64,000 nucleotides of DNA from Actinophytocola algeriensis (lineage in GTDB: Bacteria > Actinomycetota > Actinomycetes > Mycobacteriales > Pseudonocardiaceae): assembly GCF_014203735.1 (NCBI RefSeq), contig NZ_JACHJQ010000006.1:1-64000 (forward strand). Reading direction: 5' to 3'. Position numbers and translations under genes: made by a program. Shown one piece after another: positions 1-64,000 of the stretch. The notes beneath the pieces are model-generated. The model searched no databases. It was not told the DNA's origin and saw only the letters and a list, made by a program, of their open reading frames with translations. How positions within the stretch are numbered: position 1 is the first letter of the stretch; each line of letters opens with the position of its first letter.

Positions 1-104
1 GGGTTCCCGGTGAGAACAGCCCGGAGGCGTTCTACCTGAAGCTCGGGTTCCGGTTGACCGGAGAGGTGGACGACGGCGAACTGGTGGGCGAGCTTGAACT
101 GTGA
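1..104 (+). CDS. GNAT-like acetyltransferase, C-terminal fragment
   Basis: The window opens inside a reading frame (codons from base 3) ending at a TGA at 102-104. The 33 visible residues read NSPEAFYLKLGF, then a short strand and an acidic tail. A Tyr-x-Lys-x-Gly-Phe near the C-terminus is the usual last-strand signature of GNAT N-acetyltransferases (residue after 'A..FY.K.GF'). The acetyl-CoA-binding motif and any substrate residues lie outside the window, so the substrate cannot be stated. Codon bias fits the neighbouring genes. Confidence 0.6.
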   Translation, partial: VPGENSPEAFYLKLGFRLTGEVDDGELVGELEL

Positions 105-206
105 CTTCCACCCTTGGCAAGCGCCAGTCGCTACCTGGCGCGCTGCTCAACGACCGCCGCCGGTCGCAACGCGGCACGAGAGGACGTCCGGGTTGATCCG
201 TGTGTG

Positions 207-911
207 ATGAGCGGTGCGGTGGGTCCCTACTCTTGTGCCGTGGTGGTGGCGGAAGATCGGCTTGTCGCGGTGATGACCGCGCCGCTGGATTCGATCGTCG
301 ATGGTGACGTGCGGGTGCTTCCTCCGGCCTTGGCGGTGCGGAAGTGGCGTCTGCCGGAGGGTGACCTCAGGGCATTGGCCGAGTGGGGGCTTCCGCGGGA
401 CGTGCTCATGACACCCCGTTCGCAGGTGGAGTCCGAACCTGTGCTCGTGCCGAACGTGGCCGGGCCGGTGGAGAGCCGGCTGATCACGCCGGAGGATCGG
501 CTGTACCGGCTGGGGAGGTGGGGCGGTCACGACCGCACGCCGTGGATGGGCGCCGTCGCCGGCGACGGCCGGGTCCTGGCGATCCGCGACAGACCGATGA
601 CAGCCCAGGACCTGCATCCGGCTCTGCGGGAGGTTCATCGCGACCTGTACCACCCGGCTGTGGACTTCATCAACTCATCGGTGGCGCAACTGGTCGAGAT
701 CAGTTGGCGCTGGCGTGCCGCGCTGCGCATCCTCCGGACGCTGGAACCTCCCCCTGGCGCCGCACCGCCTGACGCGCACGAAGCCTTCGACAACCGAGTC
801 AGCGCAGCTGAGCGGATCGTCCTGAAGCACATCGAGGAGATCGACAGCCACGTCCGCCTGGATGATCCCGCCTCGCTGTGGGTTCAGGTCGTCACCGATC
901 CGGGATATTAG
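207..911 (+). CDS. SUKH-4-like immunity/hypothetical protein
   Basis: About 234 residues, soluble, with no membrane segment. The C-terminal half contains a 'FINSSVAQLVE..WRWR' stretch and a charged helix. These resemble SUKH-4 family proteins, which in actinomycetes are often immunity proteins of polymorphic toxins or orphan copies. The frame is open from a TTG at 114, but that start has no convincing ribosome site. The ATG at 207 or 273 is more likely, so the N-terminus is uncertain. No toxin gene is visible next to it; the upstream neighbour is a GNAT tail only 102 bp away. The family call rests on remembered motif similarity. If it is wrong, this is a conserved actinobacterial hypothetical protein. 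Confidence 0.5.
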   Translation: MSGAVGPYSCAVVVAEDRLVAVMTAPLDSIVDGDVRVLPPALAVRKWRLPEGDLRALAEWGLPRDVLMTPRSQVESEPVLVPNVAGPVESRLITPEDRLYRLGRWGGHDRTPWMGAVAGDGRVLAIRDRPMTAQDLHPALREVHRDLYHPAVDFINSSVAQLVEISWRWRAALRILRTLEPPPGAAPPDAHEAFDNRVSAAERIVLKHIEEIDSHVRLDDPASLWVQVVTDPGY

Positions 912-1132
912 GGCCGGGCCGCGTCGAACGCCGTCCGCGTCAAACCGCGACATCGGCCGATGAGCCGCGACCGCGAAGGAAACCCACTCGAACGCTGGGA
1001 CAGGCAGTCGAGGCAAGCGGGTTTCCATCGGAACAGGAAGCTCGACGAGGTCATTGCCCTGCTGGACCACGACGACATGGCGGTTCGAAGGCGCCGTCAT
1101 CGGCGGAGGCCGCCGCCGTCAGCTGAGACACA

Positions 1133-1164
1133 GCGGGGGAACCGACACCAGTCGGTTCCCCCGC
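1133..1164 (-). terminator. Hairpin terminator after the fused carboxylase gene
   Basis: A perfect 14-bp stem (GCGGGGGAACCGAC and its complement) with a 4-base loop lies 7 bp beyond the stop of the minus-strand carboxylase gene. There is no T-tract, which is normal for high-GC actinomycete terminators. The remaining bases between 912 and 1132 show no gene or other clear signal. Confidence 0.8.
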
Positions 1165-1170
1165 GCCGCG

Positions 1171-6669
<5,499 letters not shown>

Positions 6670-7004
6670 CGGCTGATGCCTCCCAAGTACCCCGCGCACA
6701 GCAGGCGACGTCCGGGTCCGGAGCGCCGCCTGCACCTGTCTCCAACCCTGCTCTGTTACCGCCGGGTACACCGATGTCCCACGTCGCGCATGCCGAGGCC
6801 GTTGCGTTGTCGGAACCCTACAAAAAGCGAGCCGGACCACAGCTCACTGCCGCCGTTTGACGCAAGGTCTGCGACAAACCGCGACCGCGGCGTGACACGG
6901 GATCAACGGTGCACCTCCAACGATATCCACACCGACCATGAGATTCGCTCGTGCGACGGTCAGGCGGGCGGTCGAGCGCGCGGTCGGTTCGGCGGGCCCG
7001 CCCG
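6670..7004. other. Intergenic region upstream of the carboxylase
   Basis: 335 bp between the start of the fused carboxylase and the stop of the minus-strand hydrolase gene. It should hold the carboxylase promoter. I see a short A-rich run (ACAAAAAG near 6820) and scattered CCGCGACC motifs, but no convincing -10/-35 pair, hairpin or small gene. Confidence 0.4.
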
Positions 7005-7853
7005 TCAGCGGTTGAGCAGGGCCGCCAGGTGGTCCACCAGTTCCGGCAGGTCGAGCGGGCCGACGTGTGGTGCGTCGACGCTGCGCACGTCGGTCGGGTT
7101 GTCCGGGGTCAGGCGGTCGGCCTCGGCGATGAACCGGTCCTGCAGCGCGGGTGGGATCAGCCGGTCGCGGGTGAACCGGACGTAGGTCCTGGGGATCCGG
7201 CCCCAGTCCTCCTTTCGCCCTCTGGCGTCCGTGAGCGGGATCGACGCGGTCTCGTCCGGCTCCAGCATCGCGAGCAGCCTGCGCACACCGTCGTCGCTGA
7301 AGCCGCCCGCGAGGCACTCCTTGACCGCGTGGAACGTCGCCTCGTCCCCCGACCGCCAGTTGAGCCTGGTCACGCCGAGTTCCGCCGGGTCGGCGACGGT
7401 CAGCTGGGCGATGAGCGGCAGCAGGCTCTCGGCGTTCTCGGGTGTCTCGGTGTAGGCGGCCAGGCTCGGCAGGTCCACACAGCAGTACGCCGCGATGTAC
7501 ACGACCCGGTCGAGCAGGTCGGGGATGGCGTTGCCGACCGCGCTCACCGTGACGCCGCCCTGGCTGGCGCCCGCGAGCACGACCGGGCCGTGGCGGCGGG
7601 CGCGGCGAACCACGTCGACGACCCGCTCGACGTAGTCGTCGATGGTGATCCCGGCCAGTGGCGACGGTTCCTTCGCGAAGGCCTCCGGGTCCTGTGCCTG
7701 ATACGAGGCCGGGTAGAACGCCTCCGTCCCGTGTCCCGGCAGGTCGACGGCCACCGCCCGGTGGCCGCGCAGGGTGAGTTCACCGACCAGCCCCGAGGCC
7801 CACGCCGAGGAGGTGTGGGTGCCGTGCAGGACCACGAGAGTCTTGTCCGTCAT
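7005..7853 (-). CDS. Alpha/beta hydrolase
   Basis: 282 residues with the alpha/beta-hydrolase fold: an LVVLHGTHTSS oxyanion segment near the N-terminus, a nucleophile elbow GASQGG (Ser about residue 88), and a C-terminal DAPHVGPLDLP stretch supplying the catalytic His. It resembles the alpha/beta-hydrolases annotated in plants and bacteria as methyl esterase or hydroxynitrile lyase-like. The substrate is unknown. The ATG at 7853 has AAGGAAAG upstream and overlaps by ATGA with the stop of the preceding acetyltransferase, so the two are one operon. That operon is divergent from the GntR-TetR regulator, its probable controller. Confidence 0.85.
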   Translation of the reverse strand: MTDKTLVVLHGTHTSSAWASGLVGELTLRGHRAVAVDLPGHGTEAFYPASYQAQDPEAFAKEPSPLAGITIDDYVERVVDVVRRARRHGPVVLAGASQGGVTVSAVGNAIPDLLDRVVYIAAYCCVDLPSLAAYTETPENAESLLPLIAQLTVADPAELGVTRLNWRSGDEATFHAVKECLAGGFSDDGVRRLLAMLEPDETASIPLTDARGRKEDWGRIPRTYVRFTRDRLIPPALQDRFIAEADRLTPDNPTDVRSVDAPHVGPLDLPELVDHLAALLNR

Positions 7854-8431
7854 CGTTTCTTTCCTTCCGGTTCGCGCCACATCGGCCACAGGGGCGGGCT
7901 GTCCGCCACCCGGACCGGTTCACCGAGGTCGGTGAAGCCGTGACGCAGGTACAGGGCGCGGCTGCGCGGTGAGCTGGCCTCGAGGTAGGCGGGGACGCCG
8001 TCGGTGTCCGCGCGGGTGAGGCGGTGCCGCAACAGGGCCGAGCCGAGGCCGGTGCCCTGCCGCGCGGCGACGACACCCATGCACGGCAGGTACAGGTGCG
8101 CCGCGTGGGCGGGGTGTCGTTCGGTCAGCGCCTCCCCCAGCCCACGCAACCGCGCGCCGCCCACCTCCGGTGCCCCCTCGTACGGCGACCGGCCCTCGGC
8201 GACCACCAGCCACACGGCCGCGCCCTCGCCGCGGCCCGTCAGGTACGTCTCGCCCGCGGCCACGAGTGGCCGGTGGAACGCGGCCAGGTGGTGGGCGCGC
8301 TCGCCGGCGTCCGGGAAGAGCCACGCGGCGACGGGGTCGTCCGCGAACGCCTCGACGAGGACGTCCAGGGCCACCTGCCGCTCGGTCTCCGTTGCCTGCC
8401 GCACGGATGCGTACGGCGTATCGACTGTCAT
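7850..8431 (-). CDS. GNAT family N-acetyltransferase
   Basis: 193 residues. The acetyl-CoA pyrophosphate-binding segment is GVVAARQGTGLGSALL and the last-strand signature is RALYLRHGF, both standard for the GNAT fold. It would transfer an acetyl group from acetyl-CoA to an unknown amine. It is the first gene of a two-gene operon with the hydrolase (4-bp overlap), reading away from the GntR-TetR regulator across a 92-bp intergenic region full of palindromes. The regulator and an acetyltransferase side by side suggest a drug or xenobiotic response, which is inference. Confidence 0.85.
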   Translation of the reverse strand: MTVDTPYASVRQATETERQVALDVLVEAFADDPVAAWLFPDAGERAHHLAAFHRPLVAAGETYLTGRGEGAAVWLVVAEGRSPYEGAPEVGGARLRGLGEALTERHPAHAAHLYLPCMGVVAARQGTGLGSALLRHRLTRADTDGVPAYLEASSPRSRALYLRHGFTDLGEPVRVADSPPLWPMWREPEGKKR

Positions 8432-8463
8432 GCGTACACGGTATCGACGAGCGACCGACAAAG

Positions 8464-8514
8464 CTTGTAATACAAGGACAAAGTGTCCTGGTGACCTACC
8501 AAGTGAACTAGTAC
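8464..8514. promoter_or_regulatory. Overlapping palindromic operators in a divergent promoter
   Basis: Between the acetyltransferase and the GntR-TetR gene lie a perfect CTTGTA-A-TACAAG palindrome (8464-8476), a GGACA-AAG-TGTCC palindrome (8476-8488) sharing its first base, and an ACTAGT-centred element ending at about 8514. Their spacing over a 92-bp divergent promoter fits autoregulation and control of the acetyltransferase operon by the adjacent regulator. Confidence 0.65.
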
Positions 8515-8523
8515 ACTCGCGCC

Positions 8524-9411
8524 GTGCTGCCGCCCTACCGACGGATCGTCGACGAACTCCGCGCCCGCATCGTGTCCGGCGAACTGCGGCCAGGTGACCG
8601 CGTGCCGTCGGTGCGGCAGATCGCCCAGCGGTGGGGGGTCGCGGCAGCCACCGCGACGAAGGTCGTCGCGACGCTGCGCGACGAGGGGCTCGCCGAGACG
8701 AAGGTCGGCTCCGGCACCGTCGTCCGCGGTCGCCCGGCACCCGGCCCGCGTCCCCGGCAGGTGCTGAACCGCGGGCACGTGCTCCGCACCGCCATCGAGA
8801 TCGCCGACCTGGAAGGCCTCGACGCGGTGTCCATGCGACGGCTCGCGGCCGAGCTCGGTGTCGGCCCCATGTCGCTGTACCGGCACGTGACGAACAAGGA
8901 CGACCTCGTCGCGCTGATGGCCGACGAGATCTTCGGCGAGGCGGAGCCACCCGACCCCGGGCCCGACGGGTGGCGGGCCAGGCTCGAGCTGATCGCCCGC
9001 CTGCAGTGGGACCTGAGCAGGCGGCACCTGTGGCTGCCCAAGGCCGTCTCGTTCACCCGGCCTTCGCTGGCGCCCAACATGATGGCGCACACCGAGTGGA
9101 CGCTGCGCGCGCTCGACGGGCTCGGTCTGCCCATGGCGACCCAGGTCCGCGAGGCGCTGACGCTGCACACGCTCGTCGTCACCACTGCCATGTCCCTCGC
9201 CGCCGAGGTCGAGGCCGAGCAGGAGACCGGGATGACGCTCAACCGGTGGTGGCTGACCAAGCGCAAGCAGGCGGGCGAGCTGCTCGACAGCGGCCGGTTC
9301 CCACTGCTGGCGGCGATTCCCGAGGACACCGTGTCCGACATGGACGGTCTGTTCGAGTACGCCCTCGCCCGCCACCTCGACGGGTTCGCCGTCCTGCTGG
9401 CGGACCGGTGA
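8524..9411 (+). CDS. GntR-TetR fusion transcriptional regulator
   Basis: 295 residues carrying two DNA-binding modules in tandem. Residues 1-75 are a GntR winged helix (YRRIVDELRARIVSGELRPGDRVPS, then a recognition helix and GSGTVV wing). Residues 80-130 are a TetR helix-turn-helix (MRRLAAELGVGPMSLYRHV), followed by a TetR C-terminal ligand domain of the tetracycline-repressor class. This fused architecture is known in actinomycetes, but ligands are mostly unknown. The start is a GTG at 8524 with no strong ribosome site, consistent with a near-leaderless transcript. It is divergent from the acetyltransferase/hydrolase operon and followed by a strong hairpin. Confidence 0.85.
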   Translation: MLPPYRRIVDELRARIVSGELRPGDRVPSVRQIAQRWGVAAATATKVVATLRDEGLAETKVGSGTVVRGRPAPGPRPRQVLNRGHVLRTAIEIADLEGLDAVSMRRLAAELGVGPMSLYRHVTNKDDLVALMADEIFGEAEPPDPGPDGWRARLELIARLQWDLSRRHLWLPKAVSFTRPSLAPNMMAHTEWTLRALDGLGLPMATQVREALTLHTLVVTTAMSLAAEVEAEQETGMTLNRWWLTKRKQAGELLDSGRFPLLAAIPEDTVSDMDGLFEYALARHLDGFAVLLADR

Positions 9412-9460
9412 GCTGATCGACCGACCACGGGCCCGGCTGCCTGGCACCATTCCTGGTGGC

Positions 9461-9492
9461 TCGCGAGGTGGGCCGGCAGGCCCACCTCGCGA
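9461..9492 (+). terminator. Hairpin terminator after the GntR-TetR gene
   Basis: Perfect 14-bp stem (TCGCGAGGTGGGCC and its complement) around a 4-base GGCA loop, 50 bp after the regulator stop and 43 bp before the next start codon. No T-tract. Confidence 0.8.
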
Positions 9493-9534
9493 CAGCCTGG
9501 GACGGCGAAGCGTCAGCACCGAAGGAGAAGCGCC

Positions 9535-9924
9535 ATGACCACTTTCCGCGCGGCGATCGAGGCCCGTGACCTGTCCGCGGCCGAGGCGTTGCTGGCCGAC
9601 GACGTCGTGTTCCGCAGCCCGGTCGCGCATCGCCCGTACCCCGGCAAGCCGATCACTGCGGCCATCCTGCGCGCGGTGGTCGAGGTGCTCGAGGACTTCC
9701 GCTACGTTCGCGAGCTCCACGACGGTGCGGACCACGTCCTGATGTTCGAGGCGAAGGTCGAGGGTCTCGACATCACCGGCTGCGACATCCTCCGCTACGA
9801 CGAGGACGGCAGGATCGCCGACTTCACGGTGATGGTCCGCCCCCTGCGCGCGGCCGAGGCCCTCGCCCGGCAGATGGGTGCGCGTTTCGAGCAGATCCAG
9901 GCCCAGGCCGTCGCGAACAGCTGA
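9535..9924 (+). CDS. SnoaL/NTF2-like small protein
   Basis: 129 residues with the pattern of NTF2-like/SnoaL cone folds: helix 'FRAAIEARDLSAAEALLADDVVFRSPV', then alternating strands and the conserved 'GCDILRYDEDGRIADFTVMVRP' segment. Members act as isomerases, cyclases or ligand-binding proteins. No catalytic dyad can be assigned here, so the function is open. The start is supported by AAGGAGAAG 5 bp upstream. It stands alone between a terminator and a TetR gene. Confidence 0.75.
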   Translation: MTTFRAAIEARDLSAAEALLADDVVFRSPVAHRPYPGKPITAAILRAVVEVLEDFRYVRELHDGADHVLMFEAKVEGLDITGCDILRYDEDGRIADFTVMVRPLRAAEALARQMGARFEQIQAQAVANS

Positions 9925-9935
9925 GCTGATATGTA

Positions 9936-9953
9936 CTATGCCATAGAGCATAG
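9936..9953. promoter_or_regulatory. Probable TetR operator
   Basis: CTATGC-N6-GCATAG inverted repeat lies 20 bp upstream of the TetR start codon, in the only AT-rich part of the gap. The position is that expected for an autoregulatory operator overlapping the promoter. Confidence 0.6.
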
Positions 9954-9973
9954 CCACTGACAGGCAGGAACCG

Positions 9974-10537
9974 ATGCCGCGCAAGAGCGACGCCCGTGAG
10001 CGGATGGTGCGCAGTGCCGCGGTCCTGCTGCGCGAGCACGGCGCGGGCGCGACCAGCATCGACCGGGTGCTGGCACACAGCGGCGCGCCGCGCGGGTCGG
10101 TCTACCACCACTTCCCCGGCGGGCGGACCCAGCTCATCGAGGAGGCCGTCGCGCTGGCCGGGGACTTCGTCGCGGGGCTGATCGAGGCCGCCGCGCGGGC
10201 GGGTGACCCGGTGGCGGCGATCGACAGGTTCGTCGAGCTGTGGCGCACGTGGCTCGCCGACAGCGACTTCAAGGCCGGGTGCCCGATCGTGGCGGTCACC
10301 GTGGCGAACGACTCCACCCGGCTCGCGGCCGGGGTGTTCGGCCGGTGGGCCGACGGGCTCGCGGCGTCCTTCCGCACGCACGGGGTGCCGGACGCGCGGG
10401 CCCGCAGGCTCGCGCTGTTCGTCATCGCCGCCGTCGAGGGTGCCGTGGTCATGTGCCGGGCCGAGCGGAGCCTCGAGCCGCTGGAAGCCGTCACCGGGGA
10501 GATCCACGAACTGCTGGTGCACACACTGCGAGACTGA
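9974..10537 (+). CDS. TetR/AcrR family repressor
   Basis: 187 residues. The N-terminal helix-turn-helix (ERMVRSAAVLLREHGAGATSIDRVLAHSGAPRGSVYHHFPGG) is a textbook TetR/AcrR domain; the C-terminal half contains a 'FKAGCPIVAVTV' segment typical of the LmrA/YxaF-like subgroup. The ligand is unknown. It begins at ATG 9974 behind AGGCAGGAA and is followed after 8 bp by the PaaI-type thioesterase gene, with which it probably forms an operon. Confidence 0.88.
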   Translation: MPRKSDARERMVRSAAVLLREHGAGATSIDRVLAHSGAPRGSVYHHFPGGRTQLIEEAVALAGDFVAGLIEAAARAGDPVAAIDRFVELWRTWLADSDFKAGCPIVAVTVANDSTRLAAGVFGRWADGLAASFRTHGVPDARARRLALFVIAAVEGAVVMCRAERSLEPLEAVTGEIHELLVHTLRD

Positions 10538-10545
10538 GGAGAACC

Positions 10546-11001
10546 GTGTCGACCGTCGAGTTCACCGCCATGTCCGGGCTGGAGCAGATCCGCTGGGTGC
10601 AGACCGAGCTGCCCGCCGACATCCCGACCATCGGCAGGCTGCTCGGCATGCGGTTCGACGAGGTGGAGCACGGGCGCGTGGTCGTATCGCTCCAGACCCG
10701 CCCCGACTTCGCCAACCCGATGGGCAGTGTCCACGGCGGCATCGCCGCGACCATGCTCGACTCGGTGATGGGCTGCGCCGTGCACACCACCCTGCCAGCG
10801 GGCGTCGGCTACACGACGCTGGAGCTGAAGGTGAACTACATCCGCACCGCCCGCACCGACGGCCGCACCCTGAGCGCCGAGGGCACGGTCGTCCACGCAG
10901 GCCGCCGGACCGCCACCGCCGAGGGCAAGGTGCTGGACGAGAACGGGAAGCTCGTCGCCCACGGCACGACCACGTGCCTGATCCTCACGCCGGAGAGCTG
11001 A
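10546..11001 (+). CDS. PaaI-type hot-dog acyl-CoA thioesterase
   Basis: 151 residues with the hot-dog fold of PaaI thioesterases: the central helix motif 'NPMGSVHGGIAATMLDSVMGCA' carries the conserved HGG(I)xxxxxD. These enzymes hydrolyse phenylacetyl- or other aryl/acyl-CoAs. The start is a GTG at 10546 with GAGGAG 4 bp upstream, directly after the TetR gene. Operon with the TetR repressor is inferred from the 8-bp gap. Confidence 0.85.
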   Translation: MSTVEFTAMSGLEQIRWVQTELPADIPTIGRLLGMRFDEVEHGRVVVSLQTRPDFANPMGSVHGGIAATMLDSVMGCAVHTTLPAGVGYTTLELKVNYIRTARTDGRTLSAEGTVVHAGRRTATAEGKVLDENGKLVAHGTTTCLILTPES

Positions 11002-11009
11002 GCTCGCGG

Positions 11010-11520
11010 TCAGTACAGGGCGGGCCAGCCGCTGCTCCAGCCGACCAGGTTGATGCCCAGCCTGCTGCCCGACGACGTGTAGTAGTGGTACGCCATCACC
11101 CACGCGTCGGAGTCCGCCCACAGCGCCGCGTGCCCTGGCCCGTGGATGTTCCCGTGCGTCGCCAGGACTTCCGTGCCACCGCCGCTCGTCAGCCGGACGC
11201 CGTTGCGGTGGGTGTACGGCCCGGTGATCGACGTCGACCGCCCGACCATGACGCGGTACGTGCTGCTCGTGCCGCGGCAGCAGTAGTCGAACGACACGAA
11301 CAGGTAGTAGTACCCGCCGCGGTACACGAGGTACGGCGCCTCCACCGCACCACCCGCGCTCGACGGCCGCTGCGCCAGGCTGTGCCGCGTGCTGTCCGCG
11401 GGTTCCCCGTCGACGCGTTGATCCGGACCATCTTGATGCCGGTCCAGAACGAGCCGTACGTCAGCCACCACGCACCAGACGCGTCCACGACCAGGTTCGG
11501 GTCGATCGCGTTGTGGTCGC
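11010..11520 (-). pseudogene. GH43 arabinanase-like gene remnant
   Basis: The minus strand encodes the C-terminal half of a family-43 glycoside hydrolase (arabinan endo-1,5-arabinosidase type). It has 'NAIDPNLVVDASGAWWLTYG', 'IKMVRI', then 'APYLVYRGGYYYLFVSFDYCC' and 'HGPGHAALW'. The two halves lie in different frames, so there is a frameshift close to 11400-11405. The N-terminal catalytic Asp region and the signal peptide are missing; similarity stops at about 11520, where a different decayed gene begins on the other strand. Clearly non-functional. It fits a former arabinan-degrading locus next to the arabinose transporter genes. Confidence 0.8.
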
Positions 11521-11852
11521 TGGGACGGCGACGCCCAACGCGAACTGCTCGACGGCACCCACATCGACAAGTACGGCACCGGCGGCGACACCCGCCTGCT
11601 GACGGGCTCGGGCGTGGCGTCGAACAACGGCACGAAGGCCAACCCGGCCCTGCAGGCCGACATCCTGGGCGACGGCGCGAGGAGGTCATCTGGCGCACCA
11701 GCGACAACAGGGCGCTGCGGATCTACTCGACCACCGACCCGACGAGCATCAGGAGGCCGTCGCTGATGCAGGACCGGCAGTACCGGGTGGCGGTCGCGTG
11801 GCAGAACACCGCGTACAACCAGCCCCCGCACCCGAGCTTCGCCATCAGCTGA
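11521..11852 (+). pseudogene. PL11 rhamnogalacturonan lyase C-terminal remnant
   Basis: The plus strand reads 'WDGDAQRELLDGTHIDKYG', 'SGVASNNGTKANPALQADILGDG', then in the +1 frame 'EEVIWRTSDNRALRIYSTTDPT' and 'YRVAVAWQNTAYNQPPHPSF' to a stop at 11852. This is the C-terminal end of a family-11 polysaccharide lyase. A single missing T after 11673 (GGCGAC-GGCGCGAG instead of a GAC-TGG codon pair) causes the frameshift. The N-terminal three quarters are absent, and the fragment abuts the GH43 remnant tail to tail at about 11520, so a deletion joined them. It overlaps the LacI stop by 8 bp. Confidence 0.78.
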
Positions 11853-12876
11853 CGGGAGGCGTCCTCCCGATCGTGCTCTCCCTCGGGATGAGCCGGTGCT
11901 CGGCACGCACCTCGATGCCGGGCACCGGTTCCGCGCTGCCGATGCGGGTCAGCAGCCGGTCGACCGCGGTCGCCGCGATGGCGACCTTGTCCGGCGAGAC
12001 GGTGCTGATGGCCGGGTTGGCGTACCGCCCCTCCTCGATGTCGTCGTAACCGATCAGCGCGAGATCCTCCGGCACCCGCAACCCCGACTCCAACGCCGTG
12101 TGCAACGCACCGAGAGCAACCAGGTCGCTGTAGCAGAACACGGCATCCGGCGGCTCGGCACGGGACAGCAACGCCCGCATCGCCCCGGATCCGTCGGCCC
12201 GGTTGAACCGCGGCGTGGGAATGATCAGCGACTCGTCGACGGGCAGCCCGGCGTCCGCATGTGCCTGCCGAAACCCACGGGTACGCAACTGCGCGGCCTC
12301 CCCTGTCGGGTACGGCTGGTCCCCGATGGCCGCGATCCGCCTGCGCCCCAACCCGATCAGGTGCGCGGTGGCCGCCCGCGACGCCTCCACGTCGTCGATC
12401 CCGACGTGGTCGAACACCCCGTTCGACACCCGCTCACCGAGGATCACCAACGGCAGGTCGGGATCGATCTCGACGAGGTCCTCCTGTGCGAGCCCTAGCG
12501 GCGAGAAGATCATCCCGTCGAAGAGAAACGCCCTGGCACCACGGCTGATCAGCTCACGCTCGTGCACCGCGTCGCCGTCGGTCTGGTCGATCAGGACGTT
12601 GTACCCACGCTCCCGCGCGCGCGGGATGATCGCCTGCAGCAGCTCGGCGAAGTACGGCGTGTCCAGGTAGGGCACCACGACCGCGATCTGCCCCGACCGG
12701 CCGCGGGCGAGGTTGCGGGCGAGCACGTTGGGCCGGTAGCGCAGCTCGACCAGCGCCCGCTCGACCTTCTCCCGCGTCCGCTCCGACACCCGGGCGTACC
12801 CGTTCACGACGTTCGACACCGTCCGGGCGGAGACCCCCGCCAGTCGCGCGACGTCACGCAAGGTGGCATCGCGCAT
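11845..12876 (-). CDS. LacI family regulator of the sugar locus
   Basis: 343 residues. The first 50 form the LacI helix-turn-helix and hinge (ATLRDVARLAGVSARTVSNVVNG, later 'YRPNVLARNLA'), followed by a periplasmic-binding-protein-like sensor domain ending with 'AEHRLIPRESTIG'. It probably represses the divergent binding-protein/permease/arabinofuranosidase operon in the absence of an arabinose-type sugar. I chose ATG 12876 because AAGGAG lies 6 bp upstream and the HTH begins there; the open frame upstream is meaningless. Two matching operator-like sequences sit in the 250-bp divergent region. Confidence 0.9.
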   Translation of the reverse strand: MRDATLRDVARLAGVSARTVSNVVNGYARVSERTREKVERALVELRYRPNVLARNLARGRSGQIAVVVPYLDTPYFAELLQAIIPRARERGYNVLIDQTDGDAVHERELISRGARAFLFDGMIFSPLGLAQEDLVEIDPDLPLVILGERVSNGVFDHVGIDDVEASRAATAHLIGLGRRRIAAIGDQPYPTGEAAQLRTRGFRQAHADAGLPVDESLIIPTPRFNRADGSGAMRALLSRAEPPDAVFCYSDLVALGALHTALESGLRVPEDLALIGYDDIEEGRYANPAISTVSPDKVAIAATAVDRLLTRIGSAEPVPGIEVRAEHRLIPRESTIGRTPPVS

Positions 12877-12946
12877 GACCTGCTCCTTTCGTCGGAGGTC
12901 AGTGTGCATGGCGCCTGCTCCGACGACAAGCCGTGGAAACGAGGGC

Positions 12947-12992
12947 TTGCAGCGCGGCAAACCGGCGTTCATACTGTTTTGCAGCGCAGCAT
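12947..12992. promoter_or_regulatory. Twin LacI operators
   Basis: Two near-identical palindromic elements, TTGCAGCGCGGCAA (12947-12960) and TTGCAGCGCAGCAT (12979-12992), are 32 bp apart, about three helical turns. They have the TTGC-N-GC centre typical of LacI/GalR operators and lie between the divergent LacI and binding-protein genes. The rest of 12877-13126 shows no gene. Confidence 0.7.
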
Positions 12993-13126
12993 AACCAGGT
13001 GCCACGGCGGCTCTCCGGGTAGGCCGTGGCGCGCAGCACCCCTTTCGGTCCCTGCCCTTTGCTCGGCGTCCCCGATGTCCCCTTGTGCCGGTGGCCGCCG
13101 CATGCCCTGCGGAAAGGCGCTGTCCC

Positions 13127-14434
13127 ATGCTCAACAGGTTGCGCACGTTCGTCGCCGCGGTCGGGCTGCTGGCGGTCGCGGGGTGCACTGGCGACCCCGA
13201 GGACGGCACAGACGGCGCGGGGGGACCCGTCCGCGTGACCGTGTGGGCGTGGTACCCCGAGTTCAAGGGCGTGGTCGAGGCGTTCAACGCGTCCCACGAC
13301 GACATCCAGGTCGACTGGACGAACGTCGGCACCGGACCCGACCAGTACGCCAAGCTGAAGACCGCCTTCACCGCGGGCACCGGCGCGCCGGACGTGGCGA
13401 TGGTGGAGTTCCAGCAGATCCCCACGTTCCTCATCCTCGACGCGCTCGTCGACATGGGTCAGTACGGTGCGGGCGAGGACGAGGACCTGTACGCGGAGTG
13501 GGCGTGGCAGCAGGCCACCGACGGCGACAAGGTGTACGCCATCCCGGTCGACGGCGGGCCCATGGCCCTGATGTACCGCAAGGACCTCTTCGACCAGCAC
13601 GGGATCCCGGTGCCGGCGACGTGGGCGGAGTACGCGGCCGCCGCCGAGAAGATGAAGGCGGCCGACCCGGACGCGTACATCGCGAGCTTCGGCAGCGACG
13701 GCGGCTGGCTCAACGGGCTGATGTGGCAGGCGGGCTGCCGCCCGTACGGTTACTCGCTCACCGAGGCGAGGGACCGCGTGAAGATCGACCTCACGAACCC
13801 GGACTGCGAGAAGGTCGTCGAGTTCTACGGCGACCTCGTCGAGCGGGACCTCATGGCCACCGACCCGTTCTTCACCGCCGACGCCACCGCCGCGCTCGAC
13901 TCCGGCAAGTACTGGACGTGGGCGGCGGCCGGCTGGACCCCCGGCTACGTCGCCGGTTCGCTGAAGAACACCGCGGGCAAGTGGGCGGTCGCGCCGATGC
14001 CGCAGTGGGCGGAGGGCGAGGACGCGCAGGGCGACTGGGGCGGCTCGACGTTCACGGTCACCACGCAGGCGAAGAACCCCGAGGCGGCGACCGTGGTGGC
14101 GCGCGAGCTGTTCGGCACGTCGGAGGAAGCCTGGGACATCGGCCTGAACAAGGCGTTCCTGTACCCGCTCGTGAAGGATGTCGCGTCCGACCCGGCGTTC
14201 ACCGGCAAGGCCTACGAGTTCTTCAACGGCCAGAAGGTGAACGAGATCTTCGTGCCGGTGTCGGAGAAGCTGGGCGACTTCGACTACACCCCGTTCCAGG
14301 ACTTCGTCTTCGGTGACCTGCTCGACCGGTGCGCGGAAGCCACCTCCGGGACCCGGGAGTGGGACACCGTGCTCGACGCGACACAGGACAACGTCGTGGA
14401 CTACGCGAAGAAGCAGGGTTTCACCGTCGAGTAG
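13127..14434 (+). CDS. ABC transporter sugar-binding lipoprotein
   Basis: 435 residues. The N-terminus is a lipoprotein signal (RLRT charged start, hydrophobic core, lipobox AVAGC with Cys20), then a family-1 extracellular solute-binding fold ('VTVWAWYPEFKGVVEAFNASHDDIQVDW', 'WGGSTFTVTTQAKNPEAA'). It would capture an oligosaccharide at the outer face of the membrane and deliver it to the two permeases encoded directly downstream. The start has GGAAAG upstream. With GH51 at the operon end, arabinose-containing oligosaccharides are the likely substrate (inference). No ATPase gene is present; actinomycetes commonly use a shared MsiK-type ATPase. Confidence 0.92.
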   Translation: MLNRLRTFVAAVGLLAVAGCTGDPEDGTDGAGGPVRVTVWAWYPEFKGVVEAFNASHDDIQVDWTNVGTGPDQYAKLKTAFTAGTGAPDVAMVEFQQIPTFLILDALVDMGQYGAGEDEDLYAEWAWQQATDGDKVYAIPVDGGPMALMYRKDLFDQHGIPVPATWAEYAAAAEKMKAADPDAYIASFGSDGGWLNGLMWQAGCRPYGYSLTEARDRVKIDLTNPDCEKVVEFYGDLVERDLMATDPFFTADATAALDSGKYWTWAAAGWTPGYVAGSLKNTAGKWAVAPMPQWAEGEDAQGDWGGSTFTVTTQAKNPEAATVVARELFGTSEEAWDIGLNKAFLYPLVKDVASDPAFTGKAYEFFNGQKVNEIFVPVSEKLGDFDYTPFQDFVFGDLLDRCAEATSGTREWDTVLDATQDNVVDYAKKQGFTVE

Positions 14435-14442
14435 GAGATCCT

Positions 14443-15324
14443 GTGCGGCGCAAGCGCATGACCGACCACCCGGTCGCCGGAGCGTTGTTCGTCCTCCCGT
14501 TCTTCCTCGTGGTGGTGGCGTTCCTGGTCGTGCCGCTCGGGTACGCGTTCTGGCTCAGCCTGTCCAGCAGGAGCCTCGCGCTGGGCGAGCGCTTCACCGG
14601 CTTCGACAACTACGTCCGCGCGTTCTCGGATCCCGTGCTGCTGGACGGGTTCCTGCGCGTGGTCGTGTTCGGCGCGGTGCAGATCCCGGTCATGCTGGGG
14701 ATCGCGCTCGCTGGTGCGCTCACGCTCGACGCGGTCACCACGCGGTTCGCGATCGCGTTCCGGCTCATCGCGTTCATGCCCTACGCAGTGCCCGCGGTAC
14801 TCGGCGCGCTCATGTGGGGTTTCCTGTACAGCAGGACGTTCGGCCCGTTCGCGGACCTGCCGACGGTGGTGGGCGGCGAGCCGTTCGACTTCTTCTCCAC
14901 CGACCTGCTGCTGTTGTCGCTCGGCAACATCGTGACGTGGGCGTGGACCGGCTACAACATGATCGTTCTCTACTCCGCGCTGCAAGCGGTGCCGAGGGAG
15001 ATGTACGAGGCGGCACTGCTCGACGGCGCGACGCAGGTGCAGATCGCGTTGCGGGTCAAGGTGCCCGTGATCCGGCAGGCGATCGCCCTCGCCGCGATCT
15101 TCACGGTCATCGGGACCATGCAGTTCTTCGTCGAGCCGTACGTCATGGCCCGGTTCGCGCCGCAGATCTCCGCCGGGTACACCCCGAACCTCTACGCGTA
15201 CAACCAGGCGTTCGCGTACTCGGACTTCCACTACTCCGCCGCCATCTCGTTCGCGCTCGGCTTCGTCGTGTTCGTCGCCGCGTACGCGTTCGTCCTGCTG
15301 ACGAGGAAGCGGAGGCAGTCGTGA
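14443..15324 (+). CDS. Sugar ABC transporter permease 1
   Basis: 293 residues with six predicted membrane helices and the cytoplasmic EAA-type loop 'EMYEAALLDGATQVQIALRVKVPVI' that docks the ATPase. It belongs to the MalF/UgpA-like binding-protein-dependent permeases. GTG 14443 is preceded by TAGGAG; an ATG five codons on is an alternative. Its stop overlaps the start of the second permease (GTGA), showing translational coupling. Confidence 0.9.
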   Translation: MRRKRMTDHPVAGALFVLPFFLVVVAFLVVPLGYAFWLSLSSRSLALGERFTGFDNYVRAFSDPVLLDGFLRVVVFGAVQIPVMLGIALAGALTLDAVTTRFAIAFRLIAFMPYAVPAVLGALMWGFLYSRTFGPFADLPTVVGGEPFDFFSTDLLLLSLGNIVTWAWTGYNMIVLYSALQAVPREMYEAALLDGATQVQIALRVKVPVIRQAIALAAIFTVIGTMQFFVEPYVMARFAPQISAGYTPNLYAYNQAFAYSDFHYSAAISFALGFVVFVAAYAFVLLTRKRRQS

Positions 15325-16163
15325 ACCCAGCACGGACCCGGGTCCCGCACCTGGTCATGGCGGCGGGCATGCTGTACTTCCTCGTCCCGCTGCTGTGGAT
15401 CGCGATCGCCGCGACCAAGAGCCAGCCGGATCTGCTGTCCACCCCGGCCCTGTGGTTCGCCGACTTCAACCTGTTCACCAACCTCGCGCAGCTGTTCCGC
15501 GAGGACGGCGGCGTGTACGGCGACTGGCTCGTGAACACCGCCGTGTACTCGGGCGTGAGCGCGGTGGGCGCGACGCTGCTGGCGGCGCTCGCCGGCTACG
15601 GCCTCGCCCGGTTCTCCTTCCCCGGCAAGCGGTTCTTCGAGACCGCGCTGCTCGGCATGATCATGGTGCCCGCGACCGCGCTGGTGCTGCCGACGTACCT
15701 GATCCTGTCGAACATCGGGATCGTCAACACGATGTGGGCGGTGATCCTGCCGTCGCTGCTCAGCCCGTTCGGGACCTACCTCGTGCGGGTGTACGTGACC
15801 GAGAGCGTCCCCGAGGAGCTGCTCGACGCGGCGCGGCTCGACCGGGCGAGCGAGCTGCGGATCTTCTGGCAGGTGGTGGTGCCGATGATCCGGCCCGTCC
15901 TCGTGACGGTCTTCCTGTTCACGCTCGTCGCGACGTGGAACAACTACTTCCTGCCGCTGGTGATGCTGAGCGACGCCGACCTGTTCCCGCTGACCGTCGG
16001 GCTGACCACGTGGTTCAACACCGGGCAGCAGGAGGCGGGCACCCGCGTGCTGTTCAACCTGGTCATCACCGGCTCGCTGCTGGCGATCGTGCCGCTCGTC
16101 ATCGCTTTCGTCCTCCTGCAACGGTTCTGGCGCAGTGGCGCCGCCACCGGCGCGCTGCGATAG
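15321..16163 (+). CDS. Sugar ABC transporter permease 2
   Basis: 280 residues of the MalG/UgpE-like class, with six membrane helices and the EAA loop 'EELLDAARLDRASELRIFWQVVVPMI'. It pairs with the preceding permease to form the translocation pore. The GTG start overlaps the previous stop by 4 bp. The GH51 gene follows 7 bp after its stop, so import and intracellular cleavage are co-transcribed. Confidence 0.9.
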   Translation: MNPARTRVPHLVMAAGMLYFLVPLLWIAIAATKSQPDLLSTPALWFADFNLFTNLAQLFREDGGVYGDWLVNTAVYSGVSAVGATLLAALAGYGLARFSFPGKRFFETALLGMIMVPATALVLPTYLILSNIGIVNTMWAVILPSLLSPFGTYLVRVYVTESVPEELLDAARLDRASELRIFWQVVVPMIRPVLVTVFLFTLVATWNNYFLPLVMLSDADLFPLTVGLTTWFNTGQQEAGTRVLFNLVITGSLLAIVPLVIAFVLLQRFWRSGAATGALR

Positions 16164-16170
16164 GAGACCC

Positions 16171-17655
16171 GTGCTCAGAGCCGACCTCACCATCAGCCCT
16201 GACTTCGTCATCGCGCCGGTGCGGCGCCGCACGTTCGGTTCGTTCGTGGAACACATGGGACGGTGCGTGTACACGGGGATCCACGAGCCGGGGCACCCGA
16301 CCGCCGACGAGGACGGTTTCCGCGGTGACGTGCTCGCGCTGACCCGCGAGCTGGGCGTCACGCTCGTCCGCTACCCGGGCGGGAACTTCGTGTCCGGCTA
16401 CCGGTGGGAGGACGGCGTCGGCCAGGACCGCCCGGTGCGCCGCGACCTCGCGTGGCGGAGCCTGGAGACCAACGAGGTCGGCATCGACGAGTTCGCCCGC
16501 TGGGCCCGCAAGGCCGACGTGGAGATCATGTACGCGGTGAACCTGGGCACCCGAGGTGTCGCGGAGGCGCTGGACGTGCACGAGTACGTCAACCACCCCG
16601 GCGGCACGCACCTGTCGGACCTGCGGCGCACCAACGGAACCGAGGATCCGCACGGCATCCGCCTGTGGTGCCTCGGCAACGAGCTGGACGGGCCGTGGCA
16701 GACGGGCCACAAGACCGCGCACGAGTACGGCAGGCTCGCCGCGGAGACGGCCAGGGCGCTGCGGCAGGCCGAACCGGGGCTGGAGCTGGTCGCGTGCGGC
16801 AGCTCGCACTCGGGGATGCCGACGTTCGGCGAGTGGGAGGCGACGGTCCTCGAGCTGGCGTACGACCAGGTCGACCACATCTCGTGCCACGCCTACTACG
16901 AACCGCTCGACGGGGACGACGGCAGCTTCCTCGCGTCCGCCGTGGACATGGACCACTTCATCGACAGCGTCGTCGCCACGGCCGACGCGGTCGGCGCGCG
17001 GCTGCGCAGCCCCAAGCGGATCGGGCTGTCGTTCGACGAGTGGAACGTCTGGTACCTGAGCAGGTTCCACGCCGCGCCGCCGACGCAGTGGCGGGTCGCG
17101 CCGCCGCTGATCGAGGACACCTACGACGTCACCGACGCGGTCGTCGTCGGGAACCTGCTGATCTCGCTGCTGCGGCACAGCGACCGGGTGGTGGCCGCCT
17201 GCCAGGCGCAGCTGGTCAACGTCATCGCGCCGATCCGCACCGAGCCCGGCGGCCCGGCGTGGCGGCAGACGACGTTCCACCCGTTCGCGCTCACGTCCCG
17301 CCTCGCGCGCGGACACGTGCTGCGCACGGAGGTCACGTCGCCGGTGTACTCGACGGCCCGCCACGGCGACGTGCCGGTGGTGGACGCGGTCGCCACCCAC
17401 GTCCCGGCGACGGGCGAGACCGTGGTGTTCGCCGTGAACCGCCACCGGTCCGAGCCGGTGGAGCTGTGCGTGCCGGTGACCGGGACCGTGACCGAGGCCT
17501 GGGCGCTGCACGACGCCGACCCGTCGGCGGCCAACTCCCGGGAGCACCCCGACCGCGTCGTGCCGCGCCCCCAGCCCGCGGCGGTCGCCGACGGGGCCTT
17601 GCGCACGGTGCTGGCGCCAGTCTCGTGGAATGCCATCCGGGTGGCCGCGTGCTAG
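16171..17655 (+). CDS. GH51 alpha-L-arabinofuranosidase
   Basis: 494 residues, cytoplasmic (no signal peptide). The N-terminal beta strand is followed by a TIM barrel with 'FGSFVEHMGR', 'VRYPGGNFVSGYRW' and the catalytic pair: acid/base Glu in 'LWCLGNELDGPW' and nucleophile Glu in 'LSFDEWNVWY'. A C-terminal beta-sandwich ends at '..APVSWNAIRVA'. These are the defining GH51 features. It releases L-arabinofuranose from imported arabino-oligosaccharides. It is the last gene of the operon, with GGAG 5 bp before the GTG start. Confidence 0.93.
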   Translation: MLRADLTISPDFVIAPVRRRTFGSFVEHMGRCVYTGIHEPGHPTADEDGFRGDVLALTRELGVTLVRYPGGNFVSGYRWEDGVGQDRPVRRDLAWRSLETNEVGIDEFARWARKADVEIMYAVNLGTRGVAEALDVHEYVNHPGGTHLSDLRRTNGTEDPHGIRLWCLGNELDGPWQTGHKTAHEYGRLAAETARALRQAEPGLELVACGSSHSGMPTFGEWEATVLELAYDQVDHISCHAYYEPLDGDDGSFLASAVDMDHFIDSVVATADAVGARLRSPKRIGLSFDEWNVWYLSRFHAAPPTQWRVAPPLIEDTYDVTDAVVVGNLLISLLRHSDRVVAACQAQLVNVIAPIRTEPGGPAWRQTTFHPFALTSRLARGHVLRTEVTSPVYSTARHGDVPVVDAVATHVPATGETVVFAVNRHRSEPVELCVPVTGTVTEAWALHDADPSAANSREHPDRVVPRPQPAAVADGALRTVLAPVSWNAIRVAAC

Positions 17656-17656
17656 T

Positions 17657-17687
17657 GTTGGTCGATCGTCCAAGGCAATCGACCAAC
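17657..17687. promoter_or_regulatory. TetR operator
   Basis: Perfect 10-bp inverted repeat GTTGGTCGAT-N11-ATCGACCAAC, 12 bp upstream of the TetR start and within what must be its promoter. It is the best operator in this part of the window. Confidence 0.75.
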
Positions 17688-17698
17688 GCGGGGTGGGC

Positions 17699-18268
17699 AT
17701 GTCGCCGACAGCGGCGGAACGGGGCATCCAGGTGCGGCGCAGGCTGCTCGACGCGGCGGTGGCGCTGATCGCCGAACGCGGCTGGACCGCGGTGAGCACG
17801 CGGGTCGTGGCCGAGCGGGCCGGGGTCGCACCCGGGCTCGTGCACTACCACTTCTCGTCCGTGCAGGGCCTGCTGTCCGAGGCGGCGGTCGGCGCGATGC
17901 GCGAGGTCAGTGCGATGTTGGAGCCCACGCTCGCCGCGGCGGGCACCCCGGCGGACGCGATGACGGCGCTCGCGTCGGCACTCGACCCGTTCACCGGCGA
18001 CGACCCCGTTTCGGTGCTGTTCACCGAGACCTACCTGGCCGCGACCCGCGACCCCGCGCTGCGGGCCGCGGTGACCGAGGTGATCACCGGGTTCCGCGCC
18101 CGGCTCGCCGACTGGCTCGGTGCGCACGGGGTCGCCGCACCGGAGGCGACCGCGGCGGTGGTGGGCGCGGCCATCGACGGCCTCGTGCTGCAGCGCGCGC
18201 TCGACCCCACGCTGACCGCCGGGACGATCGCGCCCGTACTGACCCGGCTACTGGGAGGACAGGAATGA
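17699..18268 (+). CDS. TetR family regulator
   Basis: 189 residues with an N-terminal TetR helix-turn-helix ('LLDAAVALIAERGWTAVSTRVVAERAGVAPGLVHYHF') and a divergent ligand-binding region. It overlaps the next gene by ATGA (18265-18268), so it is co-transcribed with the flavin monooxygenase and the deazaflavin-type reductase. The perfect inverted repeat just upstream points to autorepression, likely relieved by a substrate or product of the monooxygenase (inference). Confidence 0.88.
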   Translation: MSPTAAERGIQVRRRLLDAAVALIAERGWTAVSTRVVAERAGVAPGLVHYHFSSVQGLLSEAAVGAMREVSAMLEPTLAAAGTPADAMTALASALDPFTGDDPVSVLFTETYLAATRDPALRAAVTEVITGFRARLADWLGAHGVAAPEATAAVVGAAIDGLVLQRALDPTLTAGTIAPVLTRLLGGQE

Positions 18269-19431
18269 AGGTCGTGATCTGCGGTGCCGGGATCACCGGT
18301 CTGGCACTGGCGCAACGGTTGGCGGTGCTGGGCTGGGAGGTCGTCGTGCTGGAGAAGGCACGCGGCCCGCGCACCCAGGGCTACATGATCGACTTCTTCG
18401 GCGCGGGCTACGACGCGGCCGAGGCGATGGGGCTCCTGCCGCGCCTGCGCGAGCTGGGGTACGTGCTCGAGGAGGCGCGGTTCGTCGACGCGGACGGCAG
18501 GCGCCGGGCGCGGCTGGGGTTCGCGCGGTTCGCCAGGACGGTGGGCGGGCGCCTGATCAGCATCATGCGCCCGGACCTGGAGTCGGCGCTGCGGGAGAGC
18601 CTGCCCGCCGAGGTGGACCTGCGGTTCGCCACCAGCCCCACGCACGTCGACAACCGCGCCGACGGCGTGCGGGTCACCCTCACCGGCGGCGAGGTCCTGA
18701 CCGCCGACCTGCTCGTCGGCGCCGACGGCATCCACTCGACGGTGCGTTCGACGGTGTTCGGCGAGGAGCGGAAGTTCCTGCGCCACCTGGGTTTCCACAC
18801 GGCGGCGTGGACCTTCCGCGATCCGGACGTCCGCGCGAGGGTGGGCGACCGGTTCTGCCTGACCGACTCGGTGGACCGGCAGCTGGGCCTGTACGGCCTG
18901 CGCGACGGCCGGGTCGCGGCGTTCGCCGTCCACCGCACCGACCTCCCGTTGCCCGCCGACGCGCGGGCCGCGTTGCGCGCCGAGTACGGCTCGCTGGGCT
19001 GGGTCGCGCCCGACGTACTGGCGCAGTGCCCGCCCGCCGACGAGGTGTACTACGACCACGTCGCGCAGATCGAGATGCCCGCCTGGCACCGGGACCGGGT
19101 GGTGCTGGCGGGTGACGCGTGCGCGGCCGTGTCGCTGCTCGCCGGTCAGGGTGCGTCGCTGGGCATCGCCGGTGCGTACCTGCTGGCCGAGGAGCTGCAC
19201 CGCCACGGCATCGCGGGGCTCGAGAACTACGAACGCCGGTGGCGCCCGGTGATGGCGGACAAGCAGCACACCGCCCGCAAGGGCGCGCGCTGGTTCCTGC
19301 CGCGCTCCTCCGCACAACTACGGCTCCGGCGGGCGATCCTCGCGCTGACCCGGCTCCCCGGCGTCGATCGCGTCGTCGGCCGTTCCCTGGCAGGCAAACC
19401 GGCGGCGGTCGTGGAGCCGGCATGGCACTGA
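18265..19431 (+). CDS. FAD-dependent monooxygenase (PHBH fold)
   Basis: 388 residues. Rossmann FAD-binding GAGITGLALAQ at the N-terminus, the central 'DLLVGADGIHSTVR' (DG motif) and 'RVVLAGDACAAVSLLAGQGASLGI' (GD motif) identify a group A flavoprotein aromatic hydroxylase. It would hydroxylate a small organic substrate with NAD(P)H and oxygen. The ATG overlaps the TetR stop; the stop overlaps the start of the next gene by 10 bp. Confidence 0.88.
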   Translation: MKVVICGAGITGLALAQRLAVLGWEVVVLEKARGPRTQGYMIDFFGAGYDAAEAMGLLPRLRELGYVLEEARFVDADGRRRARLGFARFARTVGGRLISIMRPDLESALRESLPAEVDLRFATSPTHVDNRADGVRVTLTGGEVLTADLLVGADGIHSTVRSTVFGEERKFLRHLGFHTAAWTFRDPDVRARVGDRFCLTDSVDRQLGLYGLRDGRVAAFAVHRTDLPLPADARAALRAEYGSLGWVAPDVLAQCPPADEVYYDHVAQIEMPAWHRDRVVLAGDACAAVSLLAGQGASLGIAGAYLLAEELHRHGIAGLENYERRWRPVMADKQHTARKGARWFLPRSSAQLRLRRAILALTRLPGVDRVVGRSLAGKPAAVVEPAWH

Positions 19432-19907
19432 CCGACCGCAAACCCCGCGGCCTGCTGCGGTTCCTGCTGCGCACGCCGATCTGGCTGTACCGCGCCGGGC
19501 TGGGCGTGGTGTTCGGGCACCGGCTGATCTACCTCGCCCACCTCGGCCGCCGGTCCGGTGCGCGCCGGGAGGTCGTCGTGGAGGTCGTGCGCTACGACCC
19601 CGCGGTGCCCGAGGCCGTGGTCGTCGCGGCCTGGGGCGGTGCCCCCGACTGGTACCGCAACCTCCGTGCCGCACCCGCGATCGAGGTCCGGCTGGGCGGG
19701 CAGCGCTGGCCGGCGCCGGACCACCGCCACCTCGACGCCGCCGAGACGCACCGCACGCTGCTCGCCTACCAGCGGGCCCATCCCCGTGCCTGGAAACGGC
19801 TCGCGCCGCTGCTCGGCTTCCCCGCCGATCCGGCCGACCCGCGCTGGCCGGAGGTCGCGGCGACCGTGCACGCGATCGCGTTCACCCCGCACGTCACAGG
19901 TTCGTAA
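19422..19907 (+). CDS. Deazaflavin (F420)-dependent nitroreductase-like protein
   Basis: 161 residues of the Ddn/FDOR family: 'LLRTPIWLYRAGLGVVFGHRLIYLAHLGRRSGARREVVVEVVRYD' followed by 'VVVAAWGGAPDWYRNLRA' and an N-terminal amphipathic helix. These small split-barrel proteins bind F420 (or other cofactors) and reduce quinones and nitro compounds. It overlaps the monooxygenase gene by 10 bp and probably acts on related redox chemistry. Confidence 0.82.
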   Translation: MALTDRKPRGLLRFLLRTPIWLYRAGLGVVFGHRLIYLAHLGRRSGARREVVVEVVRYDPAVPEAVVVAAWGGAPDWYRNLRAAPAIEVRLGGQRWPAPDHRHLDAAETHRTLLAYQRAHPRAWKRLAPLLGFPADPADPRWPEVAATVHAIAFTPHVTGS

Positions 19908-19975
19908 GGGTCTGTCGCGGCCGGGTGCGGGCATGATGCGGTGGACGAAACGGACAAGCAGGGAGAGAGAACTCG

Positions 19976-20563
19976 ATGGCACGGTTGCGCTCGGCGGTGG
20001 TGGTTCTCGGCTCGGTGCTCGTGCTGGGTGGTTGCGGTGCCGGCCAGCAGGACGCGGGCGGCGGCACACCCACACCTGCCCCGCCCGCGACGACCACCAC
20101 GACCACCACGACCACGTCCGCTGACGACGCGCCCGTGAGCGACCCCGCCACGCCGACCCCGGTGCCGGAGCAGCTGCGGTTCACGGCGAAGACGGTCGAC
20201 GGCGAGGACTTCTCCGGGGAGTCGCTCGCCGGGAAGCCCGCCGTGCTGTGGTTCTGGGCGCCCTGGTGCCCGAACTGCCAGGCCGAGGCGCCGGCCATCG
20301 CCGACGCGGCGCGGTCCGCCGGTGACGTCGCGTTCGTCGGGGTCGCCGCGCAGGACGAGGTGGCCGCCATGCGGGACTTCGTGCAGCGGTACGACCTCGG
20401 CTCGTTCCCGCACATCGCCGACACCGACGCCGCCGTGTGGCAGCGGTTCGACGTCACCTACCAGCCCGCGTACGCGTTCATCGGCTCGGACGGCACCGTC
20501 GAGACGGTGACCAGCCAGCTCGAACCAGAGGAGCTGGCCGCCCGCGTCGGCGCGCTGAGCTGA
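19976..20563 (+). CDS. Thioredoxin-like lipoprotein (TlpA/DsbE type)
   Basis: 195 residues: lipoprotein signal with Cys20 (VLGGC), a threonine-rich spacer (nine consecutive Thr within residues 37-48), then a redoxin domain with active site 'FWAPWCPNCQAEAP' (CxxC). It would act as an extracytoplasmic thiol-disulfide oxidoreductase tethered to the membrane. The start has GGGAGAGAG upstream. The next gene, a CcdA-like membrane protein, starts within its stop codon (TGATG), and such proteins deliver reducing equivalents to it. Confidence 0.9.
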   Translation: MARLRSAVVVLGSVLVLGGCGAGQQDAGGGTPTPAPPATTTTTTTTTSADDAPVSDPATPTPVPEQLRFTAKTVDGEDFSGESLAGKPAVLWFWAPWCPNCQAEAPAIADAARSAGDVAFVGVAAQDEVAAMRDFVQRYDLGSFPHIADTDAAVWQRFDVTYQPAYAFIGSDGTVETVTSQLEPEELAARVGALS

Positions 20564-21408
20564 TGGGCGACGACCTCGCGTTCGCGCTCGGGGCTGGCAT
20601 GCTCGCCACGGTCAATCCGTGCGGCTTCGCGATGCTGCCCGGCTACCTGACCCTGGTGATCGCGGGCAGCGGCGAGGCGGGCCGGGCCGCGCGGGTGGGC
20701 CGGGCACTGGCCGCGAGCGCGCTGATGACCGCCGGGTTCGTCGCGGTGTTCGGGATCTTCGGACTCCTGAGCCTCCCGCTGCGTGGCGCGCTGCAGCAGT
20801 ACCTGCCGGTCGTCACGCTGGTCATCGGGCTCGTCATGGTCGTCGTCGGCGTGCTGTTGCTCACGGGCAGGCAGCTCACCCTGCTGCTGCCCAAACCCGC
20901 GCGCGGCGCACCGTCGACCAGGATCGTGTCGATGGCCGGGTACGGCGTCGCGTTCGCGGTCGCGTCGCTGTCGTGCACGATCGGGCCGTTCCTCGCCGCG
21001 ACCGGCGTCGCGCTGCGGGGCGGCGACCTCACCACCGGGCTCACCACGTTCGTCGCGTACGCGCTGGGCATGGGGCTCGTGGTCGCGGTGCTGGCCGTCG
21101 CGGCCGCGCTCGCGAGCACCGCGGTGGCGGCCGGGATCCGCAGGGCCTTGCCGTACGTGCCGAGGATCGGCGGCGTGCTGCTGCTCGTGACCGGCGCGTA
21201 CGTCGGCTACTACGGCTTCTACGAGCTGCGCCTGTTCCACGGCGGCGGCACCGCGGCCGACCCGGTGGTCGCGGCGGCGGGCGAGGTCCAGTCGACGCTC
21301 GTGTCCTGGGTGGACGCGGTCGGCCCGGTGCCCATGCTGGCCGCGCTGGCCGTGCTCGTCACCGGTGGTGTGCTCCTCGCCCGCAGGCGCCGCGCCAGGG
21401 TGCGGTAG
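20563..21408 (+). CDS. CcdA/DsbD-like membrane thiol transporter
   Basis: 281 residues with about six to seven membrane helices. Conserved cysteines sit in 'ATVNPCGFAMLPGY' (N-terminal) and 'SLSCTIGPFLAATG', the CcdA signature pair that moves electrons from cytosolic thioredoxin across the membrane. Start ATG overlaps the stop of the thioredoxin-like lipoprotein gene, its likely electron acceptor. The stop lies only 3 bp from the stop of the convergent SDR gene. Confidence 0.88.
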   Translation: MGDDLAFALGAGMLATVNPCGFAMLPGYLTLVIAGSGEAGRAARVGRALAASALMTAGFVAVFGIFGLLSLPLRGALQQYLPVVTLVIGLVMVVVGVLLLTGRQLTLLLPKPARGAPSTRIVSMAGYGVAFAVASLSCTIGPFLAATGVALRGGDLTTGLTTFVAYALGMGLVVAVLAVAAALASTAVAAGIRRALPYVPRIGGVLLLVTGAYVGYYGFYELRLFHGGGTAADPVVAAAGEVQSTLVSWVDAVGPVPMLAALAVLVTGGVLLARRRRARVR

Positions 21409-21411
21409 CGG

Positions 21412-22167
21412 TCAGACGAGTTCGAAGCCGCCGTCGACGGTGAGCACCTGCCCGGTCAGCCAGGCCGAGTGGGCGTCGGCGAGCCGCAGGATCCACGTGG
21501 CGACCTCGTCCGGCTCACCCCGCCTGCCCAGCGGGATCCGGGCCGCCTCGGCGGTCTTGATCTCGTCGATCACCGCGCCGGGCAGCCCGGACGCGGCCAG
21601 CGCCTCGCTCTCCGTCGGGCCGGGGGCGACCGCGTTGACGCGGACGCGGTGCGGTGCCAGCTCGAGCGCCCAGCTGCGGGTGAGCTGCTCGACGGCGGCC
21701 TTGGACGCCGCGTAGTGGGAGACGCCCGCGGCGGGCCGGTGCCCCAGCGTGCTGGACACGTTGACGATCGCGCCCTCGCTGTCCTTCAGGTGCGCGAGCG
21801 CAGCAGCGGCGAGCAGGCTGGGCGCGGTGACGTTGACCGCGAACAGGTCGGCGATGCGCTCGGCGGTCGCGTCGGCCAGCGGCATCACCGCGGTCACGCC
21901 CGCGTTGTTCACCACCACGTCGAGCCTGCCCCATCTCGCCACCGCGTCGTCGACGACGGCCGGGGCCGCGCCCGGCTCGCTCAGGTCGGCGGGGCACACG
22001 GCGATCGACGGGTGCGACGCCGCGGTCGCGGCGAGGGCGTCGGCCCGCCGTCCGACACCGAGCACGCGCGCACCGGCACGCGCGAACGCCACGGCCGTGG
22101 CCCGCCCGATGCCGGACCCGGCCCCGGTCACGACGGCCACCCGGCCGCTGAGGTCGCTGACGGTCAC
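21412..22167 (-). CDS. Short-chain dehydrogenase/reductase
   Basis: 251 residues: NAD(P) motif TGAGSGIGRA, NNAG, catalytic Ser in 'IVNVSSTLG' and YxxxK ('HYAASK'), with 'PGPTES' and a C-terminal 'TVDGGFELV'. A classical SDR of unknown substrate. GTG 22167 is preceded by GGGGA. Divergent from an ArsR-type regulator with an inverted repeat between them, which suggests control by that regulator. Confidence 0.88.
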   Translation of the reverse strand: MTVSDLSGRVAVVTGAGSGIGRATAVAFARAGARVLGVGRRADALAATAASHPSIAVCPADLSEPGAAPAVVDDAVARWGRLDVVVNNAGVTAVMPLADATAERIADLFAVNVTAPSLLAAAALAHLKDSEGAIVNVSSTLGHRPAAGVSHYAASKAAVEQLTRSWALELAPHRVRVNAVAPGPTESEALAASGLPGAVIDEIKTAEAARIPLGRRGEPDEVATWILRLADAHSAWLTGQVLTVDGGFELV

Positions 22168-22180
22168 CGAAGTCCCCTTT

Positions 22181-22205
22181 GTTCGAAGTTCGTAGAACAT
22201 CGAAC
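22181..22205. promoter_or_regulatory. Probable ArsR-type operator
   Basis: Inverted repeat GTTCGA-N13-TCGAAC with an inner GTTC-GTA-GAAC lies in the 59-bp gap between the divergent SDR and ArsR genes. Position and length fit a winged-helix dimer site controlling both. Confidence 0.6.
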
Positions 22206-22226
22206 GAGACGCTAGCATGGGGCCCG

Positions 22227-22574
22227 ATGAAGCAGCCACGCCATCCCGAGCCCGCCGAGATCACCCTGACCCGGGTGCTCAGCGCACTGGGCGATCCCGT
22301 GCGCCTCGGCGTCGTGACCCTGCTCGCCGACGGCGGCGAACGCGGCTGGGGCGAACTGCGCGCACCGGTCGCCAAGTCCACGTTGAGCCACCACCTGAAG
22401 GTCCTGCGCGACGCCGGGATCACGTGGACCCGCCAGGAAGGCACCCGCTGCTACGTCCGGCTCCGCCGCGACGACCTCGACCGGCTCTTCCCGGGTGTGC
22501 TCGGCGCGCTGCTGGAGGCGGCCGCCACCGCGGGCGACGCCGTGGCGGTCACCCTCGGCATCGACACCGCGTGA
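22227..22574 (+). CDS. ArsR/HxlR-like winged-helix repressor
   Basis: 115 residues with a winged helix: 'ALGDPVRLGVVTLLADGGERGWGEL' and recognition helix 'AKSTLSHHLKVLRDAGITWTRQEGTRCYVRL'. No metal-binding Cys pair, so it is a non-metal ArsR type. The start is ATG 22227; an in-frame upstream ATG at 22179 would run into the operator. It probably controls the divergent SDR. Confidence 0.85.
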   Translation: MKQPRHPEPAEITLTRVLSALGDPVRLGVVTLLADGGERGWGELRAPVAKSTLSHHLKVLRDAGITWTRQEGTRCYVRLRRDDLDRLFPGVLGALLEAAATAGDAVAVTLGIDTA

Positions 22575-22673
22575 ACGGACCCGGCGTCCTGGAACTCCCC
22601 GGGATCAGAACTCGACCCGCATGACCACGCGACGCAGCGTGGGGTGACTGACCTCGGGCGGCCCCCGAACGTG

Positions 22674-22753
22674 ATGAAGGACCCCTTCATCACGCCCAGC
22701 ACAACGAAGGGCCCCTTCATCACACCCAAAGTGACGAAGGGGTCCTTCATGCC
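22674..22753. repeat. Array of 3 palindromic repeats, 30-bp period
   Basis: Three copies of a 20-bp unit close to ACGAAGGGGCCCTTCATCAC begin at 22674, 22704 and 22734, separated by 10-bp variable spacers. Each unit contains the GAAGG..CCTTC palindrome. The array lies between convergent genes (ArsR stop at 22574, GH16 remnant stop at 22881). The same element occurs in nine copies at 27812-28074. Confidence 0.9.
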
Positions 22754-22790
22754 CAACGGGCGCGAGCCCTCACCACTCCCGTGCTGCCTG

Positions 22791-22833
22791 TCATCCCGGA
22801 GACCTGCCCCCTCCGGCGAGGAGCCGCCGGAGG
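22791..22833 (+). repeat. Dispersed 43-bp GC-hairpin element, copy 1
   Basis: A segment with core CTCCGGCGAGGAGC forming a CCTCCGGCG/CGCCGGAGG hairpin. The reverse complement of 27550-27591 matches it over about 42 bp with three substitutions and one indel. A shorter relative is at 47203-47222. Confidence 0.75.
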
Positions 22834-22880
22834 CGAAGCCCGCCCGGTGGGCCGGTTCCGGACCGGCCCACCGGAGTCGG

Positions 22881-23381
22881 TCACGTGCAGGCGATGGAGC
22901 CGGTGAACTGGCACTCCCCACCGGGTGCCGTGTAGGCGACCCGGTCGACCTGGAACGTCACCGTGCCCGACGGTGGCACGAACGTGCCCATGTCGGCGTT
23001 GTTCTCACTGCCCCACAGGTTCAGGAACAGGTTCGTCTCGCGGTCGGGGATCTTCGCCGCGCCGGTGATCGAGTGCACGACCTGCCCGTTGACGTAGAAG
23101 TCGTACGCCCGGTCACCGACCGCCTTCTTCGTGTACGACAGGTTCAGCCGTCCACTCGCGACGGACACCTGCGCGGCGTCCCACGTGCAGTTCTGCCCTG
23201 CGCCGTTGTGCCAGCCGTTCGACACGTACCAGCCGTTCGTGTCGAGCGTGTCGAAGTCGTCCAGGTAGGACTGCCTGGACGCCTCGACCCCGCACGCGAC
23301 CGACGTGAGGTTGACCCAGGTCGTGGAGTTGTCCAGGCCGAGCGGGACCACCCCGGGGCCCTTCGCGGCGCCGTTGACCTA
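22881..23381 (-). pseudogene. GH16-like glucanase gene with internal deletion
   Basis: The minus frame encodes 'YLDDFDTLDTNGWYVSNGW', 'NCTWDAAQVSVASGRLNLSYTKK' and, immediately after, 'YDFYVNGQVVHS', 'NLFLNLWGSE' and a C-terminal binding-like tail ending in Cys-Thr. In GH16 endoglucanases the first and second blocks are separated by roughly 100 residues including the catalytic ExDxxE; here they are fused and the active site is gone. A TAG in frame at about 23381 cuts off the signal peptide. The open frame is intact across the deletion, so the deletion was in frame or recent. Non-functional as a hydrolase. Confidence 0.72.
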
Positions 23382-23425
23382 CGAGTCGACCTCGGTGCGC
23401 GTCGCGACCTTCGACCGAACCGGCG

Positions 23426-23468
23426 GTCACGGCCGCGACGAGGTGGCTCACCCCGCCGCGGCCGTGAC
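23426..23468 (-). terminator. Hairpin terminator after the first peptidoglycan-binding gene
   Basis: Perfect 12-bp stem GTCACGGCCGCG/CGCGGCCGTGAC with a 19-base loop, starting 15 bp after the minus-strand stop at 23483. Confidence 0.7.
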
Positions 23469-23482
23469 GTCCGCGCGCCCGA

Positions 23483-23923
23483 TCAGTTGGTGTTGACGCA
23501 CTTCCCCTTCGGCTTGCCGCTCGACCAGTACGTCGGCCAGGTGAACGCCTGACGGCTGTTCGGTCCGTAGATGCCGTCCTGGCGGATCCCGCGCCGGTGC
23601 TGCGCGTAGGACACGGCCTTCTCGGTGTTGGCGCCGAAGTCGCCGTCGATGACGAGGTTGGACGCGAAGTTGCACGACTTCAGCGCCGTCTGGAGCGTGA
23701 CCACCGCACCGCCTTCCGCGCCCTCGGCGAGCGTGCAGTTCCTGCTGCCCGTGGCCTTGTGGTACGGCTGGCGGACGTAGTCGCCCGCGGAGGTGACCTG
23801 GACCGCCTTCGTCCCGTCACACCACCCGACCGACTCCGCCGCCGACGCCGTGCCCGCCGTGACGCCGATCCCCCCGGTCACCAGCGCGGCCGTGACCGCC
23901 GCCGTGACGAAAATCCTTCGCAT
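23483..23923 (-). CDS. Secreted peptidoglycan-binding domain protein A
   Basis: 146 residues: Sec signal peptide (MRRIFVTAAV..., cleavage after TASA), then 'GTKAVQVTSAGDYVRQPYHKATGSRNCTL' and a PF01471-like peptidoglycan-binding repeat 'VVTLQTALKSCNFASNLVIDGDFGANTEKAVSYAQ' followed by 'DGIYGPNSRQAFTWP'. Four cysteines could form disulfides. It should bind cell-wall glycan outside the cell; no catalytic domain is attached. Ribosome site GGGGAAGGA 7 bp upstream. Paralog of the next gene upstream (same layout, 27-bp gap), a tandem duplication. Confidence 0.85.
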   Translation of the reverse strand: MRRIFVTAAVTAALVTGGIGVTAGTASAAESVGWCDGTKAVQVTSAGDYVRQPYHKATGSRNCTLAEGAEGGAVVTLQTALKSCNFASNLVIDGDFGANTEKAVSYAQHRRGIRQDGIYGPNSRQAFTWPTYWSSGKPKGKCVNTN

Positions 23924-23949
23924 GTCGTTCCTTCCCCCTGTCTCTCTGC

Positions 23950-24381
23950 TCAGGACGCGCGTGCGCACTTCCTGATCGGCACTCCGGACGAGTACACCGG
24001 CCAGCCGAACGCCTTACGGCTGTCCGGTCCGTAGACCCCGTCCGACGAGATGCCGTGCCGGTACTGCGCGTAGGCCACGGCTTTCTTGGTCATGGGCCCG
24101 AACTCGCTGTCGGCAGCGAGGTTGCTCGCGAAGTTGCACCCCTGCAGCGCCAACTGGAGCGCGGCGACCGCGGTGCCGGATGCGCCTTCGGAGAGCGTGC
24201 AGTTCCTGCTGCCCGTGGCCTTGTAGTAGGGCAGCCGGATGAAGTGACCCTGACTGTTCAGCGTGACTTCCTTCACGCTGTTGCACCTCACGGACGACGC
24301 CGACGCCGTCGCCGTGGTGAACACCAGCCCCCCGGTCAGCAGCGCGGCGATGACCGCCAACGTGGTGAATACCCGTCTCAT
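23950..24381 (-). CDS. Secreted peptidoglycan-binding domain protein B
   Basis: 143 residues with signal peptide (MRRVFTTLAVIAALL...), the shared 'KATGSRNCTLSEG' block and the peptidoglycan-binding repeat 'ALQLALQGCNFASNLAADSEFGPMTKKAVAYAQ...DGVYGPDSRKAFGWP'. It is the tandem paralog of the downstream gene. The ATG at 24381 lacks a clear ribosome site, and the frame stays open upstream through the HAAS-type membrane gene with no stop in between. It could therefore be expressed as its own protein or as the tail of that fusion. Its own perfect signal peptide supports an independent product. Confidence 0.78.
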   Translation of the reverse strand: MRRVFTTLAVIAALLTGGLVFTTATASASSVRCNSVKEVTLNSQGHFIRLPYYKATGSRNCTLSEGASGTAVAALQLALQGCNFASNLAADSEFGPMTKKAVAYAQYRHGISSDGVYGPDSRKAFGWPVYSSGVPIRKCARAS

Positions 24382-25110
24382 GCCGCAGATGCTGCCGCCG
24401 GGCGCTTTCCCGGCGCTTTCGCCGGGATGAAACCGGCGCGCTACCCGGACGCGCGGGCCACGTGCATCGTGCGGACCGACAGCCAGGACGATCAGCACCA
24501 GCACCGCCGCGCTGGTGGTGTAGGCCGCCACCGCCGCCGGGTTCGTGACGAGGAGGTCGACCGTCGTGTGCCCGCCCGCCAGGTTCATGCCCAGCGAGAT
24601 GCCGCCGCACGAGGCGGCGCCGACGGCGCCGGTCAGCCCGACTGCGGACGTCAGCCTGCGCGGGGACACCGAGCGGCGGAACGTGCTCACCAGCAACGCG
24701 AGCGCGGCGACGCCGACCGCCACGGTCATGACGTCCTGCAGCACCGCCAGCACCCGGACCACATCGGGGGTGGCGCCGCGTTCGCGGCGCACCGCACCGC
24801 TGCGCCACAGCAGGTCCCAGCCGAACAGCATCGCCGGGAACACGACGGCGAGCAGCACCGCCGCCCGCCGGCCCTGCCGTGCGGTCAGCTCGTCCTGGAA
24901 CTCCGGCGCCACCTCGTCCACCGGCCCGAAGTCACGCACGGCGAGCACCGCGGCACGCTCGGGTGCCACTCCCCCGTCGCGGTAGGCGGCCGCGGCGTCG
25001 GCCAGGCCTTCGTGCGCCTCGGCGACCATGCACCGGAGCGTGCGCCGGGGGCCGTGCAACGCACGGCGGAGCGCGCCGACGTACTCGGCGATCGGGTCCA
25101 CTGTGGTCAC
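24382..25110 (-). CDS. HAAS-domain membrane protein, reads into downstream gene
   Basis: GTG 25110 begins a protein with an N-terminal soluble helical domain ('IAEYVGALRRALHGPRRTLRCMVAEAHEGLADAAAAYRDGGVAPERAAVLAVRDFG', a HAAS/permease-prefix domain) and four membrane helices. Such proteins are encoded beside PadR regulators and pair with them. After the last helix the frame has no stop and runs straight into the peptidoglycan-binding protein B (total 386 codons to 23950). A +1 shift near 24470 would give the ending 'MHVARASG' with TAG at 24441, which looks like a natural C-terminus. A one-base indel or sequencing error is likely. The start overlaps the PadR stop by GTGA. Confidence 0.7.
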
Positions 25111-25439
25111 GACACACCTCCCGCCGGGCGCAGCACCGCGTCGATCACCGACGTGAACTCGTGCCACTCCGCGCGCTGCGTCGCGAGTGCGTGCCTGCCC
25201 GCGCGGGTCAGCGTGTAGGTGCGGCGTTCCCGCCCGCCGACGCTGCCCCACGACCCGGACAGCAGCGCGGCGCGCTCCAGCCTGCGCAGCGCCGGGTAGA
25301 CGGTGCCGGTCGGCAGGTCCAGCGCACCGCCGCTGCGCGCCTGCAGCGCCTCGATGATCGCGTAGCCGTGCAGAGGGCGCTCCTCGAGCACGGCGAGGAT
25401 CATCCCGTCGAGGTGGCCGCGTACGGCTGAGGGTCGCAC
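25107..25439 (-). CDS. PadR family regulator
   Basis: 110 residues of a short (class s) PadR: 'GMILAVLEERPLHGYAIIEAL', 'LPTGTVYPALRRLERAALL' and the wing 'GGRERRTYTLTRAGRHAL'. It is coupled by GTGA overlap to the HAAS-domain membrane protein, the usual PadR partner, which is thought to sense envelope signals. ACATGT-centred elements at 25457 and 25496 in the divergent region resemble PadR half sites (ATGT/ACAT). Confidence 0.88.
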   Translation of the reverse strand: MRPSAVRGHLDGMILAVLEERPLHGYAIIEALQARSGGALDLPTGTVYPALRRLERAALLSGSWGSVGGRERRTYTLTRAGRHALATQRAEWHEFTSVIDAVLRPAGGVS

Positions 25440-25528
25440 AGGTAGGGACTCTACCCAACATGTCCAAGGGCACGGATCAGGGGAATCCCTGATGCACATG
25501 TAGCCTGTCTACCTATAGCGTCGAGTTC

Positions 25529-25951
25529 GTGAACACACTTGTCCAGCCGACGGGGACAGCCCGGCGGCCCCGTCTCTCCCTGTGGTTCCTGCGCGTCGCG
25601 ACCACGGTCCACCTCGTGCTGGTGCTGGCCCAGCCGGTGCTCGCCGGCCTCTTCCTGACCGGCGACGTCGACGCGATCACCGTGCACGGCACCGTCGGGT
25701 CCGCACTGGCTGCGGTCTCGCTCGTGCAGATCGGCCTGACGCTCGTCTACGTGTTCCGCAGAGGGCGGCTGTGGGTGCTGCCCGTGGTGGTCGCCCTGTT
25801 CCTGGCCGTCGGAGCCCAGATCGGTCTCGGCTTCTCCCGCGTGTTGGAGGTCCACGTCCCACTGGGCGTCGCGATCGCGACCGCGTCGGTGTTGCTCGCC
25901 GTCTGGGTGTGGAGCCCGTCCGCCGCCCGGCCCCGGGGAGGTGCGCGGTGA
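25529..25951 (+). CDS. Four-helix membrane protein
   Basis: 140 residues with four predicted membrane helices and short Arg-rich loops. No family motif is recognised beyond similarity in layout to small actinobacterial membrane proteins found beside copper oxidases. GTG 25529 begins the frame; the stop overlaps the copper-oxidase GTG (25948-25951), so the two are translated together. It may help membrane anchoring or electron transfer for the oxidase (inference). Confidence 0.7.
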   Translation: MNTLVQPTGTARRPRLSLWFLRVATTVHLVLVLAQPVLAGLFLTGDVDAITVHGTVGSALAAVSLVQIGLTLVYVFRRGRLWVLPVVVALFLAVGAQIGLGFSRVLEVHVPLGVAIATASVLLAVWVWSPSAARPRGGAR

Positions 25952-27474
25952 ACCGCCGATCGTTCCTGGGACTGCTGGGTGGCGCCGCCGCGGGTGCCAC
26001 GCTGGCCGGGTGCGGGCTGGGCACCGCGGGACAGACCGGCGAACAGCTGGTCACCGCGGCGCGCCTGCCGAAGCCGTTCCAGGTGCCACTGCCGATCCCG
26101 CCGGTGGCACGCCAGGACAGCGCGGGCCTGTACCGCGTCACCCAGCGGGTCGCGCAGGCCGAGATCCTGCCCGGACTGCGTACCGAGATCCTCGGTTATG
26201 ACGGCATCTTCCCCGGCCCGACGTTCGAGACCCGCCGGGGCAGGCCGGTGGTGGTGCGGCACCGCAACGAGCTGCCCGTGCCCACGGTGGTGCACCTGCA
26301 CGGCGGCCACACCCCGCACGAGCACGACGGCTGGCCACTGGATCTCGTGCTGCCGGTGGGCAACACCCGCGAGTGGCGGACCCACCACGGCACCGGCACC
26401 CGCACGGAAGGCGAACGCGACTACCGCTACCCGATGGCACAACGAGCGGCCACGCTCTGGTACCACGACCACAGAATGGACTTCACCGGCCCAGCGGTAT
26501 ACCGGGGCCTGGCCGGCTTCCACCTGGTGCGCGACGACGAGGAGGACCAGCTTCCCCTGCCCCGCGACGACCGCGAACTACCGCTGATGATCTGCGACCG
26601 GGCGTTCGAAGAGGACGGTTCGTTCGCGTACCCGGCGCTGGACGAGGAAATGCGCTCGGTACCAGGCGTGCGGAACGACTGGATGGAGGGCGTACTGGGC
26701 GACGTGGTGCTGGTGAACGGCGCACCGTGGCCGGTGCACGAGGTGGACGCGGCCCGCTACCGCCTACGGCTGTTGAACGCGTCGAACGCCCGCCGGTACC
26801 GACTGGAACTGAGCGTGCCAGGTGGACCGAACCTCCCCATGACCCAGATCGGCTCGGACGGCGGGCTGCTGGCGGCACCCGTGACACACCAGTCGATCGA
26901 GCTGGCCCCGGGCGAGCGTTTCGACGTGGTGGTGGACTTCTCGCGGGTGCTGGTAGGAACGGAGGTGACGATGGTGAACGGGCTCGGCAGCGGCGGAACC
27001 GCCAACGTGCTGCGGTTCCACGTGGTCCGCACCGCGCGCGACGACAGCCGGGTGCCGGACCGGCTGTCCGAGATCGAGCCACTGACCCCGAACCCCGGCG
27101 CACCGACCCGCACGTTCCGCTTCACCCGGGGCCCGGTGGGCGACCACCGGGGCTGGACGATCAACGGCACGTCGTTCGCGCCGGGCAGCTCCCTCGCGGA
27201 CAGCAAACTGGGCGAGGTGGAGACCTGGCGCCTGATCACCGACGTACACCACCCGGTACACGTACACCTGGACCCGTTCCAGGTCCTCCGCCGCGACGGC
27301 CGAGCACCGGGGAAACTGGACGGCGGGTGGAAGGACACTGTGGACATACGCCCGGCGGAGGTGGTCGACATCGCGGTCCGGTTCACCGACTACGCGGGCA
27401 AGTTCGTCATGCACTGCCACAACCTGGAACACGAGGACATGGCGATGATGGCCACCATCCGCACGGTCACGTGA
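25948..27474 (+). CDS. Tat-exported multicopper oxidase lipoprotein
   Basis: 508 residues. A twin-arginine signal (NRRSFLGLL) also carries a lipobox (LAGC, Cys22). The three cupredoxin domains contain all four copper-binding motifs: HLHGGH, WYHDH, HPVHVHLDPF and HCHNLEHEDMAMM, the last with the type 1 Cys. It resembles CotA/SufI-like bilirubin or laccase oxidases and would oxidise phenolics or metal ions outside the cell with reduction of oxygen to water. GTG start overlaps the preceding membrane gene. The terminator region that follows is unusually rich in repeats. Confidence 0.9.
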   Translation: MNRRSFLGLLGGAAAGATLAGCGLGTAGQTGEQLVTAARLPKPFQVPLPIPPVARQDSAGLYRVTQRVAQAEILPGLRTEILGYDGIFPGPTFETRRGRPVVVRHRNELPVPTVVHLHGGHTPHEHDGWPLDLVLPVGNTREWRTHHGTGTRTEGERDYRYPMAQRAATLWYHDHRMDFTGPAVYRGLAGFHLVRDDEEDQLPLPRDDRELPLMICDRAFEEDGSFAYPALDEEMRSVPGVRNDWMEGVLGDVVLVNGAPWPVHEVDAARYRLRLLNASNARRYRLELSVPGGPNLPMTQIGSDGGLLAAPVTHQSIELAPGERFDVVVDFSRVLVGTEVTMVNGLGSGGTANVLRFHVVRTARDDSRVPDRLSEIEPLTPNPGAPTRTFRFTRGPVGDHRGWTINGTSFAPGSSLADSKLGEVETWRLITDVHHPVHVHLDPFQVLRRDGRAPGKLDGGWKDTVDIRPAEVVDIAVRFTDYAGKFVMHCHNLEHEDMAMMATIRTVT

Positions 27475-27549
27475 CGGTGCCCTGGCCTGAAGACGCTTTT
27501 TCGGGCCTTGAGCCCGGTTGCTGGGGTGTCTTCGGCGGGTGGGGTGTGC

Positions 27550-27591
27550 CCTCCGGGGGCTCCTCGCCGGAGGGGCAGGTCTCTGGGATGG
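27550..27591 (-). repeat. Dispersed GC-hairpin element, copy 2
   Basis: Inverted relative to copy 1 at 22791. It contains CCCTCCGG-N10-CCGGAGGG. It lies 75 bp after the copper-oxidase stop and could act as its terminator. Confidence 0.7.
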
Positions 27592-27626
27592 CTTGGGGTT
27601 GTTTGGTTGCGTTGGGTGCGGGTCTG

Positions 27627-27762
27627 CCTGCCATCCCGTCGACCTCCCTACGGGCGATCACACCGGCTCAAGGGGGCGGTCCCAGCGTTTACCGCCGGTT
27701 TCGTTGGTGGTGCCCCCTTGATCCGGTGTGATCGGGCTTCGCCAGGTCGACGGGATGGCAGG
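27627..27762. repeat. 51-bp imperfect inverted repeat
   Basis: Left arm 27627-27677 and right arm 27712-27762 are inverted copies. Both outer 18 bp (CTGCCATCCCGTCGACCT) and inner 22 bp (GATCACACCGG.TCAAGGGGG) match, apart from one base, around an 8-10-base mismatched bulge. The loop is 34 bp. It has no open frame with recognisable similarity. It could be a small non-autonomous mobile element or a long bidirectional terminator. Confidence 0.85.
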
Positions 27763-27811
27763 GAGCCCCTCTGTGGTCGGCTTCCGCCCGTGCTCGGTTG
27801 GCCTTCATGCC

Positions 27812-28074
27812 GTGAAAGGCACTTTCAGGACGTGGCCCGATGGCATGAAGGGCCCCTTCATCACGGTGGACGCAACGAAGGGGCCCTTCATCACACCGGG
27901 CGTTACGAAGGACCCCTTCATCACGCCGCGCGTTACGAAGGGGTCCTTCATCACGGTGAACGCAACGAAGGGGCCCTTCATCACGCCGGGTGTTACGAAG
28001 GAGCCCTTCATCGCATCGAGCGCAACGAAGGGGTCCTTCGTCGCACCGGACGTTGCGGAAGGGCCCTTCGGGAC
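27812..28074. repeat. Array of 9 palindromic repeats, strict 30-bp period
   Basis: Eight units similar to ACGAAGGGGCCCTTCATCAC start at 27845, 27875, 27905, 27935, 27965, 27995, 28025 and 28055, exactly 30 bp apart. A degenerate ninth (GTGAAAGGCACTTTCAGGAC) is at 27812. The 10-bp spacers vary but end alternately in CGCA or CGTT/TGTT. Each unit is a 6- or 7-bp-arm palindrome with a one-base centre. The array sits between convergent genes and ends 20 bp before the stop of the enediyne operon. Confidence 0.92.
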
Positions 28075-28094
28075 GTTGACATCCACAGGCAAGA

Positions 28095-29123
28095 TCAAGC
28101 AGCCGTCTCCCGGGCACCTTCCTCCGAGGCGAGCCAGGAACTGATCCGCCGCGCCGCGGCCAACGCGGCCCACGCGGCCAACTCGACCAACGTGTCATCG
28201 TCAGGCGCGGTGGCCTGGAACTCAGCCACGGCCTCGTCATCGATCTGGTACGAGGCGAACGCGACCAGCAACGCCAGCCGCCCAGCGGCCCGGTCGGCAG
28301 GAGGAAGTGAGGCGACCGCCTCCGAAACCCAGGCCCGGCTCAACCCGGGTGCCCGGCCATCCCAGGTGGACAGCCGGGAAGAGACGAGCGCACGAACGGA
28401 AGCGGGCACCGACCGCGAACCAGCCGCCTCCACCGCCGCGTACGCGCGCGCGAAGGCCTCCGCGACCACCCCGTTCGACCGAGCCCAGGACAGGTCGGCG
28501 GGCAGCGGAACCACGGGCAGGAAGTCCAGTGACTCCCCCGCCACCGCCCCGCCCGGCGCGGGCCGCAGCACCCCGCCGAGCACCTTCCTGGCCTTCGGCT
28601 TGGCCGACTCCGGGACATGCGACGGGAAAGGTGAATCGCTGAGGAACACGTTCACCATGCGGTTGTAGTAGTGGAACGCGACGGCCACACCGATCAGTTC
28701 GGCCGCGTGCGCCGACGAGAACGGGGCGGTGACCGGGCCGGCCACCGCGGACGCACGCGCCCACTCCGTCAGCTCGTCGACATCGGCCGCGGCGGGGATG
28801 GCCGCCAGCGTCATCCCGTGGACGTCCGCGCAGTAGGGGCAGTCGTTGGCGAGTGACACGCCGGTCGCCACCGCCTCCTTGCCCGCGCGGTCGGCGAAAC
28901 CCTGCGCCAGCAGGGTTTCGCGCAGGATCATCCACGACGCGGCGAGCACGTCGGTGGACGCCGAGTGCAGTGCCACCGGCGGGGCGAGCATGCTGAAGTC
29001 GCGCTCGACCTGCCGGTAGACCTCCGCCACCACGCCCGTCGCGTGCCGGCGTTTGACCACCCGTACGTACCGGGTGTCGTTCAGCGACCTGCGGACCGCG
29101 AACCGGACCAGTCCGGCGACCAT
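28095..29123 (-). CDS. AhpD-like (carboxymuconolactone decarboxylase fold) protein, large
   Basis: 342 residues. The AhpD-type signature is in the first third: 'AVATGVSLANDCPYCADVHGM' (CxxC plus His, about residues 94-102), followed by helix-rich sequence ending in a second AhpD-like half. Family members are peroxidase-linked disulfide reductases or decarboxylases; the CxxC is retained, so redox chemistry is plausible. It is the last gene of the six-gene warhead operon, 3 bp after the methyltransferase stop. A smaller AhpD-like protein lies at 61252. Its role in enediyne biosynthesis is unknown; handling of the reactive warhead or thiol redox protection are possibilities. Confidence 0.75.
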   Translation of the reverse strand: MVAGLVRFAVRRSLNDTRYVRVVKRRHATGVVAEVYRQVERDFSMLAPPVALHSASTDVLAASWMILRETLLAQGFADRAGKEAVATGVSLANDCPYCADVHGMTLAAIPAAADVDELTEWARASAVAGPVTAPFSSAHAAELIGVAVAFHYYNRMVNVFLSDSPFPSHVPESAKPKARKVLGGVLRPAPGGAVAGESLDFLPVVPLPADLSWARSNGVVAEAFARAYAAVEAAGSRSVPASVRALVSSRLSTWDGRAPGLSRAWVSEAVASLPPADRAAGRLALLVAFASYQIDDEAVAEFQATAPDDDTLVELAAWAALAAARRISSWLASEEGARETAA

Positions 29124-29126
29124 CGC

Positions 29127-30299
29127 CTACCCCTTTGCCTTGGCCATCACGGCACCGACGACGAAGTCCGGGTACTGCTCTGCGATGCCGTCGACGTCCG
29201 GGACGACCTTCACGTCCCCGAGGCCGGCCGCCTCGAACGTGGCGCGCCACGCGGCGGGGGTGAGGAAGCCGTGGGTCGGGCGCCGCACCGGGTCGGTGGC
29301 GACGTCGGTGAAGCTGTCCAGGAAGTCGAAGATGATCTCCGCGTGGATGGGCCGCGCCAGCTTGGTCGGGCGGATGCACTCCGACACGACCACGGTGCCA
29401 CCCGGCTTGAGGGCCTTCGCCGCCTCGCGGATGACGAAGTCCAGGTCCGGCGCCACGTGGAAGCAGTTGACCGAGTACACGACGTCGAACGTGCCCGGCT
29501 CGACGCCCTGCTCCTCCCACGACTGCGTCATGTCCACCCGCGCCGACTCGATGGTCGTCGACGGGTCGGCGGCCGCGGCCACCGCGCGTTCGCCGTGCCG
29601 CGCGAACGTCTCCGCGACCTCGGTGAACCGGTAGCGGGTGACCGCCGGACCGAGCTTGCGGAGCACGTACTCGGCCGCGCTGCCGCAGCCGCCGCCGATC
29701 TCCAGCACCTCGAACGGGCCGCCGCCGGCAGGCGCGAGCCGCGACACCGCCTCGGCGCCGACCGTGTTGTTGATGGCGTAGAGGAGGTTGTCGTTGTGGA
29801 AGTACTTCAGCCACAGCGGCAGCTTCGACGGTGCGAACAGGATCTCGTCCCCTGTCGCCTCACCGGCGAAGAAGGTCTTGGCCTCCTCGATGAGCGTGCG
29901 CAGGATGTCCGCCGCCACGGCGACGCCCGGCTCGCGCTCCGCGAGCTCGGCAGCGACCGTCTCGAAGTCGGGCTCCTTCAGCGCACCGGGGTAGTAGCGG
30001 GTGCCCTCCCGTTCGAAGATGCCCGCGATGGTGAGCTTCTCGTACAGGAACTTCAGCGGGATCGTCCTGCGCCACGGGATCGAGAGGTCCTTCTTGGCCT
30101 GCTGGACCGAGATCCCGTTCGTCGCGGGCAGTGCGCCGATCGACGAGAGGATGCGGTGCGCGGTCGCGTCGACGAGGCGGGAGAAGTTCTCGTTCGCCGC
30201 GAGGAACCGGAACGGGAACAGCTCCCGGATCGGCTCGTCGACGATGGCGGCGCGGAGCTTCGCGAACTCCTCCGCCTTGGGGTGGTCGAAGTCGGACAT
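29127..30299 (-). CDS. SAM-dependent class I methyltransferase
   Basis: 390 residues. A winged-helix-like N-terminal region ('ILSSIGALPATNGISVQQAKKDL', 'AGIFEREGTRYYPG') precedes a class I Rossmann fold with motif I 'VLEIGGGCGSAAEYVL', 'YSVNCFHVAPDLDFVI' and 'LKPGGTVVVSECIRP'. It would methylate an O, N or C atom of an intermediate. ATG 30299 has GGAGAG 11 bp upstream; a GTG three codons earlier (30308) is possible. It follows the P450 by 25 bp in the warhead operon. Confidence 0.85.
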   Translation of the reverse strand: MSDFDHPKAEEFAKLRAAIVDEPIRELFPFRFLAANENFSRLVDATAHRILSSIGALPATNGISVQQAKKDLSIPWRRTIPLKFLYEKLTIAGIFEREGTRYYPGALKEPDFETVAAELAEREPGVAVAADILRTLIEEAKTFFAGEATGDEILFAPSKLPLWLKYFHNDNLLYAINNTVGAEAVSRLAPAGGGPFEVLEIGGGCGSAAEYVLRKLGPAVTRYRFTEVAETFARHGERAVAAAADPSTTIESARVDMTQSWEEQGVEPGTFDVVYSVNCFHVAPDLDFVIREAAKALKPGGTVVVSECIRPTKLARPIHAEIIFDFLDSFTDVATDPVRRPTHGFLTPAAWRATFEAAGLGDVKVVPDVDGIAEQYPDFVVGAVMAKAKG

Positions 30300-30324
30300 G
30301 GCGTTCACCGCTCTCCAGGGGTGA

Positions 30325-31704
30325 TCAGGCCGCGCGGCGGGCGGGCGCGGACCAGTCTTGGACGATCATGGGGAGGCCGCCACCGAGGCGGAGCGACATC
30401 ATCGGCTCTGGCTTGACCCGGAAACCGGGCACCGCACCGAGTTTCAGTTCGCGCATCAGCGTGGAGATGATGAACGTCGCCTCCATCATCCCCAGGTGGT
30501 TGCCGACGCAGAACCGGGGACCCGCGCCGAACGGGATGTGCGCGTACCGCGGCCGGTCCGACTTGATGTCGGGGTCGAACCGCTCCGGGTCGAACCGCTC
30601 GGGCTCGGCCCAGTACCTCGGGTGCCGGTGCAGCGTGTACGGGCAGATCAGCACCTCGGCGCCGGCGGGGACGTGGTAGCCACCGACCTCGTCGGCCTCG
30701 AGCGCGCGCCGCGGCAGGATCCACACCGGCGGGTGCAGGCGCATGGCCTCCTGCAGCACCATGTGCGTGTACCGCAGCTTCGTGAGGTCCTCGTAGACCG
30801 GACGGCGGTCGCCGTAGACCGCGACGGCCTCCTCGTGCAGCCGCTCCCGGACCTCCGGGTGCCTGCCGACGAAGTCGAGCGTCCAGCCCACCGTGCTGGC
30901 CGTCGTCTCGTGCCCGGCCAGCAGCAGCGTGACCAGCTCGTCCCGCATGCGGCGGTCGGCCACCCGGCGGTCGGTCTCCTTGTTCGTGGAGGCGATGAGC
31001 CGGGTCAGCACGTCGTCACCGGCTTCGACCGGGTTGGCCTTCCGGTGTTCCACCAGCAGGCCCACGATCCGTTGCAGGTCGTCCCGTGCCGACCGGAACG
31101 CGCGCTGCCCCTTCAGCGGCAGCCACCTCGGGATCATGCCGAGGGTCTCCATCTCGAACATGGCCTGGTCCTGCACGGCCTCGAACGAGTGACCCACCGA
31201 CTCGAACTCACCGAGGTCGGCGTCGAGCAGGGTGCTGCCGAGCACGCCGAGCGTGAGCGCGGTGACCTCGGACAGCACGTCCACCGGGCCGTCGGTGGAC
31301 AGCTGCGCGCGGAGCCGCGCCACCAGCCCGAGCGACTCGGACACGATCACGTCGGCCTGCTTGGCGATCCGCTTGTGCTGGAACACCGGCTGGATGGTGC
31401 GCCGCTGTTCCTTCCACAGCGCGCCCTCACTGGTCAGGAGGCCGTCGCCGAGCGCGCGCTTGGCCTCCGTGTAGCCGATGCCCTTGTGGTAGTTGGCCGC
31501 GTTGTCCGCCAGCACGTGCTTGGCGTGGTCGGGGTGGTTGAAGATGTAGAGCTTCTTCGGGCCGATCGCCACCCGCACCGCGTCGCCGTACTCGCGGACC
31601 GCCTCGCTCATCAGGCCGAGGCGATCCGCGCGGAGCTGGCGCAGGATCCCCAGGGCCGCCCTGCGGGGCGGCCCTGGGGGCACTCGGCCACTGTTCGTGG
31701 TCAC
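30325..31704 (-). CDS. Cytochrome P450 of the enediyne operon
   Basis: 459 residues. P450 hallmarks: I-helix 'LLLAGHETTAST', K-helix 'LQEAMRLHPP' (ExxR), 'RFDPERFDPD' and heme loop 'FGAGPRFCVGNHLGMMEA' with the axial Cys. The GTG start overlaps the UnbU stop (GTGA, 31701-31704), so it is coupled to the warhead cassette. It presumably oxidises the nascent enediyne core or a close derivative. Several enediyne clusters have a P450 next to this cassette (SgcE7-like); orthology cannot be settled without alignment. Confidence 0.9.
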   Translation of the reverse strand: MTTNSGRVPPGPPRRAALGILRQLRADRLGLMSEAVREYGDAVRVAIGPKKLYIFNHPDHAKHVLADNAANYHKGIGYTEAKRALGDGLLTSEGALWKEQRRTIQPVFQHKRIAKQADVIVSESLGLVARLRAQLSTDGPVDVLSEVTALTLGVLGSTLLDADLGEFESVGHSFEAVQDQAMFEMETLGMIPRWLPLKGQRAFRSARDDLQRIVGLLVEHRKANPVEAGDDVLTRLIASTNKETDRRVADRRMRDELVTLLLAGHETTASTVGWTLDFVGRHPEVRERLHEEAVAVYGDRRPVYEDLTKLRYTHMVLQEAMRLHPPVWILPRRALEADEVGGYHVPAGAEVLICPYTLHRHPRYWAEPERFDPERFDPDIKSDRPRYAHIPFGAGPRFCVGNHLGMMEATFIISTLMRELKLGAVPGFRVKPEPMMSLRLGGGLPMIVQDWSAPARRAA

Positions 31705-32747
31705 GCGGCTGCCGGCCGGGCCTGCGGCCCACCGTCGTCGGAGACCACCGTGAGCGGTGGCTCCGCCTTCTCCTTCTCCTTCTCCTTCTCCGCCTCGAGC
31801 CGCGCGCGCTCGGCGGCGGCCTTGTTGACGAAGTGCAGGCTCCACAGGAACATGCCGCGGATCAGACACACGATCGCCGTGGCGAGGAACAGGCCGTAGG
31901 CCACGTGCATGACCATGAACAGGCCGTAGAACAACGCGACGCCCGCGCCGAACGCGAACTGCGCGCCCGGCCTGGACGGCGTGGTGCCCGGGTCCGTCAC
32001 CATGTAGTTGGTGTAGAGGATGAACGCGACGCCGGTCATGACCGCGAGCGCGCCCGGGATGGCCGTGTCGAACAGGATGCCGCGCAGGATCGCCTGGAGC
32101 GCGAAGAAGCTCAGCCACCCCGCGATCAGCCACATCCGGTCGGTCAGCTTCGCGTTCAGCAGCGTGCCGGTGATGATGATGATCCCCGGCAGGATCCAGC
32201 TGCCCCAGTCGTTCAGGCCCTCGGTGAAGTGGTACGGCGGCGCGATGCTGCCCCAGGGGAACAGCACGAGCACCATGAGGATCCCGAAGTTGGACGGGTT
32301 CATGTAGTGCTTCAGCCTGCCGCGCGACGGGGCGCGCAGGATCCACTTCGCCGCCACCGCGAGGGTGACCGCGAACATCATCACCCAGATCCGGTCGTTG
32401 ACGTAGATCAGCATGTTCAACGCGATGCTGGTGATGTGCGCGGGGAACAGGAACTCCATCAGGCCCTTGAACCCGTTGCCCGCGTAGCGGGGTGCGCGGC
32501 CCTCGACACGGGCGCCGATCTTCTCCAGCACCAGTTCGACGGTGTAGCCGGTGGCGATGGCGATGAACGGCCAGATCCACGGCTGCTCGAACCCGAGGAA
32601 GATGTAACCGGCGACGTTGAACGCCGTGATCGAGATGGCGAACCGACGCAGTGCGGTGATGTGCTTGGGTTCGCGCAGCTTCGGCGGCTCACCCGAGGGC
32701 GGGGTACCACCCGGCTTTGCTTCCTGGACAACCATTTCCGTCCTCAC
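31701..32747 (-). CDS. unbU: Enediyne warhead membrane protein UnbU (E5)
   Basis: 348 residues with about eight to nine membrane helices in a RnfD/NqrB-like arrangement, and a charged 'EKEKEKEKAEPP' C-terminal tail. It matches the UnbU component of the conserved five-gene enediyne cassette (PksE, TE, UnbL, UnbV, UnbU) in length, topology and position. Its biochemical role in warhead maturation is not established in the literature I know. The GTG at 32747 overlaps the UnbV stop; ATG at 32735 is an alternative. It overlaps the P450 downstream. Confidence 0.9.
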   Translation of the reverse strand: MRTEMVVQEAKPGGTPPSGEPPKLREPKHITALRRFAISITAFNVAGYIFLGFEQPWIWPFIAIATGYTVELVLEKIGARVEGRAPRYAGNGFKGLMEFLFPAHITSIALNMLIYVNDRIWVMMFAVTLAVAAKWILRAPSRGRLKHYMNPSNFGILMVLVLFPWGSIAPPYHFTEGLNDWGSWILPGIIIITGTLLNAKLTDRMWLIAGWLSFFALQAILRGILFDTAIPGALAVMTGVAFILYTNYMVTDPGTTPSRPGAQFAFGAGVALFYGLFMVMHVAYGLFLATAIVCLIRGMFLWSLHFVNKAAAERARLEAEKEKEKEKAEPPLTVVSDDGGPQARPAAA

Positions 32748-34717
32748 TTCTCCTCGGCCGTGGCGCCGAGCACGAACTGGTGCTTGCCCTGGCTCAGCTC
32801 AAGCTCCTGCATGTGGGTCTTGCCCTGCCGGTCCCGCCACTCGATGCAGACGTTCACGGGGCCCTCGGCGTCACCGAGTCCGATGTGGACCTCGGTGCTG
32901 CGCTTGCCGCCGTGGCCGCTGCCGCCGTCGACGCGCTGGATGTACTTCTTGCCGTCCGCCGTGGTGACCGTGACCTGTGCACCGGTCGCGGGCGAGCCCG
33001 CGATGTCCGCGGTGCCGACCGTCTCCTTCTGCTCGTGGGTGAGCTCGAGGTTCAGGTAGCCACCGGGGCTCGGCGCCTCGTTGTGGTAGTACACCGGCTC
33101 GCCGTACTGGCGGGCCACCGCGAGGTCGAGCAGGCCGTCGCCGTCGGCGTCGCCGGTGGCGATGCCGCGGGTCGGGATCGGCACGGCCAGGCCCAGCTCG
33201 GGCGCCAGGTCGGTGTAGCGGCCGTCCTCACCCTTGACGAACAGGTGCAGCGTCTCACTGCCCGCGATGTCGTCGCCCGCGTTGGCGTTGGGCCAGAAGA
33301 ACGGGTTGGCCACCAGCGCGTCGTTGGCCATCGCCAGCTCCTGCAGCTGCGGCCAGCGGTTCGTCGAACCCCGGATGAAGCCGTTGGTCACCGCGATGTC
33401 CAGCTCGCCGCGGTTGGCGAAGTCGGCGAGCTTGTTGTCCCACGACCAGCCGGACCACGCGGTGCCGTCCCCGCCGCTGACGTCCTTGAACGGCGCTTCC
33501 CCGGACCGCAGCTGCGTGCGCAGGTCTGCCTTGTCCTTGGCCTGGTTGACGTAGTGGAAGTTGCTCTCCACGATGCCCCACGTGACCGTCAGGTTGGAGA
33601 CGAACGCGTCGTAGAGGCCGTCGTGGTTGGTGTCGCCGAAGTCGACGCCCATGCCCTTGAACGAGTCCTCACCGATCCGCTTCGACTTCGGCGTGCCAGG
33701 GGTGCGGGTCGTCTCGACGTTGTCGAAGCTCACCTTGCCCGGCTGGGAACGGTTGTACAGCAACCGGTCCTGGCCGAAGTCGTTGGCGATGTAGAGCTCG
33801 GGGAGCAGGTCGCCGTCGAGGTCGTTGGCGCTGACCGCGAGCGTCCAGCCGTGGCGGGCCTCCTCGGGCAGCACGTCCTCCGGGACCGCCTCGAAGTCCG
33901 CGGTCGGGTTCGCACCCGCCGTCGCGCCCTTGCCGAGCAGGATGTGCTTGCCGCCACCGTTCTGCGCGTGCGACAGGGAGTGGTTCATCTCCACGCCCCC
34001 GTCCTGGCTCGGGTCGAGGACCGGGCTGTCGGGGAAGTAGTTGCCGACGAAGATGTCGTCGTGGCCGTCACCGTCGAAGTCCGCGACGGTCGCCGCGTTG
34101 GAGTTCCACTGCGGACCGTTGTACTTCCCGTCCGGGCCGGCGTTGTTGCCCGGCACTGCCTCGGTCGCGACGAACGCGGACGGCGACAGCGCGTCGTCGT
34201 GGTCGGCGGTCTGCAGGTGGATGACCGGGGTGCGGCCCCACATGTAGATCAGCAGGTCCAGCCTGCCGTCCTCGTTGAGGTCGGCGGGCACGCAGCCCAT
34301 CGGCGCCATCACGTCGTTGACGGGCAGCGGGGCCGGCGTGAGCTCGAACGGCTCGTACCGGTCACCGCGCGCGTCGGGCACCGGCGTGATGATGACCTGG
34401 TCGGTGCGCGGGTCGACCACGCACAGGTCGTTCGGCAGGCCGTCGCCGTCCAGGTCGTTCATCGCGACCGCGGCACCCACCGACGACATCCACGCGTCGA
34501 TGTGCTTGTACGCCTGGTTCACCTGCCGGATCGACTGCTGCTTGTCCGACTCGGGGAGCGCCACGCTGTGTTCCGCGAACGCGTAGTTGTCCGCCATCGC
34601 GTTCCTGGTGTCCGCGGAAACCTGCGGCAGGGTGACCGCGAAGTAGAACGCGACGACGACCACGAGCGCGATGACACCGGTCAGCTGCCTGCGCAGCAGG
34701 CCAAGTACCGCGGTCAT
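32744..34717 (-). CDS. unbV: Enediyne warhead protein UnbV (E4), FG-GAP/ASPIC
   Basis: 657 residues. One N-terminal membrane anchor (TGVIALVVVVAFYFAV) is followed by a beta-propeller of FG-GAP/VCBS repeats with calcium-loop motifs (DLDGDGLPND, DLNEDGRLDLL, DFDGDGHDDIFVGNY, DTNHDGLYDAF, DADGDGLLDLAVA). A C-terminal ASPIC/UnbV domain has 'IEWRDRQGKTHMQELELSQGKHQFV'. This is the signature protein of enediyne loci. It would sit on the outer face of the membrane. The ATG overlaps the UnbL stop (ATGA). Confidence 0.93.
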   Translation of the reverse strand: MTAVLGLLRRQLTGVIALVVVVAFYFAVTLPQVSADTRNAMADNYAFAEHSVALPESDKQQSIRQVNQAYKHIDAWMSSVGAAVAMNDLDGDGLPNDLCVVDPRTDQVIITPVPDARGDRYEPFELTPAPLPVNDVMAPMGCVPADLNEDGRLDLLIYMWGRTPVIHLQTADHDDALSPSAFVATEAVPGNNAGPDGKYNGPQWNSNAATVADFDGDGHDDIFVGNYFPDSPVLDPSQDGGVEMNHSLSHAQNGGGKHILLGKGATAGANPTADFEAVPEDVLPEEARHGWTLAVSANDLDGDLLPELYIANDFGQDRLLYNRSQPGKVSFDNVETTRTPGTPKSKRIGEDSFKGMGVDFGDTNHDGLYDAFVSNLTVTWGIVESNFHYVNQAKDKADLRTQLRSGEAPFKDVSGGDGTAWSGWSWDNKLADFANRGELDIAVTNGFIRGSTNRWPQLQELAMANDALVANPFFWPNANAGDDIAGSETLHLFVKGEDGRYTDLAPELGLAVPIPTRGIATGDADGDGLLDLAVARQYGEPVYYHNEAPSPGGYLNLELTHEQKETVGTADIAGSPATGAQVTVTTADGKKYIQRVDGGSGHGGKRSTEVHIGLGDAEGPVNVCIEWRDRQGKTHMQELELSQGKHQFVLGATAEEK

Positions 34718-35718
34718 GTGTTCACACCTCCAAGGGAAACGAATGCGCTGGCGATCCGCTGCCGCCAGATCTCGTACGCCGGCTTGTCGCCGTCTGCCTG
34801 GTCGGCAGGCCGGAGCTCGTCAGCGAGCCGGGCCGCCTCTTCCGGGGTGGTGCCGCACAGCACCTGGGTGGCCAGCGCGGAGTGCGCCGGGACGATGCCC
34901 GCCCGCACCCGTGCGTTCGCGGCGAACGCGCTGCCCTGGGCGAGGTTGCCCTGGTAGTCGCCGGCGCGAGCCCGCAGCGTCCGCAGCTCCTGCTCGGCGT
35001 CTGCCCGGTCGTCACCGCCACCGGCGTAGGTGGCCGCGAGCCCGACACCGGCCCACAGGTCTGGGCGCCGCTCCTCCGGGAACGTGTCCAGCAGGTCCGC
35101 CACCAGCACCGGGTCGGTGCCGCGGACGAACCACGACGCACGCCCGATGCCCTGGTCGATCGCGCTGTTCGCGTAGGACCCGTGCGGACCGCCCGGCCAC
35201 GGGAAGTTCGGGTCCTGGTACTTGCCGTCGATGTACTTCGCGGTGTGGAAGTACGCCTGGTGGAAGCCGTACCCGTCGAGCACCAGCGGCACCAGCACGG
35301 GGTCCAGCGACGACGGCTTCGGCCACCGGAAACGCGGCAGCCGCGCCATCGCCCAGCCGATCCCCACGTACGCGAGGTACTGGTACGTCTGGCCCTTCTC
35401 GGTCTCGAAGAAGCGGCGGGCGTTGTCCGAGCGGCCGAACGGCAGGCCGTCGAGCATCGCGAGGCCCATGCCCGCGCCCTCGTAGGCGAAGCCGCGCAAC
35501 CAGTCGGGCAGCTCTTCGATCCGCGTCTCCGCGTCGGCCGGGGTGCGGGCCTCGACCGCGTGTGCGTAACCGATCAGGAAGGTCTTCCCGACGGTCTCGA
35601 GCCGTTCCTGAGCAGCCGGAGATTTTTTGTGGAAGCCGCGCTTGTCGAGAGTCGTCTCGACAACATTCGGTGTCAGTAGGCGCCGCCGCAGCGCCCGCCA
35701 TGAACTGGACAAGTTCAT
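34714..35718 (-). CDS. unbL: Enediyne warhead protein UnbL (E3), DUF1702
   Basis: 334 residues, soluble, with 'WLRGFAYEGAGMGLAMLDGLPFG', 'RFFETEKGQTYQYLAYVGIGWAMARL' and 'YGFHQAYFHTAKYI', features of the DUF1702/UnbL family. First gene of the minus-strand warhead operon and divergent from pksE across 307 bp. Function is unknown biochemically, but the gene is part of the minimal conserved enediyne cassette. Start ATG 35718 is preceded by TTAGGGG at very short spacing, so initiation may be weak or leaderless. Confidence 0.9.
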   Translation of the reverse strand: MNLSSSWRALRRRLLTPNVVETTLDKRGFHKKSPAAQERLETVGKTFLIGYAHAVEARTPADAETRIEELPDWLRGFAYEGAGMGLAMLDGLPFGRSDNARRFFETEKGQTYQYLAYVGIGWAMARLPRFRWPKPSSLDPVLVPLVLDGYGFHQAYFHTAKYIDGKYQDPNFPWPGGPHGSYANSAIDQGIGRASWFVRGTDPVLVADLLDTFPEERRPDLWAGVGLAATYAGGGDDRADAEQELRTLRARAGDYQGNLAQGSAFAANARVRAGIVPAHSALATQVLCGTTPEEAARLADELRPADQADGDKPAYEIWRQRIASAFVSLGGVNT

Positions 35719-35756
35719 CCCCTAACCGTCAGCAAAACGGCATCGTGATTTTTGAT

Positions 35757-35791
35757 CGACTGACGACGTCGACATTGCCAAGGGTCAGTCG
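35757..35791. promoter_or_regulatory. Inverted repeat in the unbL-pksE divergent promoter
   Basis: CGACTGAC (35757-35764) and GTCAGTCG (35784-35791) form a perfect 8-bp inverted repeat with a 19-bp spacer, 39 bp upstream of the UnbL start and about 240 bp before pksE. It is the only clear symmetric site in the 307-bp control region (35719-36025). The centre-to-centre distance of 27 bp suggests two half sites on almost the same face. Which regulator uses it is unknown. Confidence 0.5.
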
Positions 35792-36025
35792 CGCACGTGG
35801 CACCGCGCATCTCCACTGATGCGCTATGCCCGTTTCGGCAGAAGAGACCGGGTAGGCACATGAAGAGAAGGCAAACGGCACATCACTCGTGCACGCTTGG
35901 TAGCGGCATTGGGAAAAGCGTGTCGAGGACTGTCGCCGAACTTCGGCCTCATCGCCGCGGGTCAGCGGCCGGCGTTATTCGCGCGCCGATTCGGTCGGGT
36001 GGTCGTCGAGAATAGGCGGTACAGG

Positions 36026-39000
36026 TTGAGCACCGAACGAATCGCGATCGTCGGCATCGGACTTCGTTACCCCGACGCCGCCAGCACCCAGGAACTCTGG
36101 GAGAACGTCCTGGCGGGACGCCGTGCGTTCCGCAGGCTGCCGGACGAGCGGATGAACCAGGCGGACTACTACTCCGCCGATCAGGACGCACCGGACCGCT
36201 TCTACTCCAAGAAAGCGGCCGTGCTGAGGGACTTCGAGTTCGACCGGCTGAAGTACAAGGTCGCCGGCAGCACCTTCCGGTCGACCGACCTCACTCACTG
36301 GCTGGCGCTGGACGTCGCCGCGACGGCACTGGCCGACGCGGGCTTCCCCGACGCGGAGGGCCTGCCGAAGCAGGCCACCGGCGTCGTGTTCGGCAACAGC
36401 CTCACGGGTGAGTTCTCCCGGGCGAACCTCATGCGGTTGCGCTGGCCATACGTGCGGCGCACCCTCGCGGCCGCGCTGTCGGCCAAGGGCTGGGACGACG
36501 ACGAGACGTCCGCGTTCCTGCGCGACCTCGAGCCCGTGTACAAGGCGCCGTTCCCCGCGATCGACGAGGACACCCTCGCGGGTGGTCTCGCGAACACCAT
36601 CGCGGGCCGGGTCTGCAACTACTTCGACCTCGGCGGCGGCGGTTACACCGTCGACGGCGCCTGTTCTTCGTCGCTGATCTCCATCGCGACGGCGTCCAAG
36701 GCACTGGTCGACGGCGACCTGGACGTGTGCCTCGCCGGTGGCGTGGACCTGTCCATCGACCCGTTCGAGGTGATCGGCTTCGCCAAGACCGGGGCGCTGT
36801 CCACCGGCGAGATGAAGATCTACGACGCCGACTCCAACGGCTTCTGGCCCGGTGAGGGCTCCGGGGTCGTCGTGCTGATGCGCGAGGAGGACGCGATCGC
36901 CCGCGGTCTGCGGATCTACGCGTCGATCACCGGCTGGGGCATGTCCTCGGACGGCAAGGGCGGCATCACCCGGCCGGAGGCGGCCGGGCACCGGCTCGCC
37001 ATCAGCCGCGCGTACAGCCGCGCCGGGTACGGCCCGGAGACCGTCGCCTACTTCGAGGGCCACGGCACCGGCACCGCACTCGGGGACGCCGTCGAGCTGG
37101 AAGCCATCGGTTCCGCGCGGCGCAACTCCGACCCGGAGGCCAGGCCTGCGGCGATCAGCTCGCTGAAGGGCAACATCGGCCACACCAAGGCCGCCGCGGG
37201 TGTCGGTGGCCTGATCAAGGCCGCGCTGTCGGTGTACCACCAGGTCATCCCGCCCTCGACCGGGCACTTCGACGCGCACCCGAAGCTCACCGGCGACAAC
37301 CCGGCGCTGTACGTGCCGAGCACACCGGAGCTGTGGCCGGACGACGTGCCGATCCGCGCCGGTGTGTCGGCGATGGGCTTCGGTGGCATGAACACGCACA
37401 TCGCGCTGGAGCAGGCCCCGGGCACCACGCGCCAGTCGGAGCTGCCGAAGGACGCCGCGGCACTGCACAGCGGCAGGCAGGACGCCGAGCTGTTGCTGCT
37501 CGACGCGGCCGACAACGCCACGCTGGCCGAGCAGGTCACCGGGCTGGTCGACGTGGTGGCGAAGCTGTCGTTCGCCGAGATCGCCGACCTGGCCGGGACA
37601 CTGGCCGGGCAGCTGACCGGCGGTCCGGTGCGGGCCGCGATCGTGACCACGAGCCCAGAGGACGCGGTCGGCAAGCTGGAGCGGCTGGGTGCCGCGCTGG
37701 CCGAGGACACCCGCCTGTTCACCGCGGACGGCGTGTACCTCGACCGCGGCGAGAGCGCACCGAGGATCGCCTACCTGTTCCCGGGTCAGGGTTCCGGGCG
37801 CGGCGCGGTCGGCGCGATCCGCCGCAGGTTCGCGGCGGCGGAGGCCGTGTTCGAGCACGCGGGTGTGCCGACCGACGGCGACCAGGTCGCCACCGAGGTC
37901 GCGCAGCCGCGGATCGTCGCCGGGTCGGTCGCGGCGCTGCGGGTGCTGCACAACCTCGGCGTGGACGCGGACGTCGCGGTCGGCCACAGCCTCGGCGAGC
38001 TCACCGCGCTGGCCTGGGCCGGTGTGCTGGGCGGCAAGGACGTCGTGCGCCTCGCCACGGCCCGCGGTGCGGTCATGGCCAACGCCAGCCAGGGCGGCGG
38101 CGCGATGGCCGGCCTCGCCACCACGGCCGACAAGGCCAGGTCGTTGTTCGGCAACGAGCCGGTCGTCATCGCCGGGTACAACGGGCCGAAGCAGACGGTC
38201 ATCGCGGGTGACGCGGGTGCCGTGGACCGCGTGGTCGAGACCGCCAGGGCCGAGGGCATCACCGCCAACCGGCTCAACGTGTCGCACGCCTTCCACTCGC
38301 CGCTGGTCCAGCCCGCGGCGGAGGCGATGACGGAGCGGCTCACCGAGTTCGACTTCGCCATCCCGGGGCGCACGATCGTGTCCGCCGTGACCGGTGAGGT
38401 GCTCGACCCGAGCACCGACCTGCGGGCGATGTTGCGCGACCAGATCGTGGCCCCGGTCCGGTTCCACGAGGCGGCCGCGAAGGCCACCGAGGGCGCGGAC
38501 CTCGCGATCGAGGTCGGTCCCGGCCGGGTGCTGACCGGGCTGCTGCGCGACATCGCGCCGGACGTGCCGGTGCTGTCTGTCGACACCGACAGCCAGTCGC
38601 TGTCCTCGCTGCTGTCGGTCGTCGGCGCCGCCTACGCGCTGGGCGCGAAGGTGGACACCGAGGCGCTGTTCGCCGACCGGGTGCGGCGGCCGATCTCGCT
38701 GTCGGGTGAGTTCACGTTCCTGGCGAGCCCGTGCGAGGCGGCACCGGACCTGGCGATCGGCATCACCGAGTTCGGTGCGCTCAACCCGGCCGCGAACGAG
38801 GCCGAGACCGAGACCGCCGAGGCAGGCGAGGACGGCACGTCCACGCTCGACCTGCTGCGCCAGCTCGCCGCCGAGCGCGTCGAGCTGCCGCTGGAGACCG
38901 TCACGGCGGCCACGCACCCGCTGGACGACCTGCACCTGAGCTCCATCACCGTCGGGCAGATCGTCAACGAGGTCACCCGCAGGCTGGGCCTGCCCACGCT

Positions 39001-41839
39001 GGAGGCGACGACCAACTTCGCCACCGTGACGCTGGGCGAGCTGGCCGAGATCATCGACGAGCTGGCCGAGTCGGCCGGCGACGGCGACGGCGGTGGCAGC
39101 AACGAGGTCGCCGGTGTCGCGCAGTGGGTTCGGCCCTTCCGGGTCGACTACGTCAAGGCGCGCACCCCGAGGGTCAGCACCGGCACCGGGTCGGTGGGCA
39201 CCTGGCAGGCGTTCGCCCCGGCGGGCCACCCGCTGGCGGAGCGGCTGCGGGTCGCGCTGGACGAGGCGGGCATCGGCGACGGTGTGCTGCTGGTCCTGCC
39301 GGACAGCGGTGAGGAGCACGTCGACCTGATCCTGGGTGCCGGCAAGGCGGCGGCCGCCGCCGCGCCGGGCAGCCGGTTCGTCGTGGTGCAGAACAAGTTC
39401 GGCGCGTCGGGGCTCGCCAGGACCGCGTTCCTGGAGGCCCAGGAGGTATCGACGACGATCGTCTCGCTGCCCGACCTCGCGCCGTCGACCGCGACCGCGA
39501 TCGACGAGGCCGTGCAGCGGGTCATCACCGAGGCGGCCGCGACCACGGTGTTCAGCGAGGTCCGCTACACGCCGGAGGGCCAGCGGACCAAGCCGGTGCT
39601 GACCGTGGTGCAACCGCCGGCCGAGGCGCCGGTGGGCACCCCGCTCGACAGCTCCGACGTGCTGCTGGTCACCGGTGGCGCGAAGGGCATCACCGCGGAG
39701 TGCGCGCTGGTCATGGCGCTGGACTCGGGTGCGAAGCTCGCGTTGATCGGCCGGGACGCCCCGGAGGACGACGAGGAGATCGCGTCCAACATCGCCAGGA
39801 TGACCGAGGCGGGCGTGGTGTGCCAGTACGAGCGCGCCGACGTCACCGACCCCCAGCAGGTCGCGCAGGCGGTCGCCGCGTTCGAGGCCAACCTCGGCCC
39901 GGTCACCGGTGTCATGCACGGCGCGGGCCGCAACGAGCCCGCCGCGCTGTCCAACCTGACCGAGGAGCGGTTCCACCAGACGCTGGCCGTCAAGATCGCA
40001 GGCCTGCGCGCGGTGCTCGACTCGGTGAACCAGGACGGCATCAAGCTGCTCGTCACGTTCGGCAGCATCATCGGCCGGGCGGGGCTGCGCGGCGAGGCAC
40101 ACTACTCGACCGCGAACGACTGGATGTCGGAGATGACCGTCGACTTCCAGCGGGCGCACCCGAACTCGCGGGCGATCGCGATGGAGTGGTCGGTCTGGTC
40201 CGGTGCGGGCATGGGTGAGCGGCTGGGCGTCGTCGAGGCGCTGGTCCGCGACGGCATCACGCCGGTCTCGGTGGACGAGGGCCTGAAGGTGCTGCGCCAG
40301 GTGCTGGCGGACCCGGCGGCCGGCCCGATCGTGACGATCACCGGCCGGATGGGCGGGCTGCCGACGCTGCCGCTCGACACGAGCGAGGAACTGCCACTGG
40401 CCCGGTTCGTCGACCGCGTCCTGGTGCACTACCCGCAGGTCGAGCTGGTCACCGAGGTCGAGCTGTCCCCGGGCAGCGACCCGTACCTGTCCGACCACCT
40501 GCTGGACGGGGACCTGCTCTTCCCCGCGGTCGTCGGCATGGAGGCGATGAGCCAGGTGGCGACGGCGCTGACCGGGCAGACCGGTGCGCCGCTGCTGGAG
40601 GACATCGAGTTCCTGCGCCCGATCGTGGTCCGGCCCGGCTCGGCCGCGGCCGTGCGGCTCGCCGCACTGGCCCGCGACGAGGAGACGGTGACGGTCGCGA
40701 TCCGCTCGGAGGACACCGGGTTCAGCGCGGACCACTTCCGCGCCACGCTCCGGTTCCCCCGGCCGGCCCCGGCCGACTCGGGTGAGGAGCGGACGGCGAC
40801 CCAGCTGCCGCTGGTGCCGCTCGACCCGATCACCGAGCTGTACGGCGGCGTGATGTTCCAGGGCAAGCGGTTCCAGCGGGTCCTCGGGTACCGGCGGGCG
40901 AGTGCCCGGCACGCGGTGGCGGAGCTGTCCACCACCACACCGGCGCCGTGGTTCGCCGCCTACCTGCCGCAGGAGCAGGTGCTGGCCGACCCCGGCACCC
41001 GTGACGCGGTGATGCACGCACTGCAGTGCTGCGTGCCCGACGCGACACTGCTGCCGCAGGGTGTGGAGCGGCTGTACCTGGCCCAGCCCGCGGACCAGCA
41101 GGTCGAGTACGTGGTGCTGGACGCTCGTGAACGGTCGCAGGACGGCGACAGCTACATCTACGACGTCGACGTCCTCGAGCCCACCGGCAGGCTGGTCGAG
41201 CGGTGGGAAGGCCTGACGCTGCGGGCCGTGCGGCGCAAGGACGCCTCGGGTCCCTGGGTGTCCTCGATGCTCAGCGGCTACCTGGAGCGGACGCTGGAGC
41301 AGGTCATCGGCGGCACCCGCGCGGTGGTCGTCGAGCCGGACCCGGTGGCCGGCGAGCCCGCCGACCGGCGGGCGCAGACCGAGCTGGCCGCGAGCCGTGC
41401 CCTGGGTGGCCCGGTGTCCGTGCGGTACCGCCCGGACGGCAAGCCCGAGGTGGACGGTGCCTCGATCTCGGCGTCGCACGGCGCCGGGGTGACCCTGGTG
41501 GTGACCGGGCAGGGCAGGCTGGGCGCCGACGTGGAGGCCGTGGTCGAGCGCAGTGAGGCGGACTGGGCCGACCTGCTCGGCCGCGAGCTGGGCGGTGTCC
41601 GCGACCTGGTGGTGGCGGAGTCGGGTGAGGACGTGCACACCGCGTCCACGCGGCTCTGGTCCGCGCTGGAGTGCCTGCAGAAGACCGGCACGACGGCACG
41701 GGACCTCACGGTGGACCGGGTCACGGCGGACGGCTGGGTCGTGCTGTCCTCCGGGAACGCACGGGTCGCCACCTGGGTCACCACCCTCAACGACCTCGAG
41801 GAGCCGGTGGTCTTCGCCGTCCTCGCCGGAGAGGGGTGA
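36026..41839 (+). CDS. pksE: Enediyne polyketide synthase PksE
   Basis: About 1,937 residues, the usual PksE length, with the full domain order KS-AT-ACP-KR-DH-PPTase. The KS has the active-site Cys213 (VDGACSSS) and catalytic His in EGHGTGT and GNIGHTKAAAG. The AT has GHSLGE (Ser655). The atypical enediyne ACP has LHLSSIT (Ser972/973). The KR has TGGAKGI near residue 1215, and the DH has YLSDHLLDGDLLFPA near 1490. The C-terminal integrated phosphopantetheinyl transferase has 'ISASHGAG..LVVT' and 'GADVEAV' from about 1760. It makes the octaketide-derived polyene precursor of the warhead iteratively. I place the start at TTG 36026 (RIAIVGIG begins directly after; AGGCGG lies just upstream). 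In-frame GTG 35999 is the main alternative. The TE gene is coupled downstream. Confidence 0.95.
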   Translation: MSTERIAIVGIGLRYPDAASTQELWENVLAGRRAFRRLPDERMNQADYYSADQDAPDRFYSKKAAVLRDFEFDRLKYKVAGSTFRSTDLTHWLALDVAATALADAGFPDAEGLPKQATGVVFGNSLTGEFSRANLMRLRWPYVRRTLAAALSAKGWDDDETSAFLRDLEPVYKAPFPAIDEDTLAGGLANTIAGRVCNYFDLGGGGYTVDGACSSSLISIATASKALVDGDLDVCLAGGVDLSIDPFEVIGFAKTGALSTGEMKIYDADSNGFWPGEGSGVVVLMREEDAIARGLRIYASITGWGMSSDGKGGITRPEAAGHRLAISRAYSRAGYGPETVAYFEGHGTGTALGDAVELEAIGSARRNSDPEARPAAISSLKGNIGHTKAAAGVGGLIKAALSVYHQVIPPSTGHFDAHPKLTGDNPALYVPSTPELWPDDVPIRAGVSAMGFGGMNTHIALEQAPGTTRQSELPKDAAALHSGRQDAELLLLDAADNATLAEQVTGLVDVVAKLSFAEIADLAGTLAGQLTGGPVRAAIVTTSPEDAVGKLERLGAALAEDTRLFTADGVYLDRGESAPRIAYLFPGQGSGRGAVGAIRRRFAAAEAVFEHAGVPTDGDQVATEVAQPRIVAGSVAALRVLHNLGVDADVAVGHSLGELTALAWAGVLGGKDVVRLATARGAVMANASQGGGAMAGLATTADKARSLFGNEPVVIAGYNGPKQTVIAGDAGAVDRVVETARAEGITANRLNVSHAFHSPLVQPAAEAMTERLTEFDFAIPGRTIVSAVTGEVLDPSTDLRAMLRDQIVAPVRFHEAAAKATEGADLAIEVGPGRVLTGLLRDIAPDVPVLSVDTDSQSLSSLLSVVGAAYALGAKVDTEALFADRVRRPISLSGEFTFLASPCEAAPDLAIGITEFGALNPAANEAETETAEAGEDGTSTLDLLRQLAAERVELPLETVTAATHPLDDLHLSSITVGQIVNEVTRRLGLPTLEATTNFATVTLGELAEIIDELAESAGDGDGGGSNEVAGVAQWVRPFRVDYVKARTPRVSTGTGSVGTWQAFAPAGHPLAERLRVALDEAGIGDGVLLVLPDSGEEHVDLILGAGKAAAAAAPGSRFVVVQNKFGASGLARTAFLEAQEVSTTIVSLPDLAPSTATAIDEAVQRVITEAAATTVFSEVRYTPEGQRTKPVLTVVQPPAEAPVGTPLDSSDVLLVTGGAKGITAECALVMALDSGAKLALIGRDAPEDDEEIASNIARMTEAGVVCQYERADVTDPQQVAQAVAAFEANLGPVTGVMHGAGRNEPAALSNLTEERFHQTLAVKIAGLRAVLDSVNQDGIKLLVTFGSIIGRAGLRGEAHYSTANDWMSEMTVDFQRAHPNSRAIAMEWSVWSGAGMGERLGVVEALVRDGITPVSVDEGLKVLRQVLADPAAGPIVTITGRMGGLPTLPLDTSEELPLARFVDRVLVHYPQVELVTEVELSPGSDPYLSDHLLDGDLLFPAVVGMEAMSQVATALTGQTGAPLLEDIEFLRPIVVRPGSAAAVRLAALARDEETVTVAIRSEDTGFSADHFRATLRFPRPAPADSGEERTATQLPLVPLDPITELYGGVMFQGKRFQRVLGYRRASARHAVAELSTTTPAPWFAAYLPQEQVLADPGTRDAVMHALQCCVPDATLLPQGVERLYLAQPADQQVEYVVLDARERSQDGDSYIYDVDVLEPTGRLVERWEGLTLRAVRRKDASGPWVSSMLSGYLERTLEQVIGGTRAVVVEPDPVAGEPADRRAQTELAASRALGGPVSVRYRPDGKPEVDGASISASHGAGVTLVVTGQGRLGADVEAVVERSEADWADLLGRELGGVRDLVVAESGEDVHTASTRLWSALECLQKTGTTARDLTVDRVTADGWVVLSSGNARVATWVTTLNDLEEPVVFAVLAGEG

Positions 41840-41847
41840 GCAGCGAC

Positions 41848-42297
41848 ATGAGCGCCGGCTACTTCGAGATCCGCCACAAGGTCGGGTTCGAGGAGACGAA
41901 CATCGTCGGCAACGTCTACTACGTCAACTACCTGCGCTGGCAGGGGCACTGCCGGGAGAAGTTCCTGAACGACATGGCTCCCTCGGTGATGTCGGAGATC
42001 CTGCAGGACGACCTGAAGCTGTTCACGCTCAACGCGGGCTGCGAGTTCTTCGCCGACATCGCCGCCTTCGAGGAGGTCAGCGTGCGGTTGCGGCTGGACG
42101 AACTGACCCAGACGCAGATCGAGTTCGCGTTCGACTACGTGCAGGTGCGGGACGGTCAGGAAGTGCTCGTGGCACGGGGCAAGCAGCGGATCGCGTGCAT
42201 GCGCGGCCCGAACAACAACACGGTCCCCACCAGGGTGCCCGCGGAGTTGCGTGAGGCTCTCGTGCCGTACAGCACCGAGGCGGCCAGCGTGAGCTGA
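41848..42297 (+). CDS. E10: Enediyne hot-dog thioesterase (E10/TEBC)
   Basis: 149 residues of the 4-hydroxybenzoyl-CoA thioesterase-like hot-dog family as found next to every PksE: 'GFEETNIVGNVYYVNYLRWQGHCREKFL' and 'QIEFAFDYVQVRDGQEVLVARGKQRIACM'. It releases the polyene from the PksE acyl carrier domain. A GTG at 41836 overlaps the PksE stop; I prefer ATG 41848, which has GAGAGGGG upstream. The gene is followed by a very strong hairpin, so pksE-TE form a two-gene transcript. Confidence 0.93.
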   Translation: MSAGYFEIRHKVGFEETNIVGNVYYVNYLRWQGHCREKFLNDMAPSVMSEILQDDLKLFTLNAGCEFFADIAAFEEVSVRLRLDELTQTQIEFAFDYVQVRDGQEVLVARGKQRIACMRGPNNNTVPTRVPAELREALVPYSTEAASVS

Positions 42298-42315
42298 CCC
42301 CGCCGGGACGAGCGG

Positions 42316-42364
42316 ACACGGACACGTCGACCAGGTCGTAGCGACCTGGTCGACGTGTCCGTGT
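42316..42364 (+). terminator. Strong hairpin terminator after pksE-E10
   Basis: Perfect 23-bp stem around a 3-base TAG loop (arms 42316-42338 and 42342-42364), 18 bp after the thioesterase stop. It is the strongest hairpin seen in the window and isolates the PKS transcript from the SARP gene. Confidence 0.9.
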
Positions 42365-42411
42365 GTGTCCACTTTCCGGTTCTGCCAGGGAATCACCCAC
42401 ACACCGGACGG

Positions 42412-42468
42412 GAATTCGACCTGCACAGTTTACCGTCGAATTCAAGCGGCCCGTCAGCGCAATTCGAC
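42412..42468. promoter_or_regulatory. AATTCGAC repeats upstream of SARP gene 1
   Basis: GAATTCGAC (42412-42420) and GTCGAATTC (42435-42443) form a perfect 9-bp inverted repeat; a third direct copy AATTCGAC is at 42461-42468. All lie 135-190 bp before the SARP start, in the locally AT-richer part of the 306-bp gap, so they probably bind a regulator. I do not see the motif in the other cluster promoters. Confidence 0.6.
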
Positions 42469-42603
42469 CGCTCCGTTCGGAATGGTGCCCGCATTGCGCC
42501 GTCGTCTGTGAGAGACTGTGCCGACGTACCTGGTCAAGGGGCCTCACATCCGCTGACGAAAAGCCGATGACCAGACACCGGCGGCCATGGTGGGGGGCGA
42601 GAC

Positions 42604-45600
42604 ATGCTTGCGCTTCGACTGCTCGGGCCCTTGACGCTGTCCGTCGCCGACGTCGAGCACGATCTCGGCGGCGCCCGGCAACGCGTGGTCCTCGCGCTGC
42701 TGGCGCTCAACGCCAACCGAGTGGTCCCGGTCGACCAGCTCATCGACGCCGTGTGGGAGTCCGCGCCGCCGACCACCGCCCGCGCCCAGATCCAGATCTG
42801 CGTGTCCGGCCTGCGCCGGGTGCTCGCGGGCGCCGGTGACACCGCCCAGATCCGCACCCGCCCGCCCGGCTACCTGCTCGACATCTCCGACGACGACCTC
42901 GACGTCGCCCAGTTCACGAGCCTCGTGACCGCCGCGCGGGCGCACGTCGACGCCAACCGCGTGGCCGAGGCGGTCGCCACGCTGCGCAGCGCGCTGTCGC
43001 TGTGGCGCGGGCCCGCGCTGGCGGGCATGAACTCGGAGCTGCTGCGCCGCAACGCGGCCCAGCTCGACGACGCCCGGGTCGCCGCGGTCATGGACCGGCT
43101 GCGCCTCGACCTCACCCTCGGGCGGCACGACGAGATCATCGGCGAGCTGTTCGCGCTGGTCAAGGAGCACCCGCTCCGCGAGCGGCTGTACGAGTACCTG
43201 ATGCTCGCGCTGTACCGCGCGGGCCGCCAGGCCGAGGCGCTCGAGGTGTGCAGGCAGGCGCGGGCCACGCTGATGGAGGAGCTCGGGATCGAGCTCGGCG
43301 AGAGCGCGCGCAGGCTCGAGAGCGCGATCCTCAACCGCGACCCCAAGCTCGACATCGCCGTGTCCGGCGTCGACGGCCGCACCACCCCGGTCACCGTCGT
43401 GCCCCAGACGGTGGTGCCGCGCAGGCTGCCGGCCACCATCGGCGACTTCACCGGCCGGGCCGCACAGCTCGCCGAGATCAAGAACGCGCTCGACGACCAC
43501 GGGGACCCCGAGGCGGTCAACTACGGCACGCGCATCGTCGCAATCTCCGGCAAGGGCGGCGTCGGCAAGTCCACGCTGGCCGTGCGGGCCGCGCACGAGC
43601 TGCGCGACGCCTACCCCGACGGCCACCTCTACGGCGACCTCGAGTCCACGACCGGCGAGGACCGGGTCCGCGGCGTGCTCGCCCGGTTCCTGCGCGCGCT
43701 GGGCATCGACGGCAACGCGATCCCGGAGGACGACGAGGAGCGCGGCGAGCTGTACCGCAGCCGCGTGGCCAACAAGAAGGTGCTGGTCGTGCTCGACGGC
43801 GCGACCGACGAGGAGCAGGTCATCCCCCTGCTGCCGGCCGGGCCGGGGTGCGCGGTGATCGTGACCAGCAGGACCCGGCTGTCCGGCCTGCCGGGCGCGC
43901 TGCAGGTCGCCATCGAGGTGTTCGACGTCGACCACGCGCTGGAGATGTTCGCGACGATCGTCGGCCAGGAGCGGATGCGCAACGAGCCGGAGGCGGCGCG
44001 CGAGCTGGTCAGCCAGTGCGGCGGTCTCCCCCTCGCGATCCGGATCGCGGGCGCGCGGCTCGCCTCCCGCGCGCACTGGCGCATCGACGTGCTGGTCGCC
44101 CGGTTGCGCGACTCGGTGCGCAGGCTCGACGAGCTGTCGTTCCGCGGCCTGGTGCTGCGTTCCAACATCGGCCAGAGCTACGAGGTCCTGTCCGAGGACG
44201 GGCAGCGGCTCTTCCGCCGGTTCGCGCTGATCACCACCCCGGACTTCCCGTGGTGGACCGCGGCCGCGCTGCTGGACGTGGACCCCTACGACGCCTTCGA
44301 GGTGGTCGAGACGCTGGTCGACGCGCAGCTGCTGGACACGGTGCAGTACCCGGGCGAACGGCTGCGCTACCGGTTCCACGACCTGATCCGGGTGTACGCG
44401 ACCGAGCAGTTGCAGACCACGGAGTCCGCGGCCGAGCAGACGGAGACGGTCGAGCGGCTGCTGGGCGCCTGGCTCGCCCGCGCCGACCACGCGCACGCCA
44501 AGGAGTACGGCGGCGCCTACACGATCATCCACGGTACGACCTCCCGCTGGGGCCGCGCGGCCGAGCTGGAGGAGGCCGACGAGATGGTCAACCAGATCGA
44601 CTGGCTGGAGAGCGAGCGCCGCTCACTCGTGTCGGCGGTCCGCCTGGCCGCCGACCACGAGATGGCGGAGGCGTGCTGGGACCTCGCACTCACCTCGGTG
44701 ACGTTGTTCCAGCTCAAGGGCCACTTCGACGACTGGCGGGAGACCGCCGAGCTGGCCCTCGCGACGTCGGAGGCGGCGGACAACCAGCGCGGCCGGGCCG
44801 CGATGCTGTTCTCGCTCGGCGCGCTGCACGCACAGCAGCAGACCCGCCTCGACGAGGCCGAGCGCTGCTACACCGCCGCGCTGGAGATCTTCGAGGAGCT
44901 GGGCGACGAGCACGGCCACGCGCTCGCGCTGCGCAACCTGGCGACGCTGCACCGCATGCGCCACGGGACCGAGGCGACGATGGCGATGTACGAGGTGGCG
45001 CTCGAGAAGATGCGCGCGGTCGGCGACCTGGTCGGCCAGGCTCACATCCTTCAGCACATGGCGAAGGTCTGCATCGACGAGGGGGACGCCGACCGCGCGC
45101 GGGACCTGTTGGAAGCGGCGCTGACCCGCTGCCAGGAAGTGCGGTACCTCCGTGGCGAGGCCCAGGTCCTCAACCGGTTCGCCGAGCTGCACCTGTTCGT
45201 CAACCAGATCGAAGAGGCGCACCAGGCGCTGAACCGGGTACTGCTGATCGTGCGCGACATCGGTGACCGCATCGGTGAGGCGCACGCCTTGTACCGGCTG
45301 GGGGTGGTCCGCCAACGCTCCGGGCGACTGGACAACGCGGAGACCACCCTCCAGCACGCTCTATCCCTCGCTCAGCAGGTCGGCCAGCGCATGGTCGCCG
45401 GCAGCGCCCACTACGCGCTCGCCGAGATTGCCCTGTCCCGGGGTCAGGAGGCGGCCGGCGCGAGCCACATCGACGCGGCTCTCGCGCGGTTCGCCGAACT
45501 CGGCGCCACGATCTGGCAGGCCAAAGCCCTGATCCTCCGGTCGGACAGCCATGACGGCCGGGGCGAGGACAACCCGGCCGCCCGCGATCTCGACGCGGCC

Positions 45601-45690
45601 ATCGAACTGCTCGGCACGGTGCAATCCACCGAGGCCGTCCGGTTGCGGAAGGAACTCGAACGCAACCGGGGTAACGCGTTTTCTCCCTGA
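42604..45690 (+). CDS. Large SARP regulator 1 (SARP-NB-ARC-TPR)
   Basis: 1,028 residues. Residues 1-95 are an OmpR-type winged helix (LRLLGPLTLSV, 'LLALNANRVVPVDQLIDAVW', 'RPPGYLLDI'). Residues 96-245 are the BTAD domain ('LWRGPALAGM', 'HPLRERLYEYLMLALYRAGRQAEALE'). Residues 290-600 are an NB-ARC ATPase with P-loop SGKGGVGKSTLA near 314-325 and 'VLVVLDGA' Walker B. From about 690 to 1000 there are tetratricopeptide repeats. AfsR-type proteins like this activate antibiotic genes, binding 11-bp-spaced heptamers. The ATG has GGGGGCGAG upstream. It closely resembles the regulator at 54722. A tiny secreted-peptide gene lies 72 bp downstream in convergent orientation, a possible TPR ligand (inference). 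Confidence 0.93.
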   Translation: MLALRLLGPLTLSVADVEHDLGGARQRVVLALLALNANRVVPVDQLIDAVWESAPPTTARAQIQICVSGLRRVLAGAGDTAQIRTRPPGYLLDISDDDLDVAQFTSLVTAARAHVDANRVAEAVATLRSALSLWRGPALAGMNSELLRRNAAQLDDARVAAVMDRLRLDLTLGRHDEIIGELFALVKEHPLRERLYEYLMLALYRAGRQAEALEVCRQARATLMEELGIELGESARRLESAILNRDPKLDIAVSGVDGRTTPVTVVPQTVVPRRLPATIGDFTGRAAQLAEIKNALDDHGDPEAVNYGTRIVAISGKGGVGKSTLAVRAAHELRDAYPDGHLYGDLESTTGEDRVRGVLARFLRALGIDGNAIPEDDEERGELYRSRVANKKVLVVLDGATDEEQVIPLLPAGPGCAVIVTSRTRLSGLPGALQVAIEVFDVDHALEMFATIVGQERMRNEPEAARELVSQCGGLPLAIRIAGARLASRAHWRIDVLVARLRDSVRRLDELSFRGLVLRSNIGQSYEVLSEDGQRLFRRFALITTPDFPWWTAAALLDVDPYDAFEVVETLVDAQLLDTVQYPGERLRYRFHDLIRVYATEQLQTTESAAEQTETVERLLGAWLARADHAHAKEYGGAYTIIHGTTSRWGRAAELEEADEMVNQIDWLESERRSLVSAVRLAADHEMAEACWDLALTSVTLFQLKGHFDDWRETAELALATSEAADNQRGRAAMLFSLGALHAQQQTRLDEAERCYTAALEIFEELGDEHGHALALRNLATLHRMRHGTEATMAMYEVALEKMRAVGDLVGQAHILQHMAKVCIDEGDADRARDLLEAALTRCQEVRYLRGEAQVLNRFAELHLFVNQIEEAHQALNRVLLIVRDIGDRIGEAHALYRLGVVRQRSGRLDNAETTLQHALSLAQQVGQRMVAGSAHYALAEIALSRGQEAAGASHIDAALARFAELGATIWQAKALILRSDSHDGRGEDNPAARDLDAAIELLGTVQSTEAVRLRKELERNRGNAFSP

Positions 45691-45762
45691 CCCCTCCGGG
45701 AGCGGCGGCAGGACAACTCCCCCGAGTCAGTCGCCTGCCACCCCTTGATCACACCACCGGGC

Positions 45763-45933
45763 TCACGGGCACGGCGTGTTCCAGTCGTCCTCGCAGTCCA
45801 GGAGCATGGTCACGTTCGCCGTGGGCGAGTTCCAGTCGTCCTCGGCCGCGGCGGTGCCGGCTCCGACGAACAGGGCGGACAGGCCCAGGAACAGTGCGGC
45901 GGCGGACAGCGCGCTCTTGCGAATGGCAGACAT
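45763..45933 (-). CDS. Small secreted peptide next to SARP 1 (EDDWN motif)
   Basis: 56 residues. N-terminus MSAIRKSAL followed by a hydrophobic core and AGTAAAE, a typical Sec signal peptide with cleavage after the AAA. The mature peptide would be about 26 residues and contains EDDWNSP and, near the C-terminus, EDDWNTPCP, a duplicated motif, plus two cysteines. GGAGG lies 7 bp upstream of the ATG. It converges on the SARP 1 stop (72 bp). A related peptide (same MSA(I/L)RK(S/T) start, similar length and VT.L.D segment) sits in the same position after SARP 2. I know no named family. A signalling precursor is my preferred reading; a small structural or immunity peptide cannot be excluded. Confidence 0.75.
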   Translation of the reverse strand: MSAIRKSALSAAALFLGLSALFVGAGTAAAEDDWNSPTANVTMLLDCEDDWNTPCP

Positions 45934-46050
45934 GGCAAAGCCTCCGAGATGTTTCTGGATTTCTTTCTGCGGGAACCCCGCTCGAGAACCAGTAGACAGT
46001 GGCTCGCCTTTAGTTGATTTTCGATGGATTTAACGCATTCCTTCGCCGGC

Positions 46051-46069
46051 CGATAGCGATCGGATAGAG
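46051..46069. promoter_or_regulatory. SARP-like direct repeats upstream of peptide gene 1
   Basis: GATAGCG (46052-46058) and GATAGAG (46063-46069) are heptamers whose starts are exactly 11 bp apart, the spacing of SARP binding sites. The first also overlaps a CCGAT-AGCG-ATCGG palindrome (46050-46063). They lie about 118 bp before the peptide start and just after the reductase stop. The same CGATAGC core with an 11-bp partner is found before peptide gene 2. Confidence 0.6.
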
Positions 46070-46083
46070 CGGCAGTAGGCGCG

Positions 46084-47127
46084 TTATCGCGCGATAGCCG
46101 GATGCGTTTCCGAGGCCGCCGCGCCAGCCGCCCGCGCCGACAGGAGACCGCCCTGGTGCAGCCAGCGAACGGTGTCGGCGAACGTCTCCTCGGCGGGCCG
46201 GGCCGCGACCCCGCCGGTGCTCGCCGGCTCCCCCACGCGGGTGGCGCAGGCCGCGGTGTAGATCGCGCCGTACTCGGCCGGGATGTGCCACGGCCACACC
46301 CGCTGCACCGCGCCGACCAGCAGACCCAGCGGCAGCATGGCCCTGGCGGGCAGGTACGCCGTGGGCAGCGCCCTGCCGGTGACCGCGCGCAGGGTCCGCA
46401 CGTACTGGCGGGTGGTCAGGTAGTGACCGGGGCCGAACAGGCGGTTCTCCGCGGGCCCCTCTTCCGCGAACAGCCCCGCGTGCAGGGCGGCGGTGTCCCG
46501 CACGTCACCGATGGGCAGCCCGCCGAGCGGCCAGATCGGCATCCGGCCGCGCAGCGCGTTGCGCAGCCGCGTGACCTGGTCGCCGCCCTTCGGGTCGTGC
46601 GGCCCCAGCAGGCCCGGCGGGTAGGTGATCGTCACCGGCACGCCGGCCGCCTGGTGCTCCCTGACGACCGCCTCGGCCGCCGCCTTGCTCGCGAGGTACG
46701 CCTCCCGGGGCCTGCCGACCGGCGAGTCCGGCCCCAGCACCCGCCCCTCGGCGGGCAACAGCGCACCGAAGCTCGACACGTACCCGATCCGCCCGGCGCC
46801 CGCCCTGCGCGCCGCGGCCAGCACGACCTCGGTGCCCGCGACGTTGGTCCTGGCCAGCTCCGCGTGCCGCCTGCTGTCGAACGAGTACACCGACGCCGCG
46901 TGCAGCACCGCGTCGGCGCCGCGCAGCAGACGGTCCACGCGGAACTGGTCGAGCACGTCGCCCTCGACCACGTCCACCGCGGCCAGGTCGACGCCCAGCG
47001 GTGTGAGCGCACGTTCCACGGTGGACTCCGCGCGGACCAGCAGCCGGACCCGGTGGCCTGCCCGCAGGATCGCGGCGACCGAATGGGCACCCACGAACCC
47101 CGTACCCCCGGTGACGGCTACCAGCAT
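46084..47127 (-). CDS. NAD(P)-dependent epimerase/reductase (extended SDR)
   Basis: 347 residues. Rossmann motif GGTGFVGAH at the N-terminus and the YxxxK catalytic pair in 'EAYLASKAAAE'; 'TYPPGLLGPHDP' and 'VPVTITYPPG' resemble dihydroflavonol-4-reductase/3-beta-HSD type extended SDRs. It would reduce a ketone or epimerise a sugar-like intermediate. It follows the flavin monooxygenase (103-bp gap), so it probably acts in the same tailoring pathway. Substrate unknown. Confidence 0.83.
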   Translation of the reverse strand: MLVAVTGGTGFVGAHSVAAILRAGHRVRLLVRAESTVERALTPLGVDLAAVDVVEGDVLDQFRVDRLLRGADAVLHAASVYSFDSRRHAELARTNVAGTEVVLAAARRAGAGRIGYVSSFGALLPAEGRVLGPDSPVGRPREAYLASKAAAEAVVREHQAAGVPVTITYPPGLLGPHDPKGGDQVTRLRNALRGRMPIWPLGGLPIGDVRDTAALHAGLFAEEGPAENRLFGPGHYLTTRQYVRTLRAVTGRALPTAYLPARAMLPLGLLVGAVQRVWPWHIPAEYGAIYTAACATRVGEPASTGGVAARPAEETFADTVRWLHQGGLLSARAAGAAASETHPAIAR

Positions 47128-47202
47128 CGGGACCTCCTCGTCGTTCCCGCGGCGCCTGCCGCACGGGGGTGCTCAGTCCTCACCGGACACGCTGTGGCCT
47201 AC

Positions 47203-47222
47203 GGGGCTCCTCGCCGGAGGGG
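47203..47222 (-). repeat. Short copy of the dispersed GC-hairpin element
   Basis: A 20-bp match to the core of the elements at 22791 and 27550 (GGGGCTCCTCGCCGGAGGGG), placed 9 bp after the monooxygenase stop, where it can act as a weak terminator. Confidence 0.55.
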
Positions 47223-47230
47223 TGGACCGC

Positions 47231-48793
47231 TCAGCCGTTGATCAGGCCGTTGCGGATGTCGCGCATCTCCGGGTAGGAGGCGAGGTCCGGCACGGTCCAG
47301 CCGTCCAGGTCGTACTCGGCGAGGCACTGGTCGACGAACGCCTTGTAGCCGTCCACCTCACCGCTCGCGATCTGCGAGTTGAGCAGCTCGACGCGGGTGG
47401 CCTCGTGGCTGCCCGCGTAGTTGCGCTCGTACAGCTCGTGCCTGCCGCCGAACTCGGTGCCGGTCGCGTCCCACAGGAGCTTCATCAGCTTGACCCGGTC
47501 CACCGCCTCGACGCCGCCCGAGCCGCGCACGTACTTGTCGAGGTACGGCCGGATCGCCGGGTTCTTGAAGTCCTCGGCGCTCGAGTTGAGGTAGATCAGT
47601 CCACTCGCGATGTCCTGCTGGATGATCTCCTTGACACGCGGGTAGCCGATCTGCATGAACCACCGGTAGGCCAGACCGTAGGCCGGGTTGGGCAGCACGG
47701 CGCCGTTGTTCCACTCCACCGGGTTGCGGGCGGCCGCGTCCGACAGCGCCCAGAACATGTTGCGCCAGGCCAGTACCTCACCGAGTCGCGACTGGACCCC
47801 TCGGAAGTCCTTGACCCCGGTGATCTCCACCGCCTTCGCCAGCATCCCGGCGATGAACTCGAGCTTGACCGCGAGCCGGGTGCAGCCGTGGAAGGTGAAC
47901 CGCTCCGGGAAGCCGGACCGGCCGGTGAACAGCTGGACCTTGCCGAGGTGCCCGTAGATGAACACGTTCTCCCACGGGATGAGCACCTTGTCCAGCACCA
48001 GGATCGTGTCGTTCTCGTCCAGGCGGGACGAGAGCGGGTAGTCGAACGGGCTGCCCATCACCGCGGCCGTCGCCGTGTAGGAGGGCCTGCAGATCAGCTT
48101 CATCCCGGCCGCGCCCATCGGGATCGTCGCGACGAGGGCGAACTTGCGGTCCTTGATCGGCACGCCGTAGTGCGCGATGAAGTTGTAGTGCGTGAGCGCC
48201 GACCCGGTCGCGACGACCTTGGCGCCGCTGACGACCAGCCCGCTGTCGGTCTCCTTCTCCACGTGCACGAAGACGTCGGCGACCTCGTCCGGCGGGCGGT
48301 TGCGGTCCACCGGCGGGTGCACGATCGCGTGGTTCCAGTAGAGGACCTTCTCCTGCGACTCCTTGTACCAGCGCTTGGCGTTGTCCTGGTACGGCGCGTA
48401 GAAGTCCGAGTTCGCCCCGAGCGTGCCGAGGAACGCGGCCTTGTAGTCGGGCGTGCGGCCCATCCAGCCGTAGCTCATCCGCGACCACGCGGCGATGGCG
48501 CGCTGGTCGGCGACGAGGTCCTCCGCGCTGTGCGGCGTGGTGAAGAACCGGTGGGTGTACCCGCCGCTGCCGGTGTCGGTGGGACCTGTCAGCACGTCCT
48601 TGGTCGCGGGGTCGTGCAGCGCGTCGTAGAGCCGTGCCACCATCCTGGCCGGGTTGTGGAAGGCCGGGTGCGACGTGACGTCCTTGACCCGTTCGCCGTA
48701 CAGGTAGATCTCGCGATCGTCCCGCAGGCTCTCCAGGTACTCGGCGCCGGTGAGCGGACGCGTACCAGTACCACCGTGCTCCGGTTCAGCCAT
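47231..48793 (-). CDS. HpaB/SgcC-type FADH2-dependent aromatic monooxygenase
   Basis: 520 residues, the usual size of the 4-hydroxyphenylacetate 3-monooxygenase large subunit. It opens with '[34 protein letters not shown]' and contains '[15 protein letters not shown]'-like substrate loop, '[11 protein letters not shown]' and a flavin-binding acyl-CoA-dehydrogenase-like fold. In the C-1027 enediyne cluster, SgcC of this family hydroxylates a carrier-bound chloro-beta-tyrosine; here it may hydroxylate an aryl or peptidyl unit (inference). It needs a separate flavin reductase, none of which is visible in this window. ATG 48793 has GAGAGGAAG upstream. Divergent from the PLP enzyme gene. Confidence 0.9.
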
Positions 48794-48857
48794 CGGACTT
48801 CCTCTCGGTGAGACCTCGCCCGTGTGGCCCATCGTGCCAGCGAAAGCACCGCGGGTT

Positions 48858-48905
48858 GTTCTTCCCGGATGCGGTCGCACCCCTGGAAGTTCTTCCATGA
48901 TGCGG
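48858..48905. promoter_or_regulatory. 17-bp imperfect direct repeat in a divergent promoter
   Basis: GTTCTTCCCGGATGCGG (48858-48874) and GTTCTTCCATGATGCGG (48889-48905) differ at two positions and start 31 bp apart. They lie in the 361-bp region between the HpaB-type gene and the PLP enzyme gene. Probably paired regulator sites on nearly the same helical face. No other signal or gene is evident in 48794-49154. Confidence 0.55.
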
Positions 48906-49154
48906 AAAACACCGACGGCGAACCGCGGACTCCTGGGTTTGGCAATCTCGGTCCACCCCGCCGCCAGCCGCTTCCCAGGTGCGGCCAAGAACCGCCCCGC
49001 AGTTGGTCAAGCAACGCGGGAGACGACAAAGATCTTGCGCTGCTGTGCACTTGGGTCGTGTGTTCACCACCACAAGTCCGTTCGAGCGGCACATGCTGAC
49101 CGGACCTGCCGACTGGACGGGCGATCCGCCGCTGTCAGAAGGAGGGACCGACTC

Positions 49155-50144
49155 GTGATCGAGGACTGGGGCCACATCAAACGACCGCGGCTCGTCGCAC
49201 AGAGGATGTTGCAGGGCTTCGCCGATCTGCCGGTCATCGACTGCGGCCCGATCGCCGGTGGGCGGGGCAGACTGCGCGCCATCTTCGGTATGACAACGAC
49301 GGAGTCGAGCTTCAAGTCCATCCTCGGCTTCGGGATGCTGGTGCTCGCCCACGAACGGGGACTGCTCAAACCGGGCCAGCCGGTGATCGAGTCCACATCG
49401 GGCTCGTTCGGGGTGAGCCTCGCGCTCGCGGGCAAGGTGCTCGGCAACCCCGTCGAACTGGTCACCGATCCGAACGTGCCGGTCGTGTCCCGGCGGAAGA
49501 TCGAACTGCTCGGCGCGCGGCTGCACCTCGTCGACGGGCCGCACCCCACGGGTGGCACACAACAGGCCCGCGACGACCTCCGGCAGGCGCGGATGGCGGC
49601 GCGGCCGGGCATGTTCTGGACCAACCAGAACAACTCCGACCTGAACCCGGCGGTGTACCGGCGCTGGCTGCTGCCGGGTGTCACCCCCAAGCTCGACCTG
49701 GACTGGATCGACGCGGCGGTGTTCGTGGTCGGCACCGGCGGTCACTTCGTCGCGCTGTCGGAGATGCTGCGCTCCCACGGCATTCCCTGTTACGTGGCCG
49801 ACCGGGTCGGCTCCATCACCTTCGGCGGCCGCCCGTCCCCCAGCGCGTTGCGCGGCATCGGCAACCAGAACACGGTGCCGGAAGTGATCGGGTCGAACCT
49901 GGACCTCGTGGAGGACGTCGACTACTTCAGCGATGCGGACGCCGCGGCGGGCTGCAAGGAACTCGCCCGGCGCGGCATCTACGTCGGCGGGAGCTCAGGC
50001 GTCGCGTTCATGGGCGCCGACCAGCTCGCCGCGCGCACCGGCGCCCGCAACATCCTGACGTTCTTCCCCGACCGCGGGGATCTCTACGGCGACCAGTTCC
50101 TCGGCGCGTCCGAGGAGGTCGAACTGGCGCGCGTGGCCGGCTGA
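49155..50144 (+). CDS. Cysteine-synthase-like PLP enzyme (SbnA-like)
   Basis: 329 residues of the type II PLP fold. 'TTESSFKSILGFGM' supplies the probable PLP lysine (Lys54). 'ESTSGSFGVSLALAGKVLG' replaces the usual phosphate-binding TSGNTG, with Asn changed to Ser. 'VFVVGTGGHF' and 'YVGGSSGVAF' are the cofactor phosphate loop and late glycine loop. SbnA condenses O-phosphoserine with glutamate toward 2,3-diaminopropionate; together with the ornithine-cyclodeaminase homologue at 58306 this suggests a similar route, but the altered loop leaves the reaction open. GTG 49155 has a strong AGAAGGAGG upstream; the open frame continues 5' but with no family similarity. Confidence 0.78.
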   Translation: MIEDWGHIKRPRLVAQRMLQGFADLPVIDCGPIAGGRGRLRAIFGMTTTESSFKSILGFGMLVLAHERGLLKPGQPVIESTSGSFGVSLALAGKVLGNPVELVTDPNVPVVSRRKIELLGARLHLVDGPHPTGGTQQARDDLRQARMAARPGMFWTNQNNSDLNPAVYRRWLLPGVTPKLDLDWIDAAVFVVGTGGHFVALSEMLRSHGIPCYVADRVGSITFGGRPSPSALRGIGNQNTVPEVIGSNLDLVEDVDYFSDADAAAGCKELARRGIYVGGSSGVAFMGADQLAARTGARNILTFFPDRGDLYGDQFLGASEEVELARVAG

Positions 50145-50274
50145 GGTCGCGGCACTACCGGAGATGCGGCGGCGGACCGGTGAATGTGATTCTGAATCGT
50201 GCGGCACGAGCTGGAGAGCCCGCGCCGCGACGATTCCGGCAAAGCCAGCAACGAGACGGAGGCCGAGCGAGGAC

Positions 50275-53200
50275 ATGGCACTCGACTCGAACGTTCCCCG
50301 CCTCGTCACCTCGCCTGCGCAGGACCGCTGGTGGTACCTGTCGCAAGTAGACGGTCCGACACCCGCGCACCGGTACGCCTACGAGGTCACCGGTCAGCTG
50401 GACGTCGCGGGGCTGCGGACCGCGTGGCGGGCGCTCGTGGTCCGGCACGAGGCACTGCGCACTACTTTCGCGGCACCGGACGGGATTCCGCAGCGGGAGG
50501 TCGGCACCGAGGCGGACAACGAGCTGCGGGTCGTCACCGGTGCGGCGCCCGACGCCTTCGACGCGGGCAGGCTCGACGCCGGGCCGCTCACCCGGCTCAC
50601 CCTCGTCACGACCGGCCCCACCGAGCACCTGCTGGTGCTGGACACCCACCCGGCCGTCGTGGACCGCCTGTCCGCGGACATCCTGCTCACCGAGCTGTCC
50701 GCGTGTTACGCCGCGGCCATCGCGGCGGTGCGGCCCGCGCTGGCGCGGTCGGCCCCTCGGTACGCGGACTTCGCGCAGTGGCAACGGGAGCGCGCCGAGG
50801 AGCCGGGCGAGCACGGCGCGCTCGACTGGTGGACCTCGGTGCTCACCCCGCCGCCCTCGGCGCTGGCGCTGCCCGCCGACCGGCCGCGGCGCGACGGTCC
50901 CGTGGGACCGGGCGGGGTCGTGGACTTCGTGTGGGACCGGGTCGCCCCCGCGATCGTCGCCCTCGCCGACGCGGAAGGCACGAGCGACGACGTCGTGCTG
51001 CTCGCCGCGTTCCAGGCGTTGCTGCACCGGCAGAGCGCCGCGGAGCGGGTGGCGGTCGGCGTGCCGGTCAGCATCCGGCGGCCGGACGACGCCGGACAGG
51101 TCGGCGCGTTCGAGAACCTCGTCGTGCTCCCTGCCGACTTCACCGACGGACTTACGTTCGGCGAGCACCTGCGCCGGGTCGCGGCCACCGCGACGACCGC
51201 GCGCGCCAACGCCGACGTCCCGTTCGACCACGTGGTGCGCGCGGTGCGGCCAGAGCGCGATCCACTTCGGACGCCGCTCGTGGACGCGTTGCTGGTGCAC
51301 GCGACGCGGCCGGCCCCACGCCTCGTCGGCACCGAGGTGCGCGCCGTCGCCACGGCAGGCCCGGCGGTCACGGCCGACGTCACGCTGACGATCCACCGGG
51401 TCGGCGGCGCCGACGACGGCGTCTCCGGTTCGCTCGTCTACCGCACGGGCCTGTTCGACGATGGCTCGGCCCGCCAGCTGATCGAGCAGCTCCGCACGCT
51501 GCTCACCGCCGCGGTCGACCAGCCTGCGCTGCCAATCGGCGAACTGCCGTTGGAGGCGCCGGACCGGCTGCTCGCCACGACCCGCGCGGCCGACCTGACC
51601 GCCGAGGACGGCGACGGAACCACGGTGGGCACGAGGATCCACGCGTTCGCCGACGCGCACCCGGACGCCCCCGCGGTCGTCCTCGGCGACACGGTGACGA
51701 GCTACGGCGACCTGGTCCGCGACGCGGGCGCGGTGACCACCGCGCTGCGCGCGGCAGGCGCCGTCGACGGCGCGGCGGTCGCGGTGCGGCTGCCCCAAGG
51801 GCCGCAACAGGTCGCGGCACTGCTCGGGGTGCTCGACGCGGGCGCGCACCTGGTGTGCCTCGGCACCGGTGACGCGGGTGAACGCGGCCGGGCCGTCCTC
51901 GACGACCTGCGGCCGGTCTGCCTGCTGGCGGCCGGCGACACCGCAACCGACGACCTCGCGAGCTGGTACCGCGAGCAGCTGGCCGGCCGGGTGCTCGACG
52001 TCGCCGACCTCGGCGAGCCGGGCGCGGTGGTCCCCGCACCGTCCCAGCCGGACGCACGCGCCTACGTCGCGTACACCTCCGGCTCGACCGGCAAGCCCAA
52101 GGGGATCCCCACCACGCACGCGAGCATCAGTCAGTTCGTGGGCTGGTTCGCGGACGAGTTCCGCGTGGGACCGGGTGCGCGGCTCGCGCAGTGGGCCGCG
52201 GCGGGCTACGACGCCAGCCTGGTCGAGACCTTCGCGGCACTCACCTCGGGCGCGACGCTGTACCTGGTGCCCGACCGGATCCGGGCGCACCCGGAGAAGC
52301 TCGTCGACTGGCTCGCGGCCGAACGGATCACGGTGTTCCAGACCGTGCCCACGTTCGCGCGCGAGATCCTCAAGGCCGCCACCGCGAAGGCCGCCACCCC
52401 GCAGGACACCGCCGGTTCGCTCGGCGCGCTCGACCACCTCCTGCTGGCCGGCGAGGCGCTGCCGGGCGAGCTCGCGAACGCGGTGCGCACGGCGCTGCCG
52501 TCGGTGCGGCTGGTCAACCTCTACGGCCCGACGGAGACGATCCTCGCCACCTGGTACGAGGTCACCGGCGAGCAGTCCGGGATCGTGCCGATCGGCGGCC
52601 CGATCGCGGGCAGGCAGGTCCTCGTCGTCGACGACCAGGACCGCCCGTGCCCGACCGGCGTCACCGGTCACCTCGTCGTGCTGAGCCCCCACGTCACGAC
52701 CGGGTACACCGGTGCGGCGGCGGGCGAGCGCGCCGCGTTCGAGCCCCCGCGCGCACCGGACGGGCACGGCGTCGCGGCCGTCCCGTGCTACCGGACCGGC
52801 GACTTCGGCCGCCGCCGCTTCGACGGGTCGCTCGAGTTCCTCGGCCGCCAGGACCTGCAGGTGAAGTTCCAGGGCGTCCGGATCGAGCTCACCGACCTCG
52901 AGACCGCGCTCGCCGAGTGCGAGTCGATCGCCGAGTGCGCCGTCACCGCCGTCACCAACGCGGAGGGACTGGTGACCCGGCTGGTCGCCCACGTCGTGCC
53001 CGTGCGGGACGAGACGGGCGCGGCACTCGGCTCCGCCAAGGACTGGCGGGCTGTGCTGCAGGCGCGGTTCGGCCGGTCGAAGTACTCGCTGTCGTTCCAC
53101 ACCATGCTCGGGCTGCCCCGCAACCTCGGCGGCAAGGTGGACCGGCGCAGGCTGCCGGTGCCCGGCGCCACCTCGGCGGCCGCCGAGACCGCGGTGCCCG

Positions 53201-53460
53201 CCGAGGCCGAGGTGGCGGACGCGCTCGCCGCGGTCTGGTCGGACGTGGTCGGCGCCGCGCCCGCCGGTCCGGACGAGAGCTTCTTCGCCGCAGGCGGGCA
53301 CTCGCTCCTCGTGCCCGTGCTGCTCAGCCGGGTGTTCGAGCGGGTGGGCGTCGCGGTGCCGGTGCGCGAGTTCCTGGCAGACCCCACGATCGCGGGCCTT
53401 TCGGCCCGGTCCGCCTCGTCGGGCGGAGCAGTCGCGGTGCCCGAAACCAGGATCGGGTGA
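50275..53460 (+). CDS. Single-module NRPS (C-A-T)
   Basis: 1,061 residues. An N-terminal condensation domain (about 8-430) has a degenerate active-site motif 'DTHPAVVD' near residue 123 where HHxxxDG is usual: the second His and the Asp remain. The adenylation domain (about 450-960) shows A3 'YTSGSTGKPKG', A5 'NLYGPTE', A7 'YRTGD' and A10 'GGKVDRR' with its Lys. By position against GrsA I read the pocket as D-A-V-Q-L-A-L-L-A, not a code I recognise. A thiolation domain follows with GGHSLL (Ser about 1009). There is no thioesterase. It should load one amino acid and condense it with an acceptor, possibly attaching it to the warhead. Confidence 0.9.
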   Translation: MALDSNVPRLVTSPAQDRWWYLSQVDGPTPAHRYAYEVTGQLDVAGLRTAWRALVVRHEALRTTFAAPDGIPQREVGTEADNELRVVTGAAPDAFDAGRLDAGPLTRLTLVTTGPTEHLLVLDTHPAVVDRLSADILLTELSACYAAAIAAVRPALARSAPRYADFAQWQRERAEEPGEHGALDWWTSVLTPPPSALALPADRPRRDGPVGPGGVVDFVWDRVAPAIVALADAEGTSDDVVLLAAFQALLHRQSAAERVAVGVPVSIRRPDDAGQVGAFENLVVLPADFTDGLTFGEHLRRVAATATTARANADVPFDHVVRAVRPERDPLRTPLVDALLVHATRPAPRLVGTEVRAVATAGPAVTADVTLTIHRVGGADDGVSGSLVYRTGLFDDGSARQLIEQLRTLLTAAVDQPALPIGELPLEAPDRLLATTRAADLTAEDGDGTTVGTRIHAFADAHPDAPAVVLGDTVTSYGDLVRDAGAVTTALRAAGAVDGAAVAVRLPQGPQQVAALLGVLDAGAHLVCLGTGDAGERGRAVLDDLRPVCLLAAGDTATDDLASWYREQLAGRVLDVADLGEPGAVVPAPSQPDARAYVAYTSGSTGKPKGIPTTHASISQFVGWFADEFRVGPGARLAQWAAAGYDASLVETFAALTSGATLYLVPDRIRAHPEKLVDWLAAERITVFQTVPTFAREILKAATAKAATPQDTAGSLGALDHLLLAGEALPGELANAVRTALPSVRLVNLYGPTETILATWYEVTGEQSGIVPIGGPIAGRQVLVVDDQDRPCPTGVTGHLVVLSPHVTTGYTGAAAGERAAFEPPRAPDGHGVAAVPCYRTGDFGRRRFDGSLEFLGRQDLQVKFQGVRIELTDLETALAECESIAECAVTAVTNAEGLVTRLVAHVVPVRDETGAALGSAKDWRAVLQARFGRSKYSLSFHTMLGLPRNLGGKVDRRRLPVPGATSAAAETAVPAEAEVADALAAVWSDVVGAAPAGPDESFFAAGGHSLLVPVLLSRVFERVGVAVPVREFLADPTIAGLSARSASSGGAVAVPETRIG

Positions 53461-53586
53461 GCACCGTGGCCCTCGGGTGCCGGGCGGCGGCACGACGAGC
53501 ACCGGCGAGTTCATGAAGGCCCCCGACGCACCGGCCGCCACCTGCGCTGAGCCGGCCACCGCCACAACCCAAGGATGGTGAACACC

Positions 53587-53784
53587 ATGTCCCTGTTCGA
53601 CGGACTGTCCCGTGACCCTGCCTCCCGCAACGAGGTGGACACGCCACCCCCGCCGCTGAGCCCGTTCGAGGACCTGCTGCCCTACTCGCAGGCCAACCTG
53701 GCCAGGGGCATCGTCTGGGCGGACATCCTGGCCGACATCGAGGCCGACGAGCGCGCCCGCCAGCAGATGCGGGACGCCGCGTAG
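53587..53784 (+). CDS. Small acidic protein of unknown function
   Basis: 65 residues: 'SLFDGLSRDPASRNEVDTPPPPLSPFEDLLPYSQANLARGIVWADILADIEADERARQQMRDAA'-like layout in short, that is an N-terminal polar part, a Pro-rich stretch (PPPPLSP) and a C-terminal amphipathic helix with many Asp/Glu. No signal peptide and no cysteine. ATG 53587 has AAGGATGG upstream, 126 bp after the NRPS stop, and a hairpin terminator follows, so it looks like a true small gene at the end of the NRPS transcript. I do not recognise a family. MbtH-like is excluded because the invariant tryptophans are missing. Confidence 0.6.
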   Translation: MSLFDGLSRDPASRNEVDTPPPPLSPFEDLLPYSQANLARGIVWADILADIEADERARQQMRDAA

Positions 53785-53801
53785 CGCGCGCTGACCACAG
53801 G

Positions 53802-53838
53802 CCGCGGTCCCGCACCCTCCCGGGTCGCGGGGCCGCGG
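53802..53838 (+). terminator. Hairpin terminator after the small protein gene
   Basis: 12-bp stem CCGCGGTCCCGC/GCGGGGCCGCGG (one G-T pair) with a 13-base loop, 17 bp beyond the stop at 53784. Confidence 0.75.
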
Positions 53839-54540
53839 TGGTTCTGCCTGATGTGGACGGTCACCGCGGCCGCCGGAAGACGAGCGGCGGATCCGGCCCA
53901 CGTACGTGTCGGCCGGGTTGGGAAAGGGCTTGCTCCCCCAACCTTGCCCGACCGCTCGACGCCGTGGCCGGGGCGGCCGAGGGACGTCGCCGGTGCGGGG
54001 GTCCTGCGGCCGGTGCCCGAGCCGAGGTCCAGCCGGGCCGGCGGGCGGGCGTCCCGGCAGACGCGGCCATCCAGGTGCGGGACGCCTGGCGCGACGGCTG
54101 CCTGCCCCCGGCGTAGCCGGAGTGGGCCGTGCGTCGTAGTCGACCTTGTCCATGCGCCGAGTGGTGGTTTCGCTTACCAGGCCGACAGGTCGGCCGCCCG
54201 CGTGGCGAGCGGCGACGGCACCAGCCGCTGGCGACAGGTCCAGACCACCCGAAAGGAGTAGGTCGAGCACCGCCAGGCCCACCCGAGGTGGCGCTCGCGG
54301 CGGCCCTGATCCGCCGGTCGGCTCGCCGACCACCTCGGCGGCCATGACGCCGCGGCGCTGGCCGTACGTGCCGCGCGGGGCGCCGCGCAGGTCGGCTACC
54401 ACTCCTTCTCCGTCCTGGAGAGAGAACGTGAAGGCATCGCGGAAATCGTCAGGCGATCACCATCGACGATCACTTTTCAGACCGATTCGGCCATGCCCCC
54501 TCATCCAATCCGTGCCAACTCACGGCACGCGGAAACCGTA
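53839..54540. other. 702-bp stretch without a recognisable gene
   Basis: Between the small-protein terminator and the SARP 2 promoter. Several frames are open, but none has a plausible start with ribosome site and a recognisable protein. Fragments such as 'LADHLGGHDAAALAVRAARGAAQVGYHS' (54315-54405) have protein-like composition, which suggests a decayed gene. I cannot name it. Confidence 0.4.
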
Positions 54541-54575
54541 GGGAGGTATGGTCACCGCGTAACCGGCGGTCACTT

Positions 54576-54602
54576 TGCGTGAGTATGCGAGAAATTGCGT
54601 AT
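54576..54602. promoter_or_regulatory. Three phased TGCG heptamers before SARP 2
   Basis: TGCGTGA (54576), TGCGAGA (54586) and TGCGTAT (54596) begin at exact 10-bp intervals in an AT-rich segment 120-146 bp before the SARP 2 start. Phased heptamer repeats on one helical face are typical of activator sites; the 10-bp rather than 11-bp spacing is unusual for SARPs. Confidence 0.5.
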
Positions 54603-54721
54603 CTACTGTTTAGCGGCGCTGTGAGTTATTCTCCTCAAAGTGGTAACTTCCGTGAGCCAATTGGCCACGGCAGGTGGTCAGTAGGGTCGGTATGGGGCGC
54701 GCATCCCGACGTGGGTGACCC

Positions 54722-57700
54722 ATGTGCCCCGACCCGGCTGTGGTTCAGGGGGTGGCGCTGGTGTTATGTCTCCTGGGCCCGTTGGAGCTGTCCAGCGGCG
54801 GTCAGGAACTCGACCTCGGTGGTCCTCGGCAACGGGTGGTGCTGGCGATGCTGGCGCTCAACGCCAACCGCATCGTGCCGCTCGAGTCGCTGATCGACGC
54901 AGTGTGGGACACCACCCCGCCGACCACCGCACGGGCCCAGGTGCAGATCTGCGTCTCCGCCCTGCGCAAGATCTTCACCGCGGCGGACGTACCGCTGCGG
55001 ATCCGGACCAGGACGCCTGGCTACCAGCTCGAGGTCCCGGCCGACCAACTCGACACCGAACAGTTCAGTGAGCTGGTCAGGACCGCGCGCACGCACGCGG
55101 AGGCGGGCCGTACCGCCGAGGCGGTCGCCACCCTGCGCACGGCTCTCGGGCTCTGGCGCGGCGAGGCCCTCGCCGACCTGCACAGCGAGCTCGTGCGCCG
55201 CGGCGCCGACCAGCTGGGACACGCCCGGCTGGCCGCGGTCATGGAGCGCATCCAGCTCGACCTCACCCTCGGCAGGCACGAGGCGACCATCGGCGAGCTG
55301 ACCGCGCTGGTCGAGGAGCACCCGCTGCGGGAGCGGCTCTACGAGTTCCTCATGCTCGCCCTCTACCGCTCCGGGCGGCAGGCCGAGGCGCTCGAGGTGG
55401 GCAGGCGGGCGCGGCAGACCCTGATCGACGAGCTGGGCATCGAGCCTGGCAAGTCGCTGCAGCGATTAGAGACGTCCATCCTGAACCGGACGCCAGAGCT
55501 GGACCTGGTGTCGAACAGCCCGGACTCCGTGCCGGTCATCGCCCCGCCCGCGAACGAGACGCCCCTGGTGATGCCGCGCAGGCTGCCCGCGAGCATCGCC
55601 GACTTCACCGGCCGCGAGGACCACCTCACCCTGATCCGCCGGGCGCTGTCCGGCGACGAGGACCAGGACGACCCGTTCGGCATGCGGATCGTGGCGCTCT
55701 CCGGGAAGGGCGGTGTCGGCAAGTCGACGCTCGCCATCCGCGCGGCGCACGAGCTGCGGGACGTCTACCCGGACGGCCACCTCTACGCCGACCTGGAGTC
55801 CGGCCGCATCCACGACGTGCTCGACCGGTTCCTGCGCGCCCTCGGCGTCGACGGCTCCACCGTGCCGGACGACGTCGAGGAGAAGGCCGACATGTACCGC
55901 AGCCGGGTCGCGAACCTGCGGGTGCTGGTCGTGCTGGACGGGGCGACCAGGGAGGACGAGGTCCTCCCCCTGCTGCCCGCGGGCCCGGGCTGCGCGGTGA
56001 TCGTGACCAGCCGGGCGCCGCTCTCCGGTCTGCCCGGCGCGGCGCTGGTCGCCATCCACCCGTTCGACGTCGGCCTGTCGCTGGAGATGCTCGCCAAGAT
56101 CATCGGCCCGGAACGGATGGCCGCCGAGAACGGCGCCGCGGTCGAGCTGGTCGACTTCTGCGGCCGCCTGCCGCTCGCCATCCGGATCGCGGGCGCCCGG
56201 CTCGCGTCCCGCCCGCACTGGCGGCTCGACATCCTGGTCGCGCGGCTGCGCAACACCGCACGCAGGCTCGACGAGCTGACCTACCACGGGCTGGAGCTGC
56301 GGTCGAGCATCGGGCTGACCTACCGGGTGCTCCGGGAGGAGGCCAAGGCGCTGTTCCGGCTCTTCTCCGTCATCCCCACCCCCAGCTTCCCCGGCTGGAC
56401 GGCCGCCGCGCTGCTCAACCGCGACCCGTTCGACGCCGAGGAGGTGCTGCAACAGCTCGTCGAGGCACAGCTGCTCGACACCGTCGCCATCCCCGGCGAG
56501 CACCCGCGCTACCGCTTCCACGACCTGATCCGGGTGTACGCGTACGAGCGGCTGGTCGAGGAGGACGCGGAGCAGGACCGCCACGCGGCGGTCGTCCGGC
56601 TGCTCGGCACGTGGCTCGCGATGGCGGAGACCGCGCACCGCAAGGAGTACGGCGGGGACTACACGATCCTGCACGGTCCCGGGCCGCGCTGGCACCTCGG
56701 CGAGGGGGCGGAGTGCGACGCGGGTCCGCTCAACGACCCGATGGAGTGGCTGGAGGCGGAGCGCCCGTCGCTGGTGGCGGCCGTGCGCCTCGCCGCCGCG
56801 GCGGGCGAGCACGAGCTGTGCTGGGACCTCGCGCTGACCGCGGTCACGTTGTTCGAGGTGAAGGGGCACTACGACGACTGGCGGGAGACCGCGGAGGTGG
56901 CGCTGGAGGCGACCACTTGCGCGGGCAACCGGCGCGGGGAGGCCGCGACGCGGTACTCGCTGGGGACCCTGGCGCTGTCGCAGCGGCGGCTGACAGAGGC
57001 CGAGGAGCACTTCGCCGCGGCGCTCGCGAGCTTCCGCGCCGACGGCGACGCGCACGGCTGCGCGCTGGTGCTGCGCAACGCGGCCATGGTCGACCGGCTG
57101 CGCGGCCACTCCACGGCGATGCTCGCCAAGTACCACGACGCGCTGCGGATGATGCGCGAGGTCGACGACCCGGTCGGCGAGGCGGGCATCCTCGCGAGCC
57201 TCGCGAAGCTGCGGATCGACGAGGGCGACACCGCCCGCGCGCGTGAACTGCTCGACAAGGCGCTCGCGTGCACCCGGCGGGCGGGCTACCTGCGCGGCGA
57301 GGCGCAGGTGGTCATCCGCTTCGCCGAGCTGCACCTCGGCGAGAACCAGGTGAACGAGGCACACCGCGCGTTCAACCGGGTGCTGCTGATCGTGCGCAAC
57401 ATCGGCGACCGGATCGGCGAGGCGCACGCGCTGTACGGGGTGGGCATGGTCCGGCAGCGCGCGGGCAGGCTGGACAACGCGAAGGCGACGCTGCAGCACG
57501 CGCACTCCCTCGCGCGGCAGGTCGGCGAACGGCTCATCGAGGCCCAGTCGCTCTACGCGCTGGGCGAGATCGCCCTGGCCAGGGGCAACAGCGGTGCCGG
57601 GCTGGTGCACCTGGCGGAGGCACAGCAGCTCTTCGCCGAGTTCGGGTCGACGGTGTGGCACGCCAAGACGCTGATCCTGCTCTCCGACGTGCACCAGGGC

Positions 57701-57850
57701 GCGGGTGAGCTGGACCTCGCGCGGCAGGAGATCGAGCGGGCGGAGGAGCTGCTCTCGATGGCCGACTCGAAGGAGGCCCGCAGGCTGTCCGCGGAGCTGA
57801 CCGCGGTCAAGGCGACGCTCTTCCCCGACATCGTCAACAGCGTCGGCTGA
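54722..57850 (+). CDS. Large SARP regulator 2 (SARP-NB-ARC-TPR)
   Basis: About 1,042 residues, similar along its whole length to the regulator at 42604: OmpR winged helix ('LLGPLELSSGGQELDLGGPRQRVV'), BTAD ('LWRGEALADL', 'HPLRERLYEFLMLALYRSGRQAEALE'), NB-ARC with P-loop SGKGGVGKSTLA near residue 330 and 'HPFDVGLSLEMLAKIIGPERM', then C-terminal TPR repeats. The two are clearly products of a duplication. ATG 54722 is the annotated start, but GTG 54752 or 54761 would align better with SARP 1 and the latter has AGGGGG upstream. A peptide gene converges on its 3' end across a terminator, as with SARP 1. Probable pathway activator. Confidence 0.92.
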   Translation: MCPDPAVVQGVALVLCLLGPLELSSGGQELDLGGPRQRVVLAMLALNANRIVPLESLIDAVWDTTPPTTARAQVQICVSALRKIFTAADVPLRIRTRTPGYQLEVPADQLDTEQFSELVRTARTHAEAGRTAEAVATLRTALGLWRGEALADLHSELVRRGADQLGHARLAAVMERIQLDLTLGRHEATIGELTALVEEHPLRERLYEFLMLALYRSGRQAEALEVGRRARQTLIDELGIEPGKSLQRLETSILNRTPELDLVSNSPDSVPVIAPPANETPLVMPRRLPASIADFTGREDHLTLIRRALSGDEDQDDPFGMRIVALSGKGGVGKSTLAIRAAHELRDVYPDGHLYADLESGRIHDVLDRFLRALGVDGSTVPDDVEEKADMYRSRVANLRVLVVLDGATREDEVLPLLPAGPGCAVIVTSRAPLSGLPGAALVAIHPFDVGLSLEMLAKIIGPERMAAENGAAVELVDFCGRLPLAIRIAGARLASRPHWRLDILVARLRNTARRLDELTYHGLELRSSIGLTYRVLREEAKALFRLFSVIPTPSFPGWTAAALLNRDPFDAEEVLQQLVEAQLLDTVAIPGEHPRYRFHDLIRVYAYERLVEEDAEQDRHAAVVRLLGTWLAMAETAHRKEYGGDYTILHGPGPRWHLGEGAECDAGPLNDPMEWLEAERPSLVAAVRLAAAAGEHELCWDLALTAVTLFEVKGHYDDWRETAEVALEATTCAGNRRGEAATRYSLGTLALSQRRLTEAEEHFAAALASFRADGDAHGCALVLRNAAMVDRLRGHSTAMLAKYHDALRMMREVDDPVGEAGILASLAKLRIDEGDTARARELLDKALACTRRAGYLRGEAQVVIRFAELHLGENQVNEAHRAFNRVLLIVRNIGDRIGEAHALYGVGMVRQRAGRLDNAKATLQHAHSLARQVGERLIEAQSLYALGEIALARGNSGAGLVHLAEAQQLFAEFGSTVWHAKTLILLSDVHQGAGELDLARQEIERAEELLSMADSKEARRLSAELTAVKATLFPDIVNSVG

Positions 57851-57886
57851 CGCCGGCAGCGGTCCGGAGACGGGGCCCGAGATGAC

Positions 57887-57929
57887 GGATGGCGCCTGTC
57901 CCGCGCACTCCGCGGGGCAGGCGCCATCC
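57887..57929. terminator. Bidirectional terminator between SARP 2 and peptide gene 2
   Basis: 19-bp stem (arms 57887-57905 and 57911-57929, one G-T pair) with a 5-base loop, between the two convergent stops at 57850 and 57944. It can end both transcripts. Confidence 0.85.
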
Positions 57930-57943
57930 GGTGCCGGGCAACG

Positions 57944-58108
57944 TCACGGCCGCACACTGCCCCAGGGCGAATCCGCGAGCACGGTCACCCCGGCGTGGCC
58001 GGCGCCGCCCTGGGCTAACTCGCCCGCCGACGTGGCGATGACCAGCAAACCCGCTGCTCCTGCGAGTGCGACAAGGGTGGCGGCGACGGTCTTGCGCAGT
58101 GCGGACAT
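57944..58108 (-). CDS. Small secreted peptide next to SARP 2
   Basis: 54 residues: MSALRKTVAA, hydrophobic core, then a short mature part ending 'GVTVLADSPWGSVRP'. The N-terminus matches peptide 1 (MSA-I/L-RK-S/T), and both mature parts contain a VT-L-D segment followed by a Trp and a final Pro (W.S/T..P). GAGGAG lies 6 bp before the ATG at 58108; the longer open frame upstream has no support. It converges on SARP 2 exactly as peptide 1 converges on SARP 1. There is no cysteine here, so disulfide formation is not a common requirement. Role unknown; secreted signal or co-inducer of the TPR regulator is the working idea. Confidence 0.72.
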   Translation of the reverse strand: MSALRKTVAATLVALAGAAGLLVIATSAGELAQGGAGHAGVTVLADSPWGSVRP

Positions 58109-58211
58109 CGTGTTCTCCTCGGCCCGTCGGGGATGTCGAGCGGCTGTGGAACTTGCTCGAGTACGAGTCAACGACCAGTCGCTTTGCGTTGACATTTCGC
58201 CGCTTAACCGC

Positions 58212-58243
58212 CCGCTATCGACCGGCGATAGCGGATCGATGGG
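58212..58243. promoter_or_regulatory. CGATAGC palindrome and 11-bp direct repeat
   Basis: CCGCTATCG-ACCGG-CGATAGCGG is a perfect 9-bp inverted repeat (58212-58234). Its right arm CGATAGC (58226) is followed exactly 11 bp later by CGATGGG (58237). The site lies between peptide gene 2 and the cyclodeaminase-like operon and could drive both. It shares CGATAGCG with the site before peptide gene 1. Confidence 0.65.
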
Positions 58244-58305
58244 ATCGGAGTAGCCCCCTGCGGAACCGTTGCTTCCATCGGATCCGCTAGATGGAGGCGA
58301 GCGCG

Positions 58306-59247
58306 ATGGCCAACACGGTCCTGCGGCTCGGAACTGACGACCTACTACGCATCCTCGAGACCGTCGACCCCGTCGAGCTGCTGGCCGAGGAGCTGATCAA
58401 GCGCACCATCGGCCACCCGGAGCGCGCACGGGACTCCCGCGGGCTCGTCCCCTGGATCGACCCCGCGACCGAGACGGAGTACGTCCGGTACGAGGACCCG
58501 GCCACCGGCCTCGACTGCGCGATGCACGCCGGGCTCCTGCGCATGGTGCACGCGGCGGCGCTCGCCGCGCTGGCCACCCGTGAGCTGCTGGTTCCCGGCG
58601 GGGTCACGGTGGCGATGCTCGGCACCCGGTTCGCGACGCAGGCGCAGCTCGCCGTGCTCGCCCGGCACGTGCCCGACATCGTGCACGTGGCCGTGCGCGT
58701 CACGGACAAGGCCGACGGGACCGACGCGCTCGAGCCCCGGCTGATCGACCAGCTCGACCTGGCGGGCATCGGCCTGTCGGTGGTGCCGGAGCTGGCCGAC
58801 TCGCTGTTCGGCGCGAACCTGGTCGTCGCGGCGAGCGAGGACGCCCTGACCGAGGGCGTCGAGCACGCCACGATCCGGGACCTGGTGCGCGGCACCGTGC
58901 TCGTGAACTCCTCCGGTCACGACCTGCCCGCCTCGCTGCTGGACCACGTCGACCAGATCTACGTCGACGACCTCGCCCTGCTGCCGGAGCACGCGGACCG
59001 CCACATCGTCACGCGGCACCTGGCCCACACGACCGCCGGACCCGCGCACAACGGCACCGACCGCCAGCCGCCCGCGATCGCCGCGGACCTCGGCCGGCTG
59101 CTCACCGGAGCGTGGCCGGGACGCCAACAGCAGGACGACGTCGTCGTCGTCGAGCTGCTGAGCGCGCGGACCCCGGACCTCCACCTCGCCGGCACCATCG
59201 CCGAGTCCGCGTTACGCGGCGGCCTCGGTGAGCGGGTGACGGCATGA
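58306..59247 (+). CDS. Ornithine cyclodeaminase/mu-crystallin-like protein (SbnB-like)
   Basis: 313 residues. Central Rossmann fold with 'VTVAMLGTRFATQAQLAVLARHVPDIVHVAVRV' (NAD-binding GxGxxxxxQ, slightly modified as GTRFATQ), an N-terminal substrate domain ('IGHPERARDSRGLVPWIDP') and 'VLVNSSGHDLP' near the end. In SbnB this family oxidatively cleaves an amino-acid adduct to release 2,3-diaminopropionate; others deaminate ornithine or reduce imines. I place the start at ATG 58306, which has GGAGG nine bases upstream, rather than 58291. The stop overlaps the OvmZ-like gene by ATGA, and the gene is divergent from peptide gene 2. Confidence 0.75.
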   Translation: MANTVLRLGTDDLLRILETVDPVELLAEELIKRTIGHPERARDSRGLVPWIDPATETEYVRYEDPATGLDCAMHAGLLRMVHAAALAALATRELLVPGGVTVAMLGTRFATQAQLAVLARHVPDIVHVAVRVTDKADGTDALEPRLIDQLDLAGIGLSVVPELADSLFGANLVVAASEDALTEGVEHATIRDLVRGTVLVNSSGHDLPASLLDHVDQIYVDDLALLPEHADRHIVTRHLAHTTAGPAHNGTDRQPPAIAADLGRLLTGAWPGRQQQDDVVVVELLSARTPDLHLAGTIAESALRGGLGERVTA

Positions 59248-59942
59248 CCACCACCGCCCACCTTGGCTCCCACGCGGGACGGAGAGTGACCACCATGGTT
59301 GAGAGGGTGCGCGACAACGAAGCCGGAGCGCTCTGTCTGAGCCAGCGGCACGGCGGACTCCCGTCCCGCACCGTGCCCGGCCTGACGGTCTGCGCCGACT
59401 GCCGCAAGGACGCCGAGGAGAGCCTGCTCGAGCTGCCCGTCCTGTACGACATGTGCGCGTACGTGCTCGACGCGCGCCACCCGCAGCCGAGGGAGCGGGT
59501 CAGCGGGCGCAGGCCGGGCGGCATCGTGCTGCGCGACGCCGTGGTGAGCATCCGGTCCGAAATCCTCGGCGTGCTCGCGTCGTGGTGCGGGCTGGTGACG
59601 AGCGAACGCGGTGTCACCGGTCCCGACGAGCTCAGCATCCCGCGCCTCTCGACGTTCGTGCTGATCCACTTCGGGTGGCTCACCTCGCACCCCGCGGGCC
59701 CGGACTTCGTGGACGAGCTGGCCTCGCTGGCCGACCGCGCACGCGAGGTGCTCAAACCGGAGCCGCGCACCGAGATCGACCTCGGTCCGTGCAACCACCC
59801 CGGCTGCGGGTGGACGGTGCGTGCCGAGGGCCATCCGCCGACGCGGATCCGCTGCGACGCGGGTCATGAGTGGCCGCCGGAGAAGTGGCTGCTGCTGCGC
59901 GACGACCATCGGTTCGATTCTTCTCGGGAGAGTGGGGAATGA
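59244..59942 (+). CDS. OvmZ-like zinc-cysteine protein
   Basis: Up to 232 residues. A Cys cluster 'TVCADCRKDAEESLLELP' lies in the first third and 'CNHPGCGW...CDAGHEW' near the C-terminus, consistent with a structural zinc site. The middle is helical ('SIPRLSTFVLIHFGWLTSHPAGPDFVDELASLADRARE'). It matches my memory of OvmZ-type proteins, which occur with a small HTH partner in actinomycete polyketide clusters and elsewhere; function is unknown, possibly DNA binding. The start overlaps the cyclodeaminase stop; ATG 59295, with GGACGGAG upstream, is an alternative. It overlaps the following HTH gene by ATGA. Confidence 0.7.
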   Translation: MTTTAHLGSHAGRRVTTMVERVRDNEAGALCLSQRHGGLPSRTVPGLTVCADCRKDAEESLLELPVLYDMCAYVLDARHPQPRERVSGRRPGGIVLRDAVVSIRSEILGVLASWCGLVTSERGVTGPDELSIPRLSTFVLIHFGWLTSHPAGPDFVDELASLADRAREVLKPEPRTEIDLGPCNHPGCGWTVRAEGHPPTRIRCDAGHEWPPEKWLLLRDDHRFDSSRESGE

Positions 59943-60133
59943 CGAGGAACATGCGCCGCACGACGGTGCCGACCGAGCTGGCCGCACTGGCCGCCGGGGT
60001 ACCCGAGGCGACGATCCGGAAGTGGGCGAGCCGGGGCAGGCTCACCCGCTACGGATCACCTGGCCGGGCGGAATACGACCTGGCCGAACTGTACGTCCTG
60101 GTCGCCGAGCGCGAGGGCACCAGGGTGACCTAG
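59939..60133 (+). CDS. Small helix-turn-helix protein (OvmW/MerR-like)
   Basis: 64 residues: 'VPTELAALAAGVPEATIRKWASRGRLTRYG' is a MerR/HTH_17-type helix-turn-helix, followed by 'EYDLAELYVLVAER'. Too short for an effector domain, so it is a DNA-binding partner of the OvmZ-like protein. ATG overlaps that stop. It ends an operon of three. Confidence 0.78.
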   Translation: MTRNMRRTTVPTELAALAAGVPEATIRKWASRGRLTRYGSPGRAEYDLAELYVLVAEREGTRVT

Positions 60134-60336
60134 GCACGACGAGACAGAAGGTGGGGAGATGGCGATGGGGCGCCAGGGGAAATCGTTCGTCGAATGGGCA
60201 CAGGTGCCGCCAGTGCCCGTCGTACTCCCGTCCACCACCGGTAGCACAAGCCGGCAACCCCATGGACTCCAGGCCGGCTTGACATCGTCTCGACGTTCTG
60301 TCACGCTTTTTTCGCAGCGGAGCTGTGCCTATTTCG

Positions 60337-60374
60337 CGAATGCCCATTCACTCACATCGGTGAATGGGCATTCG
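60337..60374. promoter_or_regulatory. Perfect 15-bp inverted repeat before SARP 3
   Basis: CGAATGCCCATTCAC (60337-60351), 8-base loop, GTGAATGGGCATTCG (60360-60374), 45 bp upstream of the SARP 3 start. No T-tract follows. It could be an operator for a dimeric repressor, a terminator for the OvmZ operon or an attenuator of SARP 3. A TTGACA at 60279-60284 lies upstream but its -10 is poor. The remaining bases of 60134-60418 show no gene. Confidence 0.75.
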
Positions 60375-60418
60375 TGCTTTCACCTCGATCCGGGCGGCAT
60401 CGAGAAAAGAGAAATGTC

Positions 60419-61222
60419 ATGCGAGTAGAAATCAATGTTCTCGGCCCGCTCGAAGTCAACGTCGACGGCGTGTCGGTGGTGCCAACGGCGAGCAAACCGA
60501 GCCAGTTGCTGGCGATTCTCGCGCTCAACGCGGGACGGGTCGTCACGGCGCGCTTACTGACCGAGGAGATCTGGGCGAGCCATCCCCCGCGCACCGGCGT
60601 GACGACATTACACACCTACATCCTGAAACTGCGCAGGAACCTGGACCTGGCGCTGGCCGGCGACGCGGGCCTGACCGCCAAGGACATCCTCGTCACGCGG
60701 CGCGCGGGCTACCTGCTGAACGTGGAGCCGACCGCCGTCGACGCCATCCGTTACGAGCAGCTGTCCACGGCGGGCCGCCAGGCGGTCAACGAGGGCGACC
60801 ACGAGACCGCGTCGCGGATGCTGGCCGAGGCGCTGCGGTTGTGGCGCGGGCCCGCACTCGCCGACCTCCCGATCGGACCGCCACTCGCCATCGAGGCGAT
60901 GCGGCTCGACGAGAACCGGCTGGGCGACCTGCACCTGCGCATCGAGGCCGACCTGCGGCTCGGTCGGCACCACCAGCTGCTCGGCGAGCTGGCGACCCTG
61001 TGCGTGCGGTACCCGATGCTCGAGAACTTCTGCGTGCAGCAGATGATCGCGCTGTATCGCAGTGGCAGGCAGAGCCAGGCACTGGCCGCGTACCACCGGC
61101 TGCGCAAGGAGATGGTGGAGCAGCTGGGGGTCGAGCCGTCGCCGCGCGTCCGGCAGCTGCACCACGCGATCCTCACCGGTCAGGCCGCGGCCGAGGCCCC
61201 GAACATGGTCTACAACGTCTGA
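60419..61222 (+). CDS. Short SARP regulator 3
   Basis: 267 residues, the size of DnrI/RedD-type SARPs, with no ATPase or TPR. The winged helix is 'EINVLGPLEVNVDGVSVVPTASKPSQLLAILALNAGRVV..LLTEEIWASHPPRTGVTTLHTYILKLRRNL' in outline, then BTAD ('LWRGPALADLPIGPPLAIEAMRLDENRL', 'MIALYRSGRQSQALAAYHRLRKEMVEQLG'). A likely cluster-specific activator. ATG 60419 has AGAGAAA upstream. A perfect inverted repeat precedes the gene, and it converges on the AhpD-like gene 29 bp away. Confidence 0.9.
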   Translation: MRVEINVLGPLEVNVDGVSVVPTASKPSQLLAILALNAGRVVTARLLTEEIWASHPPRTGVTTLHTYILKLRRNLDLALAGDAGLTAKDILVTRRAGYLLNVEPTAVDAIRYEQLSTAGRQAVNEGDHETASRMLAEALRLWRGPALADLPIGPPLAIEAMRLDENRLGDLHLRIEADLRLGRHHQLLGELATLCVRYPMLENFCVQQMIALYRSGRQSQALAAYHRLRKEMVEQLGVEPSPRVRQLHHAILTGQAAAEAPNMVYNV

Positions 61223-61251
61223 CGACGGGTCGCGCCGGTCAGCTGGGCCGC

Positions 61252-61794
61252 TCAGTCGATGAGCTTGCCCAGCCCGGCGTAACCGACCTCCTCCAGGCGC
61301 TTCCCGGAGGTCGCGAAGTAGTCCGCACCCGCACTGATCCCGTGTCCCTCCACCATGCGGTTCATGAAGTTGAACAAGGCGCAGATCATGATCGCGTGGT
61401 GCAGGGCGCGCTCGTCCCACCCCGCCCCCAGGACCTCCTCCGCGTCGGCCCGGGTGACCGACGACGGGGCGTGGGTGAGCTTGCCGACGAAGCGCAGCAC
61501 GGGCCGCAAGCGCTCGTCGACGAGCGCGGTGTCCACATCGGCCACCGCGGCTGGCGCGGCGCCCTGCGCGATGCCGCAGGCCTCCGCGGTCACGGTGTGC
61601 ACGCCGTGGCAGTACCCGCACGAGTTGAGCCCGGAGACGTAGGCGGCGATCAGCTCCCGCTCCCCCACCGTGAACGGGGACGGACCGCGCAGCAGCACCT
61701 CGTGGTAGTCGAGCAGCGGCCGGGACGTCTCCGGGTACAGCCGGAAGACGTCCATCAGCACGGCGTCGTCGGGCAGGGATGGAAAGTTCGCCAT
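61252..61794 (-). CDS. AhpD-like peroxidase-related protein, small
   Basis: 180 residues with the AhpD signature 'AAYVSGLNSCGYCHGVHTV' (Cys59, Cys62, His) and an all-helical carboxymuconolactone-decarboxylase fold ('DERALHHAIMICALFNFMNRMVEGHG'). Family members of this size catalyse disulfide-linked peroxide reduction. It is the last gene of the right-hand operon and the second AhpD-like protein of the cluster. The start at ATG 61794 has GGAGG 5 bp before; a GTG four codons upstream is possible. May protect against radicals from the warhead, or act on an intermediate. Confidence 0.82.
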   Translation of the reverse strand: MANFPSLPDDAVLMDVFRLYPETSRPLLDYHEVLLRGPSPFTVGERELIAAYVSGLNSCGYCHGVHTVTAEACGIAQGAAPAAVADVDTALVDERLRPVLRFVGKLTHAPSSVTRADAEEVLGAGWDERALHHAIMICALFNFMNRMVEGHGISAGADYFATSGKRLEEVGYAGLGKLID

Positions 61795-61860
61795 CTCGTC
61801 CTCCACAGGATGGGGGCGTCCGCCGAGGGTGCGGCGCGCGCCGCCGGGTCGCGGCGTGCG

Positions 61861-62286
61861 TCAGTGCCGCCGCGCGGTGTCGTCGATCTCGTCGCGGCGC
61901 AGCCAGCACGCGGACAGGTACACGAGCCCGGCACGGTCGATCGCGACGCCGGCCTCGGTCACCGTGTGCGTCGCGGCCGCCCACAGCTTGCGCAGCGCGG
62001 CCGACCGGACCTCGTTCGCCGGGGCCGCGGCCGCGAGCCGGGGGCGGACCGCCCGCCACCGCCCGGCGCCCGCGGCCAGTGCCGCCTCGAACGTGAGGTC
62101 CGGCCGCGCGTCGTGGCGCAGCTGGTCCACCACGAGCAGCGCGGTCGCCGGATCGCGCGCCGGCCCCGCCACGCCGAGCGCGGCGAGCAACCGCTCCGGG
62201 CCGAGCCCCATCAGCAGCACACCGAGTTCGGTGTCCGGATCCTCGTCGACCGACGGAAGGGAGAACACGGTGTCGTACTCAGACAT
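61861..62286 (-). CDS. Hypothetical protein in the flavoprotein operon
   Basis: 141 residues, Ala/Leu/Arg-rich and helical, with 'LPSVDEDPDTELGVLLMGLGPERLLAALG' near the N-terminus. No motif recognised. Its ATG lies inside the last codons of the flavoprotein gene (8-bp overlap), so the two are co-translated, and it is followed by the AhpD-like gene after 66 bp. Function unknown. Confidence 0.7.
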   Translation of the reverse strand: MSEYDTVFSLPSVDEDPDTELGVLLMGLGPERLLAALGVAGPARDPATALLVVDQLRHDARPDLTFEAALAAGAGRWRAVRPRLAAAAPANEVRSAALRKLWAAATHTVTEAGVAIDRAGLVYLSACWLRRDEIDDTARRH

Positions 62287-63580
62287 GCGCGACCGACCTG
62301 CTCCGCAGACCGGCGGCCACGCTCGTCGCGATGCGCGCGGTCGCCACCCGGTGGCCGTCGATGTTGCGCCCGGCCGGGCCGAGCACCATGCACGTGGCCG
62401 CACCGGCCACGGACACCCCCGGCGCGGCGCGGAAGGCGAGCGTGCGCTCGTCGAGGTCCGGCCAGCCGTCGCGGGCCCCGACCAGCTGGTCGGGCAGCAG
62501 GCCGTGACCGATCGACGGGACGGTGCCCAGCGCGAGCCACACGTGGTCACCGCGCACGGACGCACCGTCCGCGAGCACGACCGCGCCGTCCTCGACCGCC
62601 TCGACCGCGGCGCCGCGGTGCACGGTCAGCCTGCCGTCGGCCTCCGCCTCGGTCAGCAGCGGGCGGAACTCGAACATCACCGACGCCCGCCGTTGCTGTC
62701 CCATCAGGGCGAGCCGGTCCGCCCACGGCACGCCGTCGAAGCGGGCGCGGCCCTCGGCGCGGAAGAACGACGCGTTCACGTCCGAGCACTGGTACCGCTC
62801 GGACTCCTCGCGCAGCACCCACGACACGCGGCCGCCGCGGGCGAGCGCGTTGTGGATGAGGTGCGCGGACGTCAGGCCCGCGCCGACGATGACCTCGTGC
62901 CCGCCATCGGGCGGTGCGGGCTCGTCCCAGTACCCGACCGAGGCGGGCCGGTCTCCCGGCCACCACTCGCGGGGAGCGGCACGCCGCTCCTCGCCCTGGC
63001 ACAGCACGACGTGCCCGGCGGAGATCGTGAACTCCCGCCCGCCCGCGGTGCCGTGCACGGCCACGCGCTCCGGTCCGGGCACCAGTTCGCGGACCTCGCC
63101 GCGCACGAGCCCGTCCCGCAGTCCGTGCAGGACGGCGGTGTGGTCGCAGTAGGCCTCGAACACGTCGACCGGCACGACGGAACGGTGTCCCGCCTGGGAC
63201 ATCCGGACCTCGCGGCGCTCGACCTCGGTCAGGAGCGCCCAGTGCGTCCGCGCGAAGTCACGCAGTTCGCAGTCGCGGTACCCCTCGACGCCGGGGTGGT
63301 GTTCGTACGGAGAGCGCAGCACCCGCTGCCCTATCCGGTCTATGCGGTCCAGGAAGCGACCGGCGACGCGGCCGTCCCGGTCGACGACCACCACGTCGCG
63401 GACCCCGAGGTGCCACAGCGCCGCCACGACCGCGAGGCCCGCCGGACCGGCACCGACGACTACCACGTCGGCGGCGGGCGGCGGGGTCTCGCGCGCTGCC
63501 ACCGGGACGGCCGGGTAGTCCGGCCAGTCCCGGTGGCGTGGCGAGGTGAGCAGGTCGGGGTGTGGCAGGAACCTGGTCAC
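62279..63580 (-). CDS. FAD/NAD(P)-binding oxidoreductase
   Basis: 433 residues. FAD motif 'DVVVVGAGPAGLAVVAALWHLG' and a second nucleotide motif 'HEVIVGAGLTSAHLIHNALARGG' show the two-dinucleotide arrangement of N-hydroxylating and Baeyer-Villiger-like monooxygenases or thioredoxin-reductase-like enzymes. 'VWLALGTVPSIGHGLLP' and 'SVAGAATCMVLGPAGRNIDGHR' complete the fold. It probably oxidises a cluster intermediate. The GTG start at 63580 overlaps the upstream stop (GTGA). The open frame further upstream is a shadow of the preceding gene. Confidence 0.83.
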   Translation of the reverse strand: MTRFLPHPDLLTSPRHRDWPDYPAVPVAARETPPPAADVVVVGAGPAGLAVVAALWHLGVRDVVVVDRDGRVAGRFLDRIDRIGQRVLRSPYEHHPGVEGYRDCELRDFARTHWALLTEVERREVRMSQAGHRSVVPVDVFEAYCDHTAVLHGLRDGLVRGEVRELVPGPERVAVHGTAGGREFTISAGHVVLCQGEERRAAPREWWPGDRPASVGYWDEPAPPDGGHEVIVGAGLTSAHLIHNALARGGRVSWVLREESERYQCSDVNASFFRAEGRARFDGVPWADRLALMGQQRRASVMFEFRPLLTEAEADGRLTVHRGAAVEAVEDGAVVLADGASVRGDHVWLALGTVPSIGHGLLPDQLVGARDGWPDLDERTLAFRAAPGVSVAGAATCMVLGPAGRNIDGHRVATARIATSVAAGLRSRSVAHV

Positions 63581-64000
63581 CCGATGACCGTGACGGGGAC
63601 GATCACCTCGATGGCAGGCCGCTGGGGCATGCCGTCGGTGACCATCTGCTGTAACAGCTCCTCGGACTTCTCGGCGCTGTCGGAGGAGACCGGGCTGTAC
63701 CTGGCGTGCGCGTACGCCGGCCGGTTGGCCTCGGTCTCGATCTCGAACACCTTCAGCACGGCCTCGCCCGGCCGGACCTCGCCGTCGAAGAACGTCAGCC
63801 TGCGCATGTCCGGGGTGAGGAAGGTCTTGCTGAACTGGCGGGACATCACCAGTGCTTCGCCGTCCTCCACGAAGTGCGTGTCCTCGTCCGTCGTCACCTG
63901 CATCGCGACCCACGTCCGGTCGGTGAGGTTGGTCTCGGACTTGATGATCTGCCACCGTCCCGGCGACGGCAGGTTGATGGACACCGACACGTCGTAGTCG
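63577..64000 (-). CDS. Partial gene, conserved protein of unknown function
   Basis: The frame reads from the window edge to TGA at 63577, 137 residues from GTG 63990 with more upstream codons in frame (…Asp-Tyr-Asp before it), so the true start is probably just outside. The sequence has alternating strands ('WQIIKSETNLTDRTWVAMQVTTDEDTHFVEDGEALVMS') and no catalytic motif I recognise. It is coupled by GTGA to the flavoprotein and is likely first or second gene of that operon. The cluster evidently continues beyond the window. Confidence 0.65.
   Translation of the reverse strand, partial: DYDVSVSINLPSPGRWQIIKSETNLTDRTWVAMQVTTDEDTHFVEDGEALVMSRQFSKTFLTPDMRRLTFFDGEVRPGEAVLKVFEIETEANRPAYAHARYSPVSSDSAEKSEELLQQMVTDGMPQRPAIEVIVPVTVIG

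Follow-up and report, generated by a model that had tools for sequence, protein, structure and literature searches.

The sequence analysed here (hereafter the window) comprises 64,000 nt of the Actinophytocola algeriensis genome (assembly GCF_014203735.1, contig NZ_JACHJQ010000006.1, positions 1–64,000). On its plus strand we identified, from the open reading frame, Pfam matches and homology to congeneric proteins, a gene for a large SARP regulator of 1028 aa (SARP1; 42604..45690), which contains Trans_reg_C (residues 25–91), BTAD (99–243) and NB-ARC (288–489) domains and TPRs, the best TPR_12 stretch spanning residues 732–803 (all Pfam). Against the NCBIfam AfsR model the protein scores 570 bits, the cut-off being 1430. 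A 56-aa gene on the minus strand (peptide gene 1; 45763..45933), with a good ribosome-binding site, CTCGGAGG, converges on the SARP1 3′ end at a distance of 72 bp. Its product bears a predicted signal peptide (residues 1–30, ending in AAA; 45844..45933, minus strand), called, like all signal peptides in this work, by reading and a heuristic rather than by SignalP. The predicted mature part (26 aa; 45766..45843, minus strand) reads EDDWNSPTANVTMLLDCEDDWNTPCP and contains two [DE]xxW cores in the form EDDWNSP...CEDDWNTPCP. The convergent arrangement and the duplication, EDDWNSP plus EDDWNTP, had both been reported in a first-pass annotation of this DNA and are borne out by the sequence. The neighbours at this locus are an SDR and HpaB, with no OCD-like gene.

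Peptide gene 1 is a real gene, as follows from its ribosome-binding site, from the presence of a homologue in each of the five congeneric genomes compared, and from dN below dS. Among four Actinophytocola peptides (NG86), dN is 0.20–0.36 and dS 0.39–0.87. The homologues converge on a SARP gene in four of the five congeners, and the last 208 residues of SARP1 share 67–79% identity with the top homologue of every congener. Peptide E-values range from 1.4e-11 to 7e-8 in three congeners; those in the other two are only 0.005 and 0.07, and these two peptides are supported by their context and start. A scan of the genome contigs with the 56-aa peptide alone yielded no relative; relatives were recovered through SARP-based and profile searches.

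The window contains a second pair, which the first-pass annotation had not listed. SARP2 (1042 aa; 54722..57850, plus strand; open reading frame, Pfam and tree) belongs to the same clade as SARP1, and both show the large-SARP domain set (OmpR-type DNA-binding domain, BTAD, NB-ARC and TPR in about 1000 aa). Peptide gene 2 (54 aa; 57944..58108, minus strand), found as an open reading frame passing the filter described below, is convergent on SARP2 and encodes a signal-peptide-bearing product that ends in ADSPWGSVRP. Divergent from it lies an OCD/mu-crystallin-like gene (58291..59247, plus strand; PF02423), the end of which is overlapped by an open reading frame for a 232-aa protein to which no family was assigned (59244..59942, plus strand). 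An OCD-like gene occupies the same position in the five congeners and in genomes G179, G131 and G088. PF02423 is matched by the window gene and at loci L106, L092 and L157, with L010 falling below the cut-off; in the remaining congeners the assignment comes from reading the open reading frames. The window OCD-like gene is 39% identical to its G131 counterpart, and a relative of the 232-aa protein (37% identity) adjoins the G131 module.

When open reading frames of 33–100 aa with a signal-peptide-like start and [DE]xxW in the mature part were collected, two passed in the 64-kb window, each convergent on a large SARP gene. A nearly identical filter, applied in the same genome to 40 of its 48 BTAD loci, returned two spurious-looking frames from 316,878 bp (two regions overlapping; three loci in the window and five others were left out), and among 344 gene 3′ ends examined a single spurious case turned up elsewhere. 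Beyond the genus, the search for signal-peptide genes beside homologous SARP genes, which the first-pass annotation had proposed, recovered the conserved core both in relatives and in two additional families. Across three actinomycete families, the 3′ end of genes of one SARP-NB-ARC-TPR clade is often faced by a small signal-peptide gene, the mature product of which has [D/E/N]xxW cores, in many cases as several copies and in many cases at the C-terminus. Examples are EDTHW, DMHW, DSPWD, five copies of DMPWG and 37-aa precursors ending in DLPWT; some cores have Cys pairs or His, and peptide type tracks the SARP tree. The DTHW-type profile gave three weak matches in 396 genomes across the phylum, so that this dialect seems confined to Pseudonocardiaceae, with other dialects elsewhere. 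No match was obtained in a tblastn search of plasmids with the DMPWG peptide, and re-reading 21 loci lacking a detected peptide gene under loose filters added no convincing one. Among five peptides scanned against Pfam and NCBIfam, peptides 1 and 2 matched no model and two others gave sub-cut-off matches only, including CBM_14 (E 0.003).

Upstream of both peptide genes we identified tandem 11-bp repeats by repeat and matrix scans: CTACTGCCGCT CTATCCGATCG CTATCG for peptide gene 1 (46051..46078, minus strand; the pair starts at -134) and CTACTCCGATC CCATCGATCCG CTATCG for peptide gene 2 (58226..58253, minus strand). The first-pass annotation does not mention these repeats. CTATCG-N5-CTATCG occurs upstream of 17 of 35 peptide genes and in none of 172 control upstream regions. 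For 11-bp counts, random draws from these controls, which include one outlier tandem repeat, reached the observed sums in 27 of 20,000 draws of 26 and in 160 of 20,000 draws of 15. The repeats also precede peptide copies without a SARP neighbour: three copies in G179 that adjoin no SARP gene of the clade retain them at -122. In congeners they sit between the peptide and OCD-like genes, and the upstream regions of family f18 peptide genes are likewise marked by 11-bp repeats. Across 14 genomes we counted 20 exact operator sites, six of which lack an adjoining peptide gene and are apparently incidental. SARP binding sites are 11-bp direct repeats, with target spacings of 11 or 22 bp, according to the available text of PMC10936776; the peptide promoters carry repeats of this large-SARP type, at which SARP binding is predicted and with which autoinduction would agree.

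Control of an enediyne cluster by SARP1, as put forward in the first-pass annotation, found no support in the operator scan. Within the window, only the two peptide promoters gave strong matches, and in congeners the neighbour of the peptide gene is the OCD-like gene instead. With a matrix built without the genus, the next matches scored 14.6 (58215–58231, the same region as the peptide 2 promoter) and 14.2 (24405–24421, inside a predicted gene); elsewhere among SARP regions, over 316,878 bp, the best score was 16.2. Direct control of the enediyne PKS was rejected on this window scan.

The TPR sensor region of SARP1 (405 aa; 44473..45687, plus strand) was modelled with AlphaFold2 (pLDDT 86.3, pTM 0.81). 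The model resembles peptide-binding TPRs, among them NprR and Rap, on which it superposes, and the predicted fold is compatible with binding of a re-imported peptide. At the sequence level, the TPR profile matches RRNPP structures weakly (RapJ, 5e-4). Weak TPR-only matches extend to archaea and cyanobacteria, where no pair was found.

As in RRNPP(A) systems (Rap-Phr, NprR-NprX, PlcR-PapR and AimR), a small gene for a secreted precursor, its signal peptide here assigned heuristically, adjoins the gene for a cytoplasmic TPR regulator, and the cores are short and sometimes duplicated. RRNPP(A) regulators join an Xre-type HTH or a Rap 3-helix effector to the TPR, whereas Pfam detects Trans_reg_C, BTAD and NB-ARC here. 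The receptors span 250–500 aa in the available portion of PMC10075063, compared with 1028 and 1042 aa for the two SARPs. Further differences are a precursor family without Pfam or NCBIfam match, convergent genes, an 11-bp tandem-repeat operator and, in place of Bacillota, pairs found exclusively in Actinomycetota, in searches that were not aimed at Bacillota genomes. Other known regulators differ as well. We know of no inducer of AfsR, and its target afsS encodes a small non-exported protein, whereas the clade described here has a secreted-peptide gene linked to it. MalT-type STAND regulators, which combine a sensor for a small inducer with an ATP-switched NB-ARC domain, have to our knowledge no linked peptide gene, and the likeness is one of domains only. 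NosP is a small SARP without NB-ARC or TPR, and its peptide is the precursor of a thiopeptide product. AfsR and other large Streptomyces SARPs have the same SARP, NB-ARC/NOD, TPR order. The parts of the literature available describe 11-bp direct repeats as their binding sites and a sugar as the MalT-type inducer (PMC10936776), and NosP activity is reportedly tied to peptide ligands (study cited in PMC10972967).

Peptide sensing, the other half of the original proposal, is the best reading, given signal-peptide genes beside homologous SARP genes and SARP-type repeats upstream. We consider it reasonably probable that each pair is a two-gene signalling cassette with an autoinducing pheromone sensed by a STAND-type SARP, and a system that works like RRNPP without being a member is the best explanation. 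The pairing, its conservation, the repeated cores and the operator-like repeats are observed in the sequences; the later steps would run as follows. The precursor would be exported by Sec, and signal peptidase and secreted proteases might free one or several short peptides around the [D/E/N]xxW core, in the window EDDWNSP..., CEDDWNTPCP and DSPWGSVRP. An oligopeptide importer could return the peptide to the cytoplasm, where it may dock in the TPR groove of the adjoining SARP. Binding would let the NB-ARC switch take ATP and free the DNA-binding and activation domains, and the SARP could then bind the tandem CTATCG repeats and recruit RNA polymerase, with the peptide gene itself as the presumed first target and nearby biosynthetic genes, for instance the OCD-like gene, as others.

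Alternatively, the peptide could be a product, a secreted bioactive, metal-binding or modified-peptide precursor whose gene is simply a SARP target. Operator-like repeats at its promoter, the Cys pairs or His of some cores, and the multi-core precursors known among modified peptides would all suit this. We nevertheless regard it as unlikely: no peptide-modifying enzyme is constantly linked (SDR and HpaB at locus 1, often an OCD-like gene elsewhere), metabolic neighbours vary whereas the peptide gene keeps its place beside the 3′ end of the SARP gene, the 37-aa precursors by our reading leave only ~6–12 residues past the signal, and the G179 copies without a clade SARP keep the operator. Still less probable is a brake, in which precursor or core binds the SARP before export as negative feedback that export relieves. 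Tight linkage and a shared operator would fit any feedback partner, and NosP reportedly answers to peptidyl ligands from its own precursor (study cited in PMC10972967); however, spacer-separated repeats and C-terminal cores look suited to extracellular proteolytic release, and duplicated Rap-system pheromones have the same pattern, as far as the accessible part of PMC11343458 goes. That the repeats serve the divergent OCD-like gene alone, the peptide gene being a bystander, as their placement in congeners might suggest, is very improbable, because they occur at locus 1 without such a gene and at the G179 copies that adjoin no clade SARP, and 11-bp repeats also precede f18 peptide genes. Chance frames in GC-rich DNA, despite the many short ORFs in the window, are rejected on the control counts and dN below dS within the genus, with homology and ribosome-binding sites pointing the same way.

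The first-pass observation is confirmed, and the second pair, the operator-like repeats and the spread over three families make it larger than noted. We found no description of these peptides in the literature searched, from which most subscription papers and all preprints were absent, and searches with the core strings returned unrelated titles only. Quorum signals of Actinomycetota are typically enzyme-made small molecules, according to the available part of PMC10075063. The pairing has the look of a peptide signal, so far undescribed, by which actinomycetes time the making of natural products. We lean slightly towards a widespread pheromone class of repeat-bearing secreted [D/E/N]xxW precursors, sensed intracellularly by NLR-like (STAND) SARPs that would activate natural-product clusters as well as their own peptide gene, with clade-specific peptide dialects. 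If so, large SARPs, whose inducer has so far not been known, would gain a ligand class, the core read from each linked peptide gene would supply a testable ligand for its SARP, and synthetic peptides of 5–10 residues could offer a cheap way to try waking silent clusters.

We identified two convergent regulator-peptide pairs in the window, which comes from a genome of the genus Actinophytocola, family Pseudonocardiaceae. In the first, SARP1 (42604-45690, + strand, 1028 aa, with Trans_reg_C, BTAD, NB-ARC and TPR domains) lies 72 bp from peptide gene 1 (45763-45933, - strand, 56 aa, strong ribosome site); the first-pass annotation had described this arrangement of a SARP with a 56-residue signal-peptide gene, and ORF coordinates and Pfam-type domains bear it out. 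The signal peptide, predicted heuristically, ends in AAA at residue 30, leaving a predicted mature part of EDDWNSPTANVTMLLDCEDDWNTPCP. The second pair, absent from that annotation, consists of SARP2 (54722-57850, + strand) and peptide gene 2 (57944-58108, - strand), which encodes a 54-aa precursor with the C-terminal end ADSPWGSVRP, and it adjoins an OCD/mu-crystallin-like gene (58291-59247). The stretch 54722-59942 holds this pair, the OCD-like gene and a 232-aa protein whose family is unassigned, and relatives of all four genes are grouped together in another genome, G131 (locus L157).

The peptide is encoded in all five other Actinophytocola genomes examined, with the cores DCDWNAP, DEDWHTP, DCSWQSP, DCSWDQP and DCGWQDP; for two, E values in the initial search were no better than 0.005 and 0.07, and the assignment is backed by start, position and core. 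In four the gene is convergent on the SARP; the fifth genome, assembled from a metagenome, has it next to an OCD-like gene without a SARP. The proposed pairing was to be given up if homologous SARPs lacked such an ORF or if substitutions followed a non-coding pattern; the ORF is present in these congeners, and among four Actinophytocola peptides dN (0.20-0.36) is below dS (0.39-0.87) over the whole precursor. However, dN exceeds dS in one pair when the short mature part is taken alone and in all five pairs with the distant genome G144, and the pair of genomes G027 and G088 is even (0.17 and 0.16).

The search for signal-peptide ORFs with a shared motif near SARP-NB-ARC-TPR genes, suggested in the first-pass annotation, was positive. 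A profile of the C-terminal TPR region of the SARP (A1) matched 33 places in 26 of 249 Pseudonocardiaceae genomes (the window genome and its congeners counted), and 20 of the 32 3' flanks examined (both window loci counted) hold a signal-peptide ORF that converges on the SARP and carries a [DEN]xxW core. At one of these 20 (genome G088, locus L092), an ORF that reads as transposase-like separates the peptide gene from the SARP by ~1.3 kb. In a sample of the class, A1 matched 13 of 394 genomes, its own genome counted; outside that genome, a peptide gene was present at 5 of 16 places, plus one doubtful. In a further family, f18, a profile from three of its SARPs matched 30 loci in 28 of 200 genomes (the three source genomes counted); 16 loci have a peptide gene, all within the 19 best-scoring and none at the 10 weakest, and at one (L218) the flank is too short for a call.

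Saccharothrix sp. NRRL B-16314 encodes, from a GTG start, a peptide with C-terminal NNDSPWD, and Streptosporangium subroseum has two precursors with DSHW, in tandem at one SARP (L079 5644-6009 and 6298-6495); three precursor genes stand in tandem at one SARP in genome G901 (locus L168). Other precursors of the survey hold five copies of DMPWG, five of DDPWT or four of DDPW[VI], and precursors of 37-40 aa end in DLPWT. One precursor gene with four DDTPWG copies, in Pseudonocardiaceae genome G205 (L151 5775-6008), lies 28 bp upstream of what reads as a SARP-LAL-like gene and divergent from a large SARP; thus, the pair arrangement can vary.

In 60 regions comprising 344 gene ends, a SARP-rich set with some overlap and heuristically called genes, a convergent signal-peptide ORF occurred at 33 3' ends and one with [DEN]xxW, a motif picked after the first cases had been seen, at 17; these 17 rows comprise 13 SARPs of the peptide-paired clade (12 distinct), three family peptides at other genes and one spurious case. 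A scan of 40 of the 48 BTAD loci in the window genome passed only two ORFs, both spurious-looking. The peptide gene is therefore a feature of one SARP clade and not of SARPs in general. When the peptide label (HW, PW, CW, none and two single-row labels) is mapped onto a tree built from 51 C-terminal regions of SARPs, 16 changes suffice, against a shuffled mean of 25.5; none of 200 shuffles was as low, though near-copies favour such clustering. From the peptide side, a profile of six DTHW precursors matched 16 of 249 Pseudonocardiaceae genomes at E up to 0.01 and, below 1e-10, 11 places in 7 genomes, seven at a clade SARP and four elsewhere. The latter, three in genome G179 (L152, L153, L154) and one in G131 (L156), are additional precursor genes without an adjoining clade SARP. 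The pair is constant and its metabolic neighbours vary, being enediyne-like genes in the window and OCD-like genes in the congeners, G179 and G131.

Alignment of the regions upstream of the two window and five congener peptides revealed a conserved block of CTATC repeats with an 11-bp period. The pattern read from it, CTATC-N6-CTATC, has two matches with at most one mismatch in the window, upstream of peptide 1 (exact) and of peptide 2, where 0.30 are expected by chance and two were reached in 4 of 100 shuffles. A matrix built from other genera only, against circularity, scored 21.7 and 20.4 bits at the two window peptide sites; the remainder of the window reached no more than 14.6, and other SARP regions, 316,878 bp in all, 16.2 at best. 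Of 35 peptide upstream regions, 17 have a site with two mismatches or fewer, versus 0 of 172 controls. The site is degenerate, with 3 mismatches in A. oryzae and 4 in A. gossypii, was not found at the six Streptosporangiaceae-type peptides, and is kept at -122 at the three G179 copies without an adjoining clade SARP. A third unit often precedes the two repeats. A motif-free scan gave 11 as the strongest period in two sets of peptide upstream regions, 26 from Pseudonocardiaceae (196, with 19-127 at the other periods) and 15 from f18 (141, with 12-61). The medians per region are 6.5 and 8 versus 1 in the 172 control regions, with rank-test values of 3e-8 and 5e-8, related rows not being independent. 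SARP sites are described as direct repeats with a spacing of 11 or 22 bp (PMC10936776).

The pattern CTWTCNNNNNGCTATCG has 20 sites in 14 genomes versus 5 for the reversed pattern; 12 are upstream of peptide genes, two near a SARP and six seemingly incidental. The two near a SARP, in G131 (L157 11063-11078) and G179 (L155 10570-10585), are identical, and the former is followed by genes for a hexapeptide transferase and a PALP enzyme, which, from their position, are a possible second target. Between peptide 2 and the OCD-like gene, a perfect inverted repeat at 58213-58233, CGCTATCG-N5-CGATAGCG, overlaps the operator-like repeats.

The PKS at 35897-41839 (KS-AT-KR-DH), with its thioesterase-like and DUF1702 neighbours, the latter a marker of enediyne clusters, fits such a cluster. 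The first-pass annotation suggested that the SARP-peptide pair could control an enediyne cluster, which was not supported: the other-genera matrix, run over the window, found no operator-like site at the PKS promoter. Any enediyne control would therefore be indirect, perhaps via the small SARP at 60374-61222. Near the SARP2 pair and the enediyne-like genes lie two small SARP-like genes, this one and locus L038 (C6:68854-69672 of the genome), both possible direct cluster activators.

The peptide gene is linked to the SARP, conserved and coding, its cores are repeated, and many peptide promoters carry SARP-type repeats; peptide sensing, as first proposed, is the most probable reading. The precursor would be exported and cleaved, and the peptide would be re-imported and bind the TPR of the SARP, with ATP-dependent release of the SARP domain and positive feedback as putative further steps. 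In AfsR, the C-terminal domains reportedly inhibit and ATP relieves this inhibition, and PMC10936776 calls it elusive whether an inducer binds; Rap systems are reported to have duplicated pheromones within one precursor (PMC11343458). By analogy, the SARP-peptide pair may work like the RRNPP systems of Bacillota. However, the SARP, when tested, falls outside RRNPP in both receptor length and effector domain, and the pairs were found in Actinomycetota only; thus, the pair is not an RRNPP member. To conclude, the SARP and its putatively secreted peptide are a new peptide-regulator pair, of importance in offering large SARPs a class of ligands.
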